From IMG/VR virus record IMGVR_UViG_3300047333_000081, positions 1 through 32,789 of that record: a stretch of 32,789 nucleotides of DNA; one strand, written 5' to 3'. The first letter of the stretch is position 1; every line of letters starts with the position of its first letter. Of the stretch, positions 1 through 32,789 are shown in pieces. This stretch comes from a virus. The notes under the pieces were generated by a model. That model was not told the DNA's origin. It ran no database searches and was given only the letters and a program-made list of their open reading frames with translations. A program made the translations under genes and the position numbers.

Positions 1-2
1 TA

Positions 3-329
3 CGCAGTACGCGGACAACGGACTATGAGGGCCGGAACCAGCATTTCCTTATCGGTCGGGACATGCGCGTCACCTGCGACGGGAACGAAGCGGACTGGAT
101 GCTTCTCGAGCGCGTCACCATTGACATCCAGCCAGACGAACCGGTCAAGGTGACAATGGTCGGTGCAGCGACGCCCCGCATTCGCACAGCGTTCGAGGAA
201 CCAGACGGACCACGCGTCTCGCCGGAGCGCGAAGCGCGGATTATCGCCGACGTAGAATTTGACGATGACAACCAACTCACGGAAGAAGACATCCGTCAGA
301 TCGCTGAGAATGCGGCCGCGCTTTTGTGA
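3..329 (+). CDS. Hypothetical protein, 5' end outside the window
   Basis: The reading frame is open from the window edge and ends at TGA 327-329. The stretch before the first internal ATG (63) reads like protein (DYEGRNQHFLIGRD), and no good ribosome binding site precedes that ATG, so I treat the gene as truncated at its 5' end rather than starting at 63. The visible part alternates short hydrophobic strands with acidic turns and ends in a probable helix (LTEEDIRQIAENAAALL). I do not recognise a family. The stop overlaps the GTG of the next gene (GTGA), which places it in the same small-gene operon. Confidence 0.6.
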   Translation, partial: RSTRTTDYEGRNQHFLIGRDMRVTCDGNEADWMLLERVTIDIQPDEPVKVTMVGAATPRIRTAFEEPDGPRVSPEREARIIADVEFDDDNQLTEEDIRQIAENAAALL

Positions 330-547
330 TCGATGATGCGAAAATACGCTGGACGGCACCGCGCCATGCAGACGATCACATGCCAGACAAGAAAGTCTAC
401 ACGCTATGGCTCGTGAAACGGGGACCTCGGTACATCACCATCCTGGCGAAGTACGGCGTACGAGGAAAATTCGAGATTGGGTTTCACATCCGGTATCCGC
501 GCAGAGACCGGTGGTTGTTCGCGCCGTGGATTCGCATCGTCGCATGA
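326..547 (+). CDS. Small basic hypothetical protein
   Basis: This is a 73-residue frame starting at GTG 326, which overlaps the previous stop as GTGA; an alternative ATG lies at 380. The product is rich in Arg, Lys, Tyr and Trp and reads as beta strands (KVYTLWLVKRG, YITILAKYG, FEIGFHIRYP). No known family or cysteine motif is visible. The GTGA overlap before it and the ATGA overlap after it (544-547) support a translated, coupled gene. The exact start is uncertain. Confidence 0.5.
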   Translation: MIDDAKIRWTAPRHADDHMPDKKVYTLWLVKRGPRYITILAKYGVRGKFEIGFHIRYPRRDRWLFAPWIRIVA

Positions 548-660
548 ACCCGCTCCAAGTACGTGGTACGTTGTGCGCCGCATGTGGACTTCGCGATCGT
601 GTCTATCCGTGCGGATGTGGTTGCGGGAACGCGGTCTGCCCGAGACATCAGGCATCATGA
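544..660 (+). CDS. Cysteine-rich mini-protein, zinc-ribbon-like
   Basis: This is a 38-residue product starting at ATG 544 and overlapping the previous stop as ATGA. It carries two closely spaced cysteine clusters, CAAC and CGCGCGNAVC followed by CPRH, enough to coordinate one or two zinc ions like a treble-clef or RanBP-type finger. The frame extends upstream to 406, but that part is unlike protein and overlaps a better gene, so the ATGA start is preferred. Its function is unknown; a small nucleic-acid or protein binder is an inference from the cysteines only. Confidence 0.45.
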   Translation: MNPLQVRGTLCAACGLRDRVYPCGCGCGNAVCPRHQAS

Positions 661-785
661 CTGACTTAGATAAACGCATCGCTGCTGCTCGCGAACTACT
701 GTGTAGCGTGGATGGCCACGATTTTTTAGAGATGGTTCACAGCCGTCGCTGCCGCAAGTGCGGCCTGAAAGAAAGAAATGACTGA
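657..785 (+). CDS. Small protein with a CxxC pair
   Basis: This is a 42-residue product whose ATG at 657 overlaps the previous stop as ATGA. It has an N-terminal helix (DLDKRIAAARELL) and a C-terminal CRKCGLKERND tail. The single CxxC pair plus nearby Cys and His residues (LLCSVDGHD) could form one zinc site. Residues 1-12 resemble the start of the next gene product (MTDLEIKLAEAR), which may reflect local duplication. No family is recognised. Confidence 0.45.
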   Translation: MTDLDKRIAAARELLCSVDGHDFLEMVHSRRCRKCGLKERND

Positions 786-1176
786 CCTCGAAATCAAACT
801 CGCCGAGGCTCGCGAGCGGGTTATAAACCATCTTCATAAGCATGGCCTTGTGGGGTGGGATACGCCGCTCGCCGCTTTCGACGCAGCCGCAGCCGTCGCT
901 CGCGAAGTCGTTGCGAAGAAAGACGCCGAGGCTGCTAATTGGGAAGCGGAGGCTCGCAGATTGCATGATTTGTGTGACGAGAAAGACGCGGAGATTGCGC
1001 GCCTGGAAATAGAACTAGCTAAAGCAGAGCATACAGCGGACCTTTTGTATTATGCGAGCGCAGCGGAAGGGAACGCCGCCTTAGTTGCCCAAGGCGGCGG
1101 GCCTTCTGACGGCAGTAACAACATAGCACAACCCCGCAAGGTGACGGACGCCACGGGCGAGCCTGCCGCGAAGTGA
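778..1176 (+). CDS. Hypothetical coiled-coil protein
   Basis: This 132-residue product starts at ATG 778, eight bases before the previous stop. Residues about 40-88 are a strong amphipathic, charged coiled coil (AREVVAKKDAEAAN, EARRLHDLCDEKDAEIARL), followed by a low-complexity Gly/Ser/Ala tail. Such proteins often oligomerise, but nothing indicates a specific role. It sits in a run of small overlapping genes, and its stop overlaps the next GTG. Confidence 0.6.
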   Translation: MTDLEIKLAEARERVINHLHKHGLVGWDTPLAAFDAAAAVAREVVAKKDAEAANWEAEARRLHDLCDEKDAEIARLEIELAKAEHTADLLYYASAAEGNAALVAQGGGPSDGSNNIAQPRKVTDATGEPAAK

Positions 1177-1340
1177 ACATCTTCCAACGTGCATGGAACA
1201 TCGTACGAAAACCGGTGCAACAGGACGTCAAACTCGTTCAAGATCTTGAGAAAACGCCACCGTCTCCAGATCCGATACAGAAATTTGACGCAGAAGCAGA
1301 AAAACTAGAACAGGAACAGACTTTACAACCGCCCGACTGA
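1173..1340 (+). CDS. Small hypothetical protein, last gene of the first operon
   Basis: This is a 55-residue frame from GTG 1173 (GTGA overlap with the previous stop) to TGA 1338-1340. The N-terminus is amphipathic (NIFQRAWNIVRKPV) and the C-terminal half is acidic, Gln-rich and probably helical (FDAEAEKLEQEQ). I recognise no family. It is supported by the same stop-start overlap used throughout this operon and by the intrinsic terminator that begins 35 bases downstream. Confidence 0.4.
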   Translation: MNIFQRAWNIVRKPVQQDVKLVQDLEKTPPSPDPIQKFDAEAEKLEQEQTLQPPD

Positions 1341-1374
1341 TATGGTATCGTTATTTCAGGTGAGGGCCTAGCAG

Positions 1375-1413
1375 AAACAGTCGTCAGGGGAGACTCCGGC
1401 GGCTGTTTTTGTG
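1375..1413 (+). terminator. Intrinsic terminator after the first small-gene run
   Basis: Bases 1376-1385 (aacagtcgtc) pair fully with 1398-1407 (ggcggctgtt) if G-U pairs are allowed, and a run of T follows (1406-1410). The loop can form a further short GGA/TCC pairing. It ends the 1-1340 gene run. Confidence 0.75.
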
Positions 1414-1451
1414 TTAAAGACAACACATTTTTGGATAGGGCCTAGCCAGAA

Positions 1452-1480
1452 TTGTCAAATAATGCTAAACTTTTTAGCAT
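1452..1480 (+). promoter_or_regulatory. Candidate promoter overlapped by a palindromic operator
   Basis: A TTGTCA -35 box (1452-1457), a 17-base spacer and a TAGCAT -10 box (1475-1480) lie just downstream of a terminator. A perfect inverted repeat, atgctaaa (1462-1469) and tttagcat (1473-1480), covers the spacer and the -10 box. That layout suits repressor control, though the repeat could also act as an RNA hairpin. It would drive the microgenes from 1507 onward. Confidence 0.4.
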
Positions 1481-1506
1481 CCAGTCGCTTGAAAGGCGTT
1501 TTTATC

Positions 1507-1605
1507 ATGAAAAACTCTCTGAAAGTCAGTGTTTCAAACAGAAAATTCATGGTAAGAGCCTGTCACGTCGTACCAGCGTCGTTCCGAACGAGTGACGTCA
1601 CGTGA
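1507..1605 (+). CDS. 32-residue basic peptide gene
   Basis: ATG 1507 is preceded by a good ribosome binding site, GAAAGG at 1491-1496, ten bases upstream. The product is short and basic (MKNSLKVSVSNRKFMVRA...). The ribosome site lies in a small hairpin (1486-1498: cgctt, loop gaa, aggcg) followed by five T, so translation or transcription may be modulated there. The stop at 1603-1605 overlaps a downstream GTG as GTGA. The function is unknown. Confidence 0.4.
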   Translation: MKNSLKVSVSNRKFMVRACHVVPASFRTSDVT

Positions 1606-1748
1606 AAAAGGTCGTTGTCAGACTTTTACCACGTCTCGGACCTCCGACGAACCTCCGACGCGGCGGCGCACACAAAAACCGCTCGAAAAGGACGCGTTCC
1701 GAGGAAAATCGGATCGTGATAAACGAATGGCGAAACGCAAAAGAGTAA
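1602..1748 (+). CDS. 48-residue basic protein
   Basis: This frame starts at GTG 1602, overlapping the previous stop as GTGA, and ends at TAA 1746-1748. The product begins MKKVVVRLLPRLGPP and continues as a very basic, Arg/Lys-rich segment (GGAHKNRSKRTR) ending in NEWRNAKE. A competing frame over the same bases (GTG 1592) gives a less natural N-terminus. The positive charge suggests nucleic-acid binding, which is only an inference. Confidence 0.4.
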   Translation: MKKVVVRLLPRLGPPTNLRRGGAHKNRSKRTRSEENRIVINEWRNAKE

Positions 1749-1921
1749 AAGTCATATCTGCGCGCGGCACCACCGCATCGTGCGGCTGTTATCTGAAGCA
1801 TTATACGAGATTGTGGGTCTCACGTTCTAATCACGCGTCACACGGCGTTCAGACGCCCGTCAAATGCGCGAATTGTGGCAAAGAGACGACAATACATAGA
1901 CACGCCCTCGTCAGCGATTAA
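1727..1921 (+). CDS. Small basic protein with a zinc-ribbon-like CxxC
   Basis: This is a 64-residue product from ATG 1727. The N-terminus is basic (MAKRKRVKV), followed by SCGCYLKHY in the middle and VKCANCGKETTIHRH near the C-terminus. Two cysteine pairs and several histidines could form a single zinc ribbon. The frame is open further upstream to GTG 1592, but that part conflicts with the GTGA-coupled gene at 1602. There is no clear ribosome site, and the overlaps with both neighbours (22 and 47 bases) are longer than usual here, so confidence is moderate. Confidence 0.45.
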   Translation: MAKRKRVKVISARGTTASCGCYLKHYTRLWVSRSNHASHGVQTPVKCANCGKETTIHRHALVSD

Positions 1922-2039
1922 AAGAATTCGCTCTCTTCTGCAGATTGGAGCGATAGCCGTACGACTTCTGTGCGTGTGGAGACACGCACTCGGTTTGTAT
2001 CTCACTGTGATCCAGAGCAGACGGCGAATCTGGACATGA
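1875..2039 (+). CDS. Small hydrophobic protein, possible membrane peptide
   Basis: This 54-residue frame runs from GTG 1875 to TGA 2037-2039. It starts MAKRRQYIDTPSS, then has one hydrophobic stretch (QIGAIAVRLLCVW, ALGLYLTVI) interrupted by Arg and His, and a basic C-terminus. It could be a single-pass membrane peptide. The stop overlaps the ATG of the next frame as ATGA, the coupling style of this phage, which is the main support. It overlaps the zinc-ribbon frame by 47 bases, so one of the two may be wrong. Confidence 0.35.
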   Translation: MAKRRQYIDTPSSAIKRIRSLLQIGAIAVRLLCVWRHALGLYLTVIQSRRRIWT

Positions 2040-2140
2040 CTATTCCGGCAGACCTACCCGTCGCATGGCGACGAAGACTTTGGTTGAAGGCCATCAACGT
2101 ACGACGTGCGAACCTTCACCGACGTGAAACACATCGCTAG
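2036..2140 (+). CDS. 34-residue Arg-rich peptide
   Basis: ATG 2036 overlaps the previous stop as ATGA and the frame ends at TAG 2138-2140. The product (MTIPADLPVAWRRRLWLKA...) is Trp- and Arg-rich, with an amphipathic helical look. It overlaps the lipoprotein gene start at 2106 by 35 bases. No family is recognised. The evidence is the overlap pattern and plausible composition only. Confidence 0.35.
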   Translation: MTIPADLPVAWRRRLWLKAINVRRANLHRRETHR

Positions 2141-3845
2141 AGTCCTTGCCTTTTGCACACTCCTAGTCGCGGGATTCGCGCAGAGTGTTCGCGCTATCAA
2201 ACCTGCGGTCGCTGCAACGCCGTGTGTCATCACCATTCTCGCCGGTGTCGTTACACTGAGCGGGTGTCAGACGCCGAAACCGACAGCATCTCCAACGCCG
2301 AAAGGAACGCCGTCATCTACACCAAAGCCAACCGCATCGCCCTCCATCCGGCCGACTGCTACTGCGACTCCTGTCGCGAAGCCGAGCGCAAGTATCGCTC
2401 CGACCGCAGCGCCGACCTTATCGCCGACGCCGAGCGCGAGTCCATCGCTTCAGCCGACCCCTTCGGCAACACCCACCCCTGCGTCTACGCCGACTGCAAG
2501 CATTGCGCCGAGCATGAGTCCGTCGCTCGCACCTTCTACAACGCCGTCGTTCAGTCCGTCGCCCTCCTTCGCGCCAACCGCGTCGCCGGTCCCTACACCA
2601 TCTCTCTTGCCGACGACTTCCCCGGGAATAACGCCCTCGCCGTTTCCATCAGCGAGCGCAAGCGCGACACCATCGCCGACATCATCCGCGACATCTTCTC
2701 CGCAAATGACGCCGACGCCAAGTACGTCACCGAGCGCATCTGCGACGCCCTCGCCCGCACCGACTAACTTTCCGTATCCGCAGCAGTGCGTTGAACTGTA
2801 TCCGACGAGCGTCTTCTGTCAGCCCGTTCCTGCGACGCCGGTAACGAGTGCGAGCAGCGCCGCATGGGATTCTGCGCAAGGTGGCGGAGGCGACATCTCG
2901 CCGATTCAGGTCTCTGAAACAGGGCACACGCCCAATGATGGATCGTTTCCGTCCGTCTATGGAACGTACACACCGCTCTTATCCGTGACGGTAGACTGTG
3001 ATATCGTTTCGTACGGAAGCTATACGTGCATTCAGCACGGCGCTAATCCAAATAGCAAACTGACAACGATAGAAGAGCTCCCCCAGGAACTTATCGTTGA
3101 AGGGACCACGGACGCACACTTCAACTATGGCAGCGAGACGCTGAAAGAGACGTTCTCGTGCTGGTTGTGCGGAACGCCGAGCGGTGAGCCGGTCAATCCC
3201 ATCAAGCTGACTGCTGGTGGAACGTTGCACGTTGGAACGGCTGGCGCGTGTTCGTGGAGCGGTGATGGCACCGGTTGTTCTGGCAGCTACGCGACCAACA
3301 TCGCCGGCGACCTCGGAAACCTTGACGCGTTAGAGATTCTCGTAGCACTAGCGCAGCCGGACGGTTACATTCACCACGCGATCAAGATCTTTCCGGTCTG
3401 CAACGGTACAAATTACGTCGCACCGGCAACAGAGAGCGACGGTCAGTGTGAGCGCGGGACGAACGGTGCGAACATTTCAACGTCGGCCGGTCTTCCGGAA
3501 GGCTCGCGCGGTTTGTATCCGCTGACGTTCGCACAAATAGATGCTCTGAGCATTCCGGATTATCAGAAGGTTATCTTGCGTACTCTTCACATGTACGGCA
3601 CGATTGACTCTGACACCGGATGGGGCGGTTCGTCGTACGCAGCAGCGTTCGCGATGCAAGGTGCGCAGTCGTATCTGCAGATGGGACTCCCCGATGCATG
3701 GGCCACGCTCGCCAAGTACGAGCAAGCCGAAGGTAACGGGAAGTATGTCACGGTCAATCCGAACGGCGCACAGAGTTACAATTTCGACATGAGCGGCATC
3801 AGCTTCTCTAAGTTGCAATGGTGCAATAACGCGGGATGCAAGTAG
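2106..3845 (+). CDS. Secreted Pro/Thr/Ser-linker lipoprotein with an uncharacterised extracellular domain
   Basis: The 579-residue product starts at GTG 2106; GTG 2124 is an alternative. Residues 12-30 are a signal-like hydrophobic segment. A second hydrophobic stretch at 41-53 ends in the lipobox LSGC with Cys54, so the mature protein may be a lipid-anchored lipoprotein. Residues 55-221 are an extended Pro/Thr/Ser/Ala linker. Residues 225-579 form a folded, cysteine-rich region (CWLC at 352-355). Its end carries HAIKI (424-428), PAT (440-442) and KVILRTLHMYG (488-498), the pattern I associate from memory with a widespread uncharacterised secreted bacterial domain. The same domain seems present in the gene at 4132. 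The role is unknown; surface display or glycan contact is an inference from the architecture. Confidence 0.8.
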   Translation: MRTFTDVKHIARVLAFCTLLVAGFAQSVRAIKPAVAATPCVITILAGVVTLSGCQTPKPTASPTPKGTPSSTPKPTASPSIRPTATATPVAKPSASIAPTAAPTLSPTPSASPSLQPTPSATPTPASTPTASIAPSMSPSLAPSTTPSFSPSPSFAPTASPVPTPSLLPTTSPGITPSPFPSASASATPSPTSSATSSPQMTPTPSTSPSASATPSPAPTNFPYPQQCVELYPTSVFCQPVPATPVTSASSAAWDSAQGGGGDISPIQVSETGHTPNDGSFPSVYGTYTPLLSVTVDCDIVSYGSYTCIQHGANPNSKLTTIEELPQELIVEGTTDAHFNYGSETLKETFSCWLCGTPSGEPVNPIKLTAGGTLHVGTAGACSWSGDGTGCSGSYATNIAGDLGNLDALEILVALAQPDGYIHHAIKIFPVCNGTNYVAPATESDGQCERGTNGANISTSAGLPEGSRGLYPLTFAQIDALSIPDYQKVILRTLHMYGTIDSDTGWGGSSYAAAFAMQGAQSYLQMGLPDAWATLAKYEQAEGNGKYVTVNPNGAQSYNFDMSGISFSKLQWCNNAGCK

Positions 3846-4121
3846 ATGGCGTTCAACGAGGGGCAGCTTAACGATCGTGCGAGCGTCGTCGCTGCATATA
3901 CCGCCAGCATCATGATAGGTGCTGCGGTGTTCTACGCAGCGTTCGGAACGGCTACGCTTGCGGGATACAGCGTCTACTTTATGGCGAACGGAACCTTCGT
4001 GATCGGACTCACCGGTACGAAGTCTTCGTTCGCGTACACAATCTCGCTTCCGCTCACTTCAGCGTACGAGAATCAAACTGCGTTTCTTGCGGCTGTGACG
4101 ACCGCACTGAACGCTCTCTAG
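3846..4121 (+). CDS. Stand-alone small module related to the C-terminus of the next large protein
   Basis: This 91-residue product's ATG directly follows the previous stop. Residues about 24-58 ([17 protein letters not shown] and then [10 protein letters not shown]) align with the C-terminal module of the 4132-6723 product ([27 protein letters not shown]). Both continue with a Tyr/Ser/Pro stretch and an AFLAAV/ALQTVA-type helix. The gene therefore encodes as a separate protein what its neighbour carries as a fused domain. No cleavable signal peptide is obvious, although residues 15-33 are hydrophobic. The function is unknown; an assembly partner for the neighbouring secreted proteins is possible. 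Confidence 0.7.
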
Positions 4122-4131
4122 AAAGCAGACG

Positions 4132-6723
4132 ATGCAGTTCCGCAAAGCCGGGTTCAGTCTTTTCACGATACTCACATTCGTCTTTGCGTTCATGATGACG
4201 GGGCCGGTCAAATCGACGACGCTTCCGTATGTCTTCACCGGCGAGTACGCAGCACCCGCAGACGGTGATCCGCTTCAGACCTCTATCGCGCAATTGGAAG
4301 CGGATGGTTACGCATCCGTCATATCTAACTCCAGCGCAGTCGTCACTCAGGTGTTTAGTCAAGGTACTCCGAGTCGTTCGCCGCTCGCGACGATGGGACC
4401 GGTGTACGTCGTTTCGTCAACGATCAATTCTACAGCGCCGCAGTTAACGTTCGTCACGTCTCTCTACGGAAGTAACCCGTTCAGTGGAACACTTGTCCAC
4501 GTTCCGACCTGGGCCGTCAATCAATGTGGCGCACTAGATTACAGCAGTTCGTTCACAGGCTGTGTCACGGATTCAACCGATCAGCACATCTCTATCATCG
4601 ACTTGCTTAACAACGTCATCGTTGACGGTTGGCAGTGCTCGAACAACAGTACGTACAACGGCACCTCGCATGCGGGTGATCTTTATTGCTCGTACGGTCG
4701 CACGTATCCAATCGGCTCCAACGGTCTGGCAGAGACGAACACGCCGATCGGTTATTCTGCGCAGCATGCCGGATTCAGCGTCGGTGCTATCACGCTCACG
4801 CCGCAAGAAGTTCTTAACGCAGAGGCAGGCACGCCGATCGCACACGCGCTCGGCCTCAACATGGAATGCCTCAACAATCCCAGCCTCTATCCCGCCGATA
4901 CGACCAGCGCGTCTGACAACACCTGCACTAGCGATACGCCAGGTAACTATCCGCAGTACGGTCTGAACATGCACTTGAAGTCGACGGTGAACATCTCATC
5001 GCTCGGCGCGAGTACCGCGTGTCAAGTCATTCTGAAAGCGTATCAGACATACGGCATCTATCTCGCAGATACGGGGAACGATGGCGACAGCATCTTCACG
5101 TTCTCTGATTATCCATATCTGGACGATCCATCCGATCCGACCGATCCTTGGCCGACGGTCATTTCGCAGTTAGAGACAACCGGAGATGCGACGGGAACGT
5201 ATTCCGCGACGAATCCGAACGCAGTCACCTGGCAGAGTTGTCTCAACGACACGACGACGTCAGATTGGGAAATGGTCAAGGTCACGCAAGCGGCCACGCC
5301 GTCTCCGACGCCTTCGCCAACAGTTACGCCGACCGCGTCTCCGACGCCGACTCCGCTCGCTTCTATCGTGCCGGGATACGGGTATGCATCACCGACCGCA
5401 GCGACCACGAGCATTCCACTCACGCTCACGACGACGCCTCCGGATGCGACGTGGATCTATGTCTCGGTACATGGTCCGGGCTCCGGTGAAGTCTTCAGCG
5501 CACCGGCGACCGGTCCGTCATGGACACCGGAACTGACGGAAACAGGTGGAACGGGCGGAACGTCTGCGACGTCTGTATACGGGCGCTTCTACCGCACCGG
5601 CGATCCGCTCACGTATCTCTTCACCGGTAACTACGCAGATTATCTTTCTGGGTTCATCGTACCGGTTGAAGGTGCGTCGGCAACGAGTCCGATGACCTGC
5701 GTCGGTGCGAACAACGCATCGGCAACGTCGCAAACCTTCCCGAGCATCACGCCGTCTATCGCGAACTCGGTTGACATCGCATCACTCGTTATGAACAACG
5801 GCGGTTCTGAAACGGCGACGACTCCGACCAGCTTCTCGCTGATCAAGCACATGAATCCGACGTATCACGGGACCTACTTGTTCTCGTACCAGAGCCCGCC
5901 GCTCGCCGCACTCGCACCGAACACGACGCTGAGCACGGCTGATACGGTCACAGCCGTTCAGTGCGTTGTGAACGCAGGCGCAACACCGACGCCGATCGCG
6001 ACGGCCACGCCGACTCCGACCCCATCACCCACGCCGTCACCGACACCTACTGCATCTCCGACGCCAACTCCAACTCCAACTCCAACTCCCACGCCGTCAC
6101 CGTCACCAACTCCGTCGCCAACACCGACAGCGAGTCCTACGCTGACGCCCACGCCGTCTCCGACCGCAACTCCTACACCATCACCCACACCGACGCCAAC
6201 TCCCACGCCGTCACCGACGCCGACGCCAACGCCAACTCCAACTCCAACCGCGTCACCGTCACCAACTCCGTCGCCAACACCGACAGCGAGTCCTACGCTG
6301 ACGCCCACGCCGTCTCCGACCGCAACTCCTACACCATCACCCACACCGACGCCACAGCCGTCTGCAGCAGCACGCGCCGCGACGCTCGCTGCGAACTTAG
6401 CTCAGGGCGTCTATACGTTCTATGCGAATTGGGGCTCAACGCGAACGCTTCCCGCGTACAGCGTCTACTGGACCTACGGCGGGAATTGGGCGATCGCACT
6501 GACGGGTGCTGAGTATGATTTCCCGTACTACAGTTTCGCTCCGCTAGAAACGCCGTATGCGACAGAAGCAGCGTTGCAGACTGTTGCAACGGCGAACGCA
6601 GTAGATCGTGGCGTGAACTACACGAGTTACATCAAGCAGTTCTACCAAGACTTTCCGCTGCTGGCTAACTACCGTCCAGGCGGGTTGCTCCAAGGTGGGA
6701 ATTCGGGTATAATAGTGCTATGA
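4132..6723 (+). CDS. Large secreted multidomain protein with Pro/Thr repeats
   Basis: This 863-residue product has a signal peptide (basic QFRK, then [15 protein letters not shown] to about residue 28). Residues 30-385 hold an extracellular domain with [10 protein letters not shown] (237-246), [18 protein letters not shown] and [22 protein letters not shown] (297-318 region), like the preceding lipoprotein and like an uncharacterised secreted family known from many bacteria. A short Pro/Thr linker (389-409) leads to a beta-rich, Ig-like region (about 412-615). A long Pro/Thr/Ser repeat follows (about 617-740), encoded partly by a perfect 104-base duplication. A C-terminal module (745-830) resembles the 3846 product. 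The stop overlaps the next ATG as ATGA. It may be an exported adhesin, biofilm factor or virion fibre; the signal peptide favours export. Confidence 0.8.
6095..6198 (+). repeat. 104-base perfect direct repeat, copy 1
   Basis: It lies inside the Pro/Thr linker of the large secreted protein. I see it base for base again at 6251-6354, an offset of 156 bases or exactly 52 codons, so expansion or loss keeps the reading frame. Confidence 0.9.
6251..6354 (+). repeat. 104-base perfect direct repeat, copy 2
   Basis: This is the second copy of the 6095-6198 repeat. The 52 bases between copies are also simple Pro/Thr codons, so the linker probably varies in length by recombination or slippage. Confidence 0.9.
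6685..6713 (+). promoter_or_regulatory. Candidate sigma70-type promoter with perfect -10 box
   Basis: The sequence shows TTGCTC (6685-6690), a 17-base spacer, then a perfect TATAAT (6708-6713). The expected start of transcription falls at about 6720, the A of the next gene's ATG, so a leaderless transcript is possible. It lies within the 3' end of the large secreted protein gene. The -35 box matches only TTG of the consensus. Confidence 0.5.
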
Positions 6724-6977
6724 CAGAGATTCAGGCACTTCACGCTGTCCGCGCGAAGTTCGAGCACGCTGTTCCTGAGATTGTGGAATGGGGCGTCGTT
6801 CAGTGTTTTGACAGCGGAAATCCCGTCGCTCGCCTGGTTCGCCAGCAGGACGGTTCGTGGGATGTCGTTTGGGGAGAAATGAAAGCACCGGCCGCGCCGA
6901 TGCAGATCCCACCTGCTGTTCCTCCGATCGCTGAGGCGAAAGTACCGGCTTCGAGTCCTCCGTTAGAAGAGAAGTAA
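6720..6977 (+). CDS. Small hypothetical protein with a Pro-rich tail
   Basis: The 85-residue product's ATG overlaps the preceding TGA as ATGA. Residues 1-55 look folded ([29 protein letters not shown]). Residues 56-85 are a Pro/Ala-rich tail. No ribosome site is visible at the expected distance, so it is translated either by coupling or from a leaderless transcript made at the TATAAT promoter just upstream. I do not recognise a family. Confidence 0.6.
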
Positions 6978-6981
6978 GATA

Positions 6982-7170
6982 ATGAGCGCAAAAATTCAAC
7001 TTCCAGAAGAGATTCTGGCGAAGTTCCGTGAGGCCGGTCGTAAAGGCGGTCTTGCGACGAAGCAAAAAGCCGTCGCATCAGGCGACAAGAACTTCTATCG
7101 GCGCATCGGAACGCTCGGTGCACGCCGGAAGAGCGCCATTCCTTCAATCACTGATATCACGGACATTTAA
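6982..7170 (+). CDS. Small basic protein with a KGG-type motif
   Basis: The 62-residue product begins four bases after the previous stop region, with a purine-rich site (AGAAGAGAAGTAAG) before ATG. It contains AGRKGGLATKQK followed by FYRRIGTLGARRK. That spacing of Gly-Gly and Arg/Lys is typical of the small KGG-repeat proteins seen in bacteria and phages, a family of unclear function that is probably nucleic-acid or stress related. The Ile/Thr/Asp tail (SITDITDI) is unusual. Confidence 0.65.
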   Translation: MSAKIQLPEEILAKFREAGRKGGLATKQKAVASGDKNFYRRIGTLGARRKSAIPSITDITDI

Positions 7171-7179
7171 GGAGACTTC

Positions 7180-7509
7180 GTGCTTTCTCAGATCATTCAC
7201 GCGCTCATCGCGCGCATAGTCGCTGCGGGCGACGCGGAACTGACAACCCTCGGGCCTGAACTGACAGCCAGCGCCGCAGCCGCGAATGTCAAGTTCGGCG
7301 ACGTTGCGGTGACGCTGATCACGGACGGTTTGCAGAAACTGGCGACTTCCGAACCGGCGATCGCGCAAGAAGTCACGCTTCTGACGCCGTTCATTCTGCA
7401 GTACGTCAAATCGGAAGAGCCTGCGATCATCTCGCTCCTTGGTGGAGACGAAAAGGCGCTCATCGCAGTTCTGATCGCTCGTGCGCAGCAGATTCTCGCA
7501 AAAATCTAA
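7180..7509 (+). CDS. Ala-rich helical hypothetical protein before the terminase
   Basis: The 109-residue product starts at GTG 7180 after a strong AAGGAG site six bases upstream. It is almost entirely helical and Ala/Leu/Ile-rich without a clear membrane span. Its place immediately before the large terminase is where a small terminase subunit is often found, but I see no helix-turn-helix, so that role is not supported. Expression ends at the terminator at 7529-7566, which separates it from the head genes. Confidence 0.7.
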   Translation: MLSQIIHALIARIVAAGDAELTTLGPELTASAAAANVKFGDVAVTLITDGLQKLATSEPAIAQEVTLLTPFILQYVKSEEPAIISLLGGDEKALIAVLIARAQQILAKI

Positions 7510-7528
7510 GAAGTAGACAGCCGCCCCG

Positions 7529-7566
7529 AAGAGAACAGAGGGAAACTTCTGTTCTCTTTGTATTTT
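7529..7566 (+). terminator. Intrinsic terminator upstream of the terminase gene
   Basis: A perfect stem, agagaacaga (7530-7539) with tctgttctct (7548-7557), extended by one A-T pair, closes the loop gggaaact and is followed by a T-rich tail to 7566. It ends the secreted-cassette and small-gene unit. The terminase GTG lies only seven bases further on. Confidence 0.8.
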
Positions 7567-7573
7567 CGATCTC

Positions 7574-9025
7574 GTGCCGGTAATAGAACGACAGATCCTA
7601 CCGTGGCAGGCGGAATGGATGAACGAAGATGCGGACATTGTCTGCCTTGTCGGTGGACTAGCGTCTGGGAAGACATTCATCGCCTGTAATTGGTTCGTGG
7701 ATCGGTGCATGAGATTTCCGTTGGCGAATCATGCGGTGGTCGGAAAAGATCTTCCGCAGTTGAAGCGTGGAACGCTGGTCTCTTTACGGGGTGAGTTAGA
7801 CAACCGTGGGATTCCGTATTCATACAATTCGGCGTCCGGCGAAATACGCCTCAAGAACGGATGCAGAATAGCTGCGATTTCTGCGCAGAACTACCGTGCG
7901 TTCCGCTCTTTTGAGGCAGACACGATCTGGTGCGACGAGCTTTCTGAATGGGGTCCGTCGGCAGAAGAAGCGTTCACGCGCTTCCTCGCGCCACGTCTTC
8001 GTTACAGCCCGAACGGCAAACGCTACGAAAAGGATATGAAGCTCGCGCTTCGTATCACGACCAACCCTCCGATGACGACGAGTCATTGGTTGTACGGTCT
8101 CATCGTGACGAACAAGTTCTGCAAATGCTACAACGTCGGTCTCCGTGATAACTTCTTGATGCCACAGCACGAGCAGTATATCGCGCGCCAAGAGCGTACG
8201 ATGTCACCCGACCTATGGCCTCTCCTAATAGACGGCCAATGGGGCAACGTCGGTTCCGGTAACGTCTACAAAGGGTTTTCACGCCGTACGCATTGCAACG
8301 ACCCTGCGCGGCCGCTGCCGCCCATTGCGATGGATCCTAACAAGGAAATACTCTGGTCGCTCGACTTCAACGTCGCGTTGATGTGTAGTGTGATCGGGCA
8401 AGTCTACGTTCAGAAATCGCTGTACGATCCGCAGCTTCACCAGCGTAATATCAACCGGCCCGTCACGGCCATGAACGACTACAAGCGGAAAGAAGCGCCG
8501 GACTATCAGGACGCCATCTTCTACATTCATGAAGAGATGCGGCTGAAGAATTCGTCGTCGCCAGAGGTCGCTGAAGCGTTCATCGCGCGTTACGGGGAGC
8601 ATGCGCGCCGCACCGGTGTCGTACTGTACGGCGACGCATCGGGTAGCGCACGCGCACAGACGATGCACAGTCAATCGTCTGCGAAGTCAAACTGGGCCAT
8701 CATCATTCAAGCGTTGCAGCAGGCGGGCATCAAAGTCAGCTTGCGCCTTCAGTCTGCGAATCCGACGGTGTGGGACCGTATCAACGCTGTCAAAAGTCAA
8801 CTGATGACGAAAGATGGTCCAGGCCTCTTTATCAATCCAGACCGTTGTCCGTATCTCGTTGTTGACTTAGAGTCTGTCTCGTGGAAGCAGGGCGAGAATG
8901 TCATTGATCAGGATACTGATCCGACGTTGACTCACTTATCGGACGCGATGGGTTACATGATCTGGGTGGAGAGAACGTTGAGAAACGGTTTCGCAGTGAA
9001 TTGGCAGAACCCCCTGACGCCATAA
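7574..9025 (+). CDS. terL: Terminase large subunit
   Basis: This 483-residue ATPase-nuclease packages phage DNA into the prohead. The N-terminal ATPase has a Walker A motif GGLASGKT (27-34), a Walker B strand IWCDE (118-122) and a likely coupling segment ITTNPP (161-166). The C-terminal RNase H-like nuclease shows three acidic positions: D264 in SLDF, D354 in LYGDASG and D457 in LSDAMGY. The length is normal for the family. The GTG start has no clear ribosome site, and no upstream ATG exists in frame. Portal follows after 34 bases. Confidence 0.95.
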   Translation: MPVIERQILPWQAEWMNEDADIVCLVGGLASGKTFIACNWFVDRCMRFPLANHAVVGKDLPQLKRGTLVSLRGELDNRGIPYSYNSASGEIRLKNGCRIAAISAQNYRAFRSFEADTIWCDELSEWGPSAEEAFTRFLAPRLRYSPNGKRYEKDMKLALRITTNPPMTTSHWLYGLIVTNKFCKCYNVGLRDNFLMPQHEQYIARQERTMSPDLWPLLIDGQWGNVGSGNVYKGFSRRTHCNDPARPLPPIAMDPNKEILWSLDFNVALMCSVIGQVYVQKSLYDPQLHQRNINRPVTAMNDYKRKEAPDYQDAIFYIHEEMRLKNSSSPEVAEAFIARYGEHARRTGVVLYGDASGSARAQTMHSQSSAKSNWAIIIQALQQAGIKVSLRLQSANPTVWDRINAVKSQLMTKDGPGLFINPDRCPYLVVDLESVSWKQGENVIDQDTDPTLTHLSDAMGYMIWVERTLRNGFAVNWQNPLTP

Positions 9026-9059
9026 GGTGTTTTTCCGCGTTCGTGGAAGGTAGATCTGC

Positions 9060-10757
9060 GTGGCGTTCACAGACTTAGAAGTCCTACTTGATAAGAAGGG
9101 CCTCTATCCCAAGGGTACGACCGAACGATTCAAGCACATGGACGCTCTTGAGCGCGTGCTGAACGGTTCTATCTTTGATGACGCGCTAGATGTTCCGTTC
9201 GATCAGGAAGAAACGTCTGGTAAGACGTACATTCCGCTGAAGCAGCGCCGACCCGCGTTGTTTTACAACATGGCGAAAGTCATCACTGATCACACAACGT
9301 CGTTGACGTTTGGTGAGGCGCATGCTCCCGCAGTGCGGTTGAGCATTGAAGACGATGATGATAGTGAAGAACTGTCAAAACGTCATGAGACACTTGAGCA
9401 GCTAATAGAAACGATTGAACTAGACGCCATCATGGCCGAAGCGATGCATGTTGGTTCGGTCGGTTCAGTCGCCATCATTCTACAGGCTCTTCCGAACAAG
9501 CGTCCGTGGTTTGAAATAGTTGACGGCAAGTTCTGCACGCCGTTCTTTGATCCGCGTGACCCCACGACGTTGCAACGTCTGGAACGTGTTTTTTTCTGTA
9601 CGCAGTCAGAACTAGAAGCGGCCGGTTATGACATTGAAGAGACCGACGACAAAGGCGAGCTCAAGTACAAGCCAGGCAAACGCTACTGGATTCGTATTCT
9701 CTATACTGAGCGAGATGAAATACGTTCTTTTCCAATGGTTGAAGAACGGTATGAGCTTCTAGGCGAAGATGATCCTGACGATGTTACGAAGAAAGTAAAA
9801 TGGATCGTTGATGAAGAGCGTTCGTACACGAACGACTTCAGCTTCATGAATGTTCTGTGGATTCGCAATCTTGATCATCGGCGCAACGTGGACGGCAAGT
9901 GCACGTTCGCTCCTGTCATTGACCACATGATTGAGATAAGCTATCTGCAATCGCAAATAGGTCGCGGATATCGCTACGCAGCAGATCCGATGATTGTTAT
10001 CTCTCGCGGCGAGCTGAATGCGTTAGATCCGATCGGTGGCTTCTCTGGTGGCACGACAGCGCAGTCAACGCCAATTCAGAAATCGCCGGCACGCGCCATT
10101 GAACTGAACGGCGATGGCAAAGCGTCGATGCTTGAAATCACCGGCAACGGTTTGAAGAACGCAGGCGAACATGTGCGCATGCTTCGTGAGTACGCGTTCG
10201 AGATCATTAGCGGTATGAAGGCGGATCAACAGCATGCAGGCGGTGTGCACTCAGGCCGCGCGTTGGAGTATCTGCACAAAGCGCTGATCTGGCTCGTTGA
10301 GCGTTTCCGCGTTTCGTACGGCACGCGCGGCTATCTGCCGCTGCTGAAAATGGTCATCCAAGGAATCAAAGACGGCGTCCTCGCGTTTCCGCGCGTTGAA
10401 GAAGTCCATCTTGATGTTGATGACAGTATGCGTTTGGTCTGGCCGCAGTGGGAAACTCCGACCGGTCAAGACTTACTCGCTACGCTGCAAGCTCTTCAGA
10501 TCGCCGCCGGTGGTTCGCCGCAGACGCCGATTCCGCTCGTACCGCGCGAGTACGTCAGTCAGAAGTCCGCCGCTGCGATTGGCGTAAGCGATGGAAATCG
10601 CGCAGCAGCACAGCTTATTCACGATCATGGCGATCTACCCTTACCTCTTGAACTCCAACAGCAGCAGGTAGAGATTCAAGACAAGACTGCGGACGCCGCA
10701 GTGGAATCTGCTAAGAACAAGGGGAATGATTCCTCGAAAGGAACGTCATCTAAGTAA
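9060..10757 (+). CDS. Portal protein
   Basis: The 565-residue product lies directly after terminase and before the scaffold, the standard portal position. It starts at GTG 9060 with GGAAGG about ten bases upstream. The N-terminal part contains acidic wing segments (EDDDDSEELSKRHETLEQL). The central region (VEERYELLGEDDPDD, YTNDFSFMNVLWIRN) and the long helical region with SGRALEYLHKALIWLVERF resemble SPP1 gp6-type and related portals. The C-terminus is low complexity, Gln/Lys/Ser-rich. It forms the dodecameric ring at the packaging vertex. Confidence 0.9.
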   Translation: MAFTDLEVLLDKKGLYPKGTTERFKHMDALERVLNGSIFDDALDVPFDQEETSGKTYIPLKQRRPALFYNMAKVITDHTTSLTFGEAHAPAVRLSIEDDDDSEELSKRHETLEQLIETIELDAIMAEAMHVGSVGSVAIILQALPNKRPWFEIVDGKFCTPFFDPRDPTTLQRLERVFFCTQSELEAAGYDIEETDDKGELKYKPGKRYWIRILYTERDEIRSFPMVEERYELLGEDDPDDVTKKVKWIVDEERSYTNDFSFMNVLWIRNLDHRRNVDGKCTFAPVIDHMIEISYLQSQIGRGYRYAADPMIVISRGELNALDPIGGFSGGTTAQSTPIQKSPARAIELNGDGKASMLEITGNGLKNAGEHVRMLREYAFEIISGMKADQQHAGGVHSGRALEYLHKALIWLVERFRVSYGTRGYLPLLKMVIQGIKDGVLAFPRVEEVHLDVDDSMRLVWPQWETPTGQDLLATLQALQIAAGGSPQTPIPLVPREYVSQKSAAAIGVSDGNRAAAQLIHDHGDLPLPLELQQQQVEIQDKTADAAVESAKNKGNDSSKGTSSK

Positions 10758-10758
10758 T

Positions 10759-11448
10759 ATGGACAGTAAACTCTATCCGTTCGATCTTCAACTCTTCAGC
10801 GAGGCTGACGACGCAGCATCGGCAGCAGCGAAAGCGCAAGCCGATGCGGACGCAGCCGCCGCAAAAGCGAAAGCCGATGCAGATGCCGCTAAAGATAACA
10901 AGAAAGACGAGGACAAGTTTGATCGGTCGTACGTCGAACGTCTCCGCCGGGAAAAAGCCGAAGCTGAAACCGCAGCCAAGGCTCTCCAAAAAGAGAAAGA
11001 CGATCGTGAGGCAGAAGAAGCCAAGAAGCGCGGAGATTATGAAAAGCTCCTCGCCTCTAAAGACAAAGAGCTCGCCAAAGCTCGAGAAGAATTCAACGCG
11101 GAACTTACTAAGCGAGATCAGCGCCTGGTGCGTACTGAGCTAAGAGCTGAAGCGACTGCGGCAGGCATCATCGATCCGGACCTCATCAGTCTGGTTGACA
11201 TGGATCTTGTCAAGTTCGAAGACGGCGAGCTCAAGGGCGCAAAGACCGCAATAGAAGCTCTGAAGAACGCGAAGCCGCATCTCTTCAAGAAAGTCGAAGA
11301 CGCGACTGAAGATGAGGCAGATAAAAACCGCCGCAATCGCAACATTGCGCCGAACGGCGGAGACAAGAATAACAAAGAAGTGAAAGACTCGCATCAACTG
11401 AGCAGCGAAGATTTCGAAAAACTCTGGGGTCGAGCCGGAAAGGCGTAG
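10759..11448 (+). CDS. Capsid scaffold protein
   Basis: The 229-residue product starts at ATG 10759, one base after the portal stop. The frame is open to 10726, but the N-terminus MDSKLYPFDLQLFSE matches the DLQLF-type start of phage scaffold proteins, so 10759 is preferred. Residues about 17-120 are a highly charged, Ala/Lys/Glu/Asp-rich coiled coil, and the C-terminal part is basic then acidic (NRRNRNIAPNGG, SEDFEKLWGRAGKA). It should act inside the prohead and be removed on maturation. Confidence 0.88.
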   Translation: MDSKLYPFDLQLFSEADDAASAAAKAQADADAAAAKAKADADAAKDNKKDEDKFDRSYVERLRREKAEAETAAKALQKEKDDREAEEAKKRGDYEKLLASKDKELAKAREEFNAELTKRDQRLVRTELRAEATAAGIIDPDLISLVDMDLVKFEDGELKGAKTAIEALKNAKPHLFKKVEDATEDEADKNRRNRNIAPNGGDKNNKEVKDSHQLSSEDFEKLWGRAGKA

Positions 11449-11455
11449 TTTGAAA

Positions 11456-12793
11456 ATGCAACTCGAAGATCCGTGGATTTATCCACGGGTCAAAGCTCTT
11501 CGCGACGAGCACGGAACTATCGCAGACGCCGCAGCAGCATTCGCGAAACAGTTCGGTCTCAGTTATGATGCAGTTCGTGTGCGTATGCAGCACACGTTCA
11601 AGGGAGATTTCGTCAGTCGCATTCCGTTAAGCTGGCGTCTTCCGTGGCCGTATGATCTGTACGAAGATCGTGCGTGCGATGAAAAGCGTTTGAAATTAGT
11701 ATTTCAAAAAGGGCGCATCCTCGTCAACAGCGATGGACTCATCGTCAAGTCGCCAGCGGAAACGTTCGATCCGCCGCACGATGTTCGGCGAGATAACATG
11801 ATCACCGATGCGACGGGTTCACAACTCGGTGACGAAGTTGAATCCAACGTACTCGAGCCGATCTACGACGCGCGAGAAGTACCTCAAACAGTAGACGAGC
11901 TACTCGCAGGGTTTGAGCGAGCGCAAGCGGAGAAGAAACTCCACGACCGTTCGCAAATACGCTGCCGAGTTGATTTCCGCGATCAGAACCTACCGATCGC
12001 CGTCATGGGATATAGCGACGTTCATTGGGGTAGTGAAGACGTTGATTACAACGCCATTCGCCGTCACGTTGAACTTCTGAAGACCATTCCTAACCTCTAC
12101 GCGTTCTGCTTAGGCGACGTCAACGAGTTCGCCAAGTTGAAACACCGAGGTGCTGTAGAAGGCCAGATCCATTCCCCCACAGTCCAAGCGCGCGCCGCTC
12201 GGGCTGTTTTCTTAGAGACGTGGGAGAAGTGGCTGACGGTCGTCCTCGGAAACCACGATATGCGGGTCTTCTTGGAATCTGGATTCGACATCGGTGAGTA
12301 TCTCATCGGAGAAGTGCCACCCGGCAAGAAGCGCATTCCGTTCATGCGCGACGGCGGTCTCGTCACCATTGAGCTAGGTCAGCAGGTTTACACGGTAAAT
12401 GTGTTTCATGGTGATAGTGCGTTCGGCACGCGTTTCAACGAGAATCACAAAGGACGTCAAACGGCTCGTCTCGTTGACGGTCGTACGGATGCGCAGTTCA
12501 ACGGCCACACTCACAATCCAGCCGTACAGGACACTTCAGAGCCGAGCGATGATATGCAAGGCGCACGGAGCGCCGTGTATGTCCAGTGCGGATCTTACAA
12601 GGTACTAGGTGACGACCACGCACGTCGTCGCAAGTATCTGGAAGTGAGCGACGTACAGATGGGTACGATCATCGCCTTCCCAGACACGCATCGTATCCTC
12701 GGATTCAAGCGTGTCGAAGAGGCAGTCGTCATTCTCAACGCGTTGACAGAACACTACGAACGCGGCGGTTCTATCACGGATTACATGCCGTGA
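11456..12793 (+). CDS. HTH plus calcineurin-like metallophosphoesterase
   Basis: The 445-residue product is taken from ATG 11456; TTG 11450 is an alternative. Residues 1-48 look like a helix-turn-helix (ALRDEHGTIADAAAAFAKQ, GLSYDAVRVRMQ). The second half has every metal-binding motif of the calcineurin superfamily in order: SDVH (D188, H190), LGDVNE (220-224), GNHD (265-268), FHGD (H318) and GHTH (350-353). The enzyme is therefore probably an active phosphodiesterase, perhaps on nucleic acid given the HTH. It lies between scaffold and Ntn hydrolase and its stop overlaps the next GTG. Confidence 0.88.
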   Translation: MQLEDPWIYPRVKALRDEHGTIADAAAAFAKQFGLSYDAVRVRMQHTFKGDFVSRIPLSWRLPWPYDLYEDRACDEKRLKLVFQKGRILVNSDGLIVKSPAETFDPPHDVRRDNMITDATGSQLGDEVESNVLEPIYDAREVPQTVDELLAGFERAQAEKKLHDRSQIRCRVDFRDQNLPIAVMGYSDVHWGSEDVDYNAIRRHVELLKTIPNLYAFCLGDVNEFAKLKHRGAVEGQIHSPTVQARAARAVFLETWEKWLTVVLGNHDMRVFLESGFDIGEYLIGEVPPGKKRIPFMRDGGLVTIELGQQVYTVNVFHGDSAFGTRFNENHKGRQTARLVDGRTDAQFNGHTHNPAVQDTSEPSDDMQGARSAVYVQCGSYKVLGDDHARRRKYLEVSDVQMGTIIAFPDTHRILGFKRVEEAVVILNALTEHYERGGSITDYMP

Positions 12794-13392
12794 GTTGCGT
12801 CGTCGCCTTAGTTGGTGACGACGGCCGAGTGTATTTCGGCGGTGACAGCGCCGCGACAGGCGGAGACGCGATTGAAATACGCCGCGACTCTAAAGTGTTC
12901 ATCAGAGATCAGGTTCTGTTCGGGTTCCAGAATTCGTTCAGAGTCGGCCAGCTTCTTCGTTATTCTCTCGTTGTTCCGAAGAGAAGAAGAGGAATGGATC
13001 TGAATCAGTACATGTGCACGACTTTCGTAGATGCTGTCTATGAATGCATGAAAGCTGGCCGGGCACTTGGGAACGATGAAGAGGATGAAGACGCACCGGC
13101 TGTCTTGAACAGTTCGCAATTCCTTGTCGGCTATGGGGGAAGAATTTTTCGCATAGATGGGGACTTTGCTGTTGCAGAAGTTGGAACTTTGTGGGATGCT
13201 ATCGGTAGCGGTGGTGATTCTGCACGCGGCGCACTTCTCGCGCAGGATTTAGTGATAGCTACAGCGAAACGCAACAAGCGGGCATTCACATACACGCCAG
13301 AACAACGGATCTTGGACGCATTGACTGCGTCTGAAAGACTTACGCCAAACGTACGTCGTCCGTTCTCAATCATTAAGTCGCCCGAAAAGTGA
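12790..13392 (+). CDS. Proteasome-beta/HslV-like Ntn hydrolase
   Basis: This 200-residue product starts at GTG 12790 (GTGA overlap). It begins Met-Ser-Cys-Val-Val-Ala, then GRVYFGGDSAAT, RRDSKVF, GFQNSFRVGQLLRY, FLVGYGGRIFRID and AIGSGGDSARGAL, the order found in proteasome beta-type peptidases. Removal of Met1 would expose Ser2 as nucleophile instead of the usual Thr, and Lys in RRDSKVF fits the catalytic lysine. No other protease is visible in the head module, so it may process scaffold and capsid or degrade scaffold. Similar stand-alone proteins occur in other phages, with unproven roles. Confidence 0.85.
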   Translation: MSCVVALVGDDGRVYFGGDSAATGGDAIEIRRDSKVFIRDQVLFGFQNSFRVGQLLRYSLVVPKRRRGMDLNQYMCTTFVDAVYECMKAGRALGNDEEDEDAPAVLNSSQFLVGYGGRIFRIDGDFAVAEVGTLWDAIGSGGDSARGALLAQDLVIATAKRNKRAFTYTPEQRILDALTASERLTPNVRRPFSIIKSPEK

Positions 13393-13398
13393 GTAACA

Positions 13399-14376
13399 AT
13401 GAAAAGAGCTCTCGTACTAGGTGCCGGTGGGTTCATCGGCAGTCATCTCGTCAAGCGTCTTAAAGCAGAAGGCTATTGGGTTCGCGGTGCGGATCTGAAG
13501 ATTCCGGAATTCTCTACCGGTATGACCGACGAGTTTTACCTCTACGATCTTCGTGAACAACATAACGTGCGTCGTCTGTTTCGCGACATGCAGGATGCGG
13601 AGGTCTATCAACTCGCGGCTGATATGGGCGGCGCAGGGTACATCTTCACCGGCGATCATGATGCAGATATCATGCATAATTCTGCGACGATTAATCTGAA
13701 CGTCTTGGACGCAGCGAAGAACATCGGCGTCAGTAAGATTTTCTATTCGTCGTCTGCGTGCATCTATCCGGCGTACAACCAGCTAGATCCAAATAACCCG
13801 AACTGCGCAGAAGATAGCGCGTATCCGGCCGAGCCTGACAGTGAGTATGGCTGGGAGAAGCTCTTCAGTGAGCGGCTCTACTTATCCTATATGCGCAACT
13901 ATCACATGGAAGTTCACGTCGCCCGTTACCACAACATTTTCGGTCCTGAGGGAACGTGGCAGGGCGGGAAAGAGAAAGCACCGGCAGCACTCTGCCGTAA
14001 GATCGCTCTCGCGGAAGACGGCGACTCCATTGAAGTCTGGGGTGATGGGGAGCAGACTCGTTCATTTCTATATATCGACGAGTGTGTAGAAGGCACGCTG
14101 CGGTTCATGCGATCCAATGCGTCGGGACCACTCAACATCGGTTCCGAGGAGATGGTCACGATCAATCAACTCGTCTCCATGATCGCATATATCGCCGGGA
14201 AGAAGATCTACATCAATCATGTGGATGGCCCGCTCGGTGTGCGCGGTCGCTCCTCTGATAACGCTCTCATAGAGAAGCAGATCGGATGGAAGCCGACGAC
14301 AAAACTCTTTGAGGGTCTCGTCTCTACATACGCGTGGATCGAAGAGCAGGTGAAGTATGCGCATAGCCTGGTCTAA
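13399..14376 (+). CDS. GDP-mannose 3,5-epimerase-like NAD-dependent enzyme
   Basis: This 325-residue extended short-chain dehydrogenase has GAGGFIGSH (8-16) for NAD binding, SSSACIYP with C121, YGWEK (Y150, K154), the segment from FGPEGTW through GGKEKAPAALCRK (K191, K193), WGDGEQTRSFLYIDECVEG and VRGRSSDN. These are the diagnostic blocks of GDP-D-mannose 3,5-epimerase, including the cysteine and lysine used as acid/base. The product would be GDP-L-galactose or GDP-L-gulose. The next gene, overlapping by 20 bases, is glycosyltransferase-like, suggesting a dedicated sugar transfer step. The start is ATG 13399. Confidence 0.92.
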   Translation: MKRALVLGAGGFIGSHLVKRLKAEGYWVRGADLKIPEFSTGMTDEFYLYDLREQHNVRRLFRDMQDAEVYQLAADMGGAGYIFTGDHDADIMHNSATINLNVLDAAKNIGVSKIFYSSSACIYPAYNQLDPNNPNCAEDSAYPAEPDSEYGWEKLFSERLYLSYMRNYHMEVHVARYHNIFGPEGTWQGGKEKAPAALCRKIALAEDGDSIEVWGDGEQTRSFLYIDECVEGTLRFMRSNASGPLNIGSEEMVTINQLVSMIAYIAGKKIYINHVDGPLGVRGRSSDNALIEKQIGWKPTTKLFEGLVSTYAWIEEQVKYAHSLV

Positions 14377-15424
14377 GTTCGGAGCGGCGATGACGTACGG
14401 TTCTGACGCACTTGTCGGACCGAGCGGCGGCACGAACCTCAAGAGTCGTTACATCAGACAGCTTCTCGCGATGGGCCATGACGTGTTCCCGATCGTACCG
14501 ATGACGCGTAAGAGCGAACCGTGGCCTGGATCACCGGAAGCAGATATCACCACTGCAGACCTCGTCATCGTTGAGGAAGGTCCGAATAGTCTTCTCTCGC
14601 ATTATCGTGGAACGACTGCGATTCAGTATCTGAACGAGCAGTTAGCGCGTTACGAAGGTCCGGTCATCTACATCCAGAGCGATCCGGACCTCCCGTTTGC
14701 GTTCTTCCCGGAAGCGTTCACGCCGAAGTATTACACCGGTCCGACGCACGCTGATCTGATGCGAAACAAGAAATGGCGTGTCGTTACGTGCTGTCGCAAC
14801 ATTCCGGAATTTAAGGCCGCGAACAACGGGCGGCGGTATCAGTACGAGAATCTTCCTGATGTTGAATTCAAGGTCGTGGAGCTTCACAACGTTCTCGCTG
14901 ACCCTGAGTCCATTCAGCCGCGTAACTACGACGGCATGAGATCTTCTACATACAACGTAGGCGCGTATATCGGCGGAGATCGTCGCTTCTGTCGCAAGAT
15001 GGTGGAGTACGGCGAACACTATGCGATGGATATCTACGGTAAGTGGAGCGAAGAGAAACTCGCGCGTATCGAATACACGCAGTTCAGATACAAAGGCGTT
15101 CTCCCTGACGGTCAAGTTCTGAAGACGTATGCAGAGTATTTCCACAGCCTCGCGATGGGCAGCCCGAAGTACGAACGCGTCGGTCTCGTTTCCGCACGTC
15201 TGTGGGAAGCAGCGTTCGCCGGTAACTATCCGCTTCTTGACAGCGATCTACCCGATCCGACAAACGGTCACATCATTCGTGTTACACCGCAGACGATTCG
15301 TGAAGTGATCGGTACGCAGTCTCGCGCGTGGTGGTGGGACAAAGCAGAAGAGCTTCAAGGACTTCTGTTGATTGAGGCTGACAAACATCCGACGGTTCCG
15401 GGTATGTTAGAAAACTTCGTCTGA
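14357..15424 (+). CDS. Putative GT-B-type glycosyltransferase
   Basis: This 355-residue product overlaps the end of the epimerase gene. The N-terminal half has a Rossmann-like layout with GPSGGTNLKSRYIRQLLAMG and VIVEEGPNSLLSH. The C-terminal half has MDIYGKW, FRYKGVLP and SARLWEAAFAGNYPLLDSDL, which resembles the acceptor-to-donor loop and the Glu-containing donor site of GT-B enzymes that end in EAxxxGxxPL. It likely transfers the sugar made by the neighbouring epimerase. The acceptor, whether virion protein, DNA or host envelope, is unknown. I recognise the fold type, not a specific family. Confidence 0.7.
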   Translation: MRIAWSKFGAAMTYGSDALVGPSGGTNLKSRYIRQLLAMGHDVFPIVPMTRKSEPWPGSPEADITTADLVIVEEGPNSLLSHYRGTTAIQYLNEQLARYEGPVIYIQSDPDLPFAFFPEAFTPKYYTGPTHADLMRNKKWRVVTCCRNIPEFKAANNGRRYQYENLPDVEFKVVELHNVLADPESIQPRNYDGMRSSTYNVGAYIGGDRRFCRKMVEYGEHYAMDIYGKWSEEKLARIEYTQFRYKGVLPDGQVLKTYAEYFHSLAMGSPKYERVGLVSARLWEAAFAGNYPLLDSDLPDPTNGHIIRVTPQTIREVIGTQSRAWWWDKAEELQGLLLIEADKHPTVPGMLENFV

Positions 15425-15497
15425 CAAGAAGGGGAACAGGAACAAGACTTGAATTATCCGTGTGAAAGAGTCTTTGAGAGGGGACTCCCGGTAAGCT

Positions 15498-15555
15498 GAC
15501 ACCCGGCACAGGCCGTGACGCTTTCCGGTACGGACACTCGGCACAGGCCGTGACG
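15498..15555 (+). repeat. Two-copy 23-base repeat in the major capsid gene leader
   Basis: The 170-base gap before the capsid gene contains two copies of gacacYcggcacaggccgtg-acg, at 15498-15520 and 15533-15555, 35 bases apart and differing at one position. Each copy contains cggc-acag-gccg, a perfect four-base stem with a tetraloop, and tccg-gta-cgga lies between them. The transcript leader is therefore structured and may regulate capsid translation or stability. Confidence 0.7.
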
Positions 15556-15594
15556 TAGACCTCCAGGTTGGTAACTGAGGAGTTTCTACTTCAC

Positions 15595-17019
15595 ATGGCT
15601 TTCGAGAATTTCCCCACCGTTCTGCAGCCGATCTTTCAGCAAAACATGCTGGACCGTCGCTTCCAGGAACAACTCAAGATGCTCGGCGCATATCGCAAGA
15701 GCGTCTATCGTCTTCCCGTAGAGAAGCGGAACGGCGAAACCATGATCTACTCTCGTGCGGGCCGCATCGCGCCTGTACTTGACGACATTGTTCCGTCGAC
15801 CAACACCGGTCTTGATAACGGTCTCACCGGTATCGGCGGTGTCGGCGCTGGCAACCCGACGTATCCGTTCGAGCAGTTCGCTGTTGGAATCGGTATGCGT
15901 CCGTACTTCCTTGACCTGAATCTCATTCAGGAAAAAGAAGTCATCGCTGACCTCTTCAAACAGAACGTTGACAATCTCGCAGAGAACGCGGCGCTGTCGC
16001 TGGATCTCTACGCGATGCAGACGGCGTTCAAAGCGTATCTCTCGGGCAACTCGTTTGCGCTCGGATCGTCTGCGACCAGCGGTGGTAACACGACCGTTCA
16101 CATGGACAATGTGTACGGCCTTGATGCGGCTTTCGCGACTGTCACGATCAACGGATCGGTCTTCCCGTACGGTATGCCTGCGGCGGTTTCGCCGAGCAAT
16201 CCGCTCGCTGCGACGCTGTATCCTGCTGCCGGTGGTTCCACCGCGATCAGCATCATCGGCATTGCGTACGACGGCACCAACGTAAGCTCGCTCGCGGGCC
16301 TGCAACTCGGTGCGTCGGGTACGATCACTATCTCGGGCACGGCGGTCACGCTCGCTGAAGGCGATGTCGTTGTCGCTGGCGATGCGCCTTCGGTGTTCCG
16401 TCCCAATGGCAAAGAATCGGCGTACGCGCTGGATTCGACCGACACGGTCGGTGCGCAGTTGATCCTCAACGCGGTTGCGGAACTTCGCGCGAACGGTGTC
16501 AAGCCTCCGCTCGGTAACGGTACGTATCCGTGCTACATCGATCCGCTGGTTGACGCGCAGTTCTTCACCGATCCGCAGTACCAGATCATGAGCCAAGGGC
16601 AGTTCCAGTCTCCGGACTTCCACAACGGTCGCGTCTCGCAGAACTTTGGCGTGACCTTCGTGCCGACCACGAACGCCCCGAGCTTCTCGCTCACGAATCA
16701 CGCGTCGTTGCCGATTCATGTACGTCACCTCATCGTCACCGGTGACAAGTACGTGCAAGAGTCTCCCTTCGCCGGTACCATGGAAGCGATTCGCTCCATG
16801 CCGGATATGGGTGTGGCGGACTACCGCTTCGTGGACGACATCGTCATGGTTAACCGTCTGCCGCTCGATCGCGCTGGACAAATCATGTCGATGGGTTGGT
16901 ACTACATCGGCGGGTTCGTCGCTCCGACGGACGCAACGATCAACTCGACGGTGGTTCCGTCGGCGTCTGCCGCACGCTACAAGCGCGCCGCAGTTGTCCA
17001 AGTGGCTGCGCAAAGGTAG
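15595..17019 (+). CDS. Major capsid protein
   Basis: This 474-residue product starts at ATG 15595 with GAGGAG at 15577-15582. The frame is open to TTG 15568, but MAFENFPTVLQPIFQQ is the natural start. N-terminal residues form the helical arm and E-loop-like region (RRFQEQLKMLGAYRKSV). A Gly/Ser/Thr-rich middle (about 150-270) looks like an inserted beta domain. The rest (ELRANGVKPPLGNGTYPCYIDP, FTDPQYQIMSQGQF) resembles the N4-gp56/HK97-fold capsid class. The flanking leader repeats and the strong terminator suit the most abundant transcript. A long open frame on the opposite strand is a codon-usage shadow. Confidence 0.9.
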   Translation: MAFENFPTVLQPIFQQNMLDRRFQEQLKMLGAYRKSVYRLPVEKRNGETMIYSRAGRIAPVLDDIVPSTNTGLDNGLTGIGGVGAGNPTYPFEQFAVGIGMRPYFLDLNLIQEKEVIADLFKQNVDNLAENAALSLDLYAMQTAFKAYLSGNSFALGSSATSGGNTTVHMDNVYGLDAAFATVTINGSVFPYGMPAAVSPSNPLAATLYPAAGGSTAISIIGIAYDGTNVSSLAGLQLGASGTITISGTAVTLAEGDVVVAGDAPSVFRPNGKESAYALDSTDTVGAQLILNAVAELRANGVKPPLGNGTYPCYIDPLVDAQFFTDPQYQIMSQGQFQSPDFHNGRVSQNFGVTFVPTTNAPSFSLTNHASLPIHVRHLIVTGDKYVQESPFAGTMEAIRSMPDMGVADYRFVDDIVMVNRLPLDRAGQIMSMGWYYIGGFVAPTDATINSTVVPSASAARYKRAAVVQVAAQR

Positions 17020-17031
17020 CCACTAAAGGCT

Positions 17032-17074
17032 AAGAGAAAAGAACCTCTATGAAGAGTAGAGGTTCTTTTCTTTT
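17032..17074 (+). terminator. Long intrinsic terminator after the capsid gene
   Basis: An 18-pair stem (17032-17049 with 17057-17074, one G-T pair) closes a seven-base loop, tgaagag, and ends in a T-rich strand. It begins 13 bases after the capsid stop. The ATG of the next gene starts right at its 3' edge (17075). Confidence 0.9.
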
Positions 17075-17566
17075 ATGAAGAAACGATTCAGCGGTGAGTC
17101 TGGTAATTGTCAGAAATGTGGAGTGTGGCGTAGACGACTTCATCACGATCACATCATTCCGTATTTCAAAGGCGGCACAGATGATGTGTCAAACATCCAA
17201 CTACTGTGCGCGAACTGTCATCAAGACAAAACAGCACTAGATCTTAAGGGTAGAAAAGCGCATCCTAATTCAATAGAGGGCGCACGACGCGCGAACACCG
17301 GCAGACCACTCACAGAAGAACACAAAGCGAAACTTCGCGCAGCGACTATCGCGCGTCCTTACCCTGAATCGACACGCGCCGCTACAAAGGCTCGGATGCA
17401 AGGAAATCAACTCTCTAAGGGACATAAGAGAAGTCCGGAGCACCGAGCGAACTGGACCGCGTCTATGAAAGCTAGTTGGGCGAAGAGGAAAGCCGCGAAG
17501 GCAGTAACAGTAGATCAGCAAAGCGAAGCAAATTCTTCAACCCTAATAGAGGAGTGTCATGGCTAA
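17075..17566 (+). CDS. HNH homing-type endonuclease with NUMOD3-like repeats
   Basis: The 163-residue product has C12/C15 (CQKC), HHDHIIP (23-29), GGTDDVSN and LLCANCH (C45, C48, H49), the full zinc-stabilised HNH nuclease core. Residues about 77-140 contain two basic NUMOD3-type DNA-contact motifs ([13 protein letters not shown] and [15 protein letters not shown]). Such genes are free-standing homing endonucleases. It sits between capsid and the next head gene, and its only possible ribosome site (AGAGG, 17058-17062) is buried in the terminator stem. Its stop overlaps the next ATG by eight bases. Confidence 0.92.
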
Positions 17567-18131
17567 ACTAGATTCAAGCGCGCATCCTGGCGGACCGGCT
17601 CTCAATCCTGGCTACACGGCGAATGTTACGCCGTCAGGTGCTCTTGATGAGAATAACTTAGCGGGCACTGTCACGCCTGCGAAGTCGTTCAGTGTTGTGT
17701 GGAAAGGCGCTACGATTCCTTTCTATTCTGGAATGCCGCGCATCGTCGCGCCGGATCTTCTTGCGTATCTGAAGACGCTCGGTGGTTCTGCGAACGCGCA
17801 CGCAACCGGAACGGTCGGTGGCACGTTCGCCACCAACGACACGCTCACGACCACCATCGCAGGGCACGCAGTTCTGTATACGGTTGTCGCTGGCGACACG
17901 ACCGACGCACTTATCGCTACGCACGTCGCTGCTGCGATCAATGCGAACACGACCGTAAACAAACTTGTCATCGCATCTGCGGCAGGCGCAGTCGTCACTG
18001 TCACCGCGATCGCTGACGGCGTCGCTGGTAACGCCATCACGTTCGCGTGCACCAAAGTTTCGTCCGCTGGTACCTACACCGCATCCGGTGCGGATCTCGC
18101 TGGTGGCGTGAATGGGACGTACATCATCTAA
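17559..18131 (+). CDS. Probable head decoration or structural protein
   Basis: The 190-residue product starts at ATG 17559 after an AGAGGA site. Residues 1-80 are an extended N-terminal region with [17 protein letters not shown]. Residues about 83-187 form a beta-rich domain ([59 protein letters not shown]) of the Ig-like or tail-tube-like type often appended to phage virion proteins. Its position right after the capsid gene suggests capsid decoration or a head-tail joint. The exact role is not known. Confidence 0.7.
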
Positions 18132-18412
18132 TGATCGCTAAAACACAGAAGGAAGCTGACGCGGCGAAGGTTGATGTCATCGGCATGCTACAAACGCAGA
18201 AGCTGATCACTGACACATACAAGCCGACGGCACCGATTGAAGGGATGGAATTCGTTGAAGTCCCTAATCCTAAAGAGTACATTGCTCTTGACGACATTCG
18301 TACTACGACTCTGTCGGGTCCGATGCTTATTCGTAGAGGTCAGCACATCACGCACCCGCGTACGATTCAGATTCTACTAGACGCAAAGGCTAACATCCGA
18401 GCGATCAAGTAA
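18131..18412 (+). CDS. Small structural-region protein
   Basis: This 93-residue product uses ATG 18131 in a TAATG overlap. An upstream frame extension to 18047 exists but overlaps the previous gene heavily. It is mixed alpha/beta (AKTQKEADAAKVDVIGMLQT, IALDDIRTTTLSGPMLIRRGQ) and ends in a helix. By position it could be a head completion or neck component. No family is recognised. Confidence 0.65.
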   Translation: MIAKTQKEADAAKVDVIGMLQTQKLITDTYKPTAPIEGMEFVEVPNPKEYIALDDIRTTTLSGPMLIRRGQHITHPRTIQILLDAKANIRAIK

Positions 18413-19188
18413 TGGCTCTCGATCTTGCGACGAAAGCGTCCATCCGTCGACACTTAGGACTCCCGGCAGCGGGCAGTCCTCTCGGCGGTTATACGCTCGG
18501 AATTCGCACGGTCACGCGCGCTGGTCAGCTTGAATATTACATGAACTCGCTTCAGCTTGAAGAAGAAGCGATCATCCTCGGACAGCCGTATGCGGCATAC
18601 GCGATTCTTGATCCCGTCGCTGTCGGTGATACAATCACGACTATTGTCACGCCGCCGAACAACGGTACCCCCGTCACGTACGCGTATCAGATAGAATCTG
18701 GTGACACAGGACAGACGGTCGCGTACAAGCTCGCAGCGAACATTCAACTTCTGTTGTCGAACGTTTTCGTGACGCCGTCCAATCTGTTGATACCGGCGCA
18801 GGTTTCCTTCCGGAGCCCAATCGGTACGTTCCTCGTCACGCCAATGGTTACGCGCGCCGGTGGGACGCCAACGACCGTTCTCGTACAAGCAGCGAACGGC
18901 TCTACGTATCCGACGCCACAATATCAAATCACAGACAGCCCCGTTACGATGGCGTACGGTCTGCTGCCGGTGTGCGATGCGTTGGAATCGCAGCTATTGA
19001 ATGCGGCGCAGAACATGTCGTATAGCGACGTCGGCTCGACCGCTACCGGTGCGGCTACGTTCCGCAAGGATGAGCTCATTGTGCGCAGCAGCATGCTGCA
19101 ACGCTATCGTCACGAGCTCGGCGTGATGCTGTCATTCTTCCAGCCAGACTCCGTGTCAGGGATACCCTCGTTCGGGATTGAAGTCTAA
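18412..19188 (+). CDS. Head-tail connector candidate with an inserted beta domain
   Basis: The 258-residue product is joined by TAATG on both sides. The N-terminus (LATKASIRRHLGLP) and C-terminal helices (DELIVRSSMLQRYRHELGVML) are the kind of helical core found in head-tail adaptor proteins. Residues about 68-115 (VGDTITTIVTPPNNGT, YQIESGDTGQTVAYKLAANI) look like a beta insert related in style to the 17559 product. The role is inferred from gene order between capsid and sheath. Confidence 0.65.
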   Translation: MALDLATKASIRRHLGLPAAGSPLGGYTLGIRTVTRAGQLEYYMNSLQLEEEAIILGQPYAAYAILDPVAVGDTITTIVTPPNNGTPVTYAYQIESGDTGQTVAYKLAANIQLLLSNVFVTPSNLLIPAQVSFRSPIGTFLVTPMVTRAGGTPTTVLVQAANGSTYPTPQYQITDSPVTMAYGLLPVCDALESQLLNAAQNMSYSDVGSTATGAATFRKDELIVRSSMLQRYRHELGVMLSFFQPDSVSGIPSFGIEV

Positions 19189-19955
19189 TGGGTATCGCGG
19201 CCCTTGATAACGCGCTGCGCCGAGGTTTAGGTAAAGCAGGCGAGGTTATCGGTACGACGTTCAGCGTCTATCGTTTGGGTGGAACGTCCGGCACGCCGAA
19301 CGGCGCTGCGAATATCATTGATCCGCTGAACCTCATCAACGATAACTATTTCGCGCGCATCGTCCATCAGAAACCGCCTGTCGTTATTGAGACAGAAGAA
19401 GTCTATCGTCTCTACTACATCGGTCTCTGCGATACGCGTCAGCTCAAAGTCGGCGATGTCTTCGTTGAAACGGGCCCGGAGTTAGCTGACACACCAGATG
19501 GCCGCGTCTATTTCCTCAACGACGTACAGCCGTTTCTTCCGCCTGTTTTCACGCGCGTAGAGATTTTCGGAACCATCACGCGTCCGCATGGCGACGGCGC
19601 TTCTGAGCAGCCGATTCAGGGTTACGACGGGTATCAGGGCGAGAGCAAGTTCACGGAAGAGATCATCACGCTCGGCGATAGTCTCTACTCTTTCGCAACG
19701 TCTGGGACGCCTACCGTCATACCAATGGGTATTCAGCCTGCGAAGCGTATGGGATCACAGCAGGACATCAAGTTCCCAACAGCGACGCATCGTGGACTTT
19801 ACATGGCATCATGCCCGCTTCTTCCCGGCGTACAGATTCAGCCTGGCGACTACCTGTCCGATCAAAACGGAAGTCGCTACGTCATCCATGTTCCGCACGC
19901 ACAGACGGTTGGGAATCAAGGCATTCAGATGCTTGTCGAGAGCGTCTTCACGTAA
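19188..19955 (+). CDS. Neck or head-tail joining protein candidate
   Basis: This 255-residue product has TAATG overlaps at both ends. A helical N-terminus (ALDNALRRGLGKAGEVIG) precedes beta-rich segments (VYRLYYIGLCDTRQLKVGDVFVE, RVYFLNDVQPFLPPVFTRVEIFG) and a C-terminal barrel-like part (YLSDQNGSRYVIHVP). The length and position fit a stopper or joining component, but I cannot assign a family with confidence. Confidence 0.6.
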   Translation: MGIAALDNALRRGLGKAGEVIGTTFSVYRLGGTSGTPNGAANIIDPLNLINDNYFARIVHQKPPVVIETEEVYRLYYIGLCDTRQLKVGDVFVETGPELADTPDGRVYFLNDVQPFLPPVFTRVEIFGTITRPHGDGASEQPIQGYDGYQGESKFTEEIITLGDSLYSFATSGTPTVIPMGIQPAKRMGSQQDIKFPTATHRGLYMASCPLLPGVQIQPGDYLSDQNGSRYVIHVPHAQTVGNQGIQMLVESVFT

Positions 19956-20281
19956 TGGATGTCGTCGAGGATTCCAAGAAATTCGCTTCTGAAAACGCTG
20001 AGAAAATAAAGCAGTTTCAAGAGCGTGTCGAGGGTTTGCAAAACGAACACAGAGACGCTACAATTTCTGCAGAGGCGAAGTTCACAGAGTGGCTTGACGA
20101 GCTTCATCTGCCGTCGTATCCGAATACGAGTTATTGGGCCAAGTACGGTCCGATGCTCAACGGAAAAATACGCGCCTGGCATTATGAAGATTGTGAAAAG
20201 CGTCTGAACGAAGTTCTGTCTCAGATAGATTCTGAGTTCCTCTCGCGCATAGAGGAAATTGAAAGAGAGTACTTCGGGTGA
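19955..20281 (+). CDS. Small coiled-coil neck-region protein
   Basis: This 108-residue product starts at ATG 19955 (TAATG); the longer frame from 19811 lies inside the previous gene and is rejected. Residues 5-45 are a charged coiled coil (KIKQFQERVEGLQNEH), followed by a Trp/Tyr/Pro-rich turn (LHLPSYPNTSYWAKYGPM) and another helix pair. Its stop overlaps the receiver gene's GTG. The function is unknown. Confidence 0.65.
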   Translation: MDVVEDSKKFASENAEKIKQFQERVEGLQNEHRDATISAEAKFTEWLDELHLPSYPNTSYWAKYGPMLNGKIRAWHYEDCEKRLNEVLSQIDSEFLSRIEEIEREYFG

Positions 20282-20631
20282 AGGTAGTTATCGCAGACGA
20301 CTCGTCCATCATGCGTAAGAACTGCATGAGCATTGCGAAGCAGATCGGACTAGAAGTTGTCGCTGAGTGCGAAGATGGTGCGAAGGCGCTTGAAGCGATC
20401 AAGGCGCTGAAGCCTGACGTCGCGATCGTTGATTACATCATGCCGTATTTAACAGGCGGCGAGATCGTTCGGTACGTGCGCGAGCACAAGCTACCGACGA
20501 AAGTTATCCTCGCGACGTCTATGGGGCAACGAGCAGCGGCGTTTGACCCGACGAACAAGCCAGATGGTATCATCATCAAGCCGTTCGTAACTGCGATCAT
20601 GCGTTTAGAAATAGCCCGAGCGTTTTCATAA
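20278..20631 (+). CDS. Stand-alone CheY-like receiver domain protein
   Basis: This 117-residue product is a complete response-regulator receiver with no output domain. The acidic pair is D7/D8 (VIADDSS), the phosphorylated aspartate is D52 (VAIVDYIMP), the switch Thr/Ser is 80-81 (LATSM), and the conserved lysine is K101 (IIKPF). All residues needed for Mg2+ binding and phosphorylation are present, so it should be phosphorylatable by a host histidine kinase. It begins at GTG 20278 (GTGA) and is followed by TAATG, so it is co-translated with neck genes. It may interfere with host chemotaxis or two-component signalling. Confidence 0.93.
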   Translation: MKVVIADDSSIMRKNCMSIAKQIGLEVVAECEDGAKALEAIKALKPDVAIVDYIMPYLTGGEIVRYVREHKLPTKVILATSMGQRAAAFDPTNKPDGIIIKPFVTAIMRLEIARAFS

Positions 20632-21260
20632 TGGCAGCAGGAATTGACGCGGTCTTAGATAACCTAGCGCAGACGACCGTGAATAATATTCTTGCGCCAT
20701 ATCAGCCGAATCTCACACCGCCGTATCAGAACACGAGCCCGCTCGCTGGCGGTATTCCATCGACGCTCATCACAGCCGGTCATCCGATTCAGATCAAAGT
20801 AATGGAGCGTCTTGAAAACAAGATGAGCCAAGTATCGATCTACGATGCGCCGCCTGAGAAGATCTTTCCGTACGTTAATGCAATGCCGGTTAGTACGGAC
20901 GGAGAAGGCAACGCGATCGTAGAGACAGCCGCGTCATCTAAGAAAGTTATCTTTGAGATCTGGACGTACGATCGTACGTCGCTTGCGAAGATACGCAACA
21001 TCTTGCGATCGCAGCTAGGCGACTTCTTCCGTCAGACAGAAACGGACGGAACGATCTCTCTGTTTCGCTACAATCAAGACGTCCCGATGTTCAATGAGCA
21101 AAAGGATTCTGTCTACATCGTTCAGCTTCATTACATGTGCGATTTCACTGTCACGACGACGCGTTATGCGGGCACTGAAGTGACAGAAGCAAGCCTGACA
21201 GTTACTGAAGAAACGACAGGTGGCTCTGAGATCGCATCTCAAACTTTCACAGTGACTTAG
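20631..21260 (+). CDS. Probable tail terminator protein
   Basis: This 209-residue product is coupled to the receiver gene by TAATG. It has the mixed alpha/beta pattern of phage tail terminators: an N-terminal helix, strands with PIQIKVMERLENKMSQVSIYD, KVIFEIWTYDRTSLAKIRNILRSQL, then YIVQLHYMCDFTVTTT, and a Thr/Glu-rich tail. It lies immediately before the sheath gene, the usual place for the protein that caps the tail tube. The assignment rests on position and fold style. Confidence 0.65.
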   Translation: MAAGIDAVLDNLAQTTVNNILAPYQPNLTPPYQNTSPLAGGIPSTLITAGHPIQIKVMERLENKMSQVSIYDAPPEKIFPYVNAMPVSTDGEGNAIVETAASSKKVIFEIWTYDRTSLAKIRNILRSQLGDFFRQTETDGTISLFRYNQDVPMFNEQKDSVYIVQLHYMCDFTVTTTRYAGTEVTEASLTVTEETTGGSEIASQTFTVT

Positions 21261-21339
21261 AGATGAATGTCAACGAAGGGCAAGAACAGAACACAAACGA
21301 ACAATTTCAGTCCTAGGGTACTCTGAGGAGATTTAATCA

Positions 21340-22905
21340 GTGGCAGTTTTGAATGCAGCGGGGACCGGCGTTGATGACGTTTATATCAACGTACTACCTC
21401 CTCAGCCCGTACTACTTTCTGGAACGGGACTCTTTAACGGTGCGACCGTCGGTGCTGCATCTTGGGGTCCTGTCAATACGCCGATCACGGTTAACACGCC
21501 TCAGCAAGCTCTTGCGACTTTTGGCCCTCCGATCAACTCTGGTTTTGACATCGTTCAAGATGCAGCGTTGTTTCTCAATCAGGGTCCTGCCGGTGGCGTG
21601 ACGTGCGTCCGTGTCGCCGGAACTGGTGCGACGACGGCGACGGGTACCATAGAAGATTCCGCTTCCGCTGCGGGTGCGAACGGTACTGCGCTTTATCCAG
21701 GTTCTTTTGGTAGCCAAATAGTCGTCACGATCGCAGCCGGTAGCAACAGTGCGACCGGTGCATTGACGTGGAAAGTCTCGACGCAACTCGGTACGCAAGC
21801 TGCGCAAGTTTGGGATCGCATCCCCGGTCAAACCGGCGCTGTCGCGTGGGCTAACATCATTTCAGCAGTCAACACCGGTTATCGCGGTGCGCCTCCGTCT
21901 AACTGCGTGAGACTCGCACTTCCGTCAACGCCGTCTGCGTTGCTTCCGGTGGCACAGAGCGTTACGTTCACCGGTGGGTCTAACGGCGCGGCTCTCACCA
22001 CGACTCAGCAAATCGGCGTTGACGGCGGGTCCGGTTCACGTACCGGCATGTACGCGCTGCGCGGCACTGGTTTCGATACGGTATGGCTCGCTGGTAACTC
22101 CGACTCTACGTCGTGGGCAACGCTCCTCGCTTTCGCAAAGAGCGAGGGCGGTGAGTGCATCGGTTCGTTCCCACTCGGTACGAGCGTTGCATCCGCAGTC
22201 ACGGCAAAATTGTCGGCTGGTATCGACGATCCGCAGATGATCCTCCTTCTTGGGTGGGTCACGTATCTTGACACGCAACTCAACACGAACGTAACGTTCG
22301 CTCCGTCTGGTACGGCGGCGGGTCTCATCTGCAGCGTACAGCCGCATCAGTCGCCCGGTAATCGCCAGGTGTACGGTCTGCTCGGTACGGAGCAGACGCT
22401 CGGCACGAATCCGCAAGGGTTTAGCTACAGCGACCTCACGACGCTGGAAGCCAACGGCATCAACACGATCACGTCGCCGATTCCTTCGGCAAACGCGCTC
22501 GGTCTGCGTCACGGTAAAAACACGTCGTCGAACTTCGCGACGAGTGAAATCCCTTACGCACGCAAGACGAACTCCATTGTCCGCGACCTCAGCGGTACGG
22601 TCATGGGTCAGTTCGTCAATCGTCTCCAAACGACGCAGACCAACGATCCGCTTCGCAACGGCGTACTCGCTGCGCTGAACGGATACTTTGGTCCGCAAGT
22701 TTCAGAGAACACGATCGACGCGTACAACGTCATCTGTGACTTGACGAATAACACCCCACAGACCATCGCGGCCGGTCAGTTGTTTGCAACGGTCATCGTT
22801 CAGTACCTCGCGGTCGTGGATACGTTCACGATCAACCTCACCGCAGGGCAGACCGTCAGCGTGACGGCTCAGAGCACTGCCGCAACCGCCACCGGAATCC
22901 AGTAA
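21340..22905 (+). CDS. Contractile tail sheath protein
   Basis: The 521-residue product starts at GTG 21340 with GAGGAG eleven bases upstream. The N-terminus (VLLSGTGLFNGATVGAASWGPVNTP, TPQQALATFGPP) and the C-terminal part (MGQFVNRLQTTQ, LRNGVLAALNGYFGPQV) match myophage sheaths. The Gly/Thr/Ala-rich middle domain is typical. It polymerises around the tube and contracts at infection. Tube and chaperone genes follow. Confidence 0.93.
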   Translation: MAVLNAAGTGVDDVYINVLPPQPVLLSGTGLFNGATVGAASWGPVNTPITVNTPQQALATFGPPINSGFDIVQDAALFLNQGPAGGVTCVRVAGTGATTATGTIEDSASAAGANGTALYPGSFGSQIVVTIAAGSNSATGALTWKVSTQLGTQAAQVWDRIPGQTGAVAWANIISAVNTGYRGAPPSNCVRLALPSTPSALLPVAQSVTFTGGSNGAALTTTQQIGVDGGSGSRTGMYALRGTGFDTVWLAGNSDSTSWATLLAFAKSEGGECIGSFPLGTSVASAVTAKLSAGIDDPQMILLLGWVTYLDTQLNTNVTFAPSGTAAGLICSVQPHQSPGNRQVYGLLGTEQTLGTNPQGFSYSDLTTLEANGINTITSPIPSANALGLRHGKNTSSNFATSEIPYARKTNSIVRDLSGTVMGQFVNRLQTTQTNDPLRNGVLAALNGYFGPQVSENTIDAYNVICDLTNNTPQTIAAGQLFATVIVQYLAVVDTFTINLTAGQTVSVTAQSTAATATGIQ

Positions 22906-22919
22906 GGGAAGGATCTTAG

Positions 22920-23405
22920 ATGCCTACTAGCGGAAAGTTTAACATTGGTCGCGACCTTGCGGTCTCGATCACCGTTAACGGCAACGTCATCAGTGAGTTC
23001 GGTCTCACGACTGACACGCATTTCCAGCCGCAGTGGACTGAAGCCAAAGTTCGTCCGACGAACAATGGTGGCGTCTTCGTCGTGCGGCCGATCTTCGGTG
23101 GCTACCAAGTCGACCTCACCTTCGCCCGTCAGAATGGCGTCGGTGACGATCTCGCGCAGTTCCTGGAAGACGCATTTGAAAACGGCGATCAGGACCCTGT
23201 CGTCACGATGCTGGAAACGGTTCGCAACGACGACGGTTCGGTCGATCAGTACAACTACATCGGCGGAACGTTCTATCCGACGGACCTCGGTTCGTATAAG
23301 GGCGTTGACGAAGTAAGCCAGACGTATCGCTTCTTCTTCCCGCAGCGTCAGTCGGTCAGCGGATCGTCTGCACAAACCACCCTCGGAGGGCAGTCTCTAA
23401 CCTAA
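22920..23405 (+). CDS. Tail tube protein
   Basis: This 161-residue product directly follows the sheath, with AAGGA before ATG 22920. It starts GKFNIGRDLAVSITVNG and continues with strands separated by turns (VRPTNNGGVFVVRPIFGGYQVDLTF, YIGGTFYPTDLGSYKGVDE). That beta-sandwich and its length are standard for myophage inner tubes. It ends in a TAATG overlap. Confidence 0.9.
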   Translation: MPTSGKFNIGRDLAVSITVNGNVISEFGLTTDTHFQPQWTEAKVRPTNNGGVFVVRPIFGGYQVDLTFARQNGVGDDLAQFLEDAFENGDQDPVVTMLETVRNDDGSVDQYNYIGGTFYPTDLGSYKGVDEVSQTYRFFFPQRQSVSGSSAQTTLGGQSLT

Positions 23406-23659
23406 TGGCAAGTTTTCTCGCCTCCATCGCGCTATTCGTTCAGCTTCTTGCGGCGAGTGCGCCCACTAAGAGTTTCAAGGTTCTCGGTAAGACTGTTTCT
23501 TTTACGCTCAGCGCACAAGGGGCAGTCACCGGACCTATCGGTAAGCTCTCGCTCGCACAAGTTTTGGCGCTTATCCCGGTTCTTCTCGCTGGTCAGCCGA
23601 TCAACGAGCCGTTCCGTATCGGCGCGGATCTCTATCAACTGACGGTGTCAGTTTCGTAA
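23405..23659 (+). CDS. Small protein between tube and tail chaperone
   Basis: This 84-residue product starts in a TAATG overlap. Residues 3-19 are hydrophobic (FLASIALFVQLLAAS), then strands KSFKVLGKTVSFTLS and two short helices (LSLAQVLALIPVLLAG). A hydrophobic N-terminus in a tail module could be a membrane anchor, but the two Leu/Ala helices may simply be packing surfaces. No family is recognised. Confidence 0.65.
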   Translation: MASFLASIALFVQLLAASAPTKSFKVLGKTVSFTLSAQGAVTGPIGKLSLAQVLALIPVLLAGQPINEPFRIGADLYQLTVSVS

Positions 23660-23716
23660 CTCCGAACTTCTTTCACACGAAATTTCAAAACTCAACAATC
23701 AAACGGAGAAAATAGC

Positions 23717-24202
23717 ATGGCGTCTGTGAAGACCCGCCCTGCAGGATCGGTTGAACCGGGCGTCGATAGCGATGCACCGGTCGCTCCTGCTGAGACCTTT
23801 AAGTTCACGCTCGCAAACGGTACAGTCATCGTCTGTGGGAAACCGCGCGGCGTTCTCAAGCTGAAGATGCGCGACATCCTTCCGCCGGAGCTCTTGGAAG
23901 ATCGCGTCATCTCGAGTATGGCAGAGGCTTTCCTCTCCATTCGAAGTGTAGATGGTGCACCGCTATGGTTGCGCAACTATAATCACTTCGAAGCCTTCTG
24001 TAATCGCTTCCGTGACGATGCTGAACTGGATCAGTTCATGGAGCAGTACAACGAACTCGTTAACCCGGAGATGATGGAGACAGTTCGTAAGGCGCTTGAG
24101 GAAGCGAAGTCGCAGCGACTGAAGCCTGCTGAGTACGAGGACTTCATCACCGAACGTGTGATGGAGCTCAACGAAAAGCAAAAGCAGAAAGTCCGGGACT
24201 AA
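23717..24202 (+). CDS. Tail assembly chaperone, upstream frame
   Basis: The 161-residue product starts after GGAGA. It has a flexible, Pro/Ala-rich N-terminus, a beta hairpin (FKFTLANGTVIVCGKPRG), then helices (MRDILPPELLEDRVISSMAEAFLSI, RFRDDAELDQFMEQY) and a charged coiled-coil tail. Together with the next frame and its place between tube and tape measure, this fits the gpG/gpGT pair of long-tailed phages. A -1 shift near 24176-24184 would read into the next frame, which is open from 24133. The chaperone should bind the tape measure and tube. Confidence 0.75.
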   Translation: MASVKTRPAGSVEPGVDSDAPVAPAETFKFTLANGTVIVCGKPRGVLKLKMRDILPPELLEDRVISSMAEAFLSIRSVDGAPLWLRNYNHFEAFCNRFRDDAELDQFMEQYNELVNPEMMETVRKALEEAKSQRLKPAEYEDFITERVMELNEKQKQKVRD

Positions 24203-24225
24203 GCGAGGACCCTGTCTTCCGCGCG

Positions 24226-24444
24226 ATGGCGGCGATCGCGTGTCCTACATGGGCAGAGGTCCTAGCATTTCCGCCGGAAGAACTCCAAGCGTTCAACATT
24301 GTCAAAGGCGAATTGAACGGAGATGAATTTCTCTGGGATCAACCGCACTTTGATCGTAAGGCACAGAAGATGACGAAGGGTGTCTGGAAGAGCGTTATGG
24401 AAAAAGAAGCACAGGAGCCCGGTCGCGCTGAAAGGGTTAGATGA
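24226..24444 (+). CDS. Tail assembly chaperone, downstream frame
   Basis: Taken from ATG 24226 this is a 72-residue protein (CPTWAEVLAFPPEELQAFNIVKGELNG). The same frame stays open upstream past the end of the previous gene and reads as natural protein (GLSEDPVFRAMAAIA), so it may be made only as a C-terminal extension by -1 frameshifting. There is no ribosome site at normal distance (GAGGA at 24204-24208 is 17 bases away). Its stop overlaps the next ATG as ATGA. Confidence 0.65.
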   Translation: MAAIACPTWAEVLAFPPEELQAFNIVKGELNGDEFLWDQPHFDRKAQKMTKGVWKSVMEKEAQEPGRAERVR

Positions 24445-24974
24445 GCGAACTCCATTTCCACTCACTGAGTCATCTCGCAAAGCATTGTGCAGAGATCATG
24501 GCTGCGACTCCTGTCGTAGCTACGGCTTCGTTGCGCCTTGCTTGCGAGGCGGTGAAGCAGGAAATGGATCCGATGTTCGGCATGTATCAATCCGGAAGCG
24601 CGCCATTTCAAGCGTGGGAGCCTCTGAAGCAGTCCACGATTGAACGTCGTGAACGTGGCGGATACGAAGGTGATGAGCCGTTGCTCCGCGACGGTGGTCT
24701 TCGCGATAGCTACACTGTGAAGTCTGGTCTCTTATGGGCGGGCGTCGGTTCTACTGAAGAGAAGGCACTCGTTCAAGAGGTCGGAGATCCTCAACACAAT
24801 CTCCCCGCGCGTAGCACACTGGGTCTCGCGTTTGTACGTGCAGAAAAGCGTGCGTTCGCTGCATTCAACGTCGGTGTCGCCACCCTACTCACTTACGGGG
24901 CTGGAGCAGCCATGCGGGTGAAACGTCTCACAAAATTGTCTGACACTGATGGGGAACTCATCAGTCTAAGGTAA
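24441..24974 (+). CDS. Virion morphogenesis (gp10/Mu gpG-like) tail completion protein
   Basis: This 177-residue product has the characteristic order EPLKQSTIERRERGG, DEPLLRDGGLRDSYTV and GVGSTEEKALVQEVGDPQHNLPARSTLG. This pattern, acceptor helix then LLRxGxLRDS then PARxxLG, is that of phage virion morphogenesis or HK97 gp10-type proteins. It is joined by ATGA to the chaperone frame and followed three bases later by a GIY-YIG gene. These proteins usually act at the head-tail or tail-completion step. Confidence 0.8.
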   Translation: MSELHFHSLSHLAKHCAEIMAATPVVATASLRLACEAVKQEMDPMFGMYQSGSAPFQAWEPLKQSTIERRERGGYEGDEPLLRDGGLRDSYTVKSGLLWAGVGSTEEKALVQEVGDPQHNLPARSTLGLAFVRAEKRAFAAFNVGVATLLTYGAGAAMRVKRLTKLSDTDGELISLR

Positions 24975-24977
24975 GTT

Positions 24978-25466
24978 GTGGTAGGCGGAATCTACACGAT
25001 TGAGTGTCTCGCTAATAATAGAATCTACGTCGGCTCTTCTATCGATTTGGAGAAGCGTCTACTTCGTCATAAACGCGCACTACATGCAGGCTCGCATTAC
25101 AATACACATCTACAGAACGCGTGGAACAAGTATGGAGAATCTGCGTTTGTATTCAGTGAATGGCTGATCGTTTCTGATAGAAAAGATCTTCTCGCGTTGG
25201 AAAATGCGGCGATGGATTTTTTTGAGCTGGACCGCACTCTTTTTAACATTGTAAGGTCAGCTAAGAGTCCTTTAGGGTTTCGCCACACCAGCGATGCTAG
25301 GCATAGAATTAGCGAAGCACAGAAGAAACGGTTTTCTGAAAATGATTATTTAGCGGCGAGCAGAGGTAGAGCTAACGCCACGCGCGGTTTAGGTAAAGGC
25401 TCTCGACCTGCGCACTCTGAAGCTATGCGCGCGTCGTGGGCACGCCGGAAAGCTAAAGTGCTGTAA
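24978..25466 (+). CDS. GIY-YIG homing-type endonuclease
   Basis: This 162-residue product starts at GTG 24978. It contains GIYTI (4-8), YVGSS (17-21), R27, the HxNTHLQNAWNKYG block and a Glu (E75) in the position of the catalytic glutamate, so the GIY-YIG nuclease looks intact. The C-terminal half has SDARHRISEAQKKRF and SEAMRASWARRKAK, matching NUMOD3-type DNA contacts like those in the HNH gene. The gene is richer in A/T than its neighbours. It is inserted between a tail protein and the tape measure with no lost bases, ending in TAATG. Confidence 0.92.
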   Translation: MVGGIYTIECLANNRIYVGSSIDLEKRLLRHKRALHAGSHYNTHLQNAWNKYGESAFVFSEWLIVSDRKDLLALENAAMDFFELDRTLFNIVRSAKSPLGFRHTSDARHRISEAQKKRFSENDYLAASRGRANATRGLGKGSRPAHSEAMRASWARRKAKVL

Positions 25467-27901
25467 TGTTCAGTGCTTGGCGGGTCTCCGTCATATTGAG
25501 TGCTGTTAACCGAACCGGTGGTGCGTTCGGTTCTTTGATCGCGTCTTCGAATACCGCGCAGCAGCGTATCATGGGTATTCAGAACGCTATCGCAAAGGTC
25601 GGCCCTATTGCGACAGCAGCGTTCTTGACTGCATCCGGTGCACTCGCGGCGTTCGCTGCGCACGGCATCAAAGAAGCTGCGAATTTCGAGACAGCGATGG
25701 TGAACGTTCAGGTCGCCACGTCAACGTCTGGCAAAGCTCTGCAAGATCTTCAGAGTATGGTCTTGAACATCTCAAGCCATACCGCGCAGGATGCAACGAC
25801 GATCGCGTCAGAGACGGCTATGTTCGCGCGTGCTGGCTTCAACGCGCAGCAGGTCAGGCAGTTCATGCCAACTGTTGCGCAATACGCCGACGTGCAGATG
25901 CTGTCGCACGGTACAGATCCCGTTGACGCAGTCCGTACTGCCGCGCAGTTCTTACATCTCGAAGGCGCGTACACCGGCGGGGCTGTCAGTCAATCGCTGG
26001 AAGCTCTTAACAAGGTATCTTTCCTATCGCCTGAAGATCTGAACAAAGTCGTCACTCAGGGGCGCTATTTCATACCGCTCGCGAAGTCGCTCGGTATGTC
26101 TCTGCAAGATACCATCATGGAAGTCGCAGAGATGGGTATCACAGGCTTCCTCAAAGGTAAAGGCGGTACGTCTGTTGCGAACGCCATCATCGGCGGCATC
26201 AACGGCGTCTCTTTGACTGCGCATCAGGCCGCTGGCAAAGCTCAAGCTGAGAGCAGACTCGGGCTGATTAACTCAGATGGGAGTGCACGCTTCTTCAACA
26301 AGAAGACGAACACGCTGGAATATGCGAACATGTTCGACGACCTTGCGAAAGAGCGTGACGCGTATATAAAAAGCGGTCGTGGTCTTGCGAAGTTTGCGGC
26401 GGACGTAGAGGCTGTGTTCGGTAAGACTGCCATGAACTTCGTCTTGACGAAGCTCTCTCCGGCGGCGCGCGAACAGATGCATCGCACCGAAGAGAAGTAC
26501 GCGCACGAACAAAGCATCAATCAGATGTTCAACGAGTTCATCAATACGTGGAACGGCTTAACGCAACTCCTCGGTACGAACTTCAAGAACATCATGATCG
26601 GCATCTTCTTGCCTGCGATCAAGGCGCTAGAGCCAGACATCAAACGCTTCGGCGCATGGGTCGGTACGATCAGCGATTACATCAACGCGCATCCGGATCT
26701 CGGCAAGAAGATCGCGATCGGTATTGGCATTGCTATTGCAGCGTTTGCAACGGCGGGCGCAGCGATGGCCGCTACGACGTGGATGGCGATCAGCAACCTC
26801 GCTCGTCTAGACCTCGCTATCGCGAGCACCGGCGCTACCGCAGGCGCAGCAGCAGGAGCGAACGTTGTCGGTGCTGTGGCAGGCGGCGCAGGCAAAGGAA
26901 AGTTCTTACGGTATCTCATCGGCGCTGATCTCTTCGCAAGCATCTTCGGACCGCTGAAGAGCGGACTCGGAAAAGCTGGAGAATGGCTCTTCGGAAAAGT
27001 CGGCGTTCCCGGCAAAAGCATGGGGCGTACGATGTTCGGCGGCATGCATCCGACGTGGAATGCGACGGCTGTCGCACAGGACGCGTCCGCGTGGGCGAAG
27101 TCAGCCCCTGGCCGCGCGATGAATGCGGTCGGTGATGTTGTTAAGAACGCACGCGACTGGACGTTCGGGCGCGTAGGTCAGCCTGGCGTGAGCATGGGTC
27201 GCACCGCGCTCGGCGGGCGTGCGAGCTTCAACGCGACGTACGCTTTTGAGAGTGTCTTCTCCAAGATCGGCGCAATCATCATGCGTTTCGCTCCGGTCAT
27301 CGGTGAACTTGGAATGGGTGTCGCGCGTTTCGGACTGCGACTGATTCCGATTGTCGGATGGGTCATGCTCGTGATCCAAGCTCTGCAGCTATTCAAAGCT
27401 CACGCTGGCGATATCGGGTGGGTTCTCGGTACGATCGTCGGTTGGATGCGCTTCAAACTGTTCCCTGGAATTGTGAAGGCAGCGCAGGAAGGCTGGACAG
27501 CAGTTTCCACGGCTGTCATCAACGGCATCGGCAGCATGCTTTCTTCTATCTGGGCGTTTGTTCAAAAGTTCGCTTCAGATCCGATCGGTATGATGAAGAG
27601 TATCTTCTCTGGGAACATCTCTAATCCGATGCAGCAGTTCATCGACAAGTTCAACGCCGCATCAAATGTGCAGCAGTACAGCGGACCCGGACAACCCGCA
27701 TCGTATGCCGCGCGCAATCCTGGCGCAGCCGGAATGAACCTCACGATCAACGTTAACGGTGGAAGCCATCCGCCCGCAACGATTGCGAAGCATGTGGTGA
27801 ATGAGATCAATCGTCGTGCGCCGTTTAGTATGCGTGCGACTGCTGCATCTGACTCATCGGCTCGTATTCCTGGCCTCTATCTGAATCAGGTACCGCAGTA
27901 A
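25466..27901 (+). CDS. Tail tape measure protein
   Basis: This 811-residue product starts in a TAATG overlap. It shows the usual tape measure order: an N-terminal helical region (RVSVILSAVNRTGGAF, FETAMVNVQVAT, TAMFARAGFN), a conserved TP901-type core (VSFLSPEDLNKVVTQGRYFIPLAKSLGM), then hydrophobic helices (KIAIGIGIAIAAFATAGAA, LRLIPIVGWVMLVIQALQL), and a C-terminal globular end. A 21-residue motif of the form WxFGxVGxPGxSMGRTxxGG occurs twice. It sets tail length and passes DNA-ejection functions. Confidence 0.9.
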   Translation: MFSAWRVSVILSAVNRTGGAFGSLIASSNTAQQRIMGIQNAIAKVGPIATAAFLTASGALAAFAAHGIKEAANFETAMVNVQVATSTSGKALQDLQSMVLNISSHTAQDATTIASETAMFARAGFNAQQVRQFMPTVAQYADVQMLSHGTDPVDAVRTAAQFLHLEGAYTGGAVSQSLEALNKVSFLSPEDLNKVVTQGRYFIPLAKSLGMSLQDTIMEVAEMGITGFLKGKGGTSVANAIIGGINGVSLTAHQAAGKAQAESRLGLINSDGSARFFNKKTNTLEYANMFDDLAKERDAYIKSGRGLAKFAADVEAVFGKTAMNFVLTKLSPAAREQMHRTEEKYAHEQSINQMFNEFINTWNGLTQLLGTNFKNIMIGIFLPAIKALEPDIKRFGAWVGTISDYINAHPDLGKKIAIGIGIAIAAFATAGAAMAATTWMAISNLARLDLAIASTGATAGAAAGANVVGAVAGGAGKGKFLRYLIGADLFASIFGPLKSGLGKAGEWLFGKVGVPGKSMGRTMFGGMHPTWNATAVAQDASAWAKSAPGRAMNAVGDVVKNARDWTFGRVGQPGVSMGRTALGGRASFNATYAFESVFSKIGAIIMRFAPVIGELGMGVARFGLRLIPIVGWVMLVIQALQLFKAHAGDIGWVLGTIVGWMRFKLFPGIVKAAQEGWTAVSTAVINGIGSMLSSIWAFVQKFASDPIGMMKSIFSGNISNPMQQFIDKFNAASNVQQYSGPGQPASYAARNPGAAGMNLTINVNGGSHPPATIAKHVVNEINRRAPFSMRATAASDSSARIPGLYLNQVPQ

Positions 27902-28896
27902 TGAGCACGACCAGCACATTCAACGGAGCCGGAGATGCGTCAGGACTGCAGACTGGTTCCGGCAATCAGACGTCTACTGCGAACACGATACAGTTCACGC
28001 TCGGCAGCGTTGTCTTTTCGCGCTTTGAAGTTCCTGAAGAATTCGATATCGGTCATGAGATCAAGCATACGATTCATGACTACATCAGCGAGAGCGGCAC
28101 ACCGCTTCGCCAGGTGACGGCGCAGGGCGCGTTTCCGCTGCCAACCGTGTGGACAGGCTTCCTCTACAACTCTACGGCGCTATCGCGCATGGCCGTGCTC
28201 GATCAGATGGCTGTCGCGTCTCAGGTCGTCACGTTCAATTATGGCTCGCTTCAGTTTGATGTACTTATCACGAACTTCAAGGCGACGATCCATCATCAGT
28301 ACGAAGTCAAGTACGAGATCACACTCGTCGTCATTGACAATGCGAACGGTACGGGAACGGTTAAAGACACCGGCGTTTCGTTTGACACGGGTACGCAGTC
28401 TTTCGTCGATCAATCTAATGCTGCGGTCTCTAATCTACAAGCAGCCGATCCAGATCTTCCGGCTTCGCTTGTGTCTTCACTCGATGATATCGCAACTGGT
28501 ATCACGAACTGCACGCCGTTCAAGACCGCGTCTATCACGGATCTGCAAGATCTCATTGATACGATCAATGTTGGTATCTCCGAGCTTCAAGCGTACAACA
28601 CTCCGCTTCAGAACACTGCCGTTCTTGAGGCGGACTTAGCGAAGCTCAACGCGTCACTGCAAGCTCTTCAAGGTTACGGATTACTGAATGAGAATCTGCT
28701 CTTGCTCGTCGGATCACCAGCAGAAACGAATCAGACTGTTCCCGGATTTACCGGTTCGCTCTATCTTCTCGCTGCACAGTATTACCCGAACAGCGATGCG
28801 CCTACCATCGCACAACTCATAGCGACGGCGAACAGCATCCCGGATCTCTTCTGTGATACACCGACTGACATCAGTCTTCCGCCGGTGTTCTCGTAA
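27901..28896 (+). CDS. Baseplate/tail protein with a gpU-like N-terminal domain
   Basis: The 331-residue product is joined by TAATG. Residues about 30-150 (SVVFSRFEVPEEFDIGHEIKH, FPLPTVWTGFLYNST, LQFDVLITNFKATIHHQYEVKYEITLVVI) show the strand order of P2 gpU or related tail tube-end/baseplate proteins. The C-terminal half is helical and Leu/Asn-rich, with long turns (DLPASLVSSLDDIATG). It precedes the hub gene, so it probably joins the tube to the hub. Confidence 0.75.
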   Translation: MSTTSTFNGAGDASGLQTGSGNQTSTANTIQFTLGSVVFSRFEVPEEFDIGHEIKHTIHDYISESGTPLRQVTAQGAFPLPTVWTGFLYNSTALSRMAVLDQMAVASQVVTFNYGSLQFDVLITNFKATIHHQYEVKYEITLVVIDNANGTGTVKDTGVSFDTGTQSFVDQSNAAVSNLQAADPDLPASLVSSLDDIATGITNCTPFKTASITDLQDLIDTINVGISELQAYNTPLQNTAVLEADLAKLNASLQALQGYGLLNENLLLLVGSPAETNQTVPGFTGSLYLLAAQYYPNSDAPTIAQLIATANSIPDLFCDTPTDISLPPVFS

Positions 28897-30089
28897 TGCA
28901 GAACTTCTACGCGCCGCGCGGCTTCGCGTATCTGCAAGGCATCTGGCTTCCTTCTTGGAGTATCGAAGTTGAGCAGACGGCGTACAATACAGCGGACACG
29001 ATTAACGTCATGTCGGTCCTCTCTACAGCGGATCAAGACTGGGGTAAGGTATCCCAAGCGGCGACCGCGCCCATCCCCTTTCGGGTCCGTGTTGGCGCTG
29101 CTACTGATCCTGCTGGCTATAACGGTAGCAGCTTCAATGAGCTTATCTACGGGTTTCTGGATGAGATTGATTCCAACTACGACGACGACACAATCGAGTT
29201 CCGTGGACGTGGAGCCTTAGCGTTACTCGTTGATGCGCGCACATCACAACGCGTCAATCAGAATGTAGATATCGCCGATGCAGTCTCTCAGCTTGTCTCG
29301 CAAGTCGGACTGAATCCTATTCTTGTCGCTGGTGAGTCGGGTGTGAAGGTCGGTCAGATCTTCAAAGATGACTTCGTCGCTACCGGACGTAACATCCGCG
29401 TCTTAGAGTTCTGCCAACTTTTGATCAACGGTATTGGCTGGTTCATGCGTGTGCAAGGTGAGAACGTTCTTATCGGACCTCCGCCCGCAGCGAACAGCGT
29501 ACCGACAATAACGAAGACACACGGCGCAGGCGGTGATCTCTCGCTAAAGATCACACACTCCGCGCTCCACGCACACGACATCAAGGTTAAGGTCGTCAGC
29601 TATCTGCCGAAGACCAAGGGCAGACTTGCGTCTAGCACGGTGGATACGACCGATCTTCTCACAGGTCAGGGAATACAAGCTCCGTCAACGACATCGCCTG
29701 CGAATTCAAAGGTGAACGCGCCGATCGGACGTCAGAGCGGATTCGCTACCGGTAACTTCCAGTATTCGCAGCAGCAGGAATACGTCTATCACATTCCCGG
29801 TTTAACCGCCGAAGAGTGCAATCAGAAAGCGAAGGCCATTCAGGCGGAGCTTTCTCGACATGAGTTCATCATGGATATGGAGTTTGCTCCGAGCAGCACT
29901 GCGGAGCTTACGACGCTTATTCAAAGCTCACCGGAGTTTCTAATCAACCTGCGCGGATGCAGTCAGTCGTCTCACAACCAACTCTATCATCCACGTCACG
30001 TTACGTGGACCATCAGCCAAGAAGAAGGTGTACGCGTTAAGGTGACTGCGGTCAATCACGATATCCCACAGGACACAGGCGGCGAATAA
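28896..30089 (+). CDS. Baseplate hub protein (gpD/gp27-like)
   Basis: The 397-residue product starts at a TAATG overlap. It has the hub-type beta domain with FYAPRGFAYLQGIWLPSWSIE, RVRVGAA, then FLDEIDSNYDDDTIEFRGRGALALLVD, the segment that in P2 gpD/Mu gp44/T4 gp27 forms the pseudo-sixfold tube interface. A second domain contains ISTKTHGAG-like and SALHAHDIKVKVVSY strands. It lies immediately before the spike gene, the normal order. It would form the trimeric hub at the tail tip. Confidence 0.85.
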   Translation: MQNFYAPRGFAYLQGIWLPSWSIEVEQTAYNTADTINVMSVLSTADQDWGKVSQAATAPIPFRVRVGAATDPAGYNGSSFNELIYGFLDEIDSNYDDDTIEFRGRGALALLVDARTSQRVNQNVDIADAVSQLVSQVGLNPILVAGESGVKVGQIFKDDFVATGRNIRVLEFCQLLINGIGWFMRVQGENVLIGPPPAANSVPTITKTHGAGGDLSLKITHSALHAHDIKVKVVSYLPKTKGRLASSTVDTTDLLTGQGIQAPSTTSPANSKVNAPIGRQSGFATGNFQYSQQQEYVYHIPGLTAEECNQKAKAIQAELSRHEFIMDMEFAPSSTAELTTLIQSSPEFLINLRGCSQSSHNQLYHPRHVTWTISQEEGVRVKVTAVNHDIPQDTGGE

Positions 30090-30766
30090 TGAGCATGACT
30101 GAATTCGCAACCCTTCAGAAGATGAATGCTCACTCAAAGAGCCTTCCGCTTCAGGTTACGTACGGCGAGCTCTTAGCGTACGATCCGGCCACGGGGACTG
30201 GACAGTTTGAGATGCCATTGCATCGTCAGACGGATAGCACGAACACGACGTCTCAGACGGGAGTCCCTACCGGATTCATTCAGTGCGGTACGATGTTCAG
30301 CGGTCCCGGCTACGGTCAACAGTTCCAGCCTCCTGTCGGTGCGCAGGCGCTCATAATTTTCGTCGACATCGGACGGATGCTTCCGATCGCTGCGGTCTTT
30401 CTTTTCAACGATGTGGAGACTCCGCCGTTCACGGATGGAAAGTCCAACGGATGGTTGGATTCTAACAGTCAGTTTGTCAAGACAACGAAGGATGGTAAGA
30501 CTGCAAACGATGGCGAAGGCGGCGTGCGCCTCGGAGCGAATTACGCTTCTATCGTCGCTGCATTGATAGAGCTCGGAGAAGAAGGACTTGCGGATGGTAA
30601 CGAAGTTGTCCGCAAACAAGATCTTCAGGCGGCGATTAACAACCTCGAAAATTACATCAACGCGCATACGCATTCCGGTGTAGAGTCAGGCGGAGCGGAC
30701 TCAGGCCCGCCAGTCACAAGCTACAGCGACACCGCAGAAGCGTCCAGCGTGGTGAAGGCGCAGTAA
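30089..30766 (+). CDS. Baseplate spike protein (gpV/gp45-like)
   Basis: The 225-residue product follows the hub in a TAATG overlap. The N-terminal half is an OB-fold (LPLQVTYGELLAYDPATGTGQFEMPL, GYGQQFQPPVGAQALIIFVDIGRMLPIAAVFL). The C-terminal part has a helix and the segment AHTHSG with SGPP nearby, as in phage spikes where the His-x-His pair near the apex can bind iron. It should be the trimeric cell-puncturing tip. No lysozyme domain is fused. Confidence 0.85.
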   Translation: MSMTEFATLQKMNAHSKSLPLQVTYGELLAYDPATGTGQFEMPLHRQTDSTNTTSQTGVPTGFIQCGTMFSGPGYGQQFQPPVGAQALIIFVDIGRMLPIAAVFLFNDVETPPFTDGKSNGWLDSNSQFVKTTKDGKTANDGEGGVRLGANYASIVAALIELGEEGLADGNEVVRKQDLQAAINNLENYINAHTHSGVESGGADSGPPVTSYSDTAEASSVVKAQ

Positions 30767-31173
30767 TGTCTGATCTATCACTCGATTGGGGACAAGACTT
30801 ACTCATAGATGAGTCGGGTGATTTTGCCGTGTCGAGCGGGGCCACAGAACTTCAGCAACGGCTCGTCCGTCGCTTCCTAACGAACGCTAGTGATGTGGAG
30901 GCTAACGTAGTGAACGCGGTCGGAGACTACGTCTTCGACACGAGCTATGGGGGCAACGCGCGACGCTACGTCGACTCTCTGATTGGTCCTAGCACATTGG
31001 CAGAAGTCAAGAATCGTCTGCTGGATCAGATCAACCAAGAAGCCGGTGTGTCACAGACAAATCCGCCGCAGATCGCTGTCTCGCAGGTTCAGAACGGCAT
31101 CCTTGTAGACTGTGCGGTCACGGCCGCGAACGGTCAGGTCACGCTCATTCCGCAATTGGAGATCTCTAGCTAA
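30766..31173 (+). CDS. Baseplate wedge protein (gp25/gpW-like)
   Basis: This 135-residue product is coupled by TAATG. It has the gp25-like layout, with DLLIDESGDFAVSSGATELQQRLVRRFLT, then EANVVNAVGDYVFDTSYGG, LIGPSTLAEVKNRLLDQI and a C-terminal strand (LVDCAVTAANGQVTLIP). The length matches Mu gp46/P2 gpW/T4 gp25. It precedes the J-type wedge gene, as in other contractile tails. Confidence 0.85.
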   Translation: MSDLSLDWGQDLLIDESGDFAVSSGATELQQRLVRRFLTNASDVEANVVNAVGDYVFDTSYGGNARRYVDSLIGPSTLAEVKNRLLDQINQEAGVSQTNPPQIAVSQVQNGILVDCAVTAANGQVTLIPQLEISS

Positions 31174-32297
31174 TGCCGTTAGAACTATCGACTTTCAACG
31201 ACCTTGTCCTGATCGCACAGAACGCGCTGGCTTCTGCTGCGCCGAATAAGATCACGAACTTGCGTTCGGGTAGTGTCGCGTACGCGTTGATCCAAGCGGC
31301 GGCTGGTAACACGCTCGCACAAGAACAACTCATCGCTCACATCTACGCCACTGAGCGCCTCGCGACATCCACCGGAGCAGACGTCGATTCGTTCGTCAAC
31401 GACTTTGGCTTGACGCGCCTTCCCGCCATTCCAACGACGGGCTCTCTCACGCTCACGCGCACCAGCGGTACGTCTGTACTCGGTGTTCCACTCGGCTCTC
31501 TCGTTGCAACGAACGTCACCGGTATTCAGTTCCAGATTATCGCAGACATCAATCAGTCTGCGTACAATCCTATCACGCAGCAGTATCAGTTCGGTGTGGG
31601 CGTTACGTCTATCACGGTGACGGTGCAATGTACGACGCCGGGTTCTCTAGGGAACATCGCTGCGAACACGCTGACCGTCATCGTCAGCGGTATCACAGGC
31701 GTCACTCAGATTAACAATGCGCAGCAGTTCGTTGACGGTGCGGACGCAGAGACGGACTCAGCACTCAAGGTTCGCTTCATCGCGTACATCGGTTCGCTTG
31801 CGACTGCAAACATCGCGTCTATCGAGAACGCGATCATCAGCGTTCAGCCGAACATCACGTACCAACTTATAGAGTATCTACACTTTGACGGTAGCGCGTT
31901 CGTGGCTGGATTCACAGTCGTCGCAGATGATGGTACCGGCCTAGGAAATCCGCCGTTCCTCGCAGCAGTGCAAGCGGCAGTTGAAAAGGTTCGCGCGGCA
32001 GGTTCTCAGTTTGAAGTACACGCGCCGACCAACGTCACGATCAACGTCTCATGTACAGTCGCAGTCATAGCCGGTACGGCTCCGGCCGTTGCGCAGTTGA
32101 ACGCACAGAACGCGATCACTGCGTACATTCGTAGTCTCGGCGTCGGCGTTAACGTTTCTTACTCTGCGATTCAGAATGCCGCAACGAACGCGGCTGGCGT
32201 ATTCTCAATCACGGATCTGCTGGTTAACGGCGGTGAGACCGACGTCACGATCTTGGACACGGAGCTCGCCGTTACTGGAACGGTCACGTTCGGCTAA
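31173..32297 (+). CDS. Baseplate J family wedge protein
   Basis: The 374-residue product follows the gp25-like gene by TAATG. The start (SAAPNKITNLRSGSVAYALIQ), the helical LAQEQLIAHIYATERLATSTGADVD segment and the repeated beta strands (TSITVTVQCTTPGSLGNIAANTL, SQFEVHAPTNVTINVSCTVAVI) fit the baseplate J family (T4 gp6-like wedge). Length is normal. It forms the baseplate ring that changes shape on contraction. Confidence 0.9.
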   Translation: MPLELSTFNDLVLIAQNALASAAPNKITNLRSGSVAYALIQAAAGNTLAQEQLIAHIYATERLATSTGADVDSFVNDFGLTRLPAIPTTGSLTLTRTSGTSVLGVPLGSLVATNVTGIQFQIIADINQSAYNPITQQYQFGVGVTSITVTVQCTTPGSLGNIAANTLTVIVSGITGVTQINNAQQFVDGADAETDSALKVRFIAYIGSLATANIASIENAIISVQPNITYQLIEYLHFDGSAFVAGFTVVADDGTGLGNPPFLAAVQAAVEKVRAAGSQFEVHAPTNVTINVSCTVAVIAGTAPAVAQLNAQNAITAYIRSLGVGVNVSYSAIQNAATNAAGVFSITDLLVNGGETDVTILDTELAVTGTVTFG

Positions 32298-32789
32298 TGT
32301 CTGCTCTCACTGCAGATCAGTACGTTCAGCGACTGATACAACTATTCCCGGGTCCGTGGGCTGGCGAAGCAGCGTATCAGCCTGGCGGGAATCTCTACGC
32401 GATCTTGTACATGTTCGCTACGCTACTCGCAGAGAACAGCAGTCAGATTGATTACGTCCAACTGCAGTCGCGTATCGCAACGGCTACGGATACGAACCTT
32501 GAAGCGATCGCAAAAGATTTCTTCGGTCCAGGTTACACGCGGTCGCTCGTGCTGGCACCGGCTGGAACGTATCTCATTCCTGAAACAGACGCAGCGTTCT
32601 CTCAGCGGATTCGCACGGACATCGTCGCACCGAAGAACACACTCGCGGCCATCGCAGCGAAAGTCAACGAGTATCTTCAGACGTACTACACGGCGCAGGT
32701 TGTCGGTGAGCAGAATCTGTTGGGACTTGACACGGCCGGTAGTCTTGACGGCGTCGGTGCACTCGATGGACGCCCGAGCGATCTTCCGC
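32297..32789 (+). CDS. Baseplate/tail protein, gpI-like, cut by the window end
   Basis: ATG 32297 overlaps the J-type stop as TAATG and the frame stays open to the window end (164 residues visible). The N-terminus (DQYVQRLIQLFPGPWAG) and the helical part that follows (LYAILYMFATLLAENSSQID) resemble P2 gpI/DUF2313-type tail proteins that come right after gpJ. The visible part is incomplete, so the assignment rests on gene order and composition. Tail fibre genes are expected further right. Confidence 0.75.
   Translation, partial: MSALTADQYVQRLIQLFPGPWAGEAAYQPGGNLYAILYMFATLLAENSSQIDYVQLQSRIATATDTNLEAIAKDFFGPGYTRSLVLAPAGTYLIPETDAAFSQRIRTDIVAPKNTLAAIAAKVNEYLQTYYTAQVVGEQNLLGLDTAGSLDGVGALDGRPSDLP

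What the first reader, a model, noticed from the sequence alone, without database searches (positions are those of the whole stretch)
20278..20631. Intact CheY-like receiver inside the neck-tail operon
All receiver residues (D7/D8, D52, T80/S81, K101) are present and the gene is translationally linked on both sides. A free receiver in a structural operon would be made late, in amounts similar to virion proteins. It could act as a phosphate sink for host CheA or other kinases, change motility, or have been recruited as a virion part.
Basis: partly seen in the sequence, partly recalled or inferred. Interest (0 to 1): 0.65.

Follow-up and report, generated by a model that had tools for sequence, protein, structure and literature searches.

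The report
Phage receiver cassette in tail operon
A phage known only from metagenomes carries, wedged between two tail-building genes, an intact copy of the bacterial 'receiver' signalling switch together with a small helical partner protein; a related phage lacks exactly this gene pair, so it is probably an optional tool for meddling in the host's signalling rather than a part of the virus particle.

Summary
Window 20278-20631(+) encodes a complete stand-alone receiver (PF00072, 59.5 bits; AlphaFold pLDDT 96) with D7/D8, D52, T80 and K101 intact. It overlaps its neighbours by 4 nt upstream and 1 nt downstream, inside a contractile-tail operon.

What tools added: (1) the receiver forms a two-gene cassette with the upstream helical-hairpin gene 19955-20281. 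(2) A syntenic relative (L111) has both genes in the same slot, receiver 47% identical, catalytic residues kept. (3) L117, a closer kin of L111, lacks both: the neck gene's stop overlaps the tail-terminator start, a natural empty site. (4) A distant phage (L028) has a divergent receiver in the same slot. (5) No close bacterial receiver was found; codon usage matches the phage's structural genes.

So it is an old, apparently selected, dispensable cassette, not an essential virion part. The alpha4 face and aromatic switch used by CheY are eroded, arguing weakly against flagellar-motor binding. Most likely it is a late cytoplasmic effector that takes phosphoryl groups from host kinases, as a sink or as a switch for its helical partner; that function is inferred. 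Stand-alone phage receivers are known (Alteromonas phages V22, A5), so this is a new variant, moderately interesting.

The parts
20278..20631 (+). Stand-alone receiver (single-domain response regulator), 117 aa, GTG start
   Evidence: PF00072 59.5 bits; AF2 pLDDT 96; 47% identical receiver in the same slot of L111
20296..20301 (+). Codons of the acidic pair D7, D8 (metal site)
   Evidence: translation and 20-receiver alignment
20431..20433 (+). Codon of D52, the phospho-acceptor
   Evidence: D in all 20 receivers compared
20515..20517 (+). Codon of T80 (conserved Thr/Ser)
20578..20580 (+). Codon of K101; the residue three before it is Ile98, where most receivers have an aromatic
19955..20281 (+). 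Cassette partner: 108-aa predicted helical hairpin, no obvious membrane segment; start overlaps the neck-gene stop, end overlaps the receiver start by 4 nt
   Evidence: AF2 helices 15-48 and 59-107, pLDDT 83, from only 2 sequences; diverged homologue in L111; absent with the receiver in L117
19188..19955 (+). Left flank of the slot: neck/head-completion-type gene (phrog_14605, function unknown)
   Evidence: homologues in L111, L117, L028
20631..21260 (+). Right flank of the slot: tail-terminator-type gene, named by position
   Evidence: phrog_13532 weak match; homologues in L111 and L117
21340..22905 (+). Tail sheath protein
   Evidence: phrog_23 E 2.8e-39
15568..17019 (+). Major head protein of the same operon
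   Evidence: phrog_1357 E 9.4e-11; 68% identity in L111

Best explanation
A two-gene accessory cassette (helical hairpin plus receiver) sits between the neck gene and the tail-terminator gene in a lineage of contractile-tailed phages. Shown: it is a real receiver with all catalytic residues, it occurs with its helical partner in two lineages and is absent with it in a third, so it is dispensable for the virion operon. Inferred: it is translated with the structural genes late in infection, stays in the cytoplasm, and is phosphorylated on D52 by one or more host histidine kinases (none is encoded on the phage contigs). It has no output domain and an eroded CheY-type output face. It therefore either drains phosphoryl groups from host pathways or, when phosphorylated, binds or releases its helical partner, altering host signalling while virions are built. 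I put about even odds on drain versus partner switch.
For: Intact catalytic set in window, L111 and L028 despite 24-48% identity. Same slot in L111 and L028. Precise empty site in L117. Receiver and helical gene present together in window and L111 and absent together in L117. Codon usage like the structural genes, unlike the HNH and GIY-YIG inserts. No histidine-kinase ATPase domain on the window, L111, L112, L028 or L117 records. Alpha4 is 7 residues in the model; T-to-K spacing is 21 here and 16 in L111. Receivers recur in late regions of unrelated Alteromonas phages.
Against: No phosphorylation, expression or binding data. The helical partner is missing in L028, and its L111 homologue lacks a clear start codon. 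L111 and L112 are one phage seen twice, so cassette-positive lineages number two, plus L028. The host is unknown, so it is not known to have matching kinases. The T-to-K spacing of ordinary receivers is about 20-22, so the window protein's own alpha4 is only slightly unusual.
Confidence: 0.5

Rival explanations
1. CheY mimic: the phosphorylated receiver binds the host flagellar (or pilus) motor and changes motility during infection.
For: Best solved relatives include CheY of Pyrococcus and Thermotoga; the beta4-alpha4 loop TSMGQ resembles the SAMGQ/TAVGQ loop of those CheYs; stand-alone architecture.
Against: Alpha4-beta5-alpha5, the FliM-binding face of CheY (established knowledge), is eroded, and the aromatic switch position is Ile98 here, His in L111, Leu in L028; no che genes nearby; equally good matches to NarL-type receivers.
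Confidence: 0.15
2. Virion or assembly component: the receiver was recruited as an accessory neck or tail protein, phosphorylation being incidental.
For: Position between neck and terminator genes with overlapping reading frames; same slot in three phages.
Against: L117, kin of L111, has the same operon without it, as do about twenty more distant relatives; catalytic residues are kept, which a structural role would not need.
Confidence: 0.12
3. Regulator of the phage's own late programme (for example lysis timing), reading host kinase state, as the position of receivers in Alteromonas phage lysis regions might suggest.
For: In V22, A5, PB15 and R8W a receiver lies near spanin-, XhlA-, holin- or endolysin-like genes, each time after a small helical gene.
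Against: The window receiver is not in a lysis region, its helical partner has no obvious membrane segment, and the tree places it apart from the Alteromonas receivers.
Confidence: 0.13
4. Passing cargo: a captured host gene with no selected role.
For: The slot tolerates insertions (L007 has another gene there); neighbouring cargo genes turn over.
Against: Catalytic residues and synteny are kept while the rest of the protein diverged to 47%, about the pace of the core structural genes; codon usage is adapted.
Confidence: 0.1

Closest known systems
CheY-like proteins of Alteromonas phages V22 (gp30) and A5 (gp11), with the PB15 and R8W receivers
   Same: Stand-alone phage-encoded receivers with all catalytic residues, in late-gene regions, each preceded by a small helical gene. 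V22 and A5 are annotated as class II auxiliary genes (PMC7289586, PMC10579305); R8W g48 was called PhoB (PMC8228385).
   Different: Placed apart in the tree; lie at the tail-fibre/lysis junction, not in the neck-tail slot; keep the aromatic switch Tyr; partner genes look membrane-anchored.
CheY of Thermotoga/archaeal type
   Same: Single-domain receiver, about 27-33% identity, Z about 18-20; similar MGQ loop.
   Different: Short alpha4, no aromatic switch residue, no chemotaxis genes nearby.
Bacterial phosphate-sink or hub single-domain receivers (CheY1-type sinks, PMC4214558; MrrA, PMC5964349)
   Same: A receiver without output domain that accepts phosphoryl groups: the behaviour proposed here.
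   Different: Those are chromosomal with known kinases; here the kinase is unknown and the gene is viral.
PIT4 of Pseudomonas phage LSL4 (PMC10714779)
   Same: A phage protein that acts on host two-component systems.
   Different: PIT4 is an early protein that binds kinase domains; its abstract does not describe it as a receiver.
cREC receivers of jumbo phages (PMC7824862)
   Same: Receiver fold in phages.
   Different: cREC is divergent, tied to NAD+/cyclic-nucleotide systems and never to histidine kinases; the window protein is a classical receiver.

Membership tests
Receiver domain (PF00072) | Profile match above the curated cut-off | tested here: met
   59.5 vs 30.2 bits
Receiver domain (PF00072) | (beta-alpha)5 fold | tested here: met
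   AF2 pLDDT 96.1; Z 20.4, rmsd 1.6 over 117 residues to 3eul_B
Receiver domain (PF00072) | Acidic pair, phospho-acceptor Asp, Thr/Ser, Lys | tested here: met
   D7, D8, D52, T80, K101
Receiver domain (PF00072) | Phosphorylation | not testable with these tools
   needs biochemistry
Chemotaxis CheY | Single-domain receiver | tested here: met
   117 aa, no other domain
Chemotaxis CheY | Aromatic switch residue three before the conserved Lys | tested here: not met
   Ile98; His in L111, Leu in L028
Chemotaxis CheY | Full-length alpha4 in the FliM-binding face | tested here: inconclusive
   alpha4 residues 82-88 in the model; clearly shortened in L111
Chemotaxis CheY | Linkage to cheA or other che genes | tested here: not met
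   no HATPase_c on the record, which is only a phage fragment
Alteromonas phage CheY-like group (V22/A5) | Common clade | tested here: inconclusive
   placed apart from window+L111 (itself 100/94), but deep forks are weak
Alteromonas phage CheY-like group (V22/A5) | Position at tail-fibre/lysis junction | tested here: not met
   neck-tail slot here versus L119-L122
Virion structural protein of this lineage | Present in all relatives that share the operon | tested here: not met
   absent from L117 and from phiKX1-like relatives

The most novel reading that the evidence does not exclude
The helical hairpin and receiver are a phage-owned phospho-switch: a host kinase sets the receiver's state, which releases or holds the helical protein, so that the phage reads the host's physiological state late in infection and adjusts assembly, lysis or host shut-down. 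The same principle would have arisen several times, since receivers preceded by small helical genes recur in late regions of unrelated phages.
Probability: 0.18. Interest if true: 0.75.

Novelty: new variant of a known kind. Interest (0 to 1): 0.43.

Why it matters
In the papers found, stand-alone receivers in phages are noted only as auxiliary genes of guessed function. Here there is a syntenic pair, a partner gene, a natural empty site in a relative, and kept catalytic residues. That makes a defined question: does a phage take part in the host's phosphorelay late in infection, and through which partner? If so, host two-component signalling would be a target during assembly, not only at entry or in early takeover.

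Tried and rejected
Single-protein scans of viral contigs with the receiver, sheath and terminator gave no relatives; the terminase gave one 4 kb near-identical fragment without the slot. Profile scans worked; the neck-gene profile returned only L028's contig. The genome scan with the receiver gave only LytTR-, NarL-, CheB- or other multidomain-type receivers, at most 46% identical over part of the domain. Many 'phage' hits are unannotated records, some of which may be bacterial DNA, and were not used. Host search with the capsid in 396 + 396 genomes of two phyla found nothing, and without a positive control proves nothing. The helical partner has no confident fold match, and its histidines are not conserved in L111, so a phosphotransfer (HPt) or kinase-dimer role was dropped; a CheZ-type phosphatase motif (recalled, D-x3-Q) was looked for by eye and not found. 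The N4 'Receiver domain' paper (PMC12642591) uses the word for a pinholin region and is unrelated. Promoter and terminator scans of 17000-23000 gave nothing usable. Chance: a 59-bit profile match is not chance.

Full report
OBSERVATION. The ORF at 20278-20631(+) exists as described: GTG start, 117 aa. It matches PF00072 with 59.5 bits against a cut-off of 30.2 and is the only receiver in the 32.8 kb virus record. D7, D8, D52, T80 and K101 stand at the catalytic positions. AlphaFold gives a complete receiver fold, mean pLDDT 96, best matched by NarL- and CheY-type receivers. The start overlaps the stop of the preceding gene by 4 nt and the stop overlaps the next start by 1 nt. Flanking genes encode head, sheath, tube-like (by position), tape-measure and baseplate proteins, so this is a contractile-tailed phage.

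THE CASSETTE. The gene just upstream (19955-20281) encodes 108 aa that AlphaFold models as a helical hairpin (pLDDT 83, only two sequences in the alignment), with no confident relative among solved structures. A profile scan with two phage receivers found L111 and L112. They are the same phage (99.99% identical DNA over 13.8 kb) from two metagenomes. L111 is syntenic with the window: head protein 68%, sheath 56%, tube 71%, neck gene 54%, terminator 49% identical, and the receiver, in the same slot, 47%. A diverged helical gene lies upstream of the receiver there too, although its start codon is unclear. A capsid-profile scan then gave L117, a relative close to L111 (81% capsid DNA identity), in which the neck gene ends in TAATG and the terminator begins at once, with neither cassette gene. 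This is a natural empty site. In about twenty other relatives around Komagataeibacter phage phiKX1, many of them near-duplicates, the neck gene likewise abuts the terminator, while L007 has a different gene in that slot. PF00072 searches of 86 related records found receivers in this slot only in L028, L111 and L112; many of these records are fragments.

L028. This distant phage (sheath 31%) has a 153-aa receiver exactly between the neck-gene and terminator homologues. It is only 24% identical to the window receiver, sits on a long branch and lacks the helical gene. Whether it shares ancestry in the slot or is an independent arrival cannot be decided.

SELECTION AND AGE. Codon usage of the receiver fits the phage's structural genes (44% of equally long structural segments score as low), unlike the HNH and GIY-YIG genes of the same window (0%). 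Cargo genes of the window (phosphoesterase, epimerase, HNH, GIY-YIG) gave no match in L111, but the receiver did. All catalytic residues are kept in all three slot receivers. No close bacterial receiver turned up in one scan of 84,980 representative genomes; the hits were 28-46% identical, often over part of the domain, and belong to larger regulators. That scan requires exact 8-residue matches, so a moderately close bacterial relative could be missed.

MECHANISM. Established knowledge: receivers take a phosphoryl group from a histidine kinase or small donors; CheY uses alpha4-beta5-alpha5 with an aromatic switch to bind FliM. Here the aromatic position is Ile98 (His in L111, Leu in L028) against aromatic residues in nearly all other receivers compared, including all four Alteromonas phage receivers. 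Alpha4 is 7 residues in the model, and L111 has lost about five more in this region. The loop TSMGQ resembles that of Thermotoga and archaeal CheY, so descent from such a CheY is possible. With no kinase ATPase domain on these phage records, the phosphoryl source would be the host or acetyl phosphate. The steps from there (sink, or switch acting on the helical partner) are inference.

COMPARISON. The closest published cases are CheY-like proteins of Alteromonas phages V22 and A5, labelled auxiliary genes; no functional test was seen in the passages read (PMC7289586, PMC10579305). Reading their loci, and those of PB15 and R8W, shows receivers near spanin-, XhlA-, holin- or endolysin-like genes, each preceded by a small helical, apparently membrane-anchored gene. 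The tree places window+L111 (100/94) apart from them, though deep branches are weak. The recurrence of stand-alone receivers in late regions of phages of several morphotypes is the most suggestive wider pattern, but the sample is small and was found by searching for receivers.

VERDICT. A real, intact, old and dispensable phage receiver cassette; function probably interference with or reading of host phospho-signalling late in infection (0.5). Not an essential virion part. New variant of a known kind; interest 0.43.

Noticed in passing
L119:3621-4829, L120:3631-4886, L121:3690-4743, L122:3473-4839: Four unrelated Alteromonas phages carry a stand-alone receiver near spanin-, XhlA-, holin- or endolysin-like genes, each preceded by a small TM/coiled-coil gene: possible lysis-linked receivers, published only as auxiliary genes.
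   Followed up: partly
window 11450-15424: A calcineurin-like phosphoesterase, a protein that looks like an Ntn-hydrolase/proteasome subunit (by eye), an NAD-dependent sugar epimerase and a glycosyltransferase-like gene (by eye) sit between scaffold and head protein; none has a match in the L111 locus.
   Followed up: partly
window 17075-17566 and 24978-25466: HNH and GIY-YIG genes inside the structural operon have codon usage clearly different from the structural genes, as expected of recent homing-endonuclease inserts.
   Followed up: partly
window 2106-6723: Two large proteins with long Pro/Ser/Thr-rich repeats (PTPTPSP) and N-terminal hydrophobic segments, plus a small protein (3846-4121) resembling the C-terminal part of the second; no Pfam match.
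   Followed up: no
window 15586-17013 (-): A 475-aa open frame runs antisense over nearly the whole head-protein gene; L111 has a 534-aa antisense frame at the same place. Probably a codon-usage effect.
   Followed up: no
L007:7561-8502: The slot that holds the receiver cassette holds a 313-aa glycosyltransferase-like protein (by eye; no Pfam match) in this relative, so the slot may be a general insertion point.
   Followed up: partly
L087 and L088: Two distant sheath relatives (the records of L040 and L045) encode receivers far from the tail genes.
   Followed up: no
L002:7914-8618: Mu-like Pseudomonas phage Komp_PAO1_1 has a receiver-encoding + strand frame where the record annotates a hypothetical gene on the - strand.
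   Followed up: no
window 17559-18131: Decoration-type gene (by position) whose middle matches part of a tail-sheath family (phrog_165, E 1.4e-8), suggesting a beta-domain shared between head and sheath proteins.
   Followed up: no
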